Source: Bacteriovoracaceae bacterium (lineage in GTDB: Bacteria > Bdellovibrionota > Bacteriovoracia > Bacteriovoracales > Bacteriovoracaceae). From it: a stretch of 53,406 bases of DNA. A model generated the notes under the pieces. That model saw only the letters and a list, made by a program, of their open reading frames with translations, was not told the origin of the DNA and did not search any database. Below, piece by piece: positions 1 to 53,406 of the stretch (position 1 is its first letter; each line of letters opens with the position of its first letter). The stretch spans positions 1 to 53,406 of the forward strand of contig JARXAH010000090.1 of the NCBI GenBank assembly GCA_029865945.1. Reading direction: 5' to 3'. A program made the position numbers and the translations under genes.

Positions 1-220
1 AGTATTGTTTTAGATCTACATCTGAATAAGTCTTATTAGTAGATGTGGAATTCATCAGCGATTTCGCTTCATCGGCGGTTGACATTGATCCTGCTGCATT
101 TTTTTCATCCTTTGAATCTGGTGCTTGGGCCAAAGCACTTAAGGACAGTAAGCTTGCAAATGTAATTGAGTAAATATTCATCCCCAAAAAATTTTTAGAT
201 TGAGTTAAGATGTTCTTCAT
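1..220 (-). CDS. Secreted/periplasmic protein, N-terminal part only
   Basis: The gene runs off the left edge, so only the first 73 codons are visible. The ATG at 220 is preceded by a strong AGGGGA ribosome binding site about six bases away. The protein begins with basic residues (MKNILTQSK), then a hydrophobic stretch around residues 14-30 ending in SALAQA, which looks like a signal peptidase I site. The mature start is polar, rich in Lys, Asp, Ser and Thr (DSKDEKNAAG). I do not recognise the family from this fragment. It is divergent from the small ORF that starts at 492, and the 271 bp between them presumably hold both promoters, although I could not pick out convincing -35/-10 pairs. Confidence 0.7.
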   Translation of the reverse strand, partial: MKNILTQSKNFLGMNIYSITFASLLSLSALAQAPDSKDEKNAAGSMSTADEAKSLMNSTSTNKTYSDVDLKQY

Positions 221-491
221 AAAAGTCCCCTTATTAATAATTTGTTAAATTTGAAAATAAATTCAACTTGAATTGTGTAATGGCTATGTTGCAATTGATG
301 GGCCAACTGATGGGTGAACTGAAAACAGACTTTTCTGGGATTATTTTGTTGTAACGTACAAATAATCCTCAGGGCCGAGTTCAAAAAAATCTCATCAAAC
401 AGATCAAATGTGATTTTCAGGAAGATGCTTACTGGCACATCAATTGCAAACAGATAATTTGTCATGAATTTTTTCATCAACGGAGTTTCGA

Positions 492-791
492 ATGCCAATA
501 ACAAAAAATGATTTTATCAGTGAAGAAAATTTTACAAGACTAATGTCTTTTGTACCCTCTCGACCAGAAGACGATAGTCCAGGAGATTCGGAAAAAGATG
601 CTGGTGCTGAATTTATGATGGGAATGAGTTACGAGTCACAAGACACAACTGGAGATGATAGCGAAGATAAAAACACTTCCCACAGAATCCCAGAAAAAGT
701 CACTACCCAAAAAAGTCGACTTATCGAAAAATCCATGATCATGAATTCCGTGCTACCATCAGCCGCCATAGAACTACCCAGTGAGACTTGA
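492..791 (+). CDS. Small acidic hypothetical protein (99 aa)
   Basis: This is an unrecognised 99-residue protein, strongly acidic and polar in its first two thirds (PEDDSPGDSEKD, TTGDDSEDKN), with no signal peptide or membrane segment. A GGAG ribosome binding site lies six bases upstream of the ATG. The stop overlaps the start of the following pldA-like gene by 11 bases, which suggests translational coupling and co-transcription with the envelope genes downstream. The composition looks like a disordered linker or regulatory protein. No catalytic motif is visible. A chance ORF is possible, but the ribosome binding site and the coupling favour a real gene. Confidence 0.5.
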   Translation: MPITKNDFISEENFTRLMSFVPSRPEDDSPGDSEKDAGAEFMMGMSYESQDTTGDDSEDKNTSHRIPEKVTTQKSRLIEKSMIMNSVLPSAAIELPSET

Positions 792-1563
792 AAATAAATT
801 CTTATGGTTCTTTCCCCTTTTATTTTTTTTTATTTTGCCAAGCGTTCACTCTCATAATAGTTCAATATTTGAAACGTCCCCGTTGAGTAAATTTACCTAT
901 TATATGCCCATTTATGTAGTGGGTGGGGATGAGGATCTAAAATTACAATTTAGTAGTAAATACCGGTTAGCTCAAAACCTAAATATTTATTTAGCGTACA
1001 CACAAACTATGTTTTGGTCGATTTATGAAGCGTCTAAGCCTTTCAAAGATATCACTTATGCTCCAGAAATTTTTTATCGCTTTTGGGACCGAGAAAATGT
1101 TTTCCTTAAATCTATTGATGCTGGCTATTTGCACAATTCTAATGGAAAAAAAGAAAAAGACTCACGCTCCTTTGATCGATTTTTTTTAAAATTTAATCAA
1201 GCTAGTACTATTGGAAGAAATGTGTTGTATAGTGAACTTAGGATTTATCAGCTGGCCAATAAGGATCCCGAAAATACTAACATCGATAAATATTTCGGAT
1301 TTTGGGACCTGCAACTACGCTTAACTAATCTCATCACTTTTAGCAACAAAAGTGTAGATCTTGAACTTAAAATTTTTGCTGGATCAAAAATTGTAGATTT
1401 CGATCAAGGCGGAAAAATTCTGGGAATCATTTATCGTCTTGGGAGTAAGAACTTTAATCCGGCCCTCTACTTACAATATTACTCCGGTTATGCGGAAAGC
1501 TTACTAACTTATCAAGAAAAAAGTGAAGAACTTCGCTTCGGTATTATATTGTCCGCTCTCTAA
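781..1563 (+). CDS. pldA: Outer membrane phospholipase A (OmpLA/PldA family)
   Basis: OmpLA is a 12-stranded outer-membrane beta-barrel esterase that hydrolyses acyl chains from phospholipids in the outer leaflet. The 260-aa protein starts with a signal peptide (hydrophobic residues 7-22). It carries the family signature GYLHNSNG at residues 115-122, with catalytic His118 and Ser120 (E. coli His142 and Ser144), followed at the correct distance by SRSFDR. The C-terminal barrel contains YYSGYAESLL, matching the family's conserved GYGESL motif. The third triad residue, Asn156 in E. coli, is Asp132 here. Start: the GTG at 781 overlaps the preceding ORF and has no obvious ribosome binding site, so coupling is likely. 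The 3' end overlaps the glucan synthase gene by 41 bases. The family call is firm; the exact start is less certain. Confidence 0.88.
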   Translation: MRLENKFLWFFPLLFFFILPSVHSHNSSIFETSPLSKFTYYMPIYVVGGDEDLKLQFSSKYRLAQNLNIYLAYTQTMFWSIYEASKPFKDITYAPEIFYRFWDRENVFLKSIDAGYLHNSNGKKEKDSRSFDRFFLKFNQASTIGRNVLYSELRIYQLANKDPENTNIDKYFGFWDLQLRLTNLITFSNKSVDLELKIFAGSKIVDFDQGGKILGIIYRLGSKNFNPALYLQYYSGYAESLLTYQEKSEELRFGIILSAL

Positions 1564-4500
1564 ATTACTAAAAAAATGGGGCCTTATTAACACTGATGAA
1601 ACCAACAGGCCTTATGCAGATTTTTTAAGTTTACTCAGACGCTCAACGTCCTCCATCACTGATGATGTCATTCGCGAAGAAATATTTAGCCCTGAGCGCT
1701 TAGAATCCTATGCCACATTTTTGGCCAGTGAATTTAAAATTAGTCGTAAACGAATGCGTGGCCATTCACTTCTCAAAGAGTTAAAAAAAAATGGCAAACA
1801 ACTACTTTCTACGTACCTTGATTTAGTCAACATCATTCACCAAAAACTTTCTGTATCTCCGGCCGCAGAGTGGTTTGTTGATAATTTTCCGATCATTGAA
1901 GAGCAGCTAAAAAGTATTCAACGTGATTTGCCCCCCAACTACTATTTAGAATTACCCAAACTGATTAACGGTGAGCTCCAAGGTTACCCGCGAGTCTATG
2001 CCATGTCTCTTGCCTTGATTGCTCATACAGATGGCCGTATCGATCCTGAAACGTTAAAAAAATTCTTGACCTCGTTTCAATTGGTATCTCCTCTTACTAT
2101 TGGCGAACTTTGGGCGTTTGCTATCACTCTTCGCATTTCACTGATTGATCATTTAAAACCCTTATCCATTTTGATAGTGAGTGCTCGCAATCAACGGGCA
2201 AAGGCCGATTTGCTGGCCGATAAGTTGCTTAATCTTATCTCCCTTCAATTTTGGAATGAAGAAAAAATTATCGCTTTTTTAAAAGATGAACTAGGCGTTC
2301 CACAAAAATTTGATCGAGCATTTATTGTTCAATTGTGCCAACGGCTGCGGGATCAAGAAATGGATGTTTGGCCTGCCTTTCACTGGTTAGAGATGCAGTT
2401 GCAAATTTTGGGAACCAATACCATTCAAGTCGTACAATTTGAACATCACCGCCAAGCAGCGGCGCAAGTTACGATTGGCAATATAATTTCTAGTATGCGT
2501 TTACTTTCCACCATGGATTGGAAATTTTTTTTTGAACAGCTAAGTGTTACTGAAACCATTCTCCAGCAAGATCCATCGGAAGATTACTCTAAGATGGATT
2601 TTGCCACTCGTGATAGTTACCGGCATGTCATCGAACAATTATCAAGACAAAGTAAATTCAACGAAAGCGAAGTTGCTTTCAAATTAATTACTAATTGCAA
2701 GGAAAATTTGGCCAACCAAGATACCCAACTTAAAAGACATATTGGTTATTATTTAATTGGTGAGGGGAGAGATGAATTTGAAAAAACTTTGCATTACCAA
2801 CCCCACCCTAGAGAATATATTTTAAAAAAAATAAAAAAATACAATACTTTTTTCTACCTGGGATCTATTTTCTTTTTTTGTACACTTGTTTTCATTTTAG
2901 TTTCCATGTTTAGTTTCGTTTGGTTTGCGATTTGTCTGTTGATTCCAGTTAGTGAATTTGTCATCTCACTGATGAATTCCTTAATCCATAAGCACTATAC
3001 CCCAAGGCCATTGCCAAAGATGAACTTGACTTTAGGTGTGGAAGAAATTTATCGCACCATGGTAGTGGTTCCTACTCTTTTCACCAATGAAACCACTGTT
3101 AATGAATTGCTAGAGCATTTAGAAGTTCACTATTTGGGAAATGCTGATCCAGATATTTACTTTGCACTTCTTGGCGATTATGCGGATGCGCAATCAGAGC
3201 ATACAGATTCTGATAGAATTTTAAGATGCCAAGCGCAACAAGGTATAGATGAACTCAATCGTCGCTATCCCTCACCGATGCCTAGATTTTCCTTATTTTT
3301 AAGACGAAGAATGTACAATGAAAGGGATAAAATCTGGATGGGTTTTGAGCGAAAACGAGGAAAATTAGAAGAGTTCAATCATTTGATCAGAGGTTCCAAA
3401 GGTACCAGTTTTTTACAAACCCCTATTCCTGATTCTTTTTTAAAAACCATTAAGTATGTTCTTACCCTAGATTCAGATACTCAACTTCCTAGAGAATCGG
3501 CCCGTCGATTAATTGAAACCATGGCGCATCCACTCAACCGCCCACAATTTTGTGAATCGAACAATCGTGTGATAAGTGGGTACGGAATTTTACAGCCGCG
3601 CGTAAGTGTTTCCCTTGTTAGTGCTGGTCGTTCAAGATTTGCAAAAATTTTTTCTGGCCAGGTAGGACTCGACCCCTATACCACTGCCGTTTCAGATTTG
3701 TATCAAGATTTTTTCTCCGAAGGAAGTTACACGGGAAAAGGTATTTATGATGTCGATATCTTTGAAAAATCTCTTAAAGGCCGTGTCCCTTGCAATTCAG
3801 TTTTAAGTCATGATTTATTTGAAGGATCTTTCGCTCGCGCCGCCCTTGTGACTGACGTGGAACTCTTTGACGATTACCCTAGTAATTATGAAACATTTTC
3901 AAAGCGGCAACACCGATGGACGAGAGGAGATTGGCAAATATCTCCTTGGATTTTACCCACTGTTCCTTGCGCTCAAACTCACAACAAAATGAAAAATGAT
4001 CTCTCCCTTATTGCGAGATGGAAAATTTTTGATAATTTAAGACGAAGCTTAGTCATTCCCTCACTTTTGCTTAATTTTATTGTGATTTGGCTCTTTCTTC
4101 CAGATTCCATGACCATTTTTGCTTTCGCTTCAATCTTGATGCTAATTTTATTTCCTCTCTTTTCACCTCTTTTGATTTTTAATTTTAAAAATTTTAGTCA
4201 GGACTTTGGTGATCGTCTTTATTCCGGACTTTATATGATCATCTTTTTAGTTGATCAGTCCTTGGTTCAAATTGACGCCATTGTCCGCACCCTCTTTCGC
4301 CAATTCGTTTCAAAAAAGAAACTATTAGAATGGGTCACCTTTGCCCAAGAATCTAACAAGAAGCTGCAAAAATTATCTGCGCCAAAAGTAGTATTATCTT
4401 ACCTTTTAGGGAGTCCACTCGTTTCATTCCTATTGGCGATTGTCATTTATTTTTTTCATCAAAATTCTTTAAAAATAGCGTCCCCTTTTCTCTTCCTGTG

Positions 4501-7500
4501 GATCATGACTCCATACATAAAAATTTGGCTTAATCAAAAACTGATTGTGAAATTGAGGCCTCTAGGTGCCGCACAAAAGAAAATTTATCATCACTACATG
4601 TTTATCACCTGGAATTACTTTGAACATTTTGTGACAAAAGACAATCATTGGCTGGCGCCCGATAATTTCCAAGAAGATCCTGATCCTATTATTGCCCACC
4701 GAACATCACCTACTAATATCGGGCTGCAGTTGCTCGCCACCATCTCTGCTTATGATTTTAAATTTATCACAGGGCCCGATCTTATCGATCGTTTAGAAAA
4801 AGTTTTTGACACACTTAAAGAGCTACCAAAACTCAAAGGACATCTTTATAATTGGTACGATACAAAAACATTGACTCCCCTCAATCCCCTCTATATTTCT
4901 ACCGTCGATAGTGGAAATTTCGCAGGACACTTAATTGCTGTTAAACAATCCTGCTTAGAAATTTCTTATGATAGTTCTTATCATAGTGAAGATTCTAGGC
5001 GTTGGATTTCTATTGCTAAGCAATGTGATCAATTAATTCAAGAAATGGATTTTCGCTTTCTCTATCATCCGATAAGAAAACTTTTTTCTATCGGTTTCAA
5101 TATTAGCGAAAATAAATGTGATCTTTCTTTTTATGATCTACTGGCATCCGAATCACGGCTCACAAGTTTTATTGCGATTGCGAAAGGTGATGTTCCTCAA
5201 GAACATTGGTTTCATTTAGGCCGTTCTATGGCACCAGTTTCACATGGCAGGGCCCTTATTGCATGGACGGCCACCATGTTTGAATACTTAATGCCTTTAC
5301 TCGTCATGCGAAGATTTTCACAAACAATCTTAGATGAAACTTACCGATCAGTAGTGGACAAACAAAAAGAATATGGAAAGCAAAATCATGTTCCCTGGGG
5401 AATTTCGGAATCGGGATATAACGCACGAGATCTCAATCTCAATTATCAATACGGCCCCTTTGGAATTCCTGGGCTTGGGTTAAAGCGCGGCCTTAGTCAT
5501 GATTTAGTAATTGCACCTTATGCCACCATGCTCGCTGCTCCCATTGATCCTTGGGGAGCGCTAGAAAATTTAGAAATATTAGAAAAGTTGGGAATGCTTG
5601 GAAAATATGGATTTTATGAAGCGATTGATTATACCAAAGATCGTCTTCCTAAAAACCAAACGAGTGAGATCATAAAATCTTTCATGGCCCATCATCAGGG
5701 TATGAGTATGGTTTCGATCAATAATTTATTGCATCCACAAACTATGCAAAAGAGATTTCACAATGATGCCATGGTTCAGTCCACTGAACTTTTATTGCAA
5801 GAAAGAATTCCAAAAAGTATCAAAAGTGAAATCACAACACCACGTTTAGAAGAAATTCACTTTGAATATCGCCATCCTGTATCCAGTAATCCCAATCAGC
5901 GAATCTATCATGATCTCAATCTCTCCACTCCCAGGACGCAAATTCTATCCAATGGTTACTATATGGCGATGATTACTTCCGCCGGTTCTGGTTACTCGCT
6001 TTGTGGCCCGCTCAGTATGGGACGATGGAGAGAAGACCCTACGAGGGATCACTGGGGCCATTTTTTTTATATTCGTAACCGCAAACAAGGAACTTTTTGG
6101 TCTGCAGGTTTTCAGCCCACAGTGGCCATTCCTGACGAATATGAATGTATTTTTGCAGAAGATAAAGTGGAATTTATTCGGCGTGATGGAAATATTTCCA
6201 CTCACACTGAAATTTTAGTTTCGCCGGAAGATAATGTGGAATTAAGAAGAATTTCGCTCACCAATCACTCCCTTCATGATTGTGAACTGGACGTTACTAG
6301 TTTTATGGAAGTTACGTTGACGCGTCCTAAAGACGACGCTGCTCACCCGGCCTTTAGTAATCTGTTTGTGGAAACGCAGTATGTGGAAAAAGAAAAGGCG
6401 TTACTCGCGACCAGGCGAAAACGTTCCAAGGATGAAACACAAGTTTGGGCGTTCCATGTTTTAGTAGCAGATAGTGAAAATCAAACGATCGGATCCACAC
6501 AGTATGAAACTAACCGCAATCATTTTATTGGCCGAGGTCATAGTCCAAAAAATCCGATTGCCATTTGTGAAGATTGCCCTCTCACAAGTTCAGTCGGCGC
6601 TGTGCTCGATCCTATATTTTCGCTTAGATCATCAGTAAGAATTGCACCTGGACAGACAGCGCGCTTTCTTTATACGACTGGCATGGTGGCCACCAAAGAT
6701 GATGCTTTGCGCTTAATTGACAAGTATCACGACATGCCTATTTTTGCGCGCGAATCTGATATTGCTTGGACAAAAATGCAAGTACAACTTCGTCACTTAA
6801 ATATTTCCATGAATAAATCCCACACCTTTCAAAGACTTGCTGGCCGAGTTATTTTTTCTGATTCCTCCCTTCGTCCTCCTTCACACTTGCTCGCTCTTAA
6901 TACTCGCGCCCAATCGGGACTTTGGGCCTACGGAATTAGTGGAGATCTTCCTATCATCTTAATGATTATTAGTGATGAAAAAGATATGAGTATGGTGCGC
7001 GAACTTTTACACGCCCATGAATATTTACGACTTAAGGGCCTAAGTATTGATCTCGTGATTCTAAACGATCGCCCTGCCAGTTATTTACAATCGCTTCAAG
7101 AAGAATTGCAAAGACAACTTCGGATGAGTGGATCGCAATCCTTGATTGATCTTCCTGGCGGCGTTTACTTGAGACGCTCAGACATTATTCCTGAGGAAGA
7201 TACCATCTTACTTAAATCGGTAGCTCGCATTGTGCTCAATACGACCAAGGGTACTTTAGATGAACAAATGATGCGCCCTGCGAGATTCGAGGAAAGAGAA
7301 CGTTTCAAAAATGTAGCAAAAAGAAAACCAAAAAAATCTCCCGTAAATCCACTTGAGCGACCTAAATTGGAATTTGATAATGGAATAGGTGGCTTTAGCG
7401 ACGATGGGAAGAAGTACACGATTATACTCAGCGAAAATCAATGGACACCCGCCCCTTGGATTAATGTAATCGCCAATGATCAAGATTTTGGGTTTATCAT

Positions 7501-9778
7501 TTCTGAAACAGGATCGGGATACACTTGGTCTTCCAATAGCCGTGAAAATCGACTTACGACTTGGTCAAATGATGCGATCTCTGATCCTAGTAGTGAGGCG
7601 ATCTATATTAAAGATGAGGATACTAAAGAATATTGGTCCCCAACTCTGCTGCCCTTGAGAGAAAAAGAACCTTACGTCATTGAACACGGAGCAGGATTTT
7701 CTAAGTTTAAACATACGAGCCATGAAATTGAACAGGAATTAACGGTCTTTGTGCCGACAGGAAAAAATAGTGCCAGCATTAAAATAGCGCGCCTCAAAAT
7801 TAAAAATTTAAATCAGCAATTAACGAAAAATCTTTCAGTCACAAATTACGTAGAATGGGTATTAGGATTTCAAAGAAGTACAACCGCACCTACTGTCATC
7901 ACCGATTATGATCAAGATTCCAAAGTAATCCTTGCACACAATCCCTATAACAACGAATTTGCCAAAAGAATCGCTTTCACCCGCGTTGTTTGTTCTGCAA
8001 AAATTAGCTCCCAAACATTTACCTGCGATCGCAAAGAATTTTTCGGACGAAATGGTGGGCCTTCCCAACCAGCTTCTCTTGAATTTGATAATAAAGAACT
8101 CTCTCGCCACTTTGGTGCGGGTTATGATCCGTGCTCCGTTCAGCAAGTAAAATTCCAACTTTCTCATTTAGAAGATTGTGAAATTATTTTTCTTTTGGGT
8201 GAATGTGAAAACAAAGAAGCTTCGTTAAAACTTGCGAAGCAATATGGATCCATTGATGAAATTGATTTGGCCTGGTTGGAAAATGAACGTTTCTGGAATG
8301 AAACGCTAGGTGTTATCCAAGTTAAAACACCCGACCCTTCCCTGGATATTTTACTTAATAGGTGGTCGCTCTACCAAACAATTTCTTGTCGTCTTTGGGC
8401 CCGTTCTGCCTTTTATCAATCAGGCGGTGCTTTTGGTTTTCGGGATCAATTGCAAGATGTCATGTCTCTTGTGTATAGCAGGCCTGGGCTGGCGAGATCC
8501 CAAATTTTAATATGTGCGTCCAGGCAATTTAGAGAAGGTGATGTGCAACACTGGTGGCATCCGCCTACTGGAAGAGGGGTGCGAACCCGTATTTCAGATG
8601 ATCTTTTGTGGCTTCCTTATGTGGTCAGTTTTTACGTAAATAAAACAGGTGATACGACTCTTTTAGAGGAAATTGTTCCCTTTCTAGATTCTCCCGAATT
8701 AGATGTAGGAGTTGATGACGCCTATCTTAGGCCCCCAACTTCAGCAGAGAGTGCTTCAATTTTGGAACATTGCGCCCGCGCCCTCGATAGGTCAATGAAA
8801 GTGGGAACTCATGGAATTCCTCTCATGGGTTCAGGAGACTGGAATGATGGAATGAACCGTGTAGGTCACTCAGGGTTCGGTGAAAGTGTATGGCTAGGAT
8901 GGTTTTGGCTGGCCATTGGTGAAGAATTCTTGCCTTACTTAAAAGACAAGTCCTCGTTTCAAAGTCGATACGAAAGCTATCAAAAATTTTGCACTGGCGT
9001 TAAAACTTCGATCGAAAGCAATGCATGGGACGGTCATTGGTATCTGCGAGCTTTTTTTGATAACGGAAGCTCAATTGGATCCCACCTCAACGAAGAATGC
9101 CAAATTGATTCTATCTCCCAGTCGTGGGCCGTTCTTTCAAAGGCCGGTGACCTTACTCGCTCACAAATGGCCATGGATTCAGTCGATAAAAATTTAATCA
9201 ACCGCGATGACAGACTTATAAAACTCTTTACTCCGCCCTTTGACAAAAGTTTAAGTGATCCAGGTTACATCAAAGGATATGTTCCAGGCGTTCGTGAAAA
9301 CGGCGGCCAATATACCCACGCCGCCATCTGGACACTCATGGCCTTTGCCAAACTTGGAGACCATAAGAGGTCACATGATTTGTTTCAATTATTAAACCCT
9401 ATCAATCATGCGGACACAAAAATAAAAATGGAAAAATACAAAGTTGAGCCTTATGTCATGGCCGCAGATGTCTATGGCCTAGATCCCTACTTAGGCAGGG
9501 GTGGATGGACTTGGTATACGGGTTCAGCAAGTTTAATGTACCGAGCAGGGCTTGAATATATTTTAGGTTTTCAATTAAGTGGTGACTCTCTCACCATTGA
9601 ACCTTGTATTCCAACAAGCTGGAAAGAATTTGAAATTACTTATCTATGGAAACAAACTAAGTACCATATTAAAATTGTTCAAAATCAAAATAAGATGGGA
9701 CCGAATTCGCTTGTGAGGGGAAGTAGAATTTCACTGATTAACAATGGTGAGGATCACAAGATAATCATTCACATATAA
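1523..9778 (+). CDS. ndvB: Cyclic beta-1,2-glucan synthase (NdvB/ChvB/Cgs family, GT84 + GH94)
   Basis: This giant inner-membrane enzyme of 2751 aa (rhizobial and Brucella homologues are about 2830-2870 aa) makes and cyclises beta-1,2-glucan from UDP-glucose for the periplasm. An N-terminal region leads into paired membrane segments near residues 443-490. The GT84 glycosyltransferase has the TLDSDTQLP motif (Asp650, Asp652) and QHRWTRGDWQ near 796-805, followed by further membrane segments around 843-890 and 958-1000. A glycoamylase-like domain follows near 1210 (SRLTSFIAIAKGD). The C-terminal GH94 phosphorylase-like module has GSGDWNDGMNR near 2436-2446 (Asp2439, Asp2442) and GESVWLGWF. Start: GTG at 1523 inside pldA; no ATG lies nearby in frame, so the first 20 residues are tentative. 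The domain order and length are complete, with no interruption. Cyclic glucans usually serve osmoadaptation and surface interactions. Confidence 0.93.
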   Translation: MKNFASVLYCPLSKLLKKWGLINTDETNRPYADFLSLLRRSTSSITDDVIREEIFSPERLESYATFLASEFKISRKRMRGHSLLKELKKNGKQLLSTYLDLVNIIHQKLSVSPAAEWFVDNFPIIEEQLKSIQRDLPPNYYLELPKLINGELQGYPRVYAMSLALIAHTDGRIDPETLKKFLTSFQLVSPLTIGELWAFAITLRISLIDHLKPLSILIVSARNQRAKADLLADKLLNLISLQFWNEEKIIAFLKDELGVPQKFDRAFIVQLCQRLRDQEMDVWPAFHWLEMQLQILGTNTIQVVQFEHHRQAAAQVTIGNIISSMRLLSTMDWKFFFEQLSVTETILQQDPSEDYSKMDFATRDSYRHVIEQLSRQSKFNESEVAFKLITNCKENLANQDTQLKRHIGYYLIGEGRDEFEKTLHYQPHPREYILKKIKKYNTFFYLGSIFFFCTLVFILVSMFSFVWFAICLLIPVSEFVISLMNSLIHKHYTPRPLPKMNLTLGVEEIYRTMVVVPTLFTNETTVNELLEHLEVHYLGNADPDIYFALLGDYADAQSEHTDSDRILRCQAQQGIDELNRRYPSPMPRFSLFLRRRMYNERDKIWMGFERKRGKLEEFNHLIRGSKGTSFLQTPIPDSFLKTIKYVLTLDSDTQLPRESARRLIETMAHPLNRPQFCESNNRVISGYGILQPRVSVSLVSAGRSRFAKIFSGQVGLDPYTTAVSDLYQDFFSEGSYTGKGIYDVDIFEKSLKGRVPCNSVLSHDLFEGSFARAALVTDVELFDDYPSNYETFSKRQHRWTRGDWQISPWILPTVPCAQTHNKMKNDLSLIARWKIFDNLRRSLVIPSLLLNFIVIWLFLPDSMTIFAFASILMLILFPLFSPLLIFNFKNFSQDFGDRLYSGLYMIIFLVDQSLVQIDAIVRTLFRQFVSKKKLLEWVTFAQESNKKLQKLSAPKVVLSYLLGSPLVSFLLAIVIYFFHQNSLKIASPFLFLWIMTPYIKIWLNQKLIVKLRPLGAAQKKIYHHYMFITWNYFEHFVTKDNHWLAPDNFQEDPDPIIAHRTSPTNIGLQLLATISAYDFKFITGPDLIDRLEKVFDTLKELPKLKGHLYNWYDTKTLTPLNPLYISTVDSGNFAGHLIAVKQSCLEISYDSSYHSEDSRRWISIAKQCDQLIQEMDFRFLYHPIRKLFSIGFNISENKCDLSFYDLLASESRLTSFIAIAKGDVPQEHWFHLGRSMAPVSHGRALIAWTATMFEYLMPLLVMRRFSQTILDETYRSVVDKQKEYGKQNHVPWGISESGYNARDLNLNYQYGPFGIPGLGLKRGLSHDLVIAPYATMLAAPIDPWGALENLEILEKLGMLGKYGFYEAIDYTKDRLPKNQTSEIIKSFMAHHQGMSMVSINNLLHPQTMQKRFHNDAMVQSTELLLQERIPKSIKSEITTPRLEEIHFEYRHPVSSNPNQRIYHDLNLSTPRTQILSNGYYMAMITSAGSGYSLCGPLSMGRWREDPTRDHWGHFFYIRNRKQGTFWSAGFQPTVAIPDEYECIFAEDKVEFIRRDGNISTHTEILVSPEDNVELRRISLTNHSLHDCELDVTSFMEVTLTRPKDDAAHPAFSNLFVETQYVEKEKALLATRRKRSKDETQVWAFHVLVADSENQTIGSTQYETNRNHFIGRGHSPKNPIAICEDCPLTSSVGAVLDPIFSLRSSVRIAPGQTARFLYTTGMVATKDDALRLIDKYHDMPIFARESDIAWTKMQVQLRHLNISMNKSHTFQRLAGRVIFSDSSLRPPSHLLALNTRAQSGLWAYGISGDLPIILMIISDEKDMSMVRELLHAHEYLRLKGLSIDLVILNDRPASYLQSLQEELQRQLRMSGSQSLIDLPGGVYLRRSDIIPEEDTILLKSVARIVLNTTKGTLDEQMMRPARFEERERFKNVAKRKPKKSPVNPLERPKLEFDNGIGGFSDDGKKYTIILSENQWTPAPWINVIANDQDFGFIISETGSGYTWSSNSRENRLTTWSNDAISDPSSEAIYIKDEDTKEYWSPTLLPLREKEPYVIEHGAGFSKFKHTSHEIEQELTVFVPTGKNSASIKIARLKIKNLNQQLTKNLSVTNYVEWVLGFQRSTTAPTVITDYDQDSKVILAHNPYNNEFAKRIAFTRVVCSAKISSQTFTCDRKEFFGRNGGPSQPASLEFDNKELSRHFGAGYDPCSVQQVKFQLSHLEDCEIIFLLGECENKEASLKLAKQYGSIDEIDLAWLENERFWNETLGVIQVKTPDPSLDILLNRWSLYQTISCRLWARSAFYQSGGAFGFRDQLQDVMSLVYSRPGLARSQILICASRQFREGDVQHWWHPPTGRGVRTRISDDLLWLPYVVSFYVNKTGDTTLLEEIVPFLDSPELDVGVDDAYLRPPTSAESASILEHCARALDRSMKVGTHGIPLMGSGDWNDGMNRVGHSGFGESVWLGWFWLAIGEEFLPYLKDKSSFQSRYESYQKFCTGVKTSIESNAWDGHWYLRAFFDNGSSIGSHLNEECQIDSISQSWAVLSKAGDLTRSQMAMDSVDKNLINRDDRLIKLFTPPFDKSLSDPGYIKGYVPGVRENGGQYTHAAIWTLMAFAKLGDHKRSHDLFQLLNPINHADTKIKMEKYKVEPYVMAADVYGLDPYLGRGGWTWYTGSASLMYRAGLEYILGFQLSGDSLTIEPCIPTSWKEFEITYLWKQTKYHIKIVQNQNKMGPNSLVRGSRISLINNGEDHKIIIHI

Positions 9779-9781
9779 ATG

Positions 9782-10156
9782 TTAATGCATGCCTTCTTTA
9801 AATCCTTCCACAAATTTAGAAGCAACGGATGGTAAATTTAAGCTGATAACTTCACTGCTATCGGTGGCCGGCAAAGTTTGTGGCGTGCTGATTTTTCTAA
9901 ATAAAAAATTTAACAAGATAAAGCCAATCAAAATAATAGACGACAAAACTGATACCTCTATCAAGATGGCCTGATCAAACTGCGCAATCCATCCATGAAA
10001 AACATTTGATAGTTGTAGAAAAGAAAGTGAAATTAAAAAGATGATTAAAACGGATCCAAAAAAATTTCTTGCACGAAATGGAGTACTTAAGGATTGTTGA
10101 GTTTGTCTTAAAGTTATCAAAGAAAGAATCCATGGTAGATATCGGTTGAATCTCAT
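9782..10156 (-). CDS. Small membrane protein, holin-superfamily-III/YqjE-like
   Basis: A 124-aa protein with two hydrophobic segments (roughly residues 34-53 and 66-86) separated by a short amphipathic stretch, and polar ends. Small two-helix membrane proteins of this kind (YqjE, phage-holin-superfamily-III type) often sit next to ElaB/YqjD proteins, as here. The assignment rests on size, topology and neighbourhood rather than on a motif. Start choice: the reading frame stays open to a GTG at 10228, but that start lies inside the terminator hairpin of the upstream gene. I therefore prefer the ATG at 10156 (MRFNRYLPW), which has AAGG nine bases upstream. The gene ends three bases from the stop of the convergent glucan synthase. 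Confidence 0.6.
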   Translation of the reverse strand: MRFNRYLPWILSLITLRQTQQSLSTPFRARNFFGSVLIIFLISLSFLQLSNVFHGWIAQFDQAILIEVSVLSSIILIGFILLNFLFRKISTPQTLPATDSSEVISLNLPSVASKFVEGFKEGMH

Positions 10157-10189
10157 TAGTTGCTGCCTTAGTTTGTTTTTTGAAAAATT

Positions 10190-10225
10190 AAAAAAGGCGG
10201 AGATGATCGGTGGATCATCTTCGCC
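10190..10225 (-). terminator. Rho-independent terminator after the ElaB/YqjD-like gene
   Basis: Read on the minus strand, a 13-bp stem (10213-10225 pairing with 10196-10208, one G-T wobble) closes a 4-base loop and is followed by six T residues at 10195-10190. It starts about ten bases after the TAA of the 10236-10484 gene. It should separate strong expression of the CsbD and ElaB-like genes from the membrane-protein gene downstream. Confidence 0.85.
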
Positions 10226-10235
10226 CACAGAGTTC

Positions 10236-10484
10236 TTACTTATTATTTCGCATGATCATAGTGATCAAACTTCCAGCAACTGCTCCTGCTGCGGCCGCTA
10301 TTGCAATTCCGGTGGCTGGGTTCTCACGAACATATGCACGTCCAGAGTTCATCTGATCTGATGCCATGCTGACAACGTCATTGGCCATTGCACCAATTTT
10401 TTTTCCCGCGTTGTGTGACATAGATTCTAAGTCTTCAACAAAATTTTTAGGTTTAATTGAATTTTCATTTAATAAGTTGGCCAT
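10236..10484 (-). CDS. ElaB/YqjD-like (DUF883) membrane-anchored protein
   Basis: This 82-aa protein has a polar helical N-terminal half and a C-terminal glycine/alanine-rich membrane segment, VRENPATGIAIAAAAGAV (residues about 52-70), ending in basic residues (MIMRNNK). The ENP-x-x-G-(I/A)A-(x)-AAAG signature is typical of the DUF883 family. In E. coli these proteins (ElaB, YqjD) are stationary-phase, inner-membrane-anchored proteins linked to ribosome association and stress. An AAGGAGA ribosome binding site precedes the ATG. It lies 48 bp downstream of the CsbD gene and is followed by a strong terminator, so the pair probably forms a short, well-translated stress operon. The family call is fairly secure; the function here is inference. 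Confidence 0.8.
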   Translation of the reverse strand: MANLLNENSIKPKNFVEDLESMSHNAGKKIGAMANDVVSMASDQMNSGRAYVRENPATGIAIAAAAGAVAGSLITMIMRNNK

Positions 10485-10532
10485 AGTATCTCCTTGGTTA
10501 GAACATTTCGTTGTAAATAAAAATTTTATTCA

Positions 10533-10787
10533 CTATTTCTTCATAGATGCTTTTAGTCCGCTAACAGCTTCATCTTTTTTCGTTTCAAATTTTGCTATGA
10601 TCTCCGTCACCTTTTTACGGTAGGTATCTTGAGCTTCTCCGTATTTTTGCTGGATGAGTCCACTGATGGCACGAATGTCTCCTTTGGTTTTATCCAACTC
10701 GGAATCCGTAAGCTTGCCCCACGCTTTTTGCAAATCACCTCTAATTTCTAACCATTTTCCTTCAACCGTGTTCTGATTCAATGCCAT
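10533..10787 (-). CDS. CsbD-family stress protein
   Basis: An 84-aa soluble protein, highly charged and helical. The first half matches the CsbD signature: WLEIRGDLQKAWGKLTDSEL (residues about 12-31), then an Asp/Lys-rich segment and GLIQQKYGEAQ. CsbD proteins are abundant stress-induced proteins (sigma-B-dependent in Bacillus, YjbJ in E. coli) of unknown molecular role. An AAGGAGA ribosome binding site sits six bases from the ATG, suggesting high translation. A weak promoter-like pair (TTGCAA at 10880-10875 and CATAAG at 10857-10852 on the minus strand, 17-bp spacer) lies upstream. The C-terminal half is an additional Lys/Glu helix. The gene is divergent from the NtrC-type activator starting at 11002, which could regulate it, but I saw no clear sigma-54 promoter (GG-N10-GC). 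Confidence 0.85.
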   Translation of the reverse strand: MALNQNTVEGKWLEIRGDLQKAWGKLTDSELDKTKGDIRAISGLIQQKYGEAQDTYRKKVTEIIAKFETKKDEAVSGLKASMKK

Positions 10788-11001
10788 AACGTCTCCTTAA
10801 GAATGTAACTACTGACTTTTTAACGGCCACGTTACTTGGTTTACACACTGACTTATGTGAGTTACTTCTAGATCTTGCAAACTTAATGCCAGTAAAAAAT
10901 ACAATTAAAAAAGGAATAAGAGATTTTATTGAACGCGATTGAGAGTATATTTTGAACCTGAACAAATTCATGCTACGAGATCCAACAACAAAGGAAACTC
11001 T

Positions 11002-12471
11002 ATGAACTCAATGGAAAGATCGGGAAATCAAAAATATGTTCTCATCGTGGTTGATGACGATCTCGATATTCAATCCCAAGTAATGTCTTATTTCTCACCT
11101 GATAAATTTGAAGTAATTTGCTTTTCAAGCGCTCAGGATGCCATTGATTCATGTACTGAAAAGAAAAAAGAGTGGGACGTTTTACTTACTAACTTCCATT
11201 TCCCCACGATGACTGGCGTAGATTTCACAATTGAAATACAAAAAATTCTTCCTGATTTACCTATTATCTTACTCTCGCCGCTAGATGCCACAGATATAGC
11301 AGTACTAGCAATTCAAAAAGGTGCTTACGATTTCATTGTAAAACCCATTCACAGTACTCAGCTGCAAATTGCTGTGGAGAGGGCACTGCAACTTAAATTT
11401 TTAAAAGAAGATCTCTTTGAATTAAAATCAAAAGTAAAAATCTCTCCCATTACTTATGGTAAAATCATAGGAAGAAGTCCGCAGTTTATAAAAGTTCTCG
11501 ATCTTGCGCGTCGAGTAGCAACGAGTAATGCCAATGTTTTTATTTCAGGAGAAAGCGGAACCGGTAAAGAAGTATTAGTAAAATTTATCCATGATGAAAG
11601 TTTAGTTAAAAACGGCCCGTTCATTGCCATTAATTGTTCAGCCATCCCAGAGAGCTTACTGGAATCAGAACTTTTTGGTCACGCAAAAGGGGCCTTTTCG
11701 GGCGCCATAGCGCTAAAAATTGGTCTTTTTGAAGAAGCTCAAAACGGAACCTTATTTTTAGATGAAATTGGAGATTTAAGTTTATCATTGCAGGCCAAAC
11801 TTCTTAGGGTGCTACAAGAAAGAATAATTAGAAGAGTTGGTGAAAATCATGTTCGAAAAATTAATTGTCGTATCATTACTGCAACCCACAAAGATTTATT
11901 AGTCGAAATTGCGGAAAAAAGGTTTCGTGAAGATGTATTTTTCAGGCTCAATGTTATACCAATTACCATACCTCCCTTAAGAGAACGCATTGAAGATATT
12001 GTGCCATTGGCCGAAGCTTTCTTAAGAAAGTATGCTATCCAAAATAATTCACTCGCTAAAACATTTTCTAAAGAGGTCTTAAATTATATTTTGCATAATC
12101 CCTGGCGAGGCAATGTCAGAGAGCTAGAAAATGCAGTTGAGAGGGCAGTTATATTAAGTAACGTAGCTCAGATTTCACTAGAAAATTTTTTGCCACAAAA
12201 CTACAGGGAAGTTGAAATAGTTAAACAAGAGTTGCCGAATTCAAATCTAAATTTGAAATTAAATGAAAACGAAGACGAAAATGTATTTCAGATTAAATAC
12301 CTCGATCAGCTGCCTACACTAGATGACGTTATCCAAAAATTTATCGAGTTTGCCGTTTGCAAAAATGGAGGGGCAAAAGATAAAACCGCCAAAGACATAG
12401 GAATTGATCGAAAAACCCTTTATAAACGCTTCAAAAATGATATTTTAAATTTAACTGAATCTCTACATTAA
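11002..12471 (+). CDS. NtrC-family sigma-54 activator with pseudo-receiver domain
   Basis: A 489-aa regulator with three domains. The receiver domain (residues about 11-130) keeps the acidic pair Asp18/Asp19 and Lys114, but the phospho-acceptor is Asn64 (LLTNFHFP) instead of Asp. The AAA+ sigma-54 interaction domain has Walker A GESGTGKE at 183-190, GAFSGA at 230-235 and Walker B LFLDEIGD at 251-258. The C-terminal Fis-type helix-turn-helix is AKDIGIDRKTLYKRFK. GAFSGA replaces the usual GAFTGA sigma-54 contact loop. Start: an upstream in-frame start exists at 10939, but the ATG at 11002 has AAGGA six bases before it and fits the receiver boundary. The gene is convergent with the chemosensory operon (12-bp gap) and divergent from the CsbD cluster. 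With Asn64 it is unlikely to be switched by ordinary Asp phosphorylation. Confidence 0.92.
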   Translation: MNSMERSGNQKYVLIVVDDDLDIQSQVMSYFSPDKFEVICFSSAQDAIDSCTEKKKEWDVLLTNFHFPTMTGVDFTIEIQKILPDLPIILLSPLDATDIAVLAIQKGAYDFIVKPIHSTQLQIAVERALQLKFLKEDLFELKSKVKISPITYGKIIGRSPQFIKVLDLARRVATSNANVFISGESGTGKEVLVKFIHDESLVKNGPFIAINCSAIPESLLESELFGHAKGAFSGAIALKIGLFEEAQNGTLFLDEIGDLSLSLQAKLLRVLQERIIRRVGENHVRKINCRIITATHKDLLVEIAEKRFREDVFFRLNVIPITIPPLRERIEDIVPLAEAFLRKYAIQNNSLAKTFSKEVLNYILHNPWRGNVRELENAVERAVILSNVAQISLENFLPQNYREVEIVKQELPNSNLNLKLNENEDENVFQIKYLDQLPTLDDVIQKFIEFAVCKNGGAKDKTAKDIGIDRKTLYKRFKNDILNLTESLH

Positions 12472-12483
12472 ATACAAAGATTC

Positions 12484-14406
12484 TTAAGAACTGATTTTCA
12501 TATAATATTGTTCTATAATCTTATTTAATTTTTCTTTTAATTGAGAAATGCTCCCCTGTATCTGTACTGCTCCTAAGTCCACTGCCTCCTTAGGCATCCC
12601 ATAGACTACAGAAGAATTTTCATCTTGCGCCATTGTCACTGACTTCTCTGATCTGGCAACTTCTAGAAGTCCTTTTGCTCCGTCTTTTCCCATTCCTGTA
12701 AGAATAATCGATGTTGATGCAATCCCCTCTTTAGCAATCGATGAGAAAAGGTAATCTATCGATGGCCTTATGTTATGAACGGCAGGTGCGGAAACATAAT
12801 GCATAATGATGGAATCTTTTGATCTTTGCAAAGTCAGATGCAGATCTTTTTGTGCAAGATAGAGGGTATTGGGTTTAAGAATTTCGCCCTCTTCATCATT
12901 TGATAAATCAAGTCCAAGGGTCTCAGATAAGTATTTGGCAAAGTAGCTCGTAAAGTAGGGTGCCATATGCTGAACAATTACTATCGGTGGTGTCGGCCTT
13001 CTAATATCTTTAAGTAAATCAAAAATTGCCTCTGGGCCACCGGTGCTTGCCCCAATGGCAATGACTTCACTATAAAAAAACTGAGGGTTGATTTTTTTAA
13101 ATTTATAAAATGAAATATCTTTTTTCATTTGAACATGATTATTCTTGGTTTGTGTTAACTGAGTAACTGTGGAAACGAATAAATCTAAACGCTTGTAAAC
13201 TAAATCTTTAATGAAATATTCTTGTGCTCCTTTTACTAAAAGTCCCATCATGGATTTAATTTCATCCGGAGAAGAAGATGAAGAAATAACAACTGGAATT
13301 TTGTGACCTCTTGTGCGAAATTTATTTAGCCATTCCACTCCATTCTCGCCCGGCATTTCAATATCAAGAACAATTAGGTCAATTTTACCTTGATGAACTT
13401 CCCATTGATGTGTTGCTTCTTCTGCACTAGATGCTTCAATCACTTCAAAATTATTTTTTTGTAAAATGGCCTTTAATGGCATTCTTGCTACGATCACATC
13501 ATCAACCAGTAAAATTCGTTTTCTATTTGCAGTAAATGAAATAGCGGAAGTGCTATCGTTTTCCTTACTGATTTTAGTTGATGTTAATATTTTTTTAAAA
13601 CAATTATTACCAATATTTTGTAAATGACAATTTCCCAATGTGTATTCACGGTAATCTTGAAAAGATTCACTGTGACCTAATATCAATATTCCATTAGTTT
13701 TCAAAGATTTAAGAAAGTAATTTATAATTTTTTTTACTTTTTCTTGATCAAAATAAATCAAAAGATTTCTGCAAGAGATGACATCAAATTGCTTTTGCTC
13801 ACCAAGTATTGAAATATCATTAATTATAAAATGACAGTTATCTTTTATTTTGGCATCGATCGCCAGCAGCGATTTCTCAGAATCGACTACATCATGTAAA
13901 TAAGAATGAAACTTTTTGGGAATCTCATCGTTGATCGCTTTCTCATAAATTCCAATTTGAGCTTTCTCGATGGAGATGGGGTCAATATCTGATCCTAGAA
14001 TGTAAAATGGAATTTCTTTTAGTTCTAATAGAAACCCATAGGAATAAACTTCTTCACCAGTTGAACAACCAGGAACCCAAATCGAAAGTGGTGAATGATG
14101 GTGAAATATATTTTTGGCATCATTTTGATTTAAGAACTCAGACAACGTTTCAAAATGAGGTGCCTCACGAAACCAATGAGTTGTATGAATAGTTATGGCC
14201 GATAAAAATGCCTTGTACTCGTTTTCATTAGTATTAACTATTCTTAAATACTGTGTAAGTGATGAAATTTTTAGCCGTTGCATTTGCTGAGCAACGTTCA
14301 TCCATAATATTTCTTTCCTATAACTCCCCTGCTGATTTGTACCTGTAAGTTTCTCAATTAGATCATAGAGAAAATTGATTTCACTTTCTGTTAAATTCGT
14401 TTTCAT
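12484..14406 (-). CDS. CheR-REC-CheB fusion protein A
   Basis: This 640-aa protein combines receptor methyltransferase and methylesterase. The CheR domain (about residues 5-275) has the SAM-binding motif [10 protein letters not shown] at 113-122, SCRNLLIYF and the ILGHSES segment. A receiver domain (296-410) has Asp302/Asp303, phospho-acceptor Asp348 (VLDIEMPG) and Lys400. The CheB methylesterase/deamidase (about 447-635) has catalytic Ser454 (IGASTGG), His480 (VQHM) and Asp575 (GMGKDGA). All key residues are present. CheR adds and CheB removes methyl groups on MCP glutamates. Start: the ATG at 14406 forms an ATGA overlap with the stop of the HPt gene; the frame extends seven codons further. 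It is the last gene of the chemosensory operon and a paralogue of the fusion at 16737-18767. Confidence 0.93.
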   Translation of the reverse strand: MKTNLTESEINFLYDLIEKLTGTNQQGSYRKEILWMNVAQQMQRLKISSLTQYLRIVNTNENEYKAFLSAITIHTTHWFREAPHFETLSEFLNQNDAKNIFHHHSPLSIWVPGCSTGEEVYSYGFLLELKEIPFYILGSDIDPISIEKAQIGIYEKAINDEIPKKFHSYLHDVVDSEKSLLAIDAKIKDNCHFIINDISILGEQKQFDVISCRNLLIYFDQEKVKKIINYFLKSLKTNGILILGHSESFQDYREYTLGNCHLQNIGNNCFKKILTSTKISKENDSTSAISFTANRKRILLVDDVIVARMPLKAILQKNNFEVIEASSAEEATHQWEVHQGKIDLIVLDIEMPGENGVEWLNKFRTRGHKIPVVISSSSSPDEIKSMMGLLVKGAQEYFIKDLVYKRLDLFVSTVTQLTQTKNNHVQMKKDISFYKFKKINPQFFYSEVIAIGASTGGPEAIFDLLKDIRRPTPPIVIVQHMAPYFTSYFAKYLSETLGLDLSNDEEGEILKPNTLYLAQKDLHLTLQRSKDSIIMHYVSAPAVHNIRPSIDYLFSSIAKEGIASTSIILTGMGKDGAKGLLEVARSEKSVTMAQDENSSVVYGMPKEAVDLGAVQIQGSISQLKEKLNKIIEQYYMKISS

Positions 14407-14777
14407 TTTAAATCCTTGAATTCCCAATTTTTAAGTTCAAGAATTAAAATTCTAATCTGGGCCCATACATCTTGGAACTGAGTAACAACTTCTGACCATG
14501 GTGATGATTGCTTGCATAACTTATCAAGACTGCTTAACTTTTGTGCTAAAGAGTCGCATCCAAAAGTGAGAACTGCACCTTTTAATGCATGACTTGTTTT
14601 ACCAAGAACCATCATATCTTTGTTCTTATATGATTTTTCCCAAGGAGTGAGCAAGTCAGGCAAAGTTTCAGCAAATGACCTCAGGGCCTCATCTACAAGA
14701 ATTTCATCGCCACTAAATATTTCAAGCAACTTATCTTTACTAAAAAATTTAGGTTTTGTGTTTAAATCATCTGACAT
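14403..14777 (-). CDS. Stand-alone HPt phosphotransfer protein
   Basis: A 124-aa helical protein with the histidine phosphotransfer motif SHALKGA, placing the phospho-His at residue 63. HPt proteins shuttle phosphate between receivers. It overlaps the hybrid kinase gene upstream by 11 bases and the CheR-REC-CheB gene downstream through an ATGA junction, so the three are translationally coupled. The context suggests that it accepts phosphate from the kinase receiver (Asp568) and passes it to a receiver in one of the fusion proteins or to the lone receiver at 26108-26581. That routing is inference. No other domain is present and no signal peptide is seen. Confidence 0.88.
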   Translation of the reverse strand: MSDDLNTKPKFFSKDKLLEIFSGDEILVDEALRSFAETLPDLLTPWEKSYKNKDMMVLGKTSHALKGAVLTFGCDSLAQKLSSLDKLCKQSSPWSEVVTQFQDVWAQIRILILELKNWEFKDLK

Positions 14778-16740
14778 GAGATTTCAACTGGTTCATTTTT
14801 TTTGGATTTTCTGAAAATTCTAAATTTTCAGGATTTTCGATATCATATTTAGAAATGAGGGATTCAAGTTCCTTCATTTTTATGGGTTTTGGTAGAATTT
14901 CAGATACACCGCTGGCCATAAAATTTTGAACGTCCTCAGGATTAAATTCCTCCGCGGAGCATAGAATAATTTTTGATTTAACGCCAAGATCCAGTTTTTT
15001 TATAAATTCTATACCTGAAAGTTCTGGCATATTAAAATCAACAAATATCAATCCATAATTATTACTATCATCATTTTTTTGTAAGTGACTTAGTGCTAAA
15101 AGAGGAGATGAAAAAATATCAACTTCAAAATTCAATTTTTTTAAAAAATTTTTTAAAACAATTTGATTTATTTCGACATCTTCAACCACTATTGCTCGTC
15201 TCTTTAGTTTACTAGTGGCCATTGATGTCAAAAATATTCCCTCAACTGGATTTTCTAGTTTTACATTGATAGGCATGATTATTTCAAATCTACTACCTTT
15301 ATTAACCTCACTGGAAACAAGGAGTCTTCCCTTCATTAAATGAACTAAATCTTGACAGATACACAGTCCAAGTCCAGTTCCCAATTCATTTAGCTTGTGA
15401 TTATTTAACCTTCCTTGGTAGTAAGGGGTAAATAAACTAGAAACTGTCTCTTGATTCATTCCAATACCTGTATCTTCGACTATAATTTTTAAGCTATTTT
15501 CCTTACTTAAATCTTTCTCTAGTTCTATAGACATGGAAATTCCACCATGAGTAGTAAACTTCAAAGCATTGGATAGTAAGTTTAGAAGCACTTGTTTTAA
15601 TTTCACTTCATCAAATTTAAATTCTCTTGGAACATCCTTACTAATATTTAGTTTCCAACTAATGTTCTTCTTATTACAAAGAACTTCAAATAAATTAGAA
15701 ACTTCCTCAATAATTTTATGAAAATTGTTTATTTTTTCTTGCAATTTAAATTTCCCTGATTTAAGTTTTGCAAAATCAAGAATTTCATTAACGATACTTA
15801 AGAGTGAATTAGCGGAAGATAATATCATATCATAATAATCAGATACCTTTTTATCTTGATTCGAAAAATTCATTTTTAATACTTCTACAATACCAATAAT
15901 TCCATTTAACGGCGTTCTGAGTTCATGTCCTATTTTAGCAGTAAACTGTTCTTTTGCTTTTAAGGAGTGCTGTGCAATCAAAAAGTAATAAAATAATAAA
16001 GTCATGACTGAATAAATAAAAATTGAAGTAAACATTCCTAAATATAGATATAAATTTCGAATGGAGATGTATTCACTAGCAAAATAATCTACACCTAGCA
16101 CACCAATTTGTTTTTGGGCCTTATCATACAAGGGAACAAAAGCACTAACCCAAGTACCCCATTTATCAGTGTAGGGTTCCTCTGTAAATGACGGTATCCC
16201 TTGATACGCCTGATCAAGCTCTGGCAGCTTTTTTTCATAGACTTCTCCGATCAAAGTTCTAGACTCACTCTCACCTTCATAAATTCCGTTTTTATCATAG
16301 TCCGTCTCAGAATCAACGAGAAAACGATTATTTCCTTCGTCATCCAATTTCATTGTATAGATATCATTAATGAAATTATTATTTGAAAGCCATATTTTTT
16401 GGATTTCTATTAGTTCCAAATATTTTTTGTCATCATTTTTGGTTTTAAAATTTATGGATTCGTGTCCTAACATTTGAAAGGTTGCAGAAAAAGTAGGCGC
16501 ATAACCTAAAAGTTTTGCTTTTTCGTTTTTTTTTATAAGAGTCGTGATCTGAACTAATATGAATGATGAAACCAAAGAAAAACCAACAGTAAACAAAACG
16601 GATTGCCAAAATTCTTTACGATGATCTGTATATAAGTTGGTTCGTTTGGCAAAAAATAGAAAGACAATGAAGATGAACGCAAAATAAATTACATATCCTT
16701 GGGCCTCACTTAAAATTATCGATGTGGCCCAATGATTCAA
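14767..16740 (-). CDS. Membrane hybrid sensor histidine kinase
   Basis: The 657-aa protein has an N-terminal membrane segment (about residues 15-31), a second (47-67), a Cache-like extracytoplasmic sensor (70-230) containing TWVSAFVPLYD and a D-x-D-x-N-G loop at 147-152, and a third membrane segment (230-255). HisKA follows with His272 (GHELRTPLNG), then a HATPase domain with NLLSNALKF, DTGIGM and GTGLGL. A C-terminal receiver has Glu520/Asp521, Asp568 (VDFNMPE) and Lys618. It would autophosphorylate at His272 and pass phosphate to Asp568, then probably to the adjacent HPt. Start: TTG at 16740 forms a TTGA overlap with the upstream stop and has AAGGAAG in front; no ATG is better placed. A hybrid kinase between two adaptation-enzyme genes is unusual. 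Confidence 0.92.
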   Translation of the reverse strand: MNHWATSIILSEAQGYVIYFAFIFIVFLFFAKRTNLYTDHRKEFWQSVLFTVGFSLVSSFILVQITTLIKKNEKAKLLGYAPTFSATFQMLGHESINFKTKNDDKKYLELIEIQKIWLSNNNFINDIYTMKLDDEGNNRFLVDSETDYDKNGIYEGESESRTLIGEVYEKKLPELDQAYQGIPSFTEEPYTDKWGTWVSAFVPLYDKAQKQIGVLGVDYFASEYISIRNLYLYLGMFTSIFIYSVMTLLFYYFLIAQHSLKAKEQFTAKIGHELRTPLNGIIGIVEVLKMNFSNQDKKVSDYYDMILSSANSLLSIVNEILDFAKLKSGKFKLQEKINNFHKIIEEVSNLFEVLCNKKNISWKLNISKDVPREFKFDEVKLKQVLLNLLSNALKFTTHGGISMSIELEKDLSKENSLKIIVEDTGIGMNQETVSSLFTPYYQGRLNNHKLNELGTGLGLCICQDLVHLMKGRLLVSSEVNKGSRFEIIMPINVKLENPVEGIFLTSMATSKLKRRAIVVEDVEINQIVLKNFLKKLNFEVDIFSSPLLALSHLQKNDDSNNYGLIFVDFNMPELSGIEFIKKLDLGVKSKIILCSAEEFNPEDVQNFMASGVSEILPKPIKMKELESLISKYDIENPENLEFSENPKKMNQLKSHVR

Positions 16741-18767
16741 GAAGCTTCCTTTTGAATTTTAGGTGCAACAAATGTTAACATTTTATTTCTAAGTTCATTG
16801 ATTCCGCCTTGCAAACAAACGGCGCCTAACTCAACGGCGCGTTTGGGCATTCCATAAACAATAGAACTCATTTCATTTTGCGCCATTGTCAGGGATCGAC
16901 TGGTTTTAAAAAGTTCTAACATACCATTGGCACCATCTTCTCCCATCCCAGTCATCAATAATGCTAGTGTACGTTTTGAAACATTTTTTGCCACAGAAGA
17001 AAAAAGAATATCAATGCTTGGACGATGGCCATTTAATTTAGAGCGATTGAGTTCAGTGCTAGTTTCTAAAATTAATTTACCTTTTATTTCTTTGACAAGA
17101 ATATGATAGTCTCCAAGAGAAAAATAAATATGGCCTCGTTTTAATTCTTCATTTTTGGTTAAATCTTCTTTAAGATTTGTTCCTCCTAATTTCAAACTCG
17201 ATTGCTTAGCTAAATGCGTTGCGAACGCAGAAAGAAATTCAGTCGTAATATGTTGAACTACAATGATGGGAGGACAATTAAATGGCATATTCACTAATAA
17301 CTTGGCCAAGCAATCTGGTCCTCCCGTAGAAGAACCAATCACTATTAATTCAGGTGAAAAATCCTTGAGGCCAAATGGGGCCGATTTCACCATGACAAAA
17401 GAATTCTCATCATTAATCTTTTTTTCACAGACAGAAGCTTTAGACGTAGCCAAAGTCAACTTCGATTCTTCTTTCCGCTTTAGTTCATAATTTTGAGCGA
17501 GTGAAAAAAAAAGTTCCTTAATTTCTTCACTATGCGTATGCAATTTACTTTTCACTAAATAATCATGCGCTCCTGAAGCTCCTCCTCCGAATATTTTATT
17601 GGCCTCTTCTGGCGTAGAATCGCTAACTAAGACGACCGGTATTTTTAAATTCTTGGCCCTTTGCTGTTTTAACCATTCTATTCCGTTCATTCCGGGCAAA
17701 TTTATATCTAAGGTAATTAATTGGAATTGATCTTGCTCAATTATTTCCGATGCTTCTTCTGCGGATTCACATTCTCGAACATTGAAATTCATTGAGGAGA
17801 GAAGAGATTGCATTTTTTTTCGTATGACAAGTGAATCGTCAATGACGAGACATTTAAGTTTCGATACATTATTTGTTATTGTATTTTTTAAAATTTTTCT
17901 ATTGAGTGTTATTGATTCAACATTTATTTTTTTTTGAAAACAGCCTTTTCCTAAATTATCGAAACGATGTTGAGAACTCAATCCCAGAACATTTTCACTG
18001 TGGCCAAGAACCAATAGACCACCTGGTTTTAATCTGTGCGCAAGTGATTCAATAATGGCCTGTGCGTCGGTTGATTTGAAATAGATGAGTACATTTCGGC
18101 AGAAAACGATATCAAATGGCCCTGATTCATCATTATCTCGCAAGGCCATTAAATCCTGGGAATAAAACTGACATTTCCCTCTTATTTCCGATTCAAGTGT
18201 AAAATAATTTTGTGTTTTGCCCGAACCAACTCGCAAAAAAGGATGATATATTTTTTCAAATAAATCCATATCGGTACGCGGGTAAATGCCTTTTACGGCC
18301 ATTCGAACTGATGCTGGATCGATATCTGAACCAAAATACTTTATTTTCCAATTTTTTAGATTTTGCTTAATTTTTTGTTCCAAAAATAAAGCAACCGAAT
18401 AAACTTCCTCCCCTGTTGAACAGGCCGAAGACCAAATTTTAATGTCATGACCATTAAAGGATTTATCTTTTTTAGTACTTCGTTCTTGCTCCAAAAGGTA
18501 ATTATAAATAAATTCAAAGTGGGGTGATTCCCTAAACCATGAGGTCGTGTGAATAGTGAGTGAGCTTAATAATTCACAATATTCATTATTATCTGTTACT
18601 ACGTAAGCAAAATACTGCTGCAAATTACTAATATTAAGCTTCTGCATTCTTCTCTGTACATTACTGATGAGAACATCTTTTCGGCAAGCTCCTTCTTGGG
18701 AGGAACCAGTTAATTTTTCTGCTAGCGTAAAAATAAATTCAATTTCATCTTTTGTAAAATTTAGCAT
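16737..18767 (-). CDS. CheR-REC-CheB fusion protein B
   Basis: A 676-aa paralogue of fusion protein A with the same order. The CheR domain (about 5-282) has [10 protein letters not shown] at 115-124 and FCRNVLIYF. The receiver (304-420) has Asp310/Asp311 and phospho-acceptor Asp354 (TLDINLPG). The CheB esterase (about 472-670) has Ser480 (IGSSTGG), His506 (VQHI) and Asp611 (GMGEDGA). The linker between receiver and esterase is longer and more charged than in A. Start: the ATG at 18767 overlaps the last codons of the upstream MCP by seven bases. It is probably co-translated with that receptor and with the kinase downstream. No separate cheR or cheB gene occurs in this operon, so A and B likely do all adaptation chemistry here. 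Confidence 0.93.
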
Positions 18768-20860
18768 ACTTTTTTAAAACTCTCATCATTTGCATCAATA
18801 TTAGTTAATTTTTCATCACGAGATTGGGTATCGTTTATTGCAGATACGGAACTCATTACTGAACTTTTTTTAGCTAGGATTTCTCTAGCTAGAGACTCTA
18901 AACTATCTTCATTAACACTATGATCATTTACTTGTTTTTTTTGCAATGAAGGTGCAAGTTTTTGAATATTATTTGAATTCACTATTTTTTTAACTTCTGC
19001 AGTGCTGGACGAAGAAATATTACCTGTTAAATAATACGTAAAACTGTCAATCAAAGATAAGAATTCATTTGAATCATTTTTTAATTCATCAGTCATACGA
19101 AAACATTTTGTTGCGGCCATACTATTTTGTTGTGCCGCTAAGTCCATCTGTTTCATCGCAGAATTTGATTGTTGTATACCAATTTCTTGCTGTTGTGTGG
19201 CCTCTTGAATTGATTGAATCTGCTGATTGATGTCTTTTATTCGAGATGCAATATCAGCAAACGATGATTGGGCCAATTGATTGACTTGTGCTCCATCATC
19301 AATTCTTGAAACAATGGTATCGATTGTTTCTTTTACTCTAATTTGACAATCTTTTATGAGACTCTCAATTTCTAGAGCAGCTTCACCACTCATTTCAGCA
19401 AGATTACCGACTTCCTCAGCGACAACCGCAAATCCTCTTCCTTGTTGTCCTGCCCTCGCCGCTTCGATGGAAGCATTAAAAGATAAAAGTTGGCTTTTGA
19501 ATACAATGTCATTTATGAGATTTGTCTTTGCACTAATTTCTTCGATGGCCGTTGCAATACTTTGAATTTGATCACTGGCCCTTTGAATGGATTTCATTGT
19601 ATGTTCCATTCGAAGCATTACCTTAATTCCTTCGTCTGTTTTTTCTTGTGCGACGAGAGATGTCTCTTGAGTCAATTTAATATTTTGACCAGTTTGAGCA
19701 ATCATGGAACTCATTTCACTTAAGGCGCTCACTGTCTCTTGGATGGCCGCAGCTTGTTCCTGTCCTGAAGCCGCTAATTTTTGACTAGTCATTCTTAATT
19801 GATTTTCTGAATCAGAATTTTTACTTCTCACCAATGCAAACTTAGAAGTTAAATCGATGAGAAATTTCGAGACCCTTGTATTAACGAAAATTAAAAAAAG
19901 CAAAGAAATAACACTAATGACAAAAATACTAATTTTAAAAGCGAAGGAATCATTATTAATGGGGCCCAATACATCTTCTTTTGGAATCCTCAATGATATT
20001 GACCACTTTAATGAATCAATAAATTTATCGCCTTTTAATATACTATTAATGATAAAATCATTATTTTCACTATTTGAATCTCTATTTTTTTCTTTTTTAA
20101 AAAGAGAGTTTACGACATTTTTCTTTGGACTCCCATCAAGCATTTGTTTTACGAAGATTTCTTTATTTTCACTTAGTACTAATATTTCTCCCAATTTATG
20201 TCCTTTCGAAATCAACTGCTGAGCTCCATTAAAAATTTCATGTTCGATCCATTGTAAATTGGCCCGATTTGTTATTACGCCAATTACTGTGCCTTCAGAA
20301 TTTTTTACTAGCGCGCTAAAGGAATTACTAGCGCGTTGATCTCCATACATGGCAGAAGTGATATCATCCATACTTGGATCTTCTACTAAAGTGCCAACCA
20401 TTCCCTTTGTTGCGTCATCAGTGGTGATCCCTTTCATAGATTTTTTAAACCAATTCTCGTTGACAAAATTTTTACTTTTCAAGACATCAATATTTATTTT
20501 TTTCCCTTTACTATCTACGGAATTAGATGCAATGAGCTTACCATTAGTATCAACAAATAAAATGGCATCATAAATTCCGTATAAGGTAACATAGGAATTC
20601 AAAGTTTTTTCCATTCCCTCTTTATTAGAGGATTGAAAAACTTCATTTAAGCCAAACGCTTGCACATCTCCATAACGCTCGTAGAATTGAGCACTAATGG
20701 CATCAACCAGATTTTCTATATGAAGTTGAAAGGAATCAGTTGTTGATTTTTTTAGCTTCTTTTCAAATCCAGAAAATTGATGCCAATTGACTAATGAGAG
20801 TACAGACAAGCAGATAAAGCTTGCGAAAATCAGTCGAGATTTAAGTGGAAATGATTTCAT
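18761..20860 (-). CDS. Methyl-accepting chemotaxis protein with large Cache-type sensor
   Basis: A 699-aa transmembrane receptor. TM1 is at about residues 9-27, a large periplasmic double-Cache-like domain spans 30-305 ([13 protein letters not shown] at 102-114 is a typical Cache strand pattern), and TM2 is at 308-328. The cytoplasmic signalling domain has the tip [20 protein letters not shown] near 450-469, followed by [19 protein letters not shown]. No recognisable HAMP domain separates TM2 from the coiled coil. The last 90 residues form a Ser/Lys-rich tail without the NWETF-type tether. It would cluster with CheA and CheW and be modified by the CheR/CheB fusions. The ATG at 20860 has AAGG upstream, and the gene starts 17 bp after cheW ends. 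Confidence 0.93.
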
Positions 20861-20877
20861 AATTTACCTTCTCATTC

Positions 20878-21363
20878 TTATGCTATTTTTAATTTTTCAT
20901 CGCAAAGAGATTTAAATAAATCGACAATCGTAATGAGTGAATCTTTATTTTTGGCCACTCCCAATAAATATTCGTGTCCGATTTTTGACTGAACTGGGGG
21001 ATGGTGATCCACATCTTCTTGTTTTAAGTGAACAACAGAATCGACATAATCTACAATGGCCGCGATCGCCCCTTTATCAGTATCACAAAGAAGCATGGCC
21101 GTTTTTTTATCGAACTTTTCTTGGCACCCGAATTTTGATCGCAAATCAACTACTCCGACTATCGCCCCTCTTACATTAATGACACCCACAAAATAATTCA
21201 CCATATTGGGCATGGGCTTTGGCTGTTGGTATTCAAGAACTTCTCGAACTGTGAGTAGAGGTGCGCCATACTGAACGCCGCCAACATAAAAGACTAAAAA
21301 TTTATATTGATTAATATCTCGAATTTTCTTTTCACTCACTTCCATGCTACTTAAATTATTCAT
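20878..21363 (-). CDS. cheW: Chemotaxis adaptor CheW
   Basis: A 161-aa scaffold coupling receptors to CheA. It is a single CheW domain: the FLVFYVGGVQYGAPLLTVRE region at about residues 22-41, then the conserved GVINVRGAIVGVVDLR block (60-75) that contacts receptor tips and CheA P5, and the C-terminal LITIVDLFKSL strand-helix. It has a short N-terminal extension of about 20 residues. The ATG at 21363 forms an ATGA overlap with the stop of cheA, so the two are translationally coupled. This is the only CheW in the window and probably serves both MCPs and, perhaps, the PAS receptor-like proteins. Confidence 0.95.
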   Translation of the reverse strand: MNNLSSMEVSEKKIRDINQYKFLVFYVGGVQYGAPLLTVREVLEYQQPKPMPNMVNYFVGVINVRGAIVGVVDLRSKFGCQEKFDKKTAMLLCDTDKGAIAAIVDYVDSVVHLKQEDVDHHPPVQSKIGHEYLLGVAKNKDSLITIVDLFKSLCDEKLKIA

Positions 21364-23153
21364 GCTGATAACTCCTTATCTTCGAATTTAGCGACGTAAT
21401 TTTTAAGAATGGTATGCATATCAATAATGAGCCCTGGCTCTCCATTTCCTAAAATTGTTCCGCCCATGATTCCTACAAGGCCACTAATATTTTGGTTGAG
21501 TGGGCGAACAACAATTTGCTGTTGTCCCAGAACTGCGTCCACAAGAAAAGCAACTTTACCTTGCTGGCGCTTGGCTATTAAAAAAATTCCACTTTCATTA
21601 TTCTTTTCATTATTCTTAGGGTGATTGGATTCAGAAGAATGCTTCAATATTGAAGCAAGTTTTTGGATTGGTATAACTTGGTCTCTAAGATAGATCATAC
21701 TTTTATTATTATCAAATTCGCAATCCGCAAGATTAATCACTTCTTCAATCGAATCGACAGGAACTACGTAAAGTTGATCCGTCAATTTGACTATGAGGCC
21801 ATCAATAATACTGACACTTGTTGGAAGGGAAATATTAAAATTAGATCCACTATTTTCCACACTTTCAATATGAATTTTTCCTCTCAATTCTTCAATGGCC
21901 TTAGATACGACGTCCATCCCTACACCTCGACCAGAAACATCAGTAATTTTATCAGCGGTGGAAAATCCAGGAAGTAATATCAATTTTAAAACCTGCTCAT
22001 CTGACATATTATTGGCATGAGAAATTAATTTTTTTTCGACAGCTTTCGAAATTATTTTTGATCTATTTAATCCTTTCCCATCATCGCTTACTGTTATCAC
22101 GACACCAGAAGTATCTTGCTTAGCAGAAATTTTTATTGTCCCGTTGGCATCTTTTCCTTTCTGTAATCTTTCCTCATTTTTTTCGATCCCATGATCAATT
22201 GCATTTCTTACAATGTGAGTAAGAGGATCTACCATTTTGTCTAAAACTGTTTTATCTAGTTCTACGTCGCTACCTTCTAAAATGACTTTAACTGTTTTAT
22301 TTAAATTTTGTGAGAGATCTAAAATATTTCGCTCTAACCTTTGAAACAAGGACTGAATAGGCTGCATGCGCAGACCTAAAGCACGGTCATATAGTTCTTT
22401 TGTTAACTTTTGCCCAACTTGTAGAGAATTTAAGAAAATTTTATTTTTAATTTTAAGATCACTGTTTAAATGCCACATAATGGATTGATGAATAGATAAC
22501 TCACCTATACAAGCGGCCAGTTCATCTAGTTTATTTGCTGGAACTCTAATACTTTCTTGATTTGCTGTTTTTGTATTTTTTAGTTTTACAGGTTCGTCAG
22601 TTTTTACACTAGTAGCTACTATATCGCTAGAAATTGGTGGTTCACTTATTTTTTTTATCTCCACGACCTTAGAAGATTCGGTGGATTCAGGAGTTTCAGA
22701 AAATAAATCTTGTGAAGGAGGAGCACTCATATCTGAATCTAGCACCAACTCAGGTTGTTTATCTTCATTTTCAGTTTTCATAGCACTTTGATATTCAGCA
22801 AGGAAAGCACTGGTATCATCGGTATATTCAGTTCCTTCCTTGGTCGCAGTAATCCATTCCATTAAAATTTTTTGTGCCTTTAATAGTAAGGAAATGCATT
22901 TAATGGAAGTAGGTACTTTTTCATCTCTTAAAAGTGTGATTCCATCTTCCACTTTGTGTACAAAATTACCAAACTCAACTAGACCAATAGCGCGAGAGCC
23001 ACCTTTTAAATTATGAGCAATTCGAAATATTTCTTGAAGGAGCTCAATTTTAACTTTTTTAGATAATTCTAAGGCGACGGATTCCCACCTCAGAAGTAAA
23101 TCAGTGGCCTCATCACAAAAAATAACGCGCATTTCATCTTCAAATTCACCCAT
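21360..23153 (-). CDS. cheA: Chemotaxis histidine kinase CheA
   Basis: A 597-aa class II histidine kinase. The HPt/P1 domain (about residues 1-110) has the phospho-His at 47 (AHNLKGGSRA). A long Ser/Glu/Pro-rich linker (125-200) follows, with no recognisable P2 (CheY/CheB docking) domain. The P3 dimerisation helices are at about 203-270. The P4 ATPase has the N-box HIVRNAIDHGIE (313-324), the VSDDGKG loop and SGRGVGMDVV. The P5 CheW-like domain covers about 446-590. It is complete, without an attached receiver. Absence of P2 suggests slower or less selective transfer to its receivers, here the lone REC (26108-26581) and the receivers of the two CheR-REC-CheB fusions. An AAGGAT ribosome binding site precedes the ATG. 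Confidence 0.95.
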   Translation of the reverse strand: MGEFEDEMRVIFCDEATDLLLRWESVALELSKKVKIELLQEIFRIAHNLKGGSRAIGLVEFGNFVHKVEDGITLLRDEKVPTSIKCISLLLKAQKILMEWITATKEGTEYTDDTSAFLAEYQSAMKTENEDKQPELVLDSDMSAPPSQDLFSETPESTESSKVVEIKKISEPPISSDIVATSVKTDEPVKLKNTKTANQESIRVPANKLDELAACIGELSIHQSIMWHLNSDLKIKNKIFLNSLQVGQKLTKELYDRALGLRMQPIQSLFQRLERNILDLSQNLNKTVKVILEGSDVELDKTVLDKMVDPLTHIVRNAIDHGIEKNEERLQKGKDANGTIKISAKQDTSGVVITVSDDGKGLNRSKIISKAVEKKLISHANNMSDEQVLKLILLPGFSTADKITDVSGRGVGMDVVSKAIEELRGKIHIESVENSGSNFNISLPTSVSIIDGLIVKLTDQLYVVPVDSIEEVINLADCEFDNNKSMIYLRDQVIPIQKLASILKHSSESNHPKNNEKNNESGIFLIAKRQQGKVAFLVDAVLGQQQIVVRPLNQNISGLVGIMGGTILGNGEPGLIIDMHTILKNYVAKFEDKELSA

Positions 23154-23189
23154 ATTGCATCCTTACTCAAGGCCAAAAATTAAAAAAAC

Positions 23190-24590
23190 TCAGCTCGCTT
23201 GTTCTTCCATTTTGTTACTTATTTCTATAGCTGAATCTTTAAAATGAATCATGGATTCATTAATTAAATAATTTATATTTCTTATCACCGGAAGCATTTC
23301 AGAGACCAATTGATAGGTTGTTTCTACGAAACTTTCGATCCCTTCCATGGATTCACGGTATTCATCCACAAATTTTTCCATTTCATTTATGAAAGGACCA
23401 AAAACCGAAATAAGAGAATCGGTACGAGAACCTTCAATTTTTCCACCAGTTTTAATTAAGTCAATTCTAGTTAAATGCTGTATTAACGATTTGGATAAAC
23501 GATTTGTGTTATCAACTAATTTCATAAATGAAGCTTGCTTTTCTTCAGTCTTAGTAAAAAATTTTAAAGTGGCATCAAAAAGATAATTATTTTTACTAAA
23601 AAGTTCCCCCATGCTGCTGTAAGTTTCATTTTTTACTGAGGAATGAAGCATTTCTACTTGAATAAAAGCATAATAAATATCAGTGTAGTTGGTTTGCAGT
23701 TCCATTTTCATGGAATCGTAGGATTTTTTAAATTCTAAAAATGTTTTTAAAAACTTATGGGAAGTTGCTTGAAAAGTATTGGCAACCACGTATAGTGCTG
23801 ACCCTTCTCGTGAAAGCTTATTGGCCGTAATACACATGTTGACTGAAAGAACTTCGATCCGGTCACTAATTCTCTCAAAGCTATCAACATTTGATTTACT
23901 TAAAAATTCTTCAAATTTGCTAGCTTCCGTATTCTTTATAATTTGCTTAATTGACCTAAATGAGCGCTCTAAGTTCATAATGATTAGATTTTTATTTTGC
24001 TCAAAGATTTCATTATTACTTTTTGGTCTTGAAACTGACGGAGACTGTCCTCGTATTTTTATTCTTAAATTTAATTCATCTTTTAGTACAGCGACCATAA
24101 ATTGATCATAACTATGAATGCCCAAGGACTTTAATTCTTGCATCAAAAATTCACTAGCTTTTTCTACACCTTTATCTTTCTCTACTTCAAGAAGCTTAAC
24201 ATAGATCTGTTCTGCAATAGATTTCAATTTTGATTGAGGTTTAATTCTAATGGAAAAATAGCCACCTTCCTCAATAAACACACAGGCAAGTACCCAGTAG
24301 AATTTTCCATTTTTAGATTGATTTTTTACGTAAGCTACAGTCACTTGACGATTTTTGATTCGATTCCATAATAATTTGAATACACATTTAGGCATATCTG
24401 GATGCCTTATAATATTGTGAGGTGTACCGATCAGCTCATCTAATGAAAATTCAGAAATTCGTGTAAAGACACTATTTCCCTCTAGAATAATTCCTTTTAA
24501 ATCAGTTCGAGAGACAAAAATTTCATCATCAAGAAACGCGGCCTCTTCCTGTTGAAAAATTGGATCACTATTAATTTTTTTTGGTACCAT
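23190..24590 (-). CDS. PAS (Aer-like) protein with divergent MCP-like signalling helix, copy 1
   Basis: A 466-aa soluble protein with no membrane segment. Residues about 22-120 form a PAS domain of the Aer type, with GTPHNIIRHPDMPK (55-68), VKNQSKNGKFYWV (88-100) and the final strand YFSIRIKPQSK. The rest is almost entirely helical. At 251-270 it contains NMCITANKLSREGSALYVVA. This matches the MCP hairpin tip spacing N-x2-I-x-A-x6-G-x4-VVA exactly, although most of the canonical EAARAGE residues are changed. The position in the operon, just upstream of cheA and after an MCP, supports a receptor-like or CheA/CheW-regulating role. It resembles the gene at 26645-27877 in both domains. Redox or flavin binding is possible by analogy with Aer, but is inference. 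An AGAGGT ribosome binding site precedes the ATG. Confidence 0.82.
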   Translation of the reverse strand: MVPKKINSDPIFQQEEAAFLDDEIFVSRTDLKGIILEGNSVFTRISEFSLDELIGTPHNIIRHPDMPKCVFKLLWNRIKNRQVTVAYVKNQSKNGKFYWVLACVFIEEGGYFSIRIKPQSKLKSIAEQIYVKLLEVEKDKGVEKASEFLMQELKSLGIHSYDQFMVAVLKDELNLRIKIRGQSPSVSRPKSNNEIFEQNKNLIIMNLERSFRSIKQIIKNTEASKFEEFLSKSNVDSFERISDRIEVLSVNMCITANKLSREGSALYVVANTFQATSHKFLKTFLEFKKSYDSMKMELQTNYTDIYYAFIQVEMLHSSVKNETYSSMGELFSKNNYLFDATLKFFTKTEEKQASFMKLVDNTNRLSKSLIQHLTRIDLIKTGGKIEGSRTDSLISVFGPFINEMEKFVDEYRESMEGIESFVETTYQLVSEMLPVIRNINYLINESMIHFKDSAIEISNKMEEQAS

Positions 24591-24598
24591 ATTAACCT

Positions 24599-26095
24599 CT
24601 AGGCCACTTTAGTGTTATTCTTATGGCCATTTAATAACAAGCTAATTGATCCTGTTGCTTCTTTAATTTTGTCGTTGGTATCAATTAAACGATGAATATT
24701 TTTTAATGAAGTCTGGGCCGATTGACTGTTATTCTTACTTGCCGAATCAATTTGTTCTATAGCAGCATTCGATTGTAAAATACTTTCAGTCTCTTCATCG
24801 CATTTAAGTGAAAGTTCGGAAAAATCATTCTCCACATCAACGACCTTATTAAACATCTCTTTAATTTGATCAGATACATGCGAGGTAATATTTCGGGAGT
24901 CATCAATTTTCTTAACGACAGAACCACCCATTGAGGAAACTTTTTCGTTACTTTCTTTTAATAATTGCTGTATGGAATTGGCCGCATTTCCTGAAGTAAG
25001 TGCGAGCTTACTAATTTCTTCTGCAACCACTGAAAAACCGCGCCCGTGCTCACCGGCCCTTGCGGCCTCGATAGATGCATTAAAGGAAAGTAACTGAGTT
25101 TTAAAAACGATGTCATTGATAATACTAGTTTTAGTATCTATTGTTTTAATCGTACCAATTAATTCTTCAAAATCTTCTAAGATTTTTTGCATCCCATTCA
25201 TACATTCTATCAGTTCATCAATTTTTAATAGTCCTGCTTGTCCACTCGTCACAATCACTTTTGTTTTCTTAAGAGCTCCTTGAATTTGTGTACTTGTCTC
25301 TTCAATGAGTTCTTTCGTTTTATGACTAAGTTTGGAACAAGTGGCCACAGCTTGATTTTGTTCAACACTTGCGGCCGCAATATTTTGAGCACTCAAATGC
25401 GATTGCTGACAAACTTCTTCAGATGATTTTACAGCATCATTTAATTTGGCCGAGACTCGGGTAAATAATTTATTTGTTGATGTACTAAGAACAAGTGAAA
25501 CAATGATGGCTATTAAAGAAATGGCCAATAGCGACCAAAAAATTAGTTGTAAATTCCTTTCCCCGCTATCTGAAGATTCAAAAGCTTCTTTCTCAATGGC
25601 GGCCCCCATTTTTTCCATTTGCTCTTCTACGTCTTCAAAAGTTTTTTTGAATTCAACTTTAAGCTCTTCTTTGCTTTTTGCATTATCCATTTCTGCTAAC
25701 AATGACTTCGAGGACTTAATATATCCTTCAAGAGAAGGCTTTACTTTTTCAATTAATAATTTGGTGTTATCACTCAAAGTTAATGACTCTAACTCAGCAA
25801 TATACTTCTTAAAGTCGTTACTTTTTTCTTCTAATTCAATTTTCAATTCATTGACACGATCTGCATTTTTAATTTCGTTTTGATACAAGGCCTCCATGAC
25901 AACCCCTCGCATCCCATCATGCATCATATCTGCGAGTGTTTGATTTTTTAGGGCCGGTAATTTATTTTTACTAACTTCGCTTAGATACTTCATCAATGTT
26001 TCTGAGTTCTTATAAGAAAAAGTTCCAAACGAAATAATAAGTAGTACCATCAAAAGTCCAAAAAAGTAAAAACGTTGTCTGAGAGTAAAATTCAT
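24599..26095 (-). CDS. Methyl-accepting chemotaxis protein with four-helix-bundle-type sensor
   Basis: A 498-aa receptor. TM1 is at about residues 9-27, a helical periplasmic domain spans 28-182 (size and composition of a 4HB_MCP ligand-binding domain, very rich in Lys/Glu), and TM2 is at 183-204. The cytoplasmic coiled coil carries the hairpin tip [20 protein letters not shown] (327-346), then [19 protein letters not shown]. As in the larger MCP of this operon, no HAMP domain is evident after TM2, and the C-terminus lacks a CheR-tether pentapeptide. The two MCPs share the same unusual tip (F-K-x-Q-L-L-S-F-N-A-S), so they probably form mixed arrays with the same CheA/CheW. AAGGA precedes the ATG; the gene starts 12 bp after the lone receiver gene. 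Confidence 0.93.
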
Positions 26096-26107
26096 TTTTA
26101 GTCCTTG

Positions 26108-26581
26108 CTATGATGCTTTTTTTTCTAAACTAATTAATAATCGATTTAACTTATCATCAATTTGCTCCATTTCCTTTTCAGGAAATCCGTAGCTTTTTTT
26201 TAGTTTTTCATAGAATAAACATTGCTTTGCAGTATAAATGAGAATTTCAGAAATGTAGGGCTTGTCGACAATACTATAGGCCATATAATTAAGAGTAGAG
26301 AGGGCCTTTTTATCACTCGCATTACCGGTAAGTAAAATGAAAGGGGTAAAATCTTTCGTCTCTCTAAGTATTTTAATAAAATCTAAGCCGTTTTTTTCAG
26401 GCATTTGAAAATCACTAACAATTAAATCTATTTTTTCTTTTTTCAAAATTTCGAGTGCTTGGTCTACAGAATTTGTTTTTGTCACTGTTTGAAAATGATT
26501 TTTTAATTCCAAAAATATCAAATCTAACAAATCATCGTTATCATCTGTAACCAGAATATGGAAATTAAAAATATTATTCAC
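26108..26581 (-). CDS. Single-domain response regulator (CheY-like) with helical tail
   Basis: A 157-aa protein. Residues about 7-125 form a receiver domain with the acidic pair Asp13/Asp14, phospho-acceptor Asp57 (IVSDFQMPEKNG), a TG switch region (ILLTGN) and the conserved Lys of VDKPY. The last 30 residues are a charged helix without a DNA-binding motif. It is the only free receiver in the operon and therefore the best candidate for the CheA output, analogous to CheY, although it could also be a phosphate sink. Start: GTG at 26581 with AGGAA just upstream; no better in-frame ATG is available. It follows a 63-bp gap that contains a perfect 28-bp palindrome. Confidence 0.9.
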   Translation of the reverse strand: MNNIFNFHILVTDDNDDLLDLIFLELKNHFQTVTKTNSVDQALEILKKEKIDLIVSDFQMPEKNGLDFIKILRETKDFTPFILLTGNASDKKALSTLNYMAYSIVDKPYISEILIYTAKQCLFYEKLKKSYGFPEKEMEQIDDKLNRLLISLEKKAS

Positions 26582-26595
26582 GAGATTCCTATCGG

Positions 26596-26623
26596 AAAAT
26601 TTCTCATTATAATGAGAAATTTT
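26596..26623. repeat. Perfect 28-bp AT-rich palindrome between two che-operon genes
   Basis: The two halves, 26596-26609 and 26610-26623, are exact reverse complements and centred on AATTATAATT-like sequence (CATTATAATG). In the transcript (minus strand) it would form a 12-13-bp hairpin ending in TTTT. It is the longest non-coding gap inside the operon and lies directly before the lone receiver gene. It may be a partial terminator, an RNA-processing site or a protein-binding site. Confidence 0.7.
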
Positions 26624-26644
26624 TCTCTCATTCCATTTACAAAA

Positions 26645-27877
26645 TTAATCAAGAATTAAATTGCAACTTCCTTTTTTCTGAGTTAGATGCTCGTGAATCT
26701 CTACAACTCTCTTGCGAATAATTTCTGCAACTCCCGAGGAATCTTTAATTGAGGAATCTAAGTATTGTTTAAATTTGAAAAGATCTGTGACTAAGTGGTC
26801 TAATTGTTCGCGGTTGCGGTTCAATCTTGCTACTTCTATTTTTCCCGTTAATCGCACGATATCAAGACCCGTGGCCACCATTCGCAATTGTTCACAAGTT
26901 GAAATAAATTGGTCAAACTCTATTTTAATCTTACATAAAGTATCTAAGGAGATGTTTATGCCATCTAAAGAAACTTGCTCTAGTATTTTCATTTCACTTT
27001 CTACATTTAGTATTCCATCAGTTATTTTTTCATTTTTAAAAAAATTGATAACTTCACTTTCAAGAACTGCTGCTGCCAAAACATATTGGCATTCTGAGAC
27101 CGATTTTTGAACTAACTGACATGTCTCTTCAAATCGCTTAAACTCCGTTTGTATTTCATTAATCAACACCGTATACCGACTTGCCACAACAGCAAGAGGT
27201 GCCCCTTCTTCATCTAATTTATCGGCCTGAATTGCTAAGTTAAGGGGTAATAAAATACTACCAATAAAATTTTTTTCTAATTCTTGAGAATTCTTAAGTA
27301 AATCGTCTGATTTACTCAAGAGTTCATTGAGTCTCACAAGAATAGGAATTTCTGGACGTGATAATTTTTTTTGCCTATTTTTTATTTCGGACAAAAGAGC
27401 TGTAGTCATAAATGTTTTATAATCAGGAAATCCTAATGAATGAAGAACTTTCAGCAATTCTTGACATGACTGGGCCGGCGCTAATTTTTGATTTTTTTCT
27501 ATTGCCAAAAGTTTTTGATACTCACCCTTGATAACTTCTAGAATTTCACTTCCTGGTTTAATTCGAATGGATAAATATCCTTGTTTAATGGGAATGGCCA
27601 AGGCAAAAACCCAATAATAGCATCCGTCTTTGGATTGGTTTTTAACAAATGCCCCCACAGGTTCACCTGCTTTAAGCATTTCCCATAACAAATAAAAAAC
27701 GGCCTTAGGCATATCTTGGTGCCTAACCACATTATGGGGGCGATCAATAAGTTCATTCCAATCATAACCACTGATCCGTTTAAAAACCGAATTGCCAGAT
27801 AAGATGACTCCTCTCTTATCTGTACGAGAAAAAAAAATTTCATCAAACCCAAATAGCGTTTCATTTTTGATATTCAT
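26645..27877 (-). CDS. PAS (Aer-like) protein with divergent MCP-like signalling helix, copy 2
   Basis: A 410-aa soluble protein and the first gene of the chemosensory operon. The PAS domain at about residues 12-112 has RPHNVVRHQDMPKAVF (46-61), FVKNQSKDGCYYWVF (78-91) and YLSIRIKPGSE, closely matching the protein at 23190-24590. The remainder is helical. Residues 213-232 read NLAIQADKLDEEGAPLAVVA and keep the MCP tip spacing N-x2-I-x-A-x6-G-x4-VVA, with Q and D in place of conserved E and A. A second motif, RLTGKIEVARLNRN, lies near 345-358. No membrane segment, HAMP or methylation consensus is apparent. The role (cytoplasmic redox receptor or array modulator) is inference. The 78 bp upstream of its ATG should hold the operon promoter, but I could not define it. 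Confidence 0.82.
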   Translation of the reverse strand: MNIKNETLFGFDEIFFSRTDKRGVILSGNSVFKRISGYDWNELIDRPHNVVRHQDMPKAVFYLLWEMLKAGEPVGAFVKNQSKDGCYYWVFALAIPIKQGYLSIRIKPGSEILEVIKGEYQKLLAIEKNQKLAPAQSCQELLKVLHSLGFPDYKTFMTTALLSEIKNRQKKLSRPEIPILVRLNELLSKSDDLLKNSQELEKNFIGSILLPLNLAIQADKLDEEGAPLAVVASRYTVLINEIQTEFKRFEETCQLVQKSVSECQYVLAAAVLESEVINFFKNEKITDGILNVESEMKILEQVSLDGINISLDTLCKIKIEFDQFISTCEQLRMVATGLDIVRLTGKIEVARLNRNREQLDHLVTDLFKFKQYLDSSIKDSSGVAEIIRKRVVEIHEHLTQKKGSCNLILD

Positions 27878-27955
27878 AAATAAATTTAAAACGAATTAAA
27901 AATTTATTTCAACTCAAAACACAACAACATGACAAAGATCATATATTCTACATAT

Positions 27956-29323
27956 TTAACCCACTAAATTAACTTTCTCCCCCTGAATGGGAACGACACA
28001 AGACCACTTGAACGTTTCTGTCAAACGTCTACGCAAATCATCAGCAGCAGAAGATTCTCCATGAGTAATGAATACTTTTTTGGGATTTATTTTGGATTGA
28101 GTGAACCAACTGATCAATTCCCCGTAATCAGCATGTGACGACATATTACTTAATACTTTCACTTGGGCATTAACTGGCACGTACTCACCGTGAATCTTAA
28201 TCGCTTTCACTCCATTTTGCAGTGCTTCTCCTCTAGTTCCGGCCGATTGGAAGCCAGTAAGTAAAATCGTATTCTCAACTTTTGGAGCAAATTCTTTTAG
28301 ATGATGGAGTACTCGCCCTCCAGACACCATTCCACTTGCTGAAATGATAACCATAGGTCCTTTATGGTGATTGAGAGACTTAGATTCTTCAGATGTCTTT
28401 ATCATTTGCATCGTTTCATTAATGTAATGACACTCTTTTTCGGTAAGCCTATGTAGTTCCTTATGCTTCAAAAAAATGGCGGTAAAATCAGTGGCCATGG
28501 GACTATTTAAATACATGGGCATGGTTGGAATGCGTTTCTGCTTTCTTAACATAGATAGGTAATACATCATGGTTTGTGCGCGACCAACAGCGAAAGCAGG
28601 AATAATGAGTACACCTTGCCTAGCATACGTTTCATTGACAACTTTTTCTAAATCATCCATGGGATCTGTTAATTCGTGAAGACGATTTCCATAAGTTGAC
28701 TCTGTCACTAAGTAATCCACTTGGGGTAGCTGTTCTGGTGGATAAAGTACCTTGTCTTCTATTCGTCCTACGTCTCCAGTAAAGGCAATTTTTTTTCCCT
28801 TGATTTCTATGATGACCGAGGCCGCACCCAAAATGTGGCCGACATAATGAAATTCAAAACTAAAATTTTCATCTAAAGTAACTTTAGTTTTGAAGGCCAC
28901 TCCTTCAAAATATTTTAATGATTCTTTTGCATCTTCATAAGTAAAAAGAGCAAGTGCAGGATTATGTTTAGTGTGTCCCGTTTTATTTAAGTAGGCCGCT
29001 TCCTCTTCCAGTAATTAGCCACAATCAGGAAGTAAAATCCCACAAACATCCTGGGTCGCAAAGGTTGCATAAATTTTGCCCCGAAAACCTTCCTTTATTA
29101 ATCTGGGAATAAATCCTGAATGATCAATGTGAGCATGAGTTAAAATAATTCCATCTATCTCAGAGGGTTTAACTAAAAAATTGTCCCAATTTTTAAGCCT
29201 TAAATTTTTAAGTCCCTGAAAAAGTCCACAATCAATGAGTATTTTTTTCCCATTGTAGCTCAATAAATATTTTGAACCAGTTACGGTACCTGCGGCACCT
29301 AAGAATTGAATTTCAAAAGACAT
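27956..29323 (-). pseudogene. Metallo-beta-lactamase/beta-CASP RNase-type hydrolase with one in-frame stop
   Basis: The full frame would be 455 codons, the usual size of bacterial beta-CASP MBL-fold proteins (RNA-specificity-factor/YSH1-like). The N-terminal part (29323-29018) has [13 protein letters not shown] and the zinc motif THAHIDHSG (His63, His65, Asp67, His68). A TAA at 29017-29015 follows LLPDCG. Translation continues in the same frame with LLEEEAAYLNKTGHTKHNPA, and then GHILGAAS, FTGDVGR, TESTYGNR, SASGMVSGGR, SHADYGE and ITHGE. There is thus no frameshift, only a single nonsense codon, one base from TAT or TAC. It may be a recent pseudogene, a sequencing error or readthrough. The downstream ATG at 28900 would give a 314-aa protein lacking the zinc motif, so it is unlikely to be active alone. 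Confidence 0.85.
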
Positions 29324-29391
29324 ATACCTTTCTCCTAAAACTTGAGATAATTTTATATGATAATAAAGCGAAATAAAGGTAATGTCTCAAA

Positions 29392-30495
29392 ATGATTCCT
29401 AGCGAAATTATTTATCATGCTGGCGACCTATATTTTGAAGATCTTTTTAAGGCGTTAGAGTCGGCCACAAAATCAATATACTTAGAAGTTTATATTTTTG
29501 AGTTAGATTCTATCGGCACAAAAGCGATCGAAATCCTTGAAAAAATTTCAAAAAAAGGAGTAGAAGTCAAGATTCTTCTAGACGGGTTTGGTTGTACTAA
29601 TTGGAATGATTCACTGGCCCAGAAATATAGAAGCAAGCAACTGCAAATAAATTTTTTTCACCCTCTTCCTTGGCAAAGAAGCAGAGAATCTTTATGGAGA
29701 TCTTTGGGTTTGAGAAAAATTGTAACCGGTATATTAAAGTTTCAAAGAAGAAACCATAAGAAAGTAGTAATTATCGATGATAAAATTCTATTTATTGGAA
29801 GCCGAAACATCACTCAAATGCATTCCTTTAAATTTAACGGTTCGCACGAATGGCGAGACATATCAGTACAAGTTAGAGGCGAAACCAAATCAAATCAAAT
29901 TCAAATAGACTCACATCTCGCAGACTTCAAATATACTTGGGAGTTTCCTCATCAATACTTTGGAAAAAGGTGGGGAGAAGTTAGAAAAATTAAACAATTA
30001 GAGCACCATTTAATTATCGAAAAAATATTAAATGCGCAAAAAAGAGTTTGGATCACAAATCCCTATTTTGTTCCCGATATAAAATTGCTTGCAGCGATTC
30101 GAAATTCAAGCCGCGCTGGAGTTGATATCAAAATTTTACTGCCCAAAAATATCAACATTTATTTTTTTAAGTATGCTGTGGAGTCTCTCTATGGCCTACT
30201 CCTCGCTTGCAAGGTAGAAATTTATGAATATTTGCCGTCAATGCTTCATGCAAAGATTCTCATCATTGATGATTGGGTTAGTGTTGGCTCCTATAACCTT
30301 GATTATCGCAGCATTTATTTCAACTTAGAGTCTAGTATTACCATCCAAAGTCGAGAAAACATAAAATCCCTAGAAGACCAATTTATGAAAGATATTTCAG
30401 TTTCAAGAAAAATAGATCAAAATAGATGGAAGAAGCGATCTCGCTTCAATAGATTTTTTGAAAAATTATTTTTTCTCTTTAGGCCAATATTATGA
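29392..30495 (+). CDS. Phospholipase D-family cardiolipin synthase-like protein (ClsB type)
   Basis: A 367-aa protein with two HKD motifs. The first is HKKVVIIDD (His122, Lys124, Asp129) followed by GSRNIT; the second is HAKILIIDD (His286, Lys288, Asp293) followed by GSYNLDYRS. This is the catalytic pattern of PLD-superfamily phosphatidyltransferases. Length and the lack of N-terminal membrane segments fit ClsB/YbhO, which makes cardiolipin from phosphatidylethanolamine and phosphatidylglycerol. The next gene overlaps by an ATGA junction and is YbhP-like, as in the enterobacterial ybhN-clsB-ybhP neighbourhood, which supports the assignment. The ATG at 29392 has AAAGG about 11 bases upstream. 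The gene is divergent from the MBL gene. Substrate specificity is inferred. Confidence 0.85.
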   Translation: MIPSEIIYHAGDLYFEDLFKALESATKSIYLEVYIFELDSIGTKAIEILEKISKKGVEVKILLDGFGCTNWNDSLAQKYRSKQLQINFFHPLPWQRSRESLWRSLGLRKIVTGILKFQRRNHKKVVIIDDKILFIGSRNITQMHSFKFNGSHEWRDISVQVRGETKSNQIQIDSHLADFKYTWEFPHQYFGKRWGEVRKIKQLEHHLIIEKILNAQKRVWITNPYFVPDIKLLAAIRNSSRAGVDIKILLPKNINIYFFKYAVESLYGLLLACKVEIYEYLPSMLHAKILIIDDWVSVGSYNLDYRSIYFNLESSITIQSRENIKSLEDQFMKDISVSRKIDQNRWKKRSRFNRFFEKLFFLFRPIL

Positions 30496-31238
30496 AATCG
30501 ATCAAACTCCTCACTTACAACATTCATAAAGGTTTCAACATTGGAAATCGAAAATTTGTCTTAAAGGACATTAAAAAATCCATTTTGGATACACAATCTG
30601 ATATTGTGTGCTTGCAAGAAGTCGTGGGCCATCACACGACAAAATCCAAGAAAATAAAAAATTGGCCGCAAACTTCCCAACTAGAATTTTTGGCCGACCA
30701 AGTCTGGGATCATCATGCCTATGGAAAAAATGCCATCCATCCCAAAGGGCATCATGGAAACGCCATCTTAAGTCAATTTCCCATTACTCAATGGGACAAT
30801 TATGATATCTCAACTCGTTTTGAAAAAAGAGGGATTCTTCATGCTGAATTACAGGGCCCAAATGATGCCCATCCCTTCCACTTATTTTGTATTCACTTCG
30901 GTCTTTTTAGGAAAGATCGAATCATGCAAACAAAAATATTAATAAACCAAATTTTAAAACTTGTGCCAGCTGATTCACCCTTGCTTGTCGCTGGCGATTT
31001 TAATGATTGGCAAGAAGATGTATCTGTTTTACTGCTTCAAAAATTAAACATGAAAGAAGTATTTTTGAACCTAAACGGACGTCACGCACTCACTTTTCCG
31101 TCTCATTTCCCTCTGCTCCCTTTGGACCGCATTTATTACAAAAATTTAAAACTAGAATCCGTCAAAACGTTTGATAGTAAATTTTGGAAAAAATTGTCTG
31201 ACCATTTGCCCATCCTTGCAGAGTTTAAAATAATCTAA
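30492..31238 (+). CDS. Endonuclease/exonuclease/phosphatase-family protein (YbhP-like)
   Basis: A 248-aa metal-dependent phosphoesterase of the EEP (DNase I-like) fold. Motifs in order are LLTYNIHKG at the N-terminus, CLQEVVG with the metal-binding Glu, HHGNAILSQFPI, the HFGL region, GDFNDW (catalytic Asp and Asn) and SDHLPILAEF with the terminal Asp-His pair. It starts within the stop of the PLD gene (ATGA overlap) and so should be co-translated with it. YbhP homologues beside ClsB are thought to act in membrane phospholipid or headgroup metabolism, but the substrate is unknown. No signal peptide is seen. Its stop overlaps the stop of convergent trpA by four bases. Confidence 0.85.
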   Translation: MKSIKLLTYNIHKGFNIGNRKFVLKDIKKSILDTQSDIVCLQEVVGHHTTKSKKIKNWPQTSQLEFLADQVWDHHAYGKNAIHPKGHHGNAILSQFPITQWDNYDISTRFEKRGILHAELQGPNDAHPFHLFCIHFGLFRKDRIMQTKILINQILKLVPADSPLLVAGDFNDWQEDVSVLLLQKLNMKEVFLNLNGRHALTFPSHFPLLPLDRIYYKNLKLESVKTFDSKFWKKLSDHLPILAEFKII

Positions 31239-32011
31239 GTCAGACAGCTATGGGCCAATTTTCTTACTAACTCCAACCGCATAATATCATCTTTCGTTTC
31301 AAGAATGATTCGCATAAAAGCACTGCCAATAACGACGCCTACTTTCATCTTGGAAACGGTCTTAAATTGCTCTTGATTACTAATTCCAAACCCAACAACC
31401 AAAGGGCGGGTGACTACTTCTTTAATCTTTGAAATTTGCCCCTCAAGATGATCTGAAAGAGAATTTTGTTCTCCAGTGACTCCATTTCTCGACACAAAGT
31501 ACACAAATGCTGACGACGCTTCATTTATTTTCTTAAGTCGCTCTATCGAAGTTGTCGATGACGCCAAAAAAACAGTTTTTAGATTTTCTTGTCTATGAAA
31601 TTTTAAATATTCATCTGCTTCCTCCACTGGAAGATCGACTGTTAAAGTGGCCGCCACCCCACAAGATTTTGCTGTCTTGACGTAATTTTCTAATCCATAG
31701 GCCAATAAGGGATTTAAATAAGTAAAAATCACAATCGCAACCTGAGGATACTTTTCATGTATTTTGTTCGCTAAACCAAGAACATCTGAAAGATTAACTT
31801 TATTAGATAAAGCAACTTCTGCTGCATTTTGAAGGACGACACCATCGGCCCCAGGATCTGAAAAAGGAACACCTAACTCTAAGATAGTCACGCCACTTTC
31901 AATAAGAGTACTGGCCAATTTTTCCGTTTCACTTAAAGACGGAACACCGCCCATAAGAAAAGGAATTAAAATTCCCTCATTTAACTTGGCCTTAAAAATT
32001 TCATCAAACAT
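31235..32011 (-). CDS. trpA: Tryptophan synthase alpha chain
   Basis: A 258-aa TIM-barrel that cleaves indole-3-glycerol phosphate to indole and glyceraldehyde 3-phosphate and channels indole to TrpB. Catalytic Glu45 (ELGVPFSDP) and Asp56 (GADG) match Glu49 and Asp60 of the Salmonella enzyme. The FLMGGVPS and VVGFGISN phosphate-binding segments are present. The Pro after Asp-Gly in the usual ADGP motif is Val here. Start: the frame is open 36 codons further upstream inside trpB, but the ATG at 32011 has GAGGAG seven bases before it and fits the family N-terminus. It overlaps the end of trpB by eight bases and is the last gene of the trp operon. Confidence 0.96.
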
Positions 32012-33209
32012 GGGCACACTCCTCAATGAGAGAGAGATCCTTATCCCCACGACCTGACAAATTAATGAGGATAATACTTCCTTTTGGAATAATCGCGGCA
32101 CGCTTGAGAGCAAAAGCAATGGCGTGTGAACTTTCTAGTGCTGGAATAATTCCTTCATTTTTGGCTAAAGAAAAAAAAGCATCTTTGGCCTCTCGATCAG
32201 TCACCGCTTCATAAACGACACGTCCGCTTTTGTGCAAATAAGAATGCTCAGGGCCAACCGCAGCGTAGTCGAGTCCGGCCGAAATACTATGGGTCGAACT
32301 GATTTGCCCATCTTCGTTTTGCAATACGTAAGTATGGGTTCCTTGAAAGACACCCGTTTTTCCACCTTGAAACCTAGCTGCATGGAGATTCGTCTCAACA
32401 CCTAGCCCTCCCGCTTCAATTCCGAAAAGTTTCACTTCTGTATCATGAAGAAAAGAATGAAAAATTCCAATGGCATTACTTCCCCCTCCCACACAGGCGA
32501 CAATTTCATTGGGGAGACGATTTTCCCTCTCCAATATTTGAGCGCGGGCCTCCATTCCAATGATTGATTGAAACTCTCTCACCATAGTCGGGTACGGGTG
32601 TGGGCCGAGTGCTGATCCTAGTAAGTAATAGGTATCATCCACTCTAGAAATCCAGTCGCGCATCGCCTCACTCACCGCGTCTTTAAGTGTTTTTGAACCA
32701 TTCTCAACGGCAATGACTTTAGCTCCCATCATTTCCATTCGTTTCACATTTGATTGCTGCCTTCTGACGTCTATGCTTCCCATGTAAATGATGCACTCTA
32801 ATCCAAAATGAGCACACACCGATGCTGTGGCCACACCATGCTGGCCAGCTCCTGTTTCCGCCACAATTCTTTTTTTACCCATTTTTATTGCTAATAAAAC
32901 TTGTCCAAGAGCATTATTAATTTTGTGGGATCCCGTATGATTTAAATCTTCTCGTTTTAGATAAATTTTTTGCTGTAAATGTTTTCCTAAATTTTTTGCC
33001 TGGTAGAGAGGCGTTTCTCTTCCCACAAAATGTTTAAGTTCTGCGCTCAATTCTCTTTTAAATTGAGTCTCTTCTATCGATTCATAGAAGCATTTCTCTA
33101 AATCCATTAATGGTTGCATGAGCGTTTCAGCTACATACCTTCCGCCGAAATCACCAAACCTTCCCGGACGAGAATAATTTTTTTTAAATAAATTGAGATT
33201 AAGCATCAT
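32004..33209 (-). CDS. trpB: Tryptophan synthase beta chain
   Basis: The 401-aa PLP enzyme condenses indole and serine to tryptophan and forms the alpha2-beta2 complex with Trp[17 protein letters not shown] at the N-terminus and [10 protein letters not shown] with the PLP lysine at residue 96 are diagnostic. AETGAGQHG and the glycine-rich phosphate loop VGGGSNAIG follow. Length is normal for the TrpB1 type. Two adjacent ATG codons at 33209 and 33206 are both usable; AAAGGA lies just upstream. It overlaps trpF by 11 bases at its start and trpA by eight bases at its end. Confidence 0.97.
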
Positions 33210-33855
33210 TATTTTCCTTTAACTTGCGAAAGAGTGAACGCATGAGGGCCTGATCTTTAATTCCTGGTGAAACCTCGATTCCGCTCGAAAGATCAACCCC
33301 ACTTACATACTTATAATTTTTTATTTGAGTGAAATTTTCGTTATTAATTCCACCCGCCAAATAAATGAATGCATCTTTTTTTATTCTCCTATTGGAATAA
33401 GCAGAAATGGGATCAATATACTCAAATATTTTTTTTCTTAATTGCGGCCTGAGATGACTTTGAGCACAATCAAAAATAATTCCTTCGCAATCTAAATACA
33501 AATCAGGATTTAGGATGAAACCCACTTCGTTAATGGGTATTGTTTTGAAGATACTTAAACTGGGATAGATATTTTTTAAAATATTTATTGAATAGGAACT
33601 TTCACTACCATGCAATTGGACAACATCTAATTGAAGTTCTTCCACATGTTTTTGAATGATAGAAAGTCTTTCGTTTTGAAAAACACCTACTATTTTTGAT
33701 CTTTTATTCACCTCTTGAAGTAGCGTTTTTGCCTCTCTTAATTCAAGTCTTCTAAGACTTGGCGCAAATATTAATCCAACTTCGCTCGCCCCTAACTCGA
33801 TGGCCAATTCTAAATCAACTTTTTGCGTGACGCCGCAAATTTTAATTCGCAACAT
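33199..33855 (-). CDS. trpF: Phosphoribosylanthranilate isomerase
   Basis: A 218-aa TIM-barrel that converts N-(5-phosphoribosyl)anthranilate to CdRP, the third step of tryptophan synthesis. The N-terminal IKICGVT motif carries catalytic Cys7. [15 protein letters not shown] (the likely general-acid Asp), [10 protein letters not shown] and [15 protein letters not shown] are the family blocks. TrpF is a separate protein here, not fused to TrpC as in enteric bacteria. The gene overlaps trpDC by 14 bases upstream and trpB by 11 bases downstream. Confidence 0.95.
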
Positions 33856-35683
33856 ATATCTCTTCTAACATATGTTTTAGAGCTAAGGCGGGAGAAGAAT
33901 TTTTCATTAAGCTTGATCCTATTAAAAATCCTTTAAATCCATATTGAAGTAATTCCTCCATTTCCTGCCTTGTTTCAATACCACTTTCACTAATTAAAAT
34001 AACATCTGATGAAACTAATGAGGCCAGTGTTTTAGAGGTAGATAAAGATATTTCTAATGTATGCAAATTGCGATTATTAATACCTATGATTTTTGCACCC
34101 ACTTTTAAGGCGATTTCTAATTCTTCTTGATTGTGAACTTCTACCAGGACAGAAAGTGAAAGCCTTTGGGCGATTTCATAAAACTCACCCGTTTTTTCTT
34201 CCCCAAGCATGGCCACAATAAGTAAGATGGCATCCGCACCAAACAAATAGGCCTCGAAAATTTGATACTCATCTATAATGAAATCTTTTTGGAGAATCAC
34301 GATGGACTCATTTTTCATTCTCAATTTAAGTAAATCATTGATATCTCCTGAAAAATAATTGGGTTCGGTCAAAAGTGAAACCGCTACCGCACCTTGGGTC
34401 TGATACTCTTCTGCCAAATGAATGGGATCAACACTCACATTAATATCGCCTAAGCTAGGACTGCTTTTTTTTACTTCTGCGATGACGGAATAATGATGAT
34501 GAAAAATATTTTCAAAATCATGAGGAATGCGTTTTCCTAAATTTACTTTTTCTTTCAAATCGCTCAATGGAAGCAGTCGTTTGCGATCCGCTATTCTCAT
34601 TTTAGTTAATTTTTGCATTTCCAGTAAAAAGGAAGAATTAATCGCATAAATTTTCTTTCGTCCCTTGCCATTTATCTGCTGCTTTCTTAGCGCTTGAAGG
34701 GCCGCACCAGAATCAATGCTATGCAAAGACAATTTAATTCCCTCTTCTAAATTACTCGCCACTCCTGACACCATGAGAGCGGCGGCCGCATTAATGGCCG
34801 CTATGTCGCGTCCACTCCCTGGCAGTCCATCCAAAATTTTCTCAATCATTAAGGCATTATAGATTGCATCCCCCCCCATTAAATCACTGATCATGACATC
34901 ATTTTTAAAATAGAGTTTTGGGTTAATGACTACCTCTTCACTAACTTCAAAAACTTCACTCTTGAAACGAATACCTTTAGTCTTAAGTTCTAATCCAATC
35001 TCATCATTACCGTCATCTCCATGAACAACCATTCCTTCCTGACTTCCAAGAATTTTCAGAGCATGGGATAGGGGCCTTAACAACGCTGGCGAATATACTC
35101 CCACCAACTGTTTTTTAACTCTTGCTGGATTTAATAGGGGGCCAAGGGCATTAAGAAAGGTACGAACGCCAAGATTTTTTCTCATCAAAGCTAATTTTGC
35201 AAAGGCCGGATGAAAGGAAGGAGCAAATAAAAACGCCATTCCGTTATCAGATAAATTATCTCTCGCACTCACTGAATCATGATTAATAGTGACACCTAAG
35301 GCCTCTAGTACATCAAAGCTACCGCACTTACTTGAAACGGATCGATTGCCATGTTTGGCGACAACTACTCCGCATCCAGCGAGAATAAAGGAAACGCAAG
35401 TGGAAATATTATACATACCTAGGCCGTCTCCCCCTGTTCCACACACATCGATCGCATGAAATTCATCTATCTCAAAAAGTTGTGAACGTTTCAATATTGA
35501 TTGAGCAAATCCAGCAAGTTCATTTCCTGTCGGCAACCTATATTCAAAGGATGCCAATAAATATCCCATTTGCTCTGGGTTAAACTTTCCCTCAACCATC
35601 GAATCCATCATGGATTCTGATTCGAAAACGGAAAGTTCCTCATGCGTACCTATTTTTTTTTGCAATTTAATAAACTCATTCAT
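33842..35683 (-). CDS. trpDC: Bifunctional TrpD-TrpC: anthranilate phosphoribosyltransferase and indole-3-glycerol-phosphate synthase
   Basis: A single 613-aa frame encodes two enzymes. Residues 1-338 are TrpD, with VCGTGGDGLGMYNIST (PRPP-binding, 80-95), KHGNRSVSSKCGS (110-122) and HGDDGNDEIG. After a short basic linker (338-348), residues 349-613 are TrpC, with IAEVKKSSPS (401-410), LQKDFIIDEYQIFEA, GINNRNLHT, ISESGI and FLIGSSLM. All recognisable catalytic blocks are present in both halves. It would carry out the second and fourth steps of tryptophan synthesis on either side of TrpF. This gene order suggests loss of a stop between adjacent trpD and trpC. The start ATG overlaps the end of trpG by eight bases. 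Confidence 0.95.
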   Translation of the reverse strand: MNEFIKLQKKIGTHEELSVFESESMMDSMVEGKFNPEQMGYLLASFEYRLPTGNELAGFAQSILKRSQLFEIDEFHAIDVCGTGGDGLGMYNISTCVSFILAGCGVVVAKHGNRSVSSKCGSFDVLEALGVTINHDSVSARDNLSDNGMAFLFAPSFHPAFAKLALMRKNLGVRTFLNALGPLLNPARVKKQLVGVYSPALLRPLSHALKILGSQEGMVVHGDDGNDEIGLELKTKGIRFKSEVFEVSEEVVINPKLYFKNDVMISDLMGGDAIYNALMIEKILDGLPGSGRDIAAINAAAALMVSGVASNLEEGIKLSLHSIDSGAALQALRKQQINGKGRKKIYAINSSFLLEMQKLTKMRIADRKRLLPLSDLKEKVNLGKRIPHDFENIFHHHYSVIAEVKKSSPSLGDINVSVDPIHLAEEYQTQGAVAVSLLTEPNYFSGDINDLLKLRMKNESIVILQKDFIIDEYQIFEAYLFGADAILLIVAMLGEEKTGEFYEIAQRLSLSVLVEVHNQEELEIALKVGAKIIGINNRNLHTLEISLSTSKTLASLVSSDVILISESGIETRQEMEELLQYGFKGFLIGSSLMKNSSPALALKHMLEEIYVAN

Positions 35684-36254
35684 GATTTGGCCTTATAAAA
35701 AAATTTTTCATCATTTCAAATCCATACTCAGTGGCGTAAGACTCAGGATGAAATTGTAGCCCTTCAATAGGTAGCGATTTATGCCTTATTCCCATGGGGA
35801 TGTCATCTTCAGTAAAACAAGTGAACTCAAAATTTTCACGTCCAAATTTTTTATCAACTACTAAAGAATGATATCTCGTGGCACTAAAATTTTGGGGTAT
35901 GTTTTGAAAAACACCTTTTAAGTCGTGCTTGATGATCGAATTTTTTCCGTGGAAGGCCTTGGGAGCGAGGATAACAGGAATACCAAAAGCGGCCGCAATG
36001 GCCTGATGACCTAAGCAAATTCCCAAGATGGGAGTGAATTTTTTTGAAAAATATTTAATCGCTTCCATCGTCACACCTGCACTCTCAGGACGACCAGGCC
36101 CTGGAGAAATAACCATGTGTGAGGGGGACAATAGATCTAGCTCTGCCACCGTTATTTTATCATTGCGAAACACCTGTACTTCAAATCCAAGGGACTCAAT
36201 TAATTGAGCGAGATTATATGTAAAGGAGTCGTAGTTATCGATGAGTGCGATCAT
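35676..36254 (-). CDS. trpG: Anthranilate synthase component II (glutamine amidotransferase)
   Basis: A 192-aa class I glutamine amidotransferase that delivers ammonia to TrpE. DNYDSFTYNL at the N-terminus, the oxyanion loop PGPGRPESAG, nucleophile Cys80 (GICLGHQ), RYHSLVV and the His169/Glu171 pair (QFHPES) form the complete triad. It is a stand-alone subunit, not fused to TrpD. The ATG at 36254 forms an ATGA overlap with the stop of trpE, consistent with stoichiometric production of the two subunits. A dual role in p-aminobenzoate synthesis is possible if no separate pabA exists elsewhere. Confidence 0.95.
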   Translation of the reverse strand: MIALIDNYDSFTYNLAQLIESLGFEVQVFRNDKITVAELDLLSPSHMVISPGPGRPESAGVTMEAIKYFSKKFTPILGICLGHQAIAAAFGIPVILAPKAFHGKNSIIKHDLKGVFQNIPQNFSATRYHSLVVDKKFGRENFEFTCFTEDDIPMGIRHKSLPIEGLQFHPESYATEYGFEMMKNFFIRPNHE

Positions 36255-37639
36255 GCCATCACTTCCAATGAATGATGATTTTTATTGTCGTTATCCATTC
36301 GTTTCAAAAATTCAACACTCTCAATACACGTCATTAATGATTTCAATTTATGTTGGATCTCCTCATACTCTTTTGCTGGATTTGAGTCTGATACGATTCC
36401 AGCACCTGCTCGCAAAATGGCCACCTGATCTTTAACTTCAATGGATCTAATCGCAATACAGGAATCAAAGTTGCCTTCAAAATCAAAAGCGACAACGGCC
36501 CCACCATAAAAACCTCTCGGCCTATTTTCCTGTTCAGAAATGATTTCCATCGCTCTCACTTTGGGCGCTCCAGACAAAGTGCCAGCGGGAAAACAAGCTT
36601 TAAAAACATCCATGGCGTTTTTTTGGGATGACATTTCCCCTTCTACTTTTGAAACTAAATGCATGACATTGGGAAGCTTAAGGAGATGCCTAAAAGTTTT
36701 TACGATCACTGATCCACTTTTTGATACTCGTCCTAAATCATTTCTCGCTAAATCAACTAACATCAAATGTTCAGCATTTTCTTTTGTACTTGCTCTCAGT
36801 TGTCTTTCCCGTTTTAAATCTTGCTGTACGCTCACTCCCCTCGGTCTTGTTCCTGCGATGGGATGTGTTTCAATTTTCAGTTGATTAAGTTTGACAAAAG
36901 TTTCTGGAGAAGCACCAAAAAAGGAAGAAGAAGAAAAATCAAAATAATAATGATAAGCAGCGCGGCACTGATTTTTTATTTCTTTAAAAATATCTAAGGG
37001 ATTTGATTCTATTTTTTTCTCGAAACGCATCGATAAGACCGCTTGAAAAATATCTCCCGCTTTTATGTGGGATTTAATTTTCTTTACTTTTTCTTGAAAT
37101 TTAAGTTTTTCATCCTCGTTTTCATATCCATGATATATTTCTAAATAGGAATTTAACTTAATCTCAGAGTTTATTTTCTTTTTAAGCAAATTCGTATCTA
37201 CAGAAATGTTTTTAAGCGAAAAATGGATCAGACCTTTCTTGTGCTCAAAAATAATTAAGTCTTTTGAAATAAATATTTCAGCTAGTCTTTCCTTCGCATC
37301 TAAATTTTTAAAATAGCCACTCTCCTTTAGTCTTGGTTCAATTTCTCGAATCATTTCATAACCGATACAACCAAAGGCACCACCCTTTTCATAGGGATAC
37401 TGATTTTTTTGCTTTGATATTTTTTTTTCCAATCTATTAAAAAAATCACCACTGTCGTCACTGAAATCAATTTTTATTTTTTCCTCTATTTCAAGGCCAA
37501 TGACGGTGAGGAGAGGATCTCCTTGAAGGGAATTTGATTGAAAAAAAAAAGATTTTGGAAACTGTTTTTTTATTTCCATAAATGAATCAAGAGGATCATA
37601 TCCAATATCGGTCTTAGAAAATTTTGTCTTATAGGCCAT
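36251..37639 (-). CDS. trpE: Anthranilate synthase component I
   Basis: A 462-aa chorismate-utilising enzyme that makes anthranilate with TrpG. The C-terminal catalytic domain has IKAGDIFQAVLS, FGASPETF, IAGTRPRG, LVDLARNDLGRV, FPAGTLSGAPKVRAME and GFYGGAVV, all typical of TrpE. The N-terminal half is divergent, as is usual for the feedback-binding domain. Start: the frame extends to an ATG at 37687, but the ATG at 37639 is preceded by AAGGGA six bases away and is preferred. It is the first gene of the trp operon, divergent from a LysR-type regulator 79 bp away. No Trp-rich leader peptide or attenuator is visible in that gap, so control is probably by the regulator. Confidence 0.95.
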   Translation of the reverse strand: MAYKTKFSKTDIGYDPLDSFMEIKKQFPKSFFFQSNSLQGDPLLTVIGLEIEEKIKIDFSDDSGDFFNRLEKKISKQKNQYPYEKGGAFGCIGYEMIREIEPRLKESGYFKNLDAKERLAEIFISKDLIIFEHKKGLIHFSLKNISVDTNLLKKKINSEIKLNSYLEIYHGYENEDEKLKFQEKVKKIKSHIKAGDIFQAVLSMRFEKKIESNPLDIFKEIKNQCRAAYHYYFDFSSSSFFGASPETFVKLNQLKIETHPIAGTRPRGVSVQQDLKRERQLRASTKENAEHLMLVDLARNDLGRVSKSGSVIVKTFRHLLKLPNVMHLVSKVEGEMSSQKNAMDVFKACFPAGTLSGAPKVRAMEIISEQENRPRGFYGGAVVAFDFEGNFDSCIAIRSIEVKDQVAILRAGAGIVSDSNPAKEYEEIQHKLKSLMTCIESVEFLKRMDNDNKNHHSLEVMA

Positions 37640-37707
37640 GAGCAATCCCTTCCCTAGAGAGATCCTAACCTTAGGGTACATTGACATAAAGTGAATATTC
37701 GGACACT

Positions 37708-37730
37708 ATTGGTTCTAAATGGAAACCAAT
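37708..37730. promoter_or_regulatory. Inverted repeat with LysR-box geometry over the regulator start codon
   Basis: ATTGGTT (37708-37714) and AACCAAT (37724-37730) are perfect 7-bp arms around a 9-base spacer that contains the ATG at 37719. Within it is a T-N11-A arrangement, the LysR-type operator core. It could be an autoregulatory site for the LysR gene that also affects the divergent trp promoter. In RNA it could form a hairpin that hides the start codon. GAATATTC at 37693-37700 lies close by. Confidence 0.5.
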
Positions 37731-38600
37731 CGCCTCAAGCAATTTTGTACATTATGTGAGACAGGAAACCTGCGAAAGGCCGCCGATTTATTGTCCATTT
37801 CTCATAGCGGACTCAGTAAATCCATGAAGCTCCTTGAACTTGAAGTGGGAAAAAAGCTATTCCATCCGAGCGGGAGAGGAATAGTGATCACCGACTTTGG
37901 AATCAATTTCGCTAAAAAATCTCAAAAACTCATGAAAGAATTAGATCTTTTGCTGGAAGACGACGAATCACATGCACCCACGGCCATTTTGCGAATCGGA
38001 TCCTTCGAAGTATTTACGACCTATTTTATGGGCCCACTACTAAAAGAATATTTGCCAAATTTAGAAGTGGAAATTCACGAACTGGTTCCCGGCCGTTTAG
38101 AAGAATCTCTTTTGTTTCATAAAGTAGACGTTGGTATTACGTATGAACCTATCCCAAGGTCGGGAATTGAATATGTAAAAATTGCGGCGCTTCAAATGGG
38201 GGCCTTTGCGCTCCCCCATATTTTTAGTGAACTTAAACTGGAAGATGTCCCCTTTATTGTTCCTGTGACTCCTTTAGAAGGGGCCCCATCAGGAATTAAA
38301 GGACGTGACGCTTGGCCAGATGAAAAACTGAAACGAAACATAAAGTTTAGAGTGGATTTACTCGGTACAGCTTTAGAAATCGCGAGGCAAGGATTGGGAG
38401 CAGTCTTTATCCCACGTTTTCTCGCTCGCCTTCATAACTTAACAGTAAAAAGTAATTTCCGTTTGGAATTGCTCGATGCTCCTAAGTCTGTTTCTCATGT
38501 TAAGCGAGACGTCTACTTAGTCAAACGAGAGTCATCGAGCGAAGATAAATCTCTTAGACAGCTGGCAAAAGCGCTAAGAGAGATTTTGAGTAACAATTAA
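37719..38600 (+). CDS. LysR-type transcriptional regulator, candidate trp operon regulator
   Basis: A 293-aa protein. The N-terminal winged helix-turn-helix (residues about 3-60) reads LKQFCTLCETGNLRKAADLL, then SISHSGLSKSMKLLE and GKKLFHPSGRGIVIT, the standard LysR pattern. A linker helix and a periplasmic-binding-like effector domain (about 88-290) follow. A TAA codon sits directly before the ATG, so the start cannot be further upstream, yet no ribosome binding site is visible; translation may be leaderless or weak. It is divergently transcribed from trpE with 79 bp between the starts. This resembles trpI-trpBA in Pseudomonas, where the LysR protein responds to indole-glycerol phosphate. 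The trp role is inferred from position. Confidence 0.85.
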   Translation: METNRLKQFCTLCETGNLRKAADLLSISHSGLSKSMKLLELEVGKKLFHPSGRGIVITDFGINFAKKSQKLMKELDLLLEDDESHAPTAILRIGSFEVFTTYFMGPLLKEYLPNLEVEIHELVPGRLEESLLFHKVDVGITYEPIPRSGIEYVKIAALQMGAFALPHIFSELKLEDVPFIVPVTPLEGAPSGIKGRDAWPDEKLKRNIKFRVDLLGTALEIARQGLGAVFIPRFLARLHNLTVKSNFRLELLDAPKSVSHVKRDVYLVKRESSSEDKSLRQLAKALREILSNN

Positions 38601-39058
38601 CGAGGTAAAAATACAAAGTACTCATTACTTTCATTTTTATTAGGGCAAAATAAAATTTCGTTAAATGGTCGACCATTTTTAGAACTAAATTTCAAAGCAT
38701 ACGCAGCTTCTTCAAACAATTCATTATTAACAATAAGATTAGAATCATTAATAAAATCAGCAACCCGTACTATATGTCTAAGGCGATCACTATCACAGTT
38801 TAATTTTACTTTTTTATCTTTAGTAACTGAAATATCATACTCTTTTCCGTTTTCATCGACGTACGATACTTCGTATTTAATTCCATCTACAGTTGATTCT
38901 AGTAAACCACAAATCGGTGATTCCGAAGAGATTTTAGTAGAAAAGGATTTCGAAGTAACGGAAGTAACTTCGTGACATTCGTTAGCAAAAGTAAAACCAG
39001 GTATCACAAGACCAGTAACTAAAAGAACGCGTGAAAGAAAACTTCTCAAAACTTGCAT
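38597..39058 (-). CDS. Secreted hypothetical protein (153 aa)
   Basis: Not recognised. Residues 1-25 form a signal peptide (basic MQVLRSFLSR, hydrophobic core, cleavage likely after FTFA-N). The mature protein of about 128 residues is polar, contains four Cys (ECHE, PICG, LNCD, LFCP) that could form two disulfides in the periplasm, and seems rich in beta-strand. It ends four bases into the stop of the convergent LysR gene. The 266 bp upstream, to the cyclophilin gene, contain that gene's promoter and no other feature that I can support. Confidence 0.7.
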   Translation of the reverse strand: MQVLRSFLSRVLLVTGLVIPGFTFANECHEVTSVTSKSFSTKISSESPICGLLESTVDGIKYEVSYVDENGKEYDISVTKDKKVKLNCDSDRLRHIVRVADFINDSNLIVNNELFEEAAYALKFSSKNGRPFNEILFCPNKNESNEYFVFLPR

Positions 39059-39253
39059 AGAAAACCTCTACTTTTTTAGAATTTGGTAATATTAAAAATT
39101 TGGGCCACGTAAAAATATTAAGCGCTTAAAAATTTGGATAATAAATAGCATGTGTAAAGAATACTGTCTGCAACTTTCTACCATGAAAAAATAGCAGCAT
39201 CTTCACAAGTACTCCTGAAGCGTTTTCAGGGCCTCAATCTAGACGAGAAATTT

Positions 39254-39282
39254 TTGACTATCATCGTCGATCAGTTTATGTT
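39254..39282 (+). promoter_or_regulatory. Sigma-70-type promoter for the cyclophilin gene
   Basis: TTGACT (39254-39259) and TATGTT (39277-39282) are separated by exactly 17 bp, giving 5/6 and 4/6 matches to the -35 and -10 consensus. The predicted transcript starts near 39290, about 35 bases before the ATG at 39325, which has AGGA six bases upstream. Confidence 0.6.
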
Positions 39283-39324
39283 TATTTTTTGTAATTTTTA
39301 TCTATCATTTTAAAAGGACCCACC

Positions 39325-39858
39325 ATGTTTGGCCCCAAAAAATCAGAACACAAAGAAGATCTAGCTAGCGCAAAAGCAGTATTCGACACAACACTTGGAT
39401 CGTTTACCATCGACCTATTTGTTAAAGAGTGTCCAGAAACAGTTTGGAACTTCATTAATTTAGCGGAAGGAGTTCAAGAAACAACACGCAAAGGCCCATT
39501 TTATGACGGACTTATTTTCCACCGCGTTATTGAAGGTTTTATGATCCAAGGTGGATGCCCTGAGGGCTCTGGTCGTGGAAATCCTGGTTACAGATTCGGT
39601 GATGAATTTCACGCTCAACTCAAGCACGATGGTGCGGGAATTTTATCTATGGCCAACGCAGGCCCAGGAACAAATGGATCACAATTTTTTATCACTTTGG
39701 CCGCGACTCCTCACCTCAATGGAAGACATACGGTATTTGGAAAAGTAACTGAGGGAATGGATATCATAAAAAAAATTGGCACTTGTCCCACGAACGCTCA
39801 GGATCGCCCCCTCGAAGAAATTTCCATTCGAACTGTGAAAATTCTTAGAAATAGTTAA
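39325..39858 (+). CDS. Cyclophilin-type peptidyl-prolyl cis-trans isomerase
   Basis: A 177-aa single-domain cyclophilin that catalyses proline isomerisation in protein folding. Active-site blocks are FHRVIEGFMIQGG (65-77, with the catalytic Arg67), MANAGPGTNGSQFFIT (109-123) and HLNGRHTVFGKV (130-141). No signal peptide is present, so it is probably cytoplasmic (PpiB-like). A slightly longer N-terminus (MFGPKKSEHKEDLAS) precedes the first strand. It stands alone between a visible promoter and a clear terminator, so it is monocistronic. Confidence 0.94.
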   Translation: MFGPKKSEHKEDLASAKAVFDTTLGSFTIDLFVKECPETVWNFINLAEGVQETTRKGPFYDGLIFHRVIEGFMIQGGCPEGSGRGNPGYRFGDEFHAQLKHDGAGILSMANAGPGTNGSQFFITLAATPHLNGRHTVFGKVTEGMDIIKKIGTCPTNAQDRPLEEISIRTVKILRNS

Positions 39859-39884
39859 ACTCTCTTTGTTCATTCATCTTAAAA

Positions 39885-39932
39885 GGTGCCTCAAGACCTT
39901 AAAGACAAAGTAACTGAGGCACCGTGGTTTTT
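39885..39932 (+). terminator. Rho-independent terminator of the cyclophilin gene
   Basis: GGTGCCTCA (39885-39893) pairs perfectly with TGAGGCACC (39915-39923) across a 21-base loop, followed by GTGGTTTTTATTT. It begins 26 bases after the stop codon. The next gene starts at 40086 on the same strand and must have its own promoter in the remaining 150 bp. Confidence 0.85.
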
Positions 39933-40085
39933 ATTTAAATGTCGGAAGTTGGGAAGAAGCTGAAGCTTGACTCTAAAGCCTTTTTTAAAAACTTGTAATT
40001 TAGTTTCTATTGAAATAGTCTCCGCAAAAACATTTATTTTCATTTTGTTTACGATCCTTGTTGATTGTGATTGCGGAGTTTAGGC

Positions 40086-40985
40086 ATGAAATTTAACCCT
40101 TTTGTTTTTAGTGTTCTTGTTGCTGTATTTTTGAAACTCTTCCCTCACCCACTTATGGCCGCGTATTACGCTCCCTACATTCAAGAAGAAATGAACTATT
40201 GTCATGAGGCGCCAAGCATCTCTCAATTAAATAACGTGATCCAGCTTGGACTGATTGAAGCGGGCGAAAAAAATAGAGATCAATTGCAAGATAGCAAATA
40301 TCCTGTCGAATTAGCTTTTGAAATTTTATCTGTATCAAAATGTTTCAAGATTGATCCCATCATCCTCACTGGCCTCATTGCATCGGAATCTTTATTTGTA
40401 ACTAATTTAAAAAATTCCATTGGGGCAACGGGCCTTGGTCAACTCATGACTCCAGGAATCATGGAAATTGCTAATCAACTGGGTGCACCAGGCCTTAAAG
40501 TCCAAGAGTACGCCCCCGCCGATCAACGATCTTATTTTCAATCCGCTATTCAGTGCGCGGTCAAAGAAAATAATTTTTATCAATGGCGTGTTTTCAGAAT
40601 TGATACTCTTCCAAGTTTGGACATTAAAATAAATCATTGGTGGAATTATCAGCCGGTGAAAAATTTAAACGCTAGTCAAGAAATGAACCCGAAGCTAATC
40701 TCGTTTTTAAAAAATAATCACCTAATGAATCTGATTTATTCATCGATGTTAATAAAGATATTTTATTCTCTGTCGAGAAAAAATTATGGAGACCAAACCT
40801 TTGATCAATTAAGTGATCTTGATTCCATGGCCATCTTACAAAGCACTGTTTCAAAATATAAAGGTGGCGGTTCAAACAGTACTGCAAATGCTCAATATAA
40901 AACGATGCGCAAGTGGGTCAATCGCACTTTGCAAATCATGAAGAAAACCAGTGGGCCGTGCTACAAAATGCAATACGGAATTTAG
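40086..40985 (+). CDS. Secreted lytic-transglycosylase-like (SLT fold) protein
   Basis: A 299-aa exported protein. Residues 1-25 form a signal peptide (MKFNPFVFSVLVAVF, cleavage near MAA). The segment KIDPIILTGLIASESLF (88-104) followed by SIGATGLGQLM (111-121) matches the lysozyme-like SLT motif, in which Glu101 would be the catalytic acid and GLGQLM replaces the usual GLMQLMP. The C-terminal half has no recognised domain. It likely cleaves or binds peptidoglycan in the periplasm. Start: a TTG lies 15 bases upstream, but the ATG at 40086 has GGAG seven bases before it. It is convergent with the RND pump gene (9-bp gap). Activity is uncertain because the downstream SLT motifs are weak. Confidence 0.72.
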   Translation: MKFNPFVFSVLVAVFLKLFPHPLMAAYYAPYIQEEMNYCHEAPSISQLNNVIQLGLIEAGEKNRDQLQDSKYPVELAFEILSVSKCFKIDPIILTGLIASESLFVTNLKNSIGATGLGQLMTPGIMEIANQLGAPGLKVQEYAPADQRSYFQSAIQCAVKENNFYQWRVFRIDTLPSLDIKINHWWNYQPVKNLNASQEMNPKLISFLKNNHLMNLIYSSMLIKIFYSLSRKNYGDQTFDQLSDLDSMAILQSTVSKYKGGGSNSTANAQYKTMRKWVNRTLQIMKKTSGPCYKMQYGI

Positions 40986-40994
40986 CTAGTTTAT

Positions 40995-43900
40995 TTATCG
41001 ATTTTTCCGCTTCCATTCCCCTTTAAAAAATCGTAGAGAAAGTTGCCTAAATTTTTCAAAGTGAGAATAGGTCGCAGGAACCACAAAGAGCGTAAGCAAC
41101 GTAGAAGAAATAACCCCACCGATAATCGCAATTCCCATACTTGTTCGCTGACCGCTGGCCTCATTGAGTCCAATCGCCACGGGGATCATTCCAGCAATTA
41201 AACAAAGTGACGTCATCAAAATAGGACGTACGCGCTTGCGTCCCGCCATTAAGATCGCTTCTTTTAAATCTATTCCCTTTTGCACTTGCTGGTGAGCATA
41301 GTCGACCAAAATAATGGAATTTTTGGTGGCGACCCCGAGCAACATGACAAGACCGATGAGAGAATAAATATCCACCGAACTCCCAGTTAGGTAGAGAGCA
41401 AAAAATGCTCCGCAAGCAGCAAGTGGAAGAACAGTCATGATCGTAAGAGGTATCACAAAGGAATCGTAGAGCGATGCTAAAACTAAATAAATGAAAGTGA
41501 CGGCAAGTAAAAGTGCTTTCAGCATATTGCCAAGCATCTCAGCAAAATCTTCGGCCTGACCGATAAATTCGTACCGATAACCTGGCGGCAATTTTTCTAC
41601 TTTAGAAAAATATTCATTAACCGCCTCGATCGCACCGCCCATACCGCTACCACCTGGACGTATATCAGCTCCCACATTGATATAGCGCGTGCGATTTTGC
41701 CTTAAAATCGTATCCGTGGAAGTGGTCAATTTTTTTTCTACCACTTTTGAAATGGGAATGGGACGGCCGTTAATATTGGGAACATAAGTTTGGTCATACC
41801 CTTTAATAATATCTCGCTGATCCTCTTGAAGCCGGACACGAATGTCGTATTCCTTTCCCGACTCTCTAAAGATCGCGGCCTCAGATCCCTCCATCAAAGT
41901 TCTAAGTTCCATCCCAAGACCAAGTGTCGTTACCCCAAAATCTTGCGCCTTGGATTTAAGCGGAATGAATTGCCACTCTGGTTTTCCGACCTTAACCGAA
42001 ATATCAAAATCAGAGAGCATGCCTTGTTTTTCTAGATAGCTATAAACTCTCGCCCCGATTTGATTGAGTTGCTCTTGATCTTCTCCAGAGACATTGAGCA
42101 TAAATGGCCGCTCACCACCGCCGATGGGATCATAATCTTTAACAAGGGGTTTAGCAGATGCAAAATTTTTATTTAAAGACTGGCGAATCAATTCTTTAAA
42201 TTGAGTAGTGGAATATTTACGATCGCGGCGAGCTACTAGGCGCACATAAAATTCACTGCGATTAGACTCTCCGTTTTTATTGCCCACCGTTAGCGAGCTG
42301 AGTGCGATCTCACTTCGTTTCAATTCTGATTCATAAACTTGGGTTGACACTCGGCCCATTTCCTCTAAGGTTGTTCCCGCTGGCAATTCAAGTGATATGA
42401 CAAATTCCCCATTTTCCGCTGGAGGCAAAAAAGTCTTGGGAACATAAAGCACAGTAAAAATACTTAAACAAAAAATAAGGATGGCCAAGGAGACCGTTTT
42501 CCAAGAATTTTTCACTGACCAATTGAGCATGGATAAATAGAGGCGACCTAGCTTGGTCTGAGAAAGACTTTTATCTTCAACCTCGACATCACCATCGACA
42601 TGACCATCTATATTTCCTGCGACTAGTGAGTGCTCAGTTTGTTTCGTTTTTGAAGCTTTCGCTAAGTAAGTAGAAAGCATGGGAGCAATGGTTAAAGCAT
42701 CAAATGTTGAAATGATCATAGCAAAGCAAATGGTGAGACCAAATTCTTTAAAAAATTGTCCCACAACTCCGTCCAAAAAAGCGATGGGCCCAAACACGGC
42801 GAGTACTGTTAGGGTTGTGGCCATTACGGCAAGAAAAACTTCCGCAGTTCCCACAAGAGAAGCTGTTTTCGCATCCTTTCCCATCTCCATGTGCCTAAAA
42901 ATATTTTCTCGCACCACGATGGCATCATCGATAAGTAGCCCCACCGATAAGCTTAACGCAAGTAACGTCATCACGTTGATGGTAAATCCTGCAGCAATAA
43001 GTAAAATAAAAGCGCCTAACAAAGAATTGGGAAGCGCCATGGAAGTAATAAAGGTGGAGCGAAAATTTCTTAAAAAAAGAAAAACTACAACGATCGTTAA
43101 CAAAATACCAATCACAATCGATTCTTTCACATCCGTGACGTTGGCATTAATTTCTCTTGAACCGTCTCGGACCATTGATACTTGCATAGGAAGTTGTTGC
43201 TTTTGCAGTGACTCATTAATACTGAGAAGGGATTTCTCCACACTTTTTACCACCGAAATCGTATTGTCGCCCGATTGTTTATAGACCTCAATTAAGATGG
43301 CCCGCTTGCCATTTACATAGGCGCGGTTTACCTCATCCTCTAGGCCATCTTCCACTTCTCCTAAATCTGAAACGGTAACCGGTTTATCATTACCATAAAA
43401 AGTGACAATGGTTTTTTCAATATCGCTTAATTTTTGAAACTCTCCTAGGGTGCGATAAATTTTTTCTTTGGTATCAGAATTCGAGTTTATAGAATTTATG
43501 GAATTTACGGAATTAATTTTTCCCGCAGGTATATTTTGGCCACTAAGTTTCAGTTGTGAAACGACTTGAGTAGCAGAAATTTCATAATTCTTTAATTTTA
43601 CTTGATCTAAGTTGACTTTTATTTCTCGTTTTCTAGCTCCCAAAATCTCAATGAGCCCGGCCCCTTCCACTTGCTCGAGTCGTACCTTAATAAAATCATT
43701 CGTCACATCGAAGGCCTTCCCCACGGGGTAGTTTCCATACTCCACGGCCACCGACGCTACTGGAAGGTCAGCGGGGTTAATTCTTCTAATGACGGGCTCT
43801 TTGATATCGGTGGGCAATTTTCTTTTCACTGATGGCATGCGGTCGCGAATAAGTTGCTCCGCGTACTTAACATCGGTCTTAAGGGAAAATTGGCAAATGA

Positions 43901-44204
43901 CAGTGCTCGATCCATCGCGACTCACTGAGCGAATACTTTTTAGGCCGGCCACATTAGATAATTCTTCTTCAATGGGACGCGAGACGTTGAGCTCCACTTC
44001 ATTGGGACCTGCACCGGGATAAATCACTTCCACAAGCACATAGGGAAAATTTACTTCAGGAAAAAGATTGACGGGTATTTTAGAAAAACTCATCACACCT
44101 AGTAAGATAATCAGAATCACGATACTGGTGATAAAGACGGGGCGCTCGATGGACAATTGGGCAAGGGATGTAATTTTATTTTGATGATTCGCATTATTGT
44201 TCAT
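40995..44204 (-). CDS. RND-family efflux transporter (HAE1/AcrB-like)
   Basis: A 1069-aa inner-membrane proton-driven pump. SIERPVFITSIVILIILLG forms TM1; FPEVNFPYVLVEVIYPGAGP and VEEELSNVAGL-type segments begin the porter domain. Asp426/Asp427 in GLLIDDAIVVREN (TM4) correspond to the proton-relay aspartates. The second half repeats the fold and ends with LVMLLGVATKNSIILVDYA and RKRVRPILMTSL. Length is normal. A charged loop in the middle (about residues 530-550) and a short NSINSINSNS low-complexity stretch near 235-245 look like flexible insertions. It starts eight bases after the TolC-family gene, forming a two-gene operon. No membrane-fusion protein is encoded beside it. Substrate unknown. 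Confidence 0.93.
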   Translation of the reverse strand: MNNNANHQNKITSLAQLSIERPVFITSIVILIILLGVMSFSKIPVNLFPEVNFPYVLVEVIYPGAGPNEVELNVSRPIEEELSNVAGLKSIRSVSRDGSSTVICQFSLKTDVKYAEQLIRDRMPSVKRKLPTDIKEPVIRRINPADLPVASVAVEYGNYPVGKAFDVTNDFIKVRLEQVEGAGLIEILGARKREIKVNLDQVKLKNYEISATQVVSQLKLSGQNIPAGKINSVNSINSINSNSDTKEKIYRTLGEFQKLSDIEKTIVTFYGNDKPVTVSDLGEVEDGLEDEVNRAYVNGKRAILIEVYKQSGDNTISVVKSVEKSLLSINESLQKQQLPMQVSMVRDGSREINANVTDVKESIVIGILLTIVVVFLFLRNFRSTFITSMALPNSLLGAFILLIAAGFTINVMTLLALSLSVGLLIDDAIVVRENIFRHMEMGKDAKTASLVGTAEVFLAVMATTLTVLAVFGPIAFLDGVVGQFFKEFGLTICFAMIISTFDALTIAPMLSTYLAKASKTKQTEHSLVAGNIDGHVDGDVEVEDKSLSQTKLGRLYLSMLNWSVKNSWKTVSLAILIFCLSIFTVLYVPKTFLPPAENGEFVISLELPAGTTLEEMGRVSTQVYESELKRSEIALSSLTVGNKNGESNRSEFYVRLVARRDRKYSTTQFKELIRQSLNKNFASAKPLVKDYDPIGGGERPFMLNVSGEDQEQLNQIGARVYSYLEKQGMLSDFDISVKVGKPEWQFIPLKSKAQDFGVTTLGLGMELRTLMEGSEAAIFRESGKEYDIRVRLQEDQRDIIKGYDQTYVPNINGRPIPISKVVEKKLTTSTDTILRQNRTRYINVGADIRPGGSGMGGAIEAVNEYFSKVEKLPPGYRYEFIGQAEDFAEMLGNMLKALLLAVTFIYLVLASLYDSFVIPLTIMTVLPLAACGAFFALYLTGSSVDIYSLIGLVMLLGVATKNSIILVDYAHQQVQKGIDLKEAILMAGRKRVRPILMTSLCLIAGMIPVAIGLNEASGQRTSMGIAIIGGVISSTLLTLFVVPATYSHFEKFRQLSLRFFKGEWKRKNR

Positions 44205-44211
44205 GTGGCCC

Positions 44212-45660
44212 CTAGCTTTTCAAAGGAAAATAATTTTGTGCTTGTGATTTTAGGTTCCAAAGTTCTAGTTTTGTTTGTAAGTGTTGGAGTTGCGATTGCA
44301 AGTAATCAAATTCAAATTGTAAAACTTGAAACGTGGTGGTGCGCCCGGTTCGAAGTCGCTTGCGCTCAAAGTCTAATTTATTTTGTTGGATCAATTCTAA
44401 TTTAGCGCAAAGTTTTTGTTTTTTTTCTAGAAGAGACCATTGATTCACCATAAGCAGCCAATCTTTTTGCGCTTTTTGTAAGGCATTTTGATAATCTTTT
44501 TTTGAAGCGTTGATTAACTTATATTGCCCGGCCTCTACATTTTGAATGGATCCAAAGTCTAACGATTGCTCGTATTTAATCGCGAGCGTCCACCAAGGAA
44601 AGTCCCCGGTTTTTAATTCATTCCAAGAATCATTAAATCCTCGCTCCCTTGACGTCCAAGCGTAATCAGCAACGAGATCAAGTTTGAAACGATTTTGCTC
44701 TTTTGTTTCTTGATAACTATTTTGTTCGCTTTCGCTTTGATAATAAATGGCCTGAACTTCTGATGTGGTCATGGGCGTTTCAGATCCGCCAGCGTTTGTG
44801 ATCATTTGGGCCTGAGGCAATGGAATTTCTTTTGGCATCTCCCATTGATGGGCATCGGAAACTTTTTCTTCTCGGTTGAGGAGCGTTTCTATCGCTTTTT
44901 TTAGTGATTGAATTTTGTCTTCCGTTTCATTGAGATTTAATTCTTTTCCCACCACCACGGCCTGTGACTGATAAAGGTCACTCTGATCTCCAAGAGAATT
45001 TTTCACACGATTACTCGCCCAATTTTCAATTTCTTTTGATCGCTTGAGCCCTTGAATTTGAATTTCCTTAATGGCCAGGAGGGTGGCATATTGCCAGTAC
45101 AAATTTTCTGAGTAGGTGAGCAAATTTTTTTCTGTTTGCTTGGCCGCGTAGATTTGAGATCGCCAACGAAACTCTGTGGTTTTGGCCTGATAACTCCATT
45201 CGCCTCCGCCAAAATTTCGCCACAAAGGAATAGCAAGGGATAACTTGAGCGCCGGCTCGTAGGCCGTCACATCTTGCAAAACGGTTCCTCTAATATCTGC
45301 AAACTGATTGGTGTAGCCTAGCTTCAGTTCCGCTCCAGAATTGAAACGTTTTCCCACTCCAAATTCATAAAACTTCCCTATGGTTTCCACACCGACGAAC
45401 TGAGTATTGAGCTTTTGTCTTTCATCATCAGAGTAACCAAAGGATCCAAAGGAATAAGGTGAATAGATGAGGTGAGTTTGTGATAACGTAAATTCCAAAC
45501 CCTCTTGTTTTTCTTGCAGGGATTGCAACTGAAGACTCTCTTGCCCAACGAGATGCAAAAAACTATCCAAAGTCATTTCTTTCCCGTGGGAGTTGGACAC
45601 AAGAAAATGGCCAACCCATAACATCAAAGACACTAAAAATGGCAGCTTCATTATTTTCAT
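44212..45660 (-). CDS. TolC-family outer membrane efflux protein
   Basis: A 482-aa outer-membrane factor. It has an N-terminal signal peptide (MKIMKLPFLVSLMLWVGHFL, cleavage near SHGK). Long helical coiled-coil segments rich in Gln, Leu and Lys alternate with beta regions (FYEFGVGKRFNSGAELKLGY; ALKLSLAIPLWRNFGG), and the C-terminal helix FQVLQFEFDYLQSQ is typical of the OEP repeat. Start: the frame is open to 45738, but the ATG at 45660 immediately precedes a signal peptide; its ribosome binding site is weak. It should form the exit duct for the RND pump encoded eight bases downstream. Confidence 0.85.
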   Translation of the reverse strand: MKIMKLPFLVSLMLWVGHFLVSNSHGKEMTLDSFLHLVGQESLQLQSLQEKQEGLEFTLSQTHLIYSPYSFGSFGYSDDERQKLNTQFVGVETIGKFYEFGVGKRFNSGAELKLGYTNQFADIRGTVLQDVTAYEPALKLSLAIPLWRNFGGGEWSYQAKTTEFRWRSQIYAAKQTEKNLLTYSENLYWQYATLLAIKEIQIQGLKRSKEIENWASNRVKNSLGDQSDLYQSQAVVVGKELNLNETEDKIQSLKKAIETLLNREEKVSDAHQWEMPKEIPLPQAQMITNAGGSETPMTTSEVQAIYYQSESEQNSYQETKEQNRFKLDLVADYAWTSRERGFNDSWNELKTGDFPWWTLAIKYEQSLDFGSIQNVEAGQYKLINASKKDYQNALQKAQKDWLLMVNQWSLLEKKQKLCAKLELIQQNKLDFERKRLRTGRTTTFQVLQFEFDYLQSQLQHLQTKLELWNLKSQAQNYFPLKS

Positions 45661-45832
45661 GATTGAACTTTTGTTTTTAGGGGGGATTCTCAATATATTA
45701 GTTGATCTCGCTGAATATGTCTCTCTTATCACTCGCATCCAAGAGAGATAATTTTAGAAGGAGATCTTTGACAGAAAACCAAACCTGCATCACTATATTA
45801 AAACAAATTTTGCACAACTTGAGAAAACTACC

Positions 45833-46249
45833 GTGTTTAAGTTCAAAAACTTTTTTAACCTCCCCTCACTCGTCGTTTTATTTTTTGGGGGACTAATCTC
45901 ACCCCTTTGGGCCACCCAGCATTTTACCTGCTTCCCCGACGACGTCACTTCTTCAGACCGAGTGATTATTTCACTTAAAAATTCTGCCACTGGTACCTTG
46001 TTTCTAAGTTCGGGTATAGAAGACGATGGCAGTCATGAAAATTCTGGGGTGATGGAACTAAAAAATGTAAATGCTGAAAACTACGTCACGATGTGGAGGG
46101 CCAATAACTCCCTATCCGAGTTTACTGTATTTATCGACCGAAATTTTATCGGGGTCCCGTCTGACAATGCTTCTGTTACGCTCGTCATGAAAAATAAAGA
46201 CAAACAAATTACTCAATACCTTAGTTGTTATTCACGGATATTTGAATAA
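45833..46249 (+). CDS. Secreted hypothetical protein (138 aa)
   Basis: Not recognised. A GTG start at 45833 leads into a signal peptide (MFKFKNFFNLPSLVVLFFGG, cleavage near LWA-T). The mature protein, about 110 residues, has two Cys (FTCFPDD and LSCYSR) at opposite ends that could form one disulfide and looks beta-rich. It resembles the 153-aa secreted orphan at 38597-39058 in general character, but I see no clear sequence similarity. A terminator follows within 15 bp. It is divergent from the efflux operon. Confidence 0.65.
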   Translation: MFKFKNFFNLPSLVVLFFGGLISPLWATQHFTCFPDDVTSSDRVIISLKNSATGTLFLSSGIEDDGSHENSGVMELKNVNAENYVTMWRANNSLSEFTVFIDRNFIGVPSDNASVTLVMKNKDKQITQYLSCYSRIFE

Positions 46250-46262
46250 TCATGGAAGATAT

Positions 46263-46283
46263 GGCCATGGACTGGCCTTTTTT
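46263..46283 (+). terminator. Rho-independent terminator after the 138-aa secreted protein gene
   Basis: GGCCA (46263-46267) pairs with TGGCC (46273-46277) over a 5-base loop and is followed by six T residues. The short GC stem plus T-run is positioned 14 bases past the stop. It acts on the plus strand only. Confidence 0.65.
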
Positions 46284-46300
46284 ATCATTTTAAGCTAAGT

Positions 46301-46897
46301 CTAATGCCCTTTCCAAAAATGAATCGTTTCAAATACTCCGGTACGAATCATGGATAAGGCATAGGCCGTTAAGAGCAAGCACCCAATTTTTGAAACAATT
46401 AATGTTCCATCTTTGCCCATCACTTTTTGAATTTTATTAGAATTCCTTAGTACAAACCACGCGATGGAATAATTTAAGATAAGCGCCATGGTTGTTAACA
46501 AATAACCCGAGGTGCTAGCTTGTAAAATGATAGTGGTTAAAACTCCGGGGCCAGAAATAATGGGAACGGCAATAGGAACAATTCCCGTAGATCCTGAAGA
46601 ATTTTTTTCTGCCTCAGGTACTCCCACTAATTCCGCAAGAGCAATCAATAACAAAACGATTCCTCCGGCCATTTTAAAATCAAAAATCTCTATTCCCATG
46701 AAATGAAAAATTTGACGGCCGATAAGCATAAAGACGACGGCCACAAGGAAAGCAACCAACATGGATTTGTTAACCATGATTTTGCGCTCTGCTACAGGCA
46801 TTCGGTGAGTGAGGGAAAAATAAATGGGAATCGCCCCGATAATATCTAAGGCCACAAACTGCGCAGTAAAATTAGTAGCAAAATCGCTCAACATCAT
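46301..46897 (-). CDS. MarC-family integral membrane protein
   Basis: A 198-aa protein with six hydrophobic segments. The family features are FVALDIIGAIPIYFSLT at the start, the GGIVLLLIAL segment, and the loop GIVPIAVPIISGPGVLTTII (residues about 105-124), which is the MarC/UPF0056 signature. The function of this family is unknown; MarC was once linked to multiple antibiotic resistance but is not required for it. Two adjacent ATG codons can serve as start. It follows the pirin gene by 43 bp on the same strand, probably in one transcript. Confidence 0.9.
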   Translation of the reverse strand: MMLSDFATNFTAQFVALDIIGAIPIYFSLTHRMPVAERKIMVNKSMLVAFLVAVVFMLIGRQIFHFMGIEIFDFKMAGGIVLLLIALAELVGVPEAEKNSSGSTGIVPIAVPIISGPGVLTTIILQASTSGYLLTTMALILNYSIAWFVLRNSNKIQKVMGKDGTLIVSKIGCLLLTAYALSMIRTGVFETIHFWKGH

Positions 46898-46940
46898 AGG
46901 ATGAATGCCTATCGGTAAGAAAAAGAAAAAATTGAAATGT

Positions 46941-47648
46941 TTAGGCCTGCATGGGAATTTCTATCACCAACAATTCAGTATACTCGTTGCTCGTAATGGA
47001 AATTTGTTCCAGGTCCGTAATTCCTACCCCATCCCTGAGTGAATAAGTTTTGCCCTCGATCACAATGGATCCGGCCACGATAAAGAGGTAGATTCCATTT
47101 CCCTTGGCCTTAAGGGAATAATTTATTTCTTGTTTATCAAAATGGATCATCGAAAAAAAGGCATCTTGATTAACTTTCACTCCCCCTAAATTGTGTTCCA
47201 AAGGTGAAACGACATTGGTCCACTCCCCTAATTGAAATTCGAACTTTTTTTGTTCATACCGTGGATGAATAGCTAAATTTTTGGGCATAATCCAGATCTG
47301 TAAAAATTTAACTTCTTCCGTCAGGGAAGCATTAAACTCTGAATGGTACACGCCGGTACCTGCCGACATAATTTGCACTTCACCTTTACGAATTAATTGC
47401 TCATTTCCCTCGGAATCTTTATGCATGAGGGATCCAGAAAGGGGAATCGAAACAATTTCCATATCGCGGTGGGGATGAGTGCCAAAGCCCTTTCCTGGCG
47501 CGACCGTGTCGTCGTTAAGCACGCGCAACTTTCCAAAGTTTACTCGCTCTGGATTAAAATATTCTCCAAAACTAAACGTATGTTTGGAATCAAGCCAACC
47601 AAAGTTGGCCGCACCACGAGAGGAAGATGCATGATAAACAATATTCAT
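46941..47648 (-). CDS. Pirin-family bicupin protein (YhhW-like)
   Basis: A 235-aa cupin protein. The N-terminal cupin has the metal ligands His58 and His60 (GTHPHRDMEI), and His102 and Glu104 (GVYHSEFN), complete for iron or another metal. FGWLDSKHTFSFGEYF and LRVLNDDTVAPGKGFG are typical of pirins such as E. coli YhhW, which has quercetin 2,3-dioxygenase activity in vitro. The C-terminal cupin is degenerate, as is usual. Its cellular role is unknown, perhaps redox or metal sensing. It starts 20 bp after the preceding secreted-protein gene. Confidence 0.92.
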   Translation of the reverse strand: MNIVYHASSSRGAANFGWLDSKHTFSFGEYFNPERVNFGKLRVLNDDTVAPGKGFGTHPHRDMEIVSIPLSGSLMHKDSEGNEQLIRKGEVQIMSAGTGVYHSEFNASLTEEVKFLQIWIMPKNLAIHPRYEQKKFEFQLGEWTNVVSPLEHNLGGVKVNQDAFFSMIHFDKQEINYSLKAKGNGIYLFIVAGSIVIEGKTYSLRDGVGITDLEQISITSNEYTELLVIEIPMQA

Positions 47649-47668
47649 AAAAAAATTCCCAAAAAAAT

Positions 47669-49753
47669 TTATAGCAATGGTAATTGATAAATGGAAGCCA
47701 GTTTCATTCTTGCATAATAGTTGATGAGGAAGACTAATGGAATAGGAGTAAAATTGGAATCATTTAACTCAACACTACTAGCAAAAGCATTTTGATAATT
47801 TTCGACATAAACCCGCTGCAAAATACTCGAATCTGTGAGGGTAATGATCGCTGGTGTTTGTCCATTAATCTTTGTTTGATTTAGCCTTTCAAAAAATTGA
47901 TCCATCCGCACTTTTAGTAATTTAAATTCCGTCGAAGTGACAACCACGTCTTCATTTTTTAGTTGCTTCAAATCAGGATGGGAAAAATCAGCAAAATCAA
48001 GCATCCATTTCATCATCCAAGGTGTTCTTTCATGAGAAAAAGGCATCGCCTTATTAACAAAAATACCAATTTGAGGAATCGTTTTTGTGGGCCCATGCCA
48101 ACGATCATGATTCACGTAATTGGTCCTGCCATCAGATGAGAATACATCGAGATCAATGTCTAAGATAAATTTTTGGGATCCCAATTGCGAAGAATTAAAA
48201 TAGGGAGAGAAGGAATCGTGTTTTGCATCAAAAGGAAGGGACTCAGTATTAATCGTAGCAATCGCATTTCTATCTTTGTTGATGGTTTGCTTTTCCATGA
48301 CTGCTGGATCAATAAAATAATAAATATCTCGAATCACTTGATCATGATCATCGGGACTAAGAATTTGTGTTTGTTTATCTCGCATCTGAAAAAAAACATT
48401 TGCCTCTGGATAAGACACAAGGCCAATCACATTCACTTGCATCTCGGACATAAAATCGTCGGCCTTCGTATGGATGATGGCACCTTTGGCAGGTTTAGAT
48501 AGTCCATTTTCCACCGGTGAAAATTGTGTTGGCTGCGACCAAGGAGGAAGAGAAAAAATATATTCTGTCGTCAAATTACTGGCCATGGAGGCAATCATCG
48601 GCTGGCCAATAAATTTCACATTTTGTTGGATGGCATATAAAAGGAAATCCTTAAATTTTTCTAAGTCTAAATTTTTAAGATAAGGAGCAACTTGCTTCCA
48701 CTGTTTGGGAGTTAATACTTTTTTTACTTCGGCATAATAGTTATCTTTGCCTTGAGCTTCAAAATTAGTCATATCTAAAATTTGCACGGATTGCTCGAGA
48801 CTTAAATCCGTTAAGGCCTCGGTATCTAGATGTTGATAGACATGAAGTAAGTCAGTATGGGTATCGGCATGCAACAAAGGAAGACCTGAGGAGGGAATAA
48901 TTCCTACTCGTTTTGCTTCTAGCCATTGAAAAAAAGAAGAATTGTGAGGGTTTAAATTATGAAACGCGATTTGCCCATTGAGATCTTGGTCTTTGAGAGT
49001 AGGTATTAAATCATAAAAGCTGGCCCATATTTTATAAGCGACTCCTAGAATTCGTTCATCATAAAGGGTTAAGTATTTTTTGGAGCTCCAAAAGTAATTA
49101 AAAATTTTGCCAAAAGCATCTTTAACTAGATCCACTTGCTCAATATTTTGATCGCGGGTATGTGACTCAAACCAGTTAAGAATGTTCATGAGATTTCTCG
49201 CCATCTCAAGATCTTGAAGAGAATAATGCCTACCATCATTTTCTAAAATTTCTTTTATTTCCAGTCGTACTAAGCAAAAAGATAATTGATTTCTGGAAAT
49301 TTTAAACTTTTTAAATTCTGTCCTAATTTGTTCAACTTTTGTCTTGTCTAGCGACAAATCAAAAATCGCTTTTAATTTTAAGACCGCCTCTGCTTTTTCG
49401 ACCGCAGGAATCGCCTGTTTTAAAATTTCTCGACCAGTTGATAATTCTTTTTCATCAATGTCTTTTATTTTTAAATTTTCATTACTATCAATTTGACAAT
49501 AATCTCCCATTTTCTTCATTCTTAAAGCAATGCGAGTGTTGTAGGAGGTCAATAAAAATAAAGTATCATCATCCAAATGAAGACTGTATTGAGGGGCCTC
49601 TTTTAAATTTCTTAAGGCCGCCAAAGATTCCTTATTTTTTTTGATCATATGAGCATAATTTTTTGCGCCATGATGATGATTTCCGTGAGACCAACAAACG
49701 CCAGAAAACAAAAATAAAAAAAATATTAATGATAATGTTTTACCTAAAGACAC
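47669..49753 (-). CDS. Large secreted protein with arginase-like metal motifs (UPF0489-like)
   Basis: A 694-aa exported protein. The signal peptide (SLIFFLFLFSGVCWS) is followed by a His-rich start, GNHHHG (24-29). A helical N-terminal region extends to about residue 250. The middle to C-terminal part contains LHADTHTDLL (294-303; Asp297, His299, Asp301) and ILDIDLDVFS (530-539; Asp532, Asp534, Asp536). These resemble the DAHxD and DxDxxDP metal-binding motifs of the arginase/deacetylase fold and the UPF0489 (C5orf22-like) family. The assignment is by motif only. The His cluster and two metal motifs suggest a periplasmic metalloenzyme; the substrate is unknown. A 166-bp gap with a weak AT-only hairpin separates it from the upstream phosphatase gene. 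Confidence 0.6.
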   Translation of the reverse strand: MSLGKTLSLIFFLFLFSGVCWSHGNHHHGAKNYAHMIKKNKESLAALRNLKEAPQYSLHLDDDTLFLLTSYNTRIALRMKKMGDYCQIDSNENLKIKDIDEKELSTGREILKQAIPAVEKAEAVLKLKAIFDLSLDKTKVEQIRTEFKKFKISRNQLSFCLVRLEIKEILENDGRHYSLQDLEMARNLMNILNWFESHTRDQNIEQVDLVKDAFGKIFNYFWSSKKYLTLYDERILGVAYKIWASFYDLIPTLKDQDLNGQIAFHNLNPHNSSFFQWLEAKRVGIIPSSGLPLLHADTHTDLLHVYQHLDTEALTDLSLEQSVQILDMTNFEAQGKDNYYAEVKKVLTPKQWKQVAPYLKNLDLEKFKDFLLYAIQQNVKFIGQPMIASMASNLTTEYIFSLPPWSQPTQFSPVENGLSKPAKGAIIHTKADDFMSEMQVNVIGLVSYPEANVFFQMRDKQTQILSPDDHDQVIRDIYYFIDPAVMEKQTINKDRNAIATINTESLPFDAKHDSFSPYFNSSQLGSQKFILDIDLDVFSSDGRTNYVNHDRWHGPTKTIPQIGIFVNKAMPFSHERTPWMMKWMLDFADFSHPDLKQLKNEDVVVTSTEFKLLKVRMDQFFERLNQTKINGQTPAIITLTDSSILQRVYVENYQNAFASSVELNDSNFTPIPLVFLINYYARMKLASIYQLPLL

Positions 49754-49919
49754 AAGACCCCCGTTAAATGGATTATGGGGAAATAGTTATAGTCAAAATT
49801 TTTATAAATGGAAACTTAAGCATGATGGTAAATACAAAACCAAGTAATAAGGGATCAATAGTTTTTTCTCATAAGAAAAAATTACCTATTTTAGCTAAAT
49901 TGATAGTTTAATTGTTAGT

Positions 49920-50936
49920 TTACTTAAACTCAATTAAAGGCCTTCCCGTATTGGCCCCACCACTTTTTGGAGGTACACCGAGTAGAAATTCAATGGTTGG
50001 CCGGATATCTAGGTGGGACTTTCTTCTTAGGTTTTGATATTTCAATTGGTGATTGTCTAAAATTTTCTTAGAAGGAAGGACATAGCTCCAAACTTGATTA
50101 GCAGAAGTGAACGCACTCAGATGAATAGGCCACAAAAATCCGCGTCCACGCCCATGATCTGTGGTGATCACAATGGAAGTATTTTTTCCATAGGATCCCA
50201 TGGTATTTAAAATTTTTAGCAACTCATCTATTCGATCATCTAATTCTCTTATGCTGTTTAAATATTTTTTATATTTTCTTTCATGAGCGTACTCATCACT
50301 ATCCACTAATTGAATATATAAAAATCTCGGACGATGTTTTTGCAAATAAAATTTTGAAAGCGCAAAAGTATATTTGTCATACCTTGAACCCCGCCAAGGG
50401 GGAAGATCGGTTCGCATTTTTTCATTAACTTCATTTAAAAAACGTTCTTCGCGCGGCGTAAGATTGGGTTCAAAGTAAGGTTCAAATTCAATATTTCTCG
50501 TAATTCGACCAGGTTGAGATTCGATGGCAAGGGCCAACTGTTTCCATGAGGCAAAGGTGGCCAATTTTTCTTTTGAAATTCCTGATTCAAAAAGATCATC
50601 AAAGATCGTTTTTCGGAAGGTGTTGGGACAACGATTCCACTTACAAATATTTTCAAATTCTCCCGATAAAAGAGAGCGATAACCAGGTAAGCTTATCGCC
50701 ATTTTATTGGCGATGTGCATCCGCGGAAAGGATATCACCTTGCCTAACTTTTCGAGACGTTTCAATTTTGGAAGTAATTCTGTCCCTCGTTCTTCTTGCG
50801 CTATTTCCGGAAATCTTACCCCATGAAATATTTCTTGGAATCGAACGCCGTCGATGGTGATTAAAATAACATTTTGTTTTTGTGCTAAAATATTTTGACA
50901 GAGAAAGAAGAGGAAGGAGAAAATTATTTTTTTCAT
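49920..50936 (-). CDS. Secreted alkaline-phosphatase-superfamily hydrolase
   Basis: A 338-aa exported enzyme. Signal peptide residues 1-19 (IIFSFLFFLCQNILA). The fold signatures of the alkaline phosphatase/sulfatase/phosphodiesterase superfamily are visible: metal ligand Asp29 (ILITIDGVR), probable nucleophile Ser82 in AISLPGYRSLLSGE, YIQLVDSDEYAHE with a metal Asp and His, and ITTDHGRG with the Asp-His pair. The missing Arg/formylglycine motif argues against a sulfatase; phosphodiesterase or phosphoglycerol-transferase-like activity is more likely. The substrate cannot be read from sequence. It lies 65 bp after the M48 protease gene on the same strand. Confidence 0.8.
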   Translation of the reverse strand: MKKIIFSFLFFLCQNILAQKQNVILITIDGVRFQEIFHGVRFPEIAQEERGTELLPKLKRLEKLGKVISFPRMHIANKMAISLPGYRSLLSGEFENICKWNRCPNTFRKTIFDDLFESGISKEKLATFASWKQLALAIESQPGRITRNIEFEPYFEPNLTPREERFLNEVNEKMRTDLPPWRGSRYDKYTFALSKFYLQKHRPRFLYIQLVDSDEYAHERKYKKYLNSIRELDDRIDELLKILNTMGSYGKNTSIVITTDHGRGRGFLWPIHLSAFTSANQVWSYVLPSKKILDNHQLKYQNLRRKSHLDIRPTIEFLLGVPPKSGGANTGRPLIEFK

Positions 50937-51001
50937 ACTCGAAGCATAAAAAAAAATACTCCGTAGTACACATTTAGATTTGGTTAAGAGTAGCGACTAT
51001 T

Positions 51002-51817
51002 TTACTCAGATTTAATTTTTTCACCTAACCCATATTTTTGCGGAGCCCGCGAGTAGAGAGATTTTGCCTCAGGCAGCCAATTGGATAAATCACTCTTGCG
51101 ATGCTCTTCAGACGGGTGAGTCGACATCCACTCGGAAGGCGCTTTTCCACCATTGGCCGCACCCATGCGCTCCCACAAATGGATCGCCTCTTCAGGATCA
51201 TAGCCGGCCTCGGCCATATATTTTTGTCCCACCTGATCAGCTTGGGATTCATCACCTCTCGAAAATTTTCGATCAAAGAAAGTGATGGCAAAACCGGCGG
51301 CGGCTCCGGTAAGTCCACTTAACGTTTTACATGTGGACGTTTTACAAAGCATTTGGCCACCCAAAATGGCAGCTCCACCGACCACGGCTCCGATAATATT
51401 TCCTTTAATCGCGCGAGCATATCTTTGCTTTCCATGTCGCTTAGTCGCATGCGCCACTTCATGGCCCATAACGGCCGCTAAAGCAGCTTCATTTTTTAGC
51501 ACTGGCATGATTCCTGTATAGACCGCCATTTTTCCGCCGGGCATACACCAAGCGTTGACTTCTGGACTATCAATGAGCATCCATTCCCACTTAAAATTTT
51601 CGCCGGAAGCATTGGCAATTCGCCTCGCAACTCTGTCCACCATCGCCGTCCATTCTTTATTAGTAGAAATTTTCGCTTTCGCCTTTACTTCTTGATAGGC
51701 CTTGAGGGATTCAGCATTTATTTGTTCATCCGTCGGTTCGCTGGCGCCGGGAATGGAAGAACAACTTTGAAATTCCAACGTCAATAAGACAAAAAATATT
51801 ACATAAATAGTTTTCAT
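51002..51817 (-). CDS. M48-family metalloprotease lipoprotein (LoiP/YcaL-like)
   Basis: A 271-aa zinc endopeptidase. The N-terminus has a lipobox-like LEFQSC with lipidation Cys19, so it is probably membrane-anchored in the periplasm. The catalytic motif is HEVAH (His119, Glu120, His123) with the third ligand Glu190 in DESQAD. NAWCMPGGKMAVYTGI (88-103) is the conserved preceding strand. A hydrophobic glycine-rich stretch (139-180) may contact the membrane, and MSTHPSEEHR ends the domain. Such proteases act in outer-membrane quality control. The gene starts seven bases after hflX. Confidence 0.92.
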   Translation of the reverse strand: MKTIYVIFFVLLTLEFQSCSSIPGASEPTDEQINAESLKAYQEVKAKAKISTNKEWTAMVDRVARRIANASGENFKWEWMLIDSPEVNAWCMPGGKMAVYTGIMPVLKNEAALAAVMGHEVAHATKRHGKQRYARAIKGNIIGAVVGGAAILGGQMLCKTSTCKTLSGLTGAAAGFAITFFDRKFSRGDESQADQVGQKYMAEAGYDPEEAIHLWERMGAANGGKAPSEWMSTHPSEEHRKSDLSNWLPEAKSLYSRAPQKYGLGEKIKSE

Positions 51818-51824
51818 TAATTTC

Positions 51825-53246
51825 TCACTCGTTATCTTTTTCTAAAATTAAACTTAATTTTTTTAATACCATATCATGATCACTTTTAGAACACATGACT
51901 TTCAAAGTTGTGCCGTGCTCATCATACGTTTCATCAAGGACACGCATGCTCCCGCGAATCAGACCAATGATTCCTTTGGCCATATAGGGAATAAAAATAT
52001 TCTCTTCTGTCATATGAGATTCAAAATAACTTTGAATTTTCTGATGCAAATTTTTTACATCTAAGGGATTGCGAGTGGAAATCATAAGCGAATCTGGAAA
52101 CTCTTCTTTGAGATGAGTGATTTGAGAAATGGTGAGGTTATCTCGCTTATTTAAAATAAGAAGATGGGGAACTTCAGTAGCACCCACTTCTTTGAGCACA
52201 TTTTGGGTGACTTCTAATTGGGAGCGAAACGAAGGGTCAGAAGCATCCACGACAAATAATAAGAGTGAGGCATGAAGCGCCTCATCTAACGTAGATTTAA
52301 AAGATGCCACCAAATCGTGGGGAAGTTTTTTAATAAAACCTACCGTATCAGAAATTAATATTTTTGGTCTGGTTTCTGGATAGAGAAGGCGAACAGTGGT
52401 ATCCAAAGTGGCAAAGAGTTTATCTGCTACCAATACTTCACTTCCCGTTAAGGCCCGCATTAACGAAGATTTCCCTGCATTAGTGTACCCCACTAGCGCG
52501 ACAGAAATTTCTTGCGACCTCCTCGCTCTTCTGACCTCATGTTCATTTCCTATAGACTCAAGCTCCAGTTTTAATTCTTTAATTCGGTCGCGAATTCTTC
52601 TCTTATCTAATTCAAGAGCACTCTCTCCGGATCCCTTTCCGCCTTGACGATCCTCTCCTCCGCCCGTTTCTCTAAGACGTGGCGCCACATAGGTGAGTCT
52701 AGCTATTTCAACTTGTAGTTTGGCCGCGCGGGTTTTTGCATGCCTGCTAAAAATTTCAATAATGACACCGGTACGATCAAGGACTGTCACACCGACTGCA
52801 CTCTCCAGGTTTCGAATTTGAGACGGAGACAGATCTTGATCCACGATCACTATTTGTGCACTTTTCTTATTTTCCTCGGCCAATAAAGTATGATCTTCTT
52901 CTTCAACATCACCTTCCATTTCATCAATTTCATCTTCCAAAATTTCATCTTCACTTTCTTCAATCTCGTTCGTAGCTATCTCCTCACGCTTCTTTGCTGC
53001 TTTATGAGATTTTGCAGTAAACACGGCGGCAACCACTCCGCTTCCCCCTGTCCATTCAGCCAGTTCTCTCAATTTTCCTTCACCTAAAATGAGCGCCGCT
53101 CGATCGGAAGATCGCTTCTGGGTCACTTGTCCTACCACTTGATAACCAAGAGTTGTGACCAAGCGAGTTAATTCGGCCAACGAACTATTTACTTCTTCTT
53201 CAGAAATTTTGGGCAATTGAATTCCCACTAGTACAGCATTTTTCAT
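51825..53246 (-). CDS. hflX: Ribosome-associated GTPase HflX with acidic insertion
   Basis: The 473-aa protein splits stalled or hibernating ribosomes. The N-terminal HflX domain (1-225) has ALILGEGKL (51-59), FDQDLSP-type sequence (VDQDLSPSQIRNLE, 135-148) and RLRETGGGEDRQGGKGSGES. The G domain has G1 GYTNAGKSS, G2 around FATLDTT, G3 DTVGF and G4 NKRD. A C-terminal domain follows. Between GEGKL and DQDLSP there is an extra Lys-rich then very acidic stretch (about residues 78-128, with repeated E and D), where typical HflX proteins have only a few residues. The other motifs are intact. It heads the minus-strand run of genes; a long palindromic element lies just upstream. Confidence 0.95.
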   Translation of the reverse strand: MKNAVLVGIQLPKISEEEVNSSLAELTRLVTTLGYQVVGQVTQKRSSDRAALILGEGKLRELAEWTGGSGVVAAVFTAKSHKAAKKREEIATNEIEESEDEILEDEIDEMEGDVEEEDHTLLAEENKKSAQIVIVDQDLSPSQIRNLESAVGVTVLDRTGVIIEIFSRHAKTRAAKLQVEIARLTYVAPRLRETGGGEDRQGGKGSGESALELDKRRIRDRIKELKLELESIGNEHEVRRARRSQEISVALVGYTNAGKSSLMRALTGSEVLVADKLFATLDTTVRLLYPETRPKILISDTVGFIKKLPHDLVASFKSTLDEALHASLLLFVVDASDPSFRSQLEVTQNVLKEVGATEVPHLLILNKRDNLTISQITHLKEEFPDSLMISTRNPLDVKNLHQKIQSYFESHMTEENIFIPYMAKGIIGLIRGSMRVLDETYDEHGTTLKVMCSKSDHDMVLKKLSLILEKDNE

Positions 53247-53266
53247 TTTGATTTTTTACTTTTTTA

Positions 53267-53392
53267 GTAACTACCTAGGTCCCTCGTAAATTTCGCCACT
53301 CTACGGACTCCTTTTTCTGCGGCTTGCCAGGAGCAAGCCTCGAAACGTCGTCCTAGTCGTGACGAAATTTCCAGAGGGCCTTAGGTAGTTAC
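53267..53392. repeat. 126-bp long imperfect palindromic element
   Basis: The outer arms, 53267-53295 and 53363-53392, are reverse complements with few mismatches (both ends read GTAACTACCTA outward-in). Inside, further weak pairing continues (TTTCG.CAC...GGAC against GTCC...GTG.CGAAA), and the centre holds a perfect GGCTTG/CAAGCC hairpin at 53322-53340. There is no ORF. It could be a REP/MITE-like element, a structured RNA or a bidirectional terminator upstream of hflX. It continues close to the window edge. Confidence 0.65.
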
Positions 53393-53406
53393 AAAACCAC
53401 GTAGGT

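Follow-up and report, generated by a model that had tools for sequence, protein, structure and literature searches.

In canonical CheB, the receiver domain controls only CheB itself, and in the described CheB-CheR fusions (cheBR, K13924) the esterase comes first, often followed by PAS or kinase parts. Exact adaptation in chemotaxis rests on the balance between the methyltransferase CheR and the methylesterase CheB. In E. coli, the receptor-bound CheR/CheB ratio sets the adapted state and cheR-cheB are translationally coupled; modelled output noise falls when the antagonists are coupled, which is a benefit to robustness (PMC2716512). The cheR-cheB pair is a conserved gene block (PMC2829493), and phosphorylation of the receiver opens CheB and exposes its tail-binding site (PMC8609364). 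Fusions of the cheBR kind have been counted in Geobacter (PMC8396549).

Two CheR-REC-CheB proteins in one chemosensory operon

The window analysed here is a stretch of 53,406 bp from a Bacteriovoracaceae genome. Two uninterrupted ORFs on its reverse strand each encode CheR, receiver (REC) and CheB domains, in that order: R1 (16737..18767, 676 aa; identified by Pfam, residues and the family table) and R2 (12484..14406, 640 aa from its ATG; Pfam and residues), which were proteins B and A of the first-pass annotation. All Pfam matches were far over the cut-off (R1: CheR 74-269, Response_reg 307-407 and CheB_methylest 475-655; R2, read as 12484-14427: CheR 82-259, Response_reg 305-413 and CheB 456-634); for CheR_N, R1 gave only a sub-threshold match and R2 none. 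The order methyltransferase-receiver-methylesterase on a single chain, claimed in the first-pass annotation, is therefore borne out for both proteins, and the residues it named are all exact: D354, S480, H506 and D611 in R1, and D348, S454, H480 and D575 in R2, numbered from ATG 14406. The listed TTG at 14427 would extend R2 by 7 residues, to 647 aa, but the ATG is the likelier start, given its 4-bp overlap with the upstream Hpt gene and a preceding AAGGA.

R1 and R2 are 39% identical. Both contain the SAM-binding domain, catalytic Arg, acidic pair and RN..Y motif of CheR, as well as the phospho-Asp receiver joined to a Ser-His-Asp esterase of CheB, and the REC-linker-CheB part aligns with canonical CheB 1a2o end to end in a single stretch. 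Neither has the esterase N-terminal to the methyltransferase, as defines the cheBR class. An AlphaFold model of R1, whose alignment consisted of R2 only, had a pLDDT of 35 and was not used.

The operon starts with a PAS-domain protein (26645..27877), followed by a stand-alone receiver protein (26108..26581, Pfam), the receptor MCP2 (24599..26095; Pfam and motif scan), which has a 4HB sensor and lacks both the tail described below and an exact methylation motif, and another PAS-domain protein that is a recurring partner in fusion operons (23190..24590; Pfam and locus comparison). Then come CheA, with Hpt, dimerisation, HATPase and CheW domains (21360..23153, Pfam), CheW (20878..21363, Pfam), the receptor MCP1 (18761..20860), R1, a hybrid histidine kinase (14767..16740; HisKA-HATPase-REC, with a homolog at L068 8860-10764), a 124-aa Hpt phosphotransfer protein with H63 in HALKGA (14403..14777, Pfam) and finally R2, all on the reverse strand. 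MCP1 carries a canonical methylation motif at 370-379 and ends in the tail NDESFKKVC, and the N-terminal region of the kinase includes membrane-spanning stretches, as judged by eye. From MCP1 through R2 each gene overlaps its neighbour by 4-11 bp (MCP1-R1, 7 bp; R1-kinase, 4 bp; kinase-Hpt, 11 bp; Hpt-R2, 4 bp), which suggests translational coupling from MCP1 onward.

No CheY-like output gene adjoins the core genes, only the receiver protein at 26108-26581 being present. Scans for promoters and terminators found sites no more numerous than in shuffles, and an Rfam scan gave no match. Convergent with the operon, and ending 12 bp from R2, is a gene for an NtrC-like protein (10939-12471), a possible output regulator in which the receiver was confirmed by scan and the AAA and DNA-binding parts are only apparent. 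The window also contains a 2751-aa ORF (1523-9778) that by eye resembles cyclic beta-glucan synthase.

The genome as a whole encodes six receptors and has five flagellin-like genes. Beyond this operon it carries two more chemosensory clusters, one with a CheR-REC-X protein and an extended REC-CheB, and the other with separate CheR and CheB. R1 and R2 are thus not replacements for the cell's sole adaptation enzymes.

Distribution and descent of the fusion

A survey of 369 genomes from the host's phylum yielded 40 CheR-REC-CheB proteins, carried by 34 genomes in 10 family groups, and one additional fusion was found in G065. In most cases the fusion gene closes the core part of a CheA-CheW-MCP-fusion operon. 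Chance and an assembly artefact are excluded, since 33 further genomes encode proteins of this architecture. Outside the phylum, no fused CheR-REC-CheB was detected in 238 sampled genomes (20 + 30 + 111 + 77), a small sample of bacteria. Three long matches from outside the phylum were rejected as fusions, since an in-frame stop divides each into separate genes (inspected in L148 and L149; the third was judged from its reported stop codon). No fused protein was the top hit in a plasmid collection in which many records are unannotated, and a peptide-pattern scan of genome contigs, made with poor patterns, picked up nothing but a receiver from a Melainabacteria contig.

Among the 40 fusions, the CheB triad is intact in all, the catalytic Arg of CheR in 38 and the acceptor Asp of the receiver in 37; acceptor substitutions include Asp to Cys in the R2 of G269 and Asp to Glu in G260. 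The R2 of G200 has lost CheR residues and so contains a dead CheR. The CheR-REC linker varies from 27 to 81 residues. In G018, genus g24 and G274 the receiver is absent and CheR is joined directly to CheB (loci L110, L119, L134-L137 and L140). The tree requires at least three events of receiver loss, and a single clade of receiver-less fusions was rejected (p 6e-5).

Several other arrangements of these domains were observed. A 768-aa REC-CheR-REC-CheB protein with an extra N-terminal receiver is encoded at L069 7557-9863, and a 1062-aa CheR-REC-(unassigned)-REC-CheB protein, apparently a fusion of CheR-REC-X and Y-REC-CheB genes, at L120 7294-10482. A 550-aa CheD-REC-CheB fusion (L121 7672-9324) adjoins a separate cheR. 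At L148, L149 and L060, cheR and REC-cheB are in-frame neighbours with a single stop between them, one mutation away from fusion.

The main clade of fusions, which includes R1 (and R2 in larger trees), had 100/100 support in both the CheR tree and the REC-CheB tree, and its approximately 30 proteins retain the fusion over ten family groups. Separate CheRs contain the motif T-N-x-T-x-[FY]-[FY]-R, in which His replaces Asn in nearly all fusions and in the CheR-REC-X proteins. The three fusions that keep Asn (G338, G073 and G039) may represent a second origin. A single origin of all CheR-REC-CheB proteins to the exclusion of CheR-REC-X was rejected by the CheR tree (p 0.001) and was not rejected on the REC-CheB tree (p 0.25); a single origin with CheR-REC-X included was not rejected.

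CheR-REC-X proteins were found once in this genome (L064 7816-9576, contig C81) and in 15 other genomes, usually adjoining an active, N-terminally extended REC-CheB. Profile comparison of the X part with the N-terminal half of CheB gave a probability of 90 (E 1.6e-6; controls <1%), and by eye X lacks the esterase motifs. X is a probable pseudo-esterase beside an active REC-CheB. The N-terminal part (Y) of the partner CheB was considered as a CheD, an identity that was rejected (hhalign 1.4%).

Paralogous copies and receptor tails

The eight proteins of four two-copy loci, together with the single-copy relative G168, form a clade of nine rows with 100/99 support, within which the downstream (R2) copies group together (92/91). 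AU tests rejected same-genome copies as sisters for G030, G269 and G200 (p 0.02-0.04), and did not reject this relation for the window's own pair (p 0.15). The duplication that gave rise to R1 and R2 is probably old.

The order R1-hybrid kinase-Hpt-R2 is shared by the window, G030 and G200, which belong to three families (loci window, L066 and L068). The Hpt proteins of these loci have the common motif H-A-L-[KR]-G-A with the conserved Hpt histidine, that of G200 with weak Pfam support (E 0.02). The elements of a possible multistep phosphorelay, namely a hybrid kinase, an Hpt His and a conserved gene order, are all present. In G269 the kinase and the Hpt are absent between the copies and R2 has lost its acceptor Asp, a single case of co-loss that fits a relay into R2. 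Catalytic decay is confined to one copy, R2 (CheR in G200, receiver in G269). The proposal of the first-pass annotation that the two copies divide their labour gains support from their ancient paralogy, the kept gene order and this R2-only decay.

Receptors adjoining the enzymes have acidic-aromatic C-terminal tails, ADDxSFKK-like in the window's class and DD[PS]RFE[DE][VIF] in the CheR-REC-X class. Such tails were observed at the C-terminus of MCP1, in the L064 MCP (5354-7786), and at L066, L074, L101, L107 and others. They occur in 30 of 36 adjacent receptors versus 4 of 28 others (shuffled tails, 3/36), with a p of 3e-8 that is overstated, as the count was post hoc, the receptors are related and the motif was defined on the sequences counted. 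The receptors of G065 and g24, retrieved after the motif was defined, have no tail. An association between tail loss and receiver loss fitted two lineages and was rejected, given that G274 keeps the tail without a receiver. The pentapeptide xZxxZ (Z = F/W/Y; defined in PMC7390727) was found at the extreme C-terminus of no receptor in the 16 fusion loci scanned. The acidic-aromatic tails are a candidate docking motif, and may dock the adaptation enzymes.

Proposed function and relation to known systems

The best overall explanation, with a probability of about 0.58, is that R1 and R2 are 1:1 bifunctional adaptation enzymes whose receiver mainly gates CheB, with divided inputs and docking to the receptor tail. 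Each would carry methyl addition (CheR) and removal (CheB) to the same chemoreceptor in a fixed 1:1 ratio, and the fusion would be the end-point of an adjacent, co-translated cheR-cheB pair. The CheR half is expected to be constitutive, and the phosphorylated receiver, which is built as in ordinary CheB, would gate mainly the CheB half, a role carried over from E. coli/Salmonella. R1, coupled to MCP1, CheA and CheW, would be the CheA-fed adaptation enzyme. R2 would probably be fed by the kinase through its REC and the Hpt protein to the R2 receiver, as suggested by the gene order in three loci and by one co-loss; with such a relay, a second stimulus could reset methylation on those same receptors. 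The tail of MCP1 may dock both enzymes. The full arrangement, with R1 driven by CheA, R2 driven by an independent hybrid-kinase/Hpt relay and both recruited by a non-pentapeptide tail, is a tentative proposal that we consider rather doubtful as a whole.

The first-pass annotation had proposed that one phospho-acceptor governs both opposing reactions. In the form of a reciprocal switch, phosphorylation of the receiver would turn CheB on and CheR off in the same molecule. Such a reciprocal switch would agree with the position of the receiver between both enzymes in 40/40 fusions, with its acceptor Asp kept in 37, and with the fully intact copies of the window. However, the receiver was deleted in three lineages in which CheR and CheB are still fused, the acceptor was lost in three further proteins (3/40), and linkers of 27-81 residues do not suggest a conserved CheR-REC interface. 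Given the receiver deletions and acceptor mutations, shared control by phosphorylation is not what keeps the fusion in place; the claim is not supported as stated, and the switch seems unlikely. What stays together is the enzyme pair.

Another reading makes the fusion a near-neutral accident: cheR and cheB, lying side by side in one frame, would have lost the stop between them without functional gain. The adjacency of these genes is the norm (PMC2829493), and in-frame neighbours one stop apart exist in other phyla (L148 and L149) as well as in the host's own (L060, located at the same place as L083), but the retention of the fusion by one clade of ~30 proteins (100/100) over ten family groups, its persistence after receiver deletion and the fact that later duplicates remain fused make an accident improbable. 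Slightly less credible still is that the receivers act mainly as phosphate sinks or competing outputs for CheA: this would leave unexplained the CheB triads kept in 40/40 fusions and the dispensability of the receiver, even though three phospho-acceptors (R1, R2 and the hybrid kinase) are present in one operon and no CheY-like output gene lies beside the core genes. The natural variants (fused, with the receiver deleted three times, or with single domains dead) are a test set for coupling versus receiver control. If the Hpt relay does feed R2, two signalling systems would converge on receptor methylation, a kind of input that is not known to have been described, and a second sensory pathway would write directly into receptor methylation memory.

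A search of the open-access literature found no description of the CheR-REC-CheB order, and no NCBIfam model reaches its cut-off across the whole chain. The suggestion that this is a class with no known description concerns a real and recurrent architecture, which within the open-access scope appears undescribed.

Compared with the separate CheR and CheB of E. coli/Salmonella (PF01739 and PF01339), the fusions share all three domains, the catalytic residues and the layout REC-linker-CheB, and their domain order follows the gene order cheR then cheB. They differ in forming one chain, in having IHxTxWFRE where separate CheRs have TNxTxFFR, and in the lack of an NWETF-type pentapeptide in their receptors. 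CheB-CheR fusions (KEGG K13924), of which G016 encodes an example of 1023 aa, also have both enzymes on one chain, but in the opposite order, whereas here the methyltransferase comes first and is separated from the esterase by the receiver. CheR-TPR fusions such as FrzF (PMC3447774) likewise extend CheR with a C-terminal regulatory part, which is a TPR in that case and a receiver-esterase here. In translationally coupled cheR_cheB (PMC2716512) the ratio of the antagonists is locked, as it is here by covalent fusion.

Follow-up and report, generated by a model that had tools for sequence, protein, structure and literature searches.

A family of PAS proteins, with two members beside cheA, whose C-terminal half looks like a degenerate tandem MCP tip

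Two genes in the window (the whole stretch of 53,406 nucleotides that was analysed) encode proteins, here copy 1 and copy 2, in which a PAS domain is followed by a C-terminal half that looks like a tandem, single-chain and asymmetric MCP tip. We put the probability at roughly 0.6 that both copies are soluble FAD/redox receptors which signal through chemosensory complexes by means of a paired MCP-type tip bundle. The computation revealed a family of such proteins, two conserved motifs, homology between hairpin 1 and MCPs, a predicted fold, and both linkage to and co-occurrence with CheA. The features of the region are as follows.

26645..27877, minus strand: gene of copy 2, 410 aa, PAS, linker and tandem hairpin domain (short type); open reading frame, PAS_3 at E 4.7e-9
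27548..27844, minus strand: copy 2 PAS domain, residues 12-110; phmmer and structure match to the Aer PAS domain 8dik
27353..27547, minus strand: copy 2 conserved helical linker, residues 111-175; alignment and AF2 model
27023..27352, minus strand: copy 2 hairpin 1, residues 176-285, MCP-tip homologue, helix break at 221; hhalign and AF2
27182..27241, minus strand: copy 2 motif 1, residues 213-232, NLAIQADKLDEEGAPLAVVA; translation, motif scan and family alignment
26654..27022, minus strand: copy 2 hairpin 2, residues 286-408, probable diverged repeat of hairpin 1; hhalign and AF2
26789..26848, minus strand: copy 2 motif 2, residues 344-363, TGKIEVARLNRNREQLDHLV, same register as motif 1; hhalign and family alignment
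26108..26581, minus strand: receiver-domain (REC) protein, between copy 2 and the MCP; Pfam
24599..26095, minus strand: MCP between copies 1 and 2 (4HB_MCP_1 and MCPsignal); Pfam
23190..24590, minus strand: gene of copy 1, 466 aa, PAS, linker and tandem hairpin domain (long type); open reading frame, PAS_3 at E 4.8e-7
24231..24527, minus strand: copy 1 PAS domain, residues 22-120; Pfam and structure comparison with the Aer PAS domain 8dik
23625..24017, minus strand: copy 1 hairpin 1, residues 192-322, helix break at residue 259; AF2 model
23781..23840, minus strand: copy 1 motif 1, residues 251-270, NMCITANKLSREGSALYVVA; translation and motif scan
23196..23612, minus strand: copy 1 hairpin 2, residues 327-465, helix break at 389-390; AF2 model
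21360..23153, minus strand: cheA (Hpt, H-kinase_dim, HATPase, CheW); Pfam
20878..21363, minus strand: cheW; Pfam
18761..20860, minus strand: second MCP; Pfam
16737..18767, minus strand: CheR-REC-CheB fusion; Pfam
14767..16740, minus strand: hybrid kinase; Pfam

On the minus strand the genes thus run in the order copy 2, REC, MCP, copy 1, cheA, cheW, MCP, cheR-REC-cheB and hybrid kinase. An earlier, sequence-only reading had described the two copies as flanking real MCPs and preceding cheA, and Pfam does identify MCPs and CheA in the window. The coordinates and strand of both copies were confirmed. That reading had also seen in them a soluble, unannotated class of receptor-like proteins, here beside cheA; this is supported. 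Neither copy has an MCP match in Pfam or NCBIfam up to E 1.

The PAS domain is of the Aer type, as had been proposed: phmmer matches copy 2 to the Aer PAS domain 8dik at E 1.4e-23, and the predicted structures superpose on it (Z 16.0 for copy 2 and 18.4 for copy 1, each with rmsd 1.3 over 122 aligned residues). The FAD contacts given for E. coli Aer in PMC9668731 are H53, R57, W70, N85 and R115, and these positions are occupied in copy 2 by H48, R52, W65, N80 and R105. Across the family alignment N80 and R105 are invariant (81/81 rows) and H48, R52 and W65 are kept in at least 90%, which suggests that the PAS domain binds FAD. The linker that follows in copy 2 (residues 111-175) has no Pfam match.

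Both translations fit the MCP tip spacing N-x2-I-x-A-x6-G-x4-VVA exactly and without a gap. The canonical tip N..IEAAR.GE.G.GF.VVA is matched by neither copy: both retain the spacing and N, I, A, G and VVA, and in both E, R, AG and GF are altered. The alignment bears out the substitutions that the copies had been said to share, K for the MCP Arg and LS/LD for AG. To judge by the sequence, the tip segments of copies 1 and 2 are homologous to the MCP tip but degenerate.

How specific is this motif? Among 1,429 non-overlapping open reading frames (518,828 residues) of the collected loci the strict motif matches 33 times, with 27 matches in MCPs (that is, proteins with a PF00015 search match or a canonical NxxIEAAR tip), six in family members and none elsewhere; composition alone would give 0.004. 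Since these loci were mostly collected as MCPs or relatives, the 33 matches are not a genome-wide rate, and the zero elsewhere serves as the control. One of the 27 MCPs is a truncated second copy of the MCP in the window.

The family with the tip motif is found in Bdellovibrionota and Alphaproteobacteria, and the motif is kept across its alignment, so that the match is conserved in homologues. The Asn of motif 1 (N213 in copy 2) is present in 100 of the 101 distinct members, and the Glu of motif 2 (GKIExAR; E348 in copy 2) in 95/101. The Asn, Ala, Gly and V-V/I-A type positions survive in hairpin 1; in hairpin 2 it is the Glu position that survives, often together with that of the Arg. Where the window copies have the Leu of LS/LD, Leu is the commonest residue (68/101), and at the place of the MCP Arg we see R in 52, Q in 17, K in 16 and H in 11 of the 101 members. 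Three annotated full-length members are plasmid-borne; two are named "PAS domain-containing protein" and one "aer: aerotaxis receptor".

The losses from the tip could mean that the bundle is a decoy or brake, which docks on MCP trimers or CheW without activating CheA because its contact residues are incomplete, and which, in one redox state of the PAS domain, would make arrays less active or cap their edges. Some residues of the MCP tip set are indeed gone from each hairpin, and neither hairpin of either window copy has the complete set; losses are shared by both copies, which sit among real MCPs. On the other hand, the hairpins jointly keep a complementary set, with N213 and E348 nearly invariant, which looks more like a working interface than like decay. 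The K and L changes are not peculiar to these two copies and are therefore by themselves no argument for a decoy. We regard this explanation as improbable.

The resemblance to MCPs extends beyond the motif. An HMM of the C-terminal half, built from 107 halves (101 distinct), was searched against the 1,429 reading frames and 1,429 reversed copies. The first 36 ranks outside the family were all MCPs (E 1e-7 to 0.009), and the best reversed sequence came at E 0.012; the tip pattern flags 35 of the 36, and the tip of the last (L157) is visible in the strict-motif scan. The profile-profile comparison proposed earlier for the C-terminal half gave the same picture, with hairpin 1 matching a profile of 39 MCPs in hhalign at a probability of 92.8% (E 3.8e-7; reversed controls 1%). 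Restricted to Bdellovibrionota, the match rose to 97.4% (E 1.3e-11, 105 columns), and the remaining rows gave 54%. At the level of sequence, hairpin 1 is thus clearly homologous to the MCP signalling domain.

In the opposite direction, the MCP HMM fails to recognise copies 1 and 2 (scores below 3 bits), and only 24 of 133 family rows (127 distinct) beat the best reversed sequence, most scoring like reversed sequences. Ten relatives, seven of them chosen for a good MCP-profile score, were scanned with PF00015 (cut-off 34.6 bits). L209, which lies within a che cluster, reached 36.5 bits and L043 fell 0.2 bits short (34.4 bits); four others matched at E 2e-6 to 3e-5 and L126 at E 0.03, and three had no match at all. 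The expectation that the standard signature would miss these proteins is therefore correct for both window copies in Pfam and NCBIfam, but not for L209, one of the ten relatives. Because most members resemble no MCP to the MCP profile, receptor counts that rely on such profiles overlook them.

The sequence-only reading had described one degenerate MCP hairpin in exact register. The register stands, but the single hairpin probably does not, since a second, diverged hairpin apparently follows. Hairpins 1 and 2 align in hhalign at 83.7% (E 8e-6, 81 ungapped columns; reversed 1-2%), and on reduced columns their score is 32.9, where the null from heptad-block shuffling gives 18.2 +/- 3.2 (maximum 28.0 of 60). 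In subsets the probability fell, to 67% among Bdellovibrionota rows, 35% among the remaining rows and 28-35% between the two groups. Compared directly with MCPs, hairpin 2 was not significant in hhalign (18%), nor on reduced columns (26%, score 26.1; null 21.6 +/- 3.9, maximum 31.1); by subset it reached 49% in Bdellovibrionota and 2% in the rest. The sequence comparison of the two hairpins suggests that hairpin 2 shares descent with hairpin 1.

AF2 models of copy 1 (pLDDT 88.3, pTM 0.84) and copy 2 (pLDDT 94.6, pTM 0.91) predict four helices per C-terminal half, with breaks at matching places in both copies. As the hairpin proposal implied, a helix break falls at the MCP hairpin turn inside a helical bundle in both. 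The helices of hairpin 2 span residues 292-350 and 356-401 in copy 2, and in copy 1 GKIEG starts at residue 383. Judged from the helix limits and, chiefly for copy 2, from matches to unrelated bundles, the two hairpins would lie next to each other, their turns at the same end.

We compared genomes with and without the gene. CheA is present in 51/53 carriers vs 191/315 other genomes in Bdellovibrionota (Fisher p 3e-8), in 51/53 vs 190/279 among FliG-positive Bdellovibrionota (p 3e-6), and, within the order that includes Rhodobacter capsulatus, in 59/60 vs 76/184 (p 2e-17); these statistics ignore kinship, part of the association may come from motility or genome size, and some carriers were possibly counted as non-carriers, as at most 6 (one set) or 10 (other set) candidates per genome were scored. 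Around the gene itself, 8 of 40 Bdellovibrionota loci hold a che cluster including cheA and the other 32 have no che link; in the Rhodobacter capsulatus order at least 8 of 60 carriers have cheA no more than 5 kb away. A clear cheA occurs in one (L136) of the 80 named loci, some of which are just 3-6 kb long, and in L077 the CheA match is restricted to the ATPase part. Copy 1 belongs to a group of che-linked rows (n = 5, support 99).

Family genes thus recur in the che clusters of both phyla, and the majority are orphans. The orphans would fit an MCP-derived bundle that has been reused for oligomerisation or another output (e.g. c-di-GMP), with CheA co-occurrence merely tracking motility; an EAL-like gene, named by reading, adjoins the family gene in 7 of 74 named loci, and one carrier (G566) has neither a CheA nor a CheW match. 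This we think very unlikely, given the recurrence in che clusters of two phyla and a co-occurrence that persists within FliG-positive genomes. Another explanation is a CetB-like partner, which would bind the neighbouring MCP (24599-26095) along the bundle and relay the FAD signal without touching CheA or CheW. CetB is described as a FAD-PAS protein acting with the MCP CetA (PMC13401364, PMC12442639), and the family gene has an MCP gene for a neighbour in the window as well as in L184, L211, L214 and L215. However, most of the loci examined show no adjacent MCP, and CetB is, as far as the description in PMC13401364 goes, an isolated PAS domain, whereas the family adds a bundle with MCP-tip homology; neither copy is PAS-only, as a long helical bundle follows in both. 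We consider such a role unlikely.

In the reading that we prefer, a soluble redox receptor of the chemosensory system, the Aer-type PAS domain would hold FAD and sense the redox state, and the conserved linker would pass the change on to the C-terminal domain. There the two tandem hairpins would build one four-helix bundle resembling the MCP dimer tip but, unlike it, covalently paired already and asymmetric. This bundle may touch MCP trimers, CheW or CheA, so that the redox state alters CheA activity. If the family does signal through CheA, many Bdellovibrionota and Alphaproteobacteria have larger energy-taxis repertoires than current counts show.

More tentatively, and with considerable doubt on our part, the hairpins may have shared out the contact residues that an ordinary MCP homodimer carries twice (Asn, Gly and VVA falling to hairpin 1, Glu and Arg to hairpin 2), one face being permanently set for the trimer axis and the other for CheA/CheW, which would make the family a widespread natural orientation-locked redox receptor. 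Sequence alone could then show what each MCP subunit does on the inside and on the outside. An asymmetric tandem tip would offer a natural experiment in telling the MCP tip residues used for trimer contact from those used for CheA/CheW, a distinction that Mowery et al. set out to make with a single-chain Tsr, according to their account (PMC4692393).

Natural single-chain versions of MCP signalling domains are already in print, going by the citation that Mowery et al. give (2015, PMC4692393), and the PAS and tandem-hairpin family is a variant of these known proteins, not a new kind. They are, as described there, soluble and carry two MCP signalling halves per chain, as the family probably does too; going by that description, the family is set apart by tips that are both degenerate and mutually different, by their place behind an Aer-type PAS domain and, for the window copies, by the missing PF00015 match. 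In sequence and fold the nearest PAS domain is that of E. coli Aer and of PAS-FAD receptors of the AerC type, with the FAD-contact residues in common, but in Pfam the window copies match neither HAMP nor MCPsignal, and the family has a linker of its own and tandem hairpins. The CetA/CetB systems (Campylobacter jejuni; CetA2/CetB2 in Magnetospirillum) likewise use a separate FAD-PAS protein working with chemosensory proteins, by the accounts in PMC13401364 and PMC12442639; compared with CetB as portrayed there, the family has its own tip-like bundle. Finally, the engineered Tsr~Tsr is a covalent dimer too and, as reported in PMC4692393, a single-chain receptor able to control CheA; it consists of two full, identical membrane receptors, whereas the family is natural, probably soluble, minimal and asymmetric.

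The sequence-only reading of this DNA had claimed a cryptic MCP hairpin motif in two minus-strand PAS proteins, and we found both open reading frames and both motifs. On the minus strand the genes are ordered as follows:

26645-27877, minus strand: copy 2 of the PAS protein, 410 aa
26108-26581, minus strand: receiver-domain protein between copy 2 and an MCP, starting at GTG and bearing a tail of some 45 residues
minus strand: MCP
23190-24590, minus strand: copy 1 of the PAS protein, 466 aa
minus strand: cheA
minus strand: cheW
minus strand: MCP
16737-18767, minus strand: one protein of 676 aa that fuses CheR, a receiver and CheB (cheR-REC-cheB)
minus strand: hybrid histidine kinase

Elsewhere in the window, the gene at 33842-35683 (minus strand), among adjoining trp genes, reads as an apparent TrpD-TrpC fusion. 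Neighbours similar to cheRB, 611-750 aa long, were seen by BLAST match in seven related che loci.

The two copies share 33% identity across 390 aligned positions (44% in the PAS domain and linker, 20% in the remainder), and searches of their C-terminal halves with Pfam and NCBIfam gave no result. We call family the relatives of these copies that have an Aer-type PAS domain, a helical linker and a C-terminal half with two predicted hairpins resembling MCP tips; motif 1 is the N-x2-I-x-A-x6-G-x4-VVA segment of hairpin 1, motif 2 its counterpart in hairpin 2, and residue numbers refer to copy 2 unless copy 1 is named. The strict motif has 33 matches in the 1,429 ORFs of the fetched loci: 27 in MCPs (including a truncated duplicate of the window MCP), 6 in family members and 0 in other proteins. 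Because this set is enriched for MCPs, the informative figure is the absence of matches outside MCPs and the family; with 33 matches observed versus 0.004 expected from composition, and none outside these groups, chance is ruled out as the source of the motif.

The relation to MCPs was assessed with a profile of 107 of 111 C-terminal halves (L046, L056, L050 and L055 were dropped for a mismatch to the PAS/linker pattern), of which 101 are distinct, 6 rows being exact duplicates of one protein in two collections. The row set of the named loci holds 79 of 80 (L095 excluded), and the set A6 consists of 55 of those 79 and the two copies. When the 1,429 ORFs and their reversals were searched with the profile, the first 36 ranks outside the family were MCPs (E 1e-7 to 0.009), and the best reversed sequence had E 0.012. 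In hhalign, hairpin 1 aligned with 39 MCPs, chosen by a tip pattern demanding N and E and not R, at 92.8% with the tip in register (both reversed controls 1%); the value was 97.4% for the Bdellovibrionota subset (E 1.3e-11, 105 columns), 54% for the remaining rows, and 90% for the whole bundle (reversed 9-11%). Plain coiled-coil bias is rejected by the reversed and the heptad-block-shuffled controls. With an MCP profile, 24 of 133 rows (127 distinct proteins) outscored the best reversed row, and neither of the two window copies was recognised. There are intermediates between the family and the MCPs, namely L209, a locus with a che cluster, whose protein scores 36.5 bits with PF00015 (cut-off 34.6) and has LSLNASVES as motif 1, and L003, with LSLNASIESSHTG as motif 1 and GIIESARIGNKGKNF as motif 2.

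In the predicted models the C-terminal half has the look of a hairpin pair. The AlphaFold2 model of copy 2 (81 sequences, pLDDT 94.6, pTM 0.91) has helices at 178-207, 210-220, 222-281, 292-350 and 356-401. Its break at 221 lies eight residues after N213, where the hairpin of an MCP turns, and the loop 351-355 lies at the corresponding place of the second repeat. The arms, 43 and 60 and then 59 and 46 residues long, are compatible with a pair of hairpins, and from arm lengths and register we infer that the chain turns at the 221 break rather than at the 208-209 kink. Copy 1 is modelled on the same plan (pLDDT 88.3, pTM 0.84), with breaks at 259, that is 251 + 8, and at 389-390. Foldseek with copy 2 gave chains containing PAS or LOV domains among the matches listed. 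For residues 175-403 of copy 2, the matches listed by VIA-align were generic four-helix bundles with no MCP among them, the best being 8d9o, a designed single-chain four-helix bundle (Z 19.0, 190 aligned, 2.1 A); since two chains build the tip bundle of an MCP, the missing MCP match says little. With copy 1, VIA-align gave PAS domains nearly throughout, and among the matches listed the helical part matched 6h2d, an alpha-pore toxin component, near a level common for helical bundles (Z 13.4, 171 aligned, 3.4 A). Kinship to this toxin component, ClyA, TorS or mitofusin was rejected, as only helical packing is shared, at 8-12% identity.

Aligned with hhalign, hairpin 1 (176-285) and hairpin 2 (286-408) reach 83.7% (E 8e-6, 81 gapless columns; reversed 1-2%), with I216 paired to I347 and Q217 to E348, and their score of 32.9 compares with 18.2 +/- 3.2 (maximum 28.0) in 60 heptad-block shuffles. 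Subsets gave lower values: 67% within Bdellovibrionota, 35% within the rest and 28-35% across. Hairpin 2 aligned directly with the MCPs at 18%; with reduced columns the value was 26% and the score fell within the null range (by subset, 49% for Bdellovibrionota and 2% for the rest). Its direct match being weak, the common descent of hairpin 2, which is likely, depends on hairpin 1 as a bridge. Among the 101 distinct members, hairpin 1 keeps Asn 213 (100 members), Ala 218 (88), Gly 225 (85) and Arg or Lys 220 (68), and hairpin 2 keeps Glu 348 (95), Gly 345 (69) and Arg 351 (65). All 39 MCPs have the Arg, and Asn and Glu are present in 39 of 39 by the selection pattern. Whereas the canonical MCP tip combines Asn, Glu and Arg within one hairpin, the family thus splits this conservation between two. 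Tsr residue numbers served as labels for the tip positions, the hairpin turn among them.

The PAS domain of copy 2 (residues 12-110) is of the Aer type (phmmer to the Aer PAS, E 1.4e-23), and the modelled PAS domains superpose on that of Aer with Z 16.0 (rmsd 1.3, 122 residues) for copy 2 and Z 18.4 for copy 1. The FAD contacts of Aer given in the available part of PMC9668731 (H53, R57, W70, N85 and R115) correspond to H48, R52, W65, N80 and R105; N80 and R105 are invariant in all 81 aligned rows, and the other three are each at least 90% conserved. In the conserved helical linker (residues 111-175, window 27353-27547), which has no Pfam match, Y and F are invariant. The linker motif GF.SY..FM..AL..EL..R is a family-specific signature of use in annotation.

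The own genome (96% complete), searched with copy 2, yielded no members besides the two copies, and one PAS-only match. With a profile built from seven C-terminal halves and six candidates scored per genome, members were detected in at least 53 of 368 Bdellovibrionota genomes, a lower bound at E 3e-24 or better that counts partial genes and excludes weaker matches. Scanning GTDB species genomes for the linker pattern gave 234 relatives; the best 80 of these, which were fetched, are mostly from Alphaproteobacteria, with seven Bdellovibrionota by title. In the order of Rhodobacter capsulatus (Alphaproteobacteria), 60 of 244 drawn genomes carry a family gene, the weakest match having E 9e-30 and none lying between this value and the limit of 1e-10. 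These three scans rule out that the family is confined to the source genome. Three full-length members are annotated on plasmids, two as 'PAS domain-containing protein' and one as 'aer: aerotaxis receptor'. Five genomes of the R. capsulatus order (G454, G566, G574, G638 and G517) have two or three consecutive family genes, which suggests local amplification.

Carriers usually have CheA (PF02895): in Bdellovibrionota 51 of 53 versus 191 of 315 other genomes (p 3e-8), or versus 190 of 279 when only the 332 FliG-positive genomes are taken (51 of 53 carriers, p 3e-6), and 59 of 60 versus 76 of 184 for the order of R. capsulatus (p 2e-17), all being genome counts that ignore shared ancestry and whose non-carriers may include undetected carriers. 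The two Bdellovibrionota carriers without CheA (G141, G148) have CheW-domain matches; G566, the only such carrier among the 60 of the R. capsulatus order, lacks a CheW match as well. For the 80 named loci, CheA was present in 47 of 50 genomes tested. In 8 of 40 Bdellovibrionota loci the gene lies within a che cluster that includes cheA, the 40 being part of the listed members and genes being named by BLAST to those of the window:

L173: che cluster
L174: che cluster, family gene adjoining cheA
L175: che cluster
L184: che cluster, family gene adjoining cheA
L188: che cluster, family gene adjoining cheA
L195: che cluster, family gene adjoining cheA
L200: che cluster
L209: che cluster

Copy 1 adjoins cheA in the window likewise. 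For at least 8 of the 60 carriers in the R. capsulatus order (distances recorded for 12), cheA is no more than 5 kb away. No cheA is near the gene in 32 of the 40 Bdellovibrionota loci and in nearly all of the 80 named loci, which counts against a dedicated Che role. At L211, L214 and L215 the family gene stands between che genes and an MCP. A CetB-like protein would pass its FAD signal to such a neighbouring MCP, a reading that we consider rather unlikely. Among the neighbours in the 74 of 80 named loci surveyed, EAL-like genes (c-di-GMP phosphodiesterase-like, by reading) form the largest cluster, being near the family gene in 7 of the 74, including L112 (position -1).

On a tree made with a quick method and having long branches (125 of 133 rows after length and duplicate filtering), the distribution of the 16 che-linked rows takes 7 changes, of which well-supported branches force at least 6; che linkage was therefore gained or lost repeatedly. 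Copy 1 joins four further che-linked rows in a group of five (support 99), copy 2 groups with five rows not labelled che-linked (one of them, L038, from a locus too short to judge), and since the copies fall in different groups of this tree, a recent duplication within the operon was rejected.

The best explanation, to which we give a probability of roughly 0.58, is a FAD/redox PAS receptor that signals through the linker and a two-tip bundle to chemosensory partners. The PAS domain would bind FAD and sense redox state, the linker would shift the four-helix bundle, and the two dissimilar tips at the end of the bundle would touch the partners. Of the two MCP subunits in an array, one is turned to the trimer axis and the other to CheA and CheW, and engineered single-chain receptors can signal to CheA, according to the available part of Mowery et al. 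(PMC4692393). In our boldest reading, the fused unequal pair of hairpins could be permanently fixed in one orientation. A decoy or brake, whose bundle would dock on the array and fail to activate CheA, seems rather unlikely to us beside the signalling receptor.

Receptors with PAS and FAD, as well as PAS-only CetB proteins, are already known (PMC13401364, in the part available), and CheO, as far as the accessible part of PMC9665402 describes it, was judged unrelated to the family. The proteins of L007-L012 (for example L007:1489-2757; 404-422 aa) have canonical MCP tips towards the N-terminus and an Aer-like PAS motif towards the C-terminus, the reverse of the order in our family. A description of the family was not found in the literature searched, most subscription journals being outside it, and may be in print. 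As far as this literature goes, the combination of an Aer-type PAS domain with a degenerate, asymmetric tandem tip, present in two phyla and mostly invisible to an MCP profile, is new.
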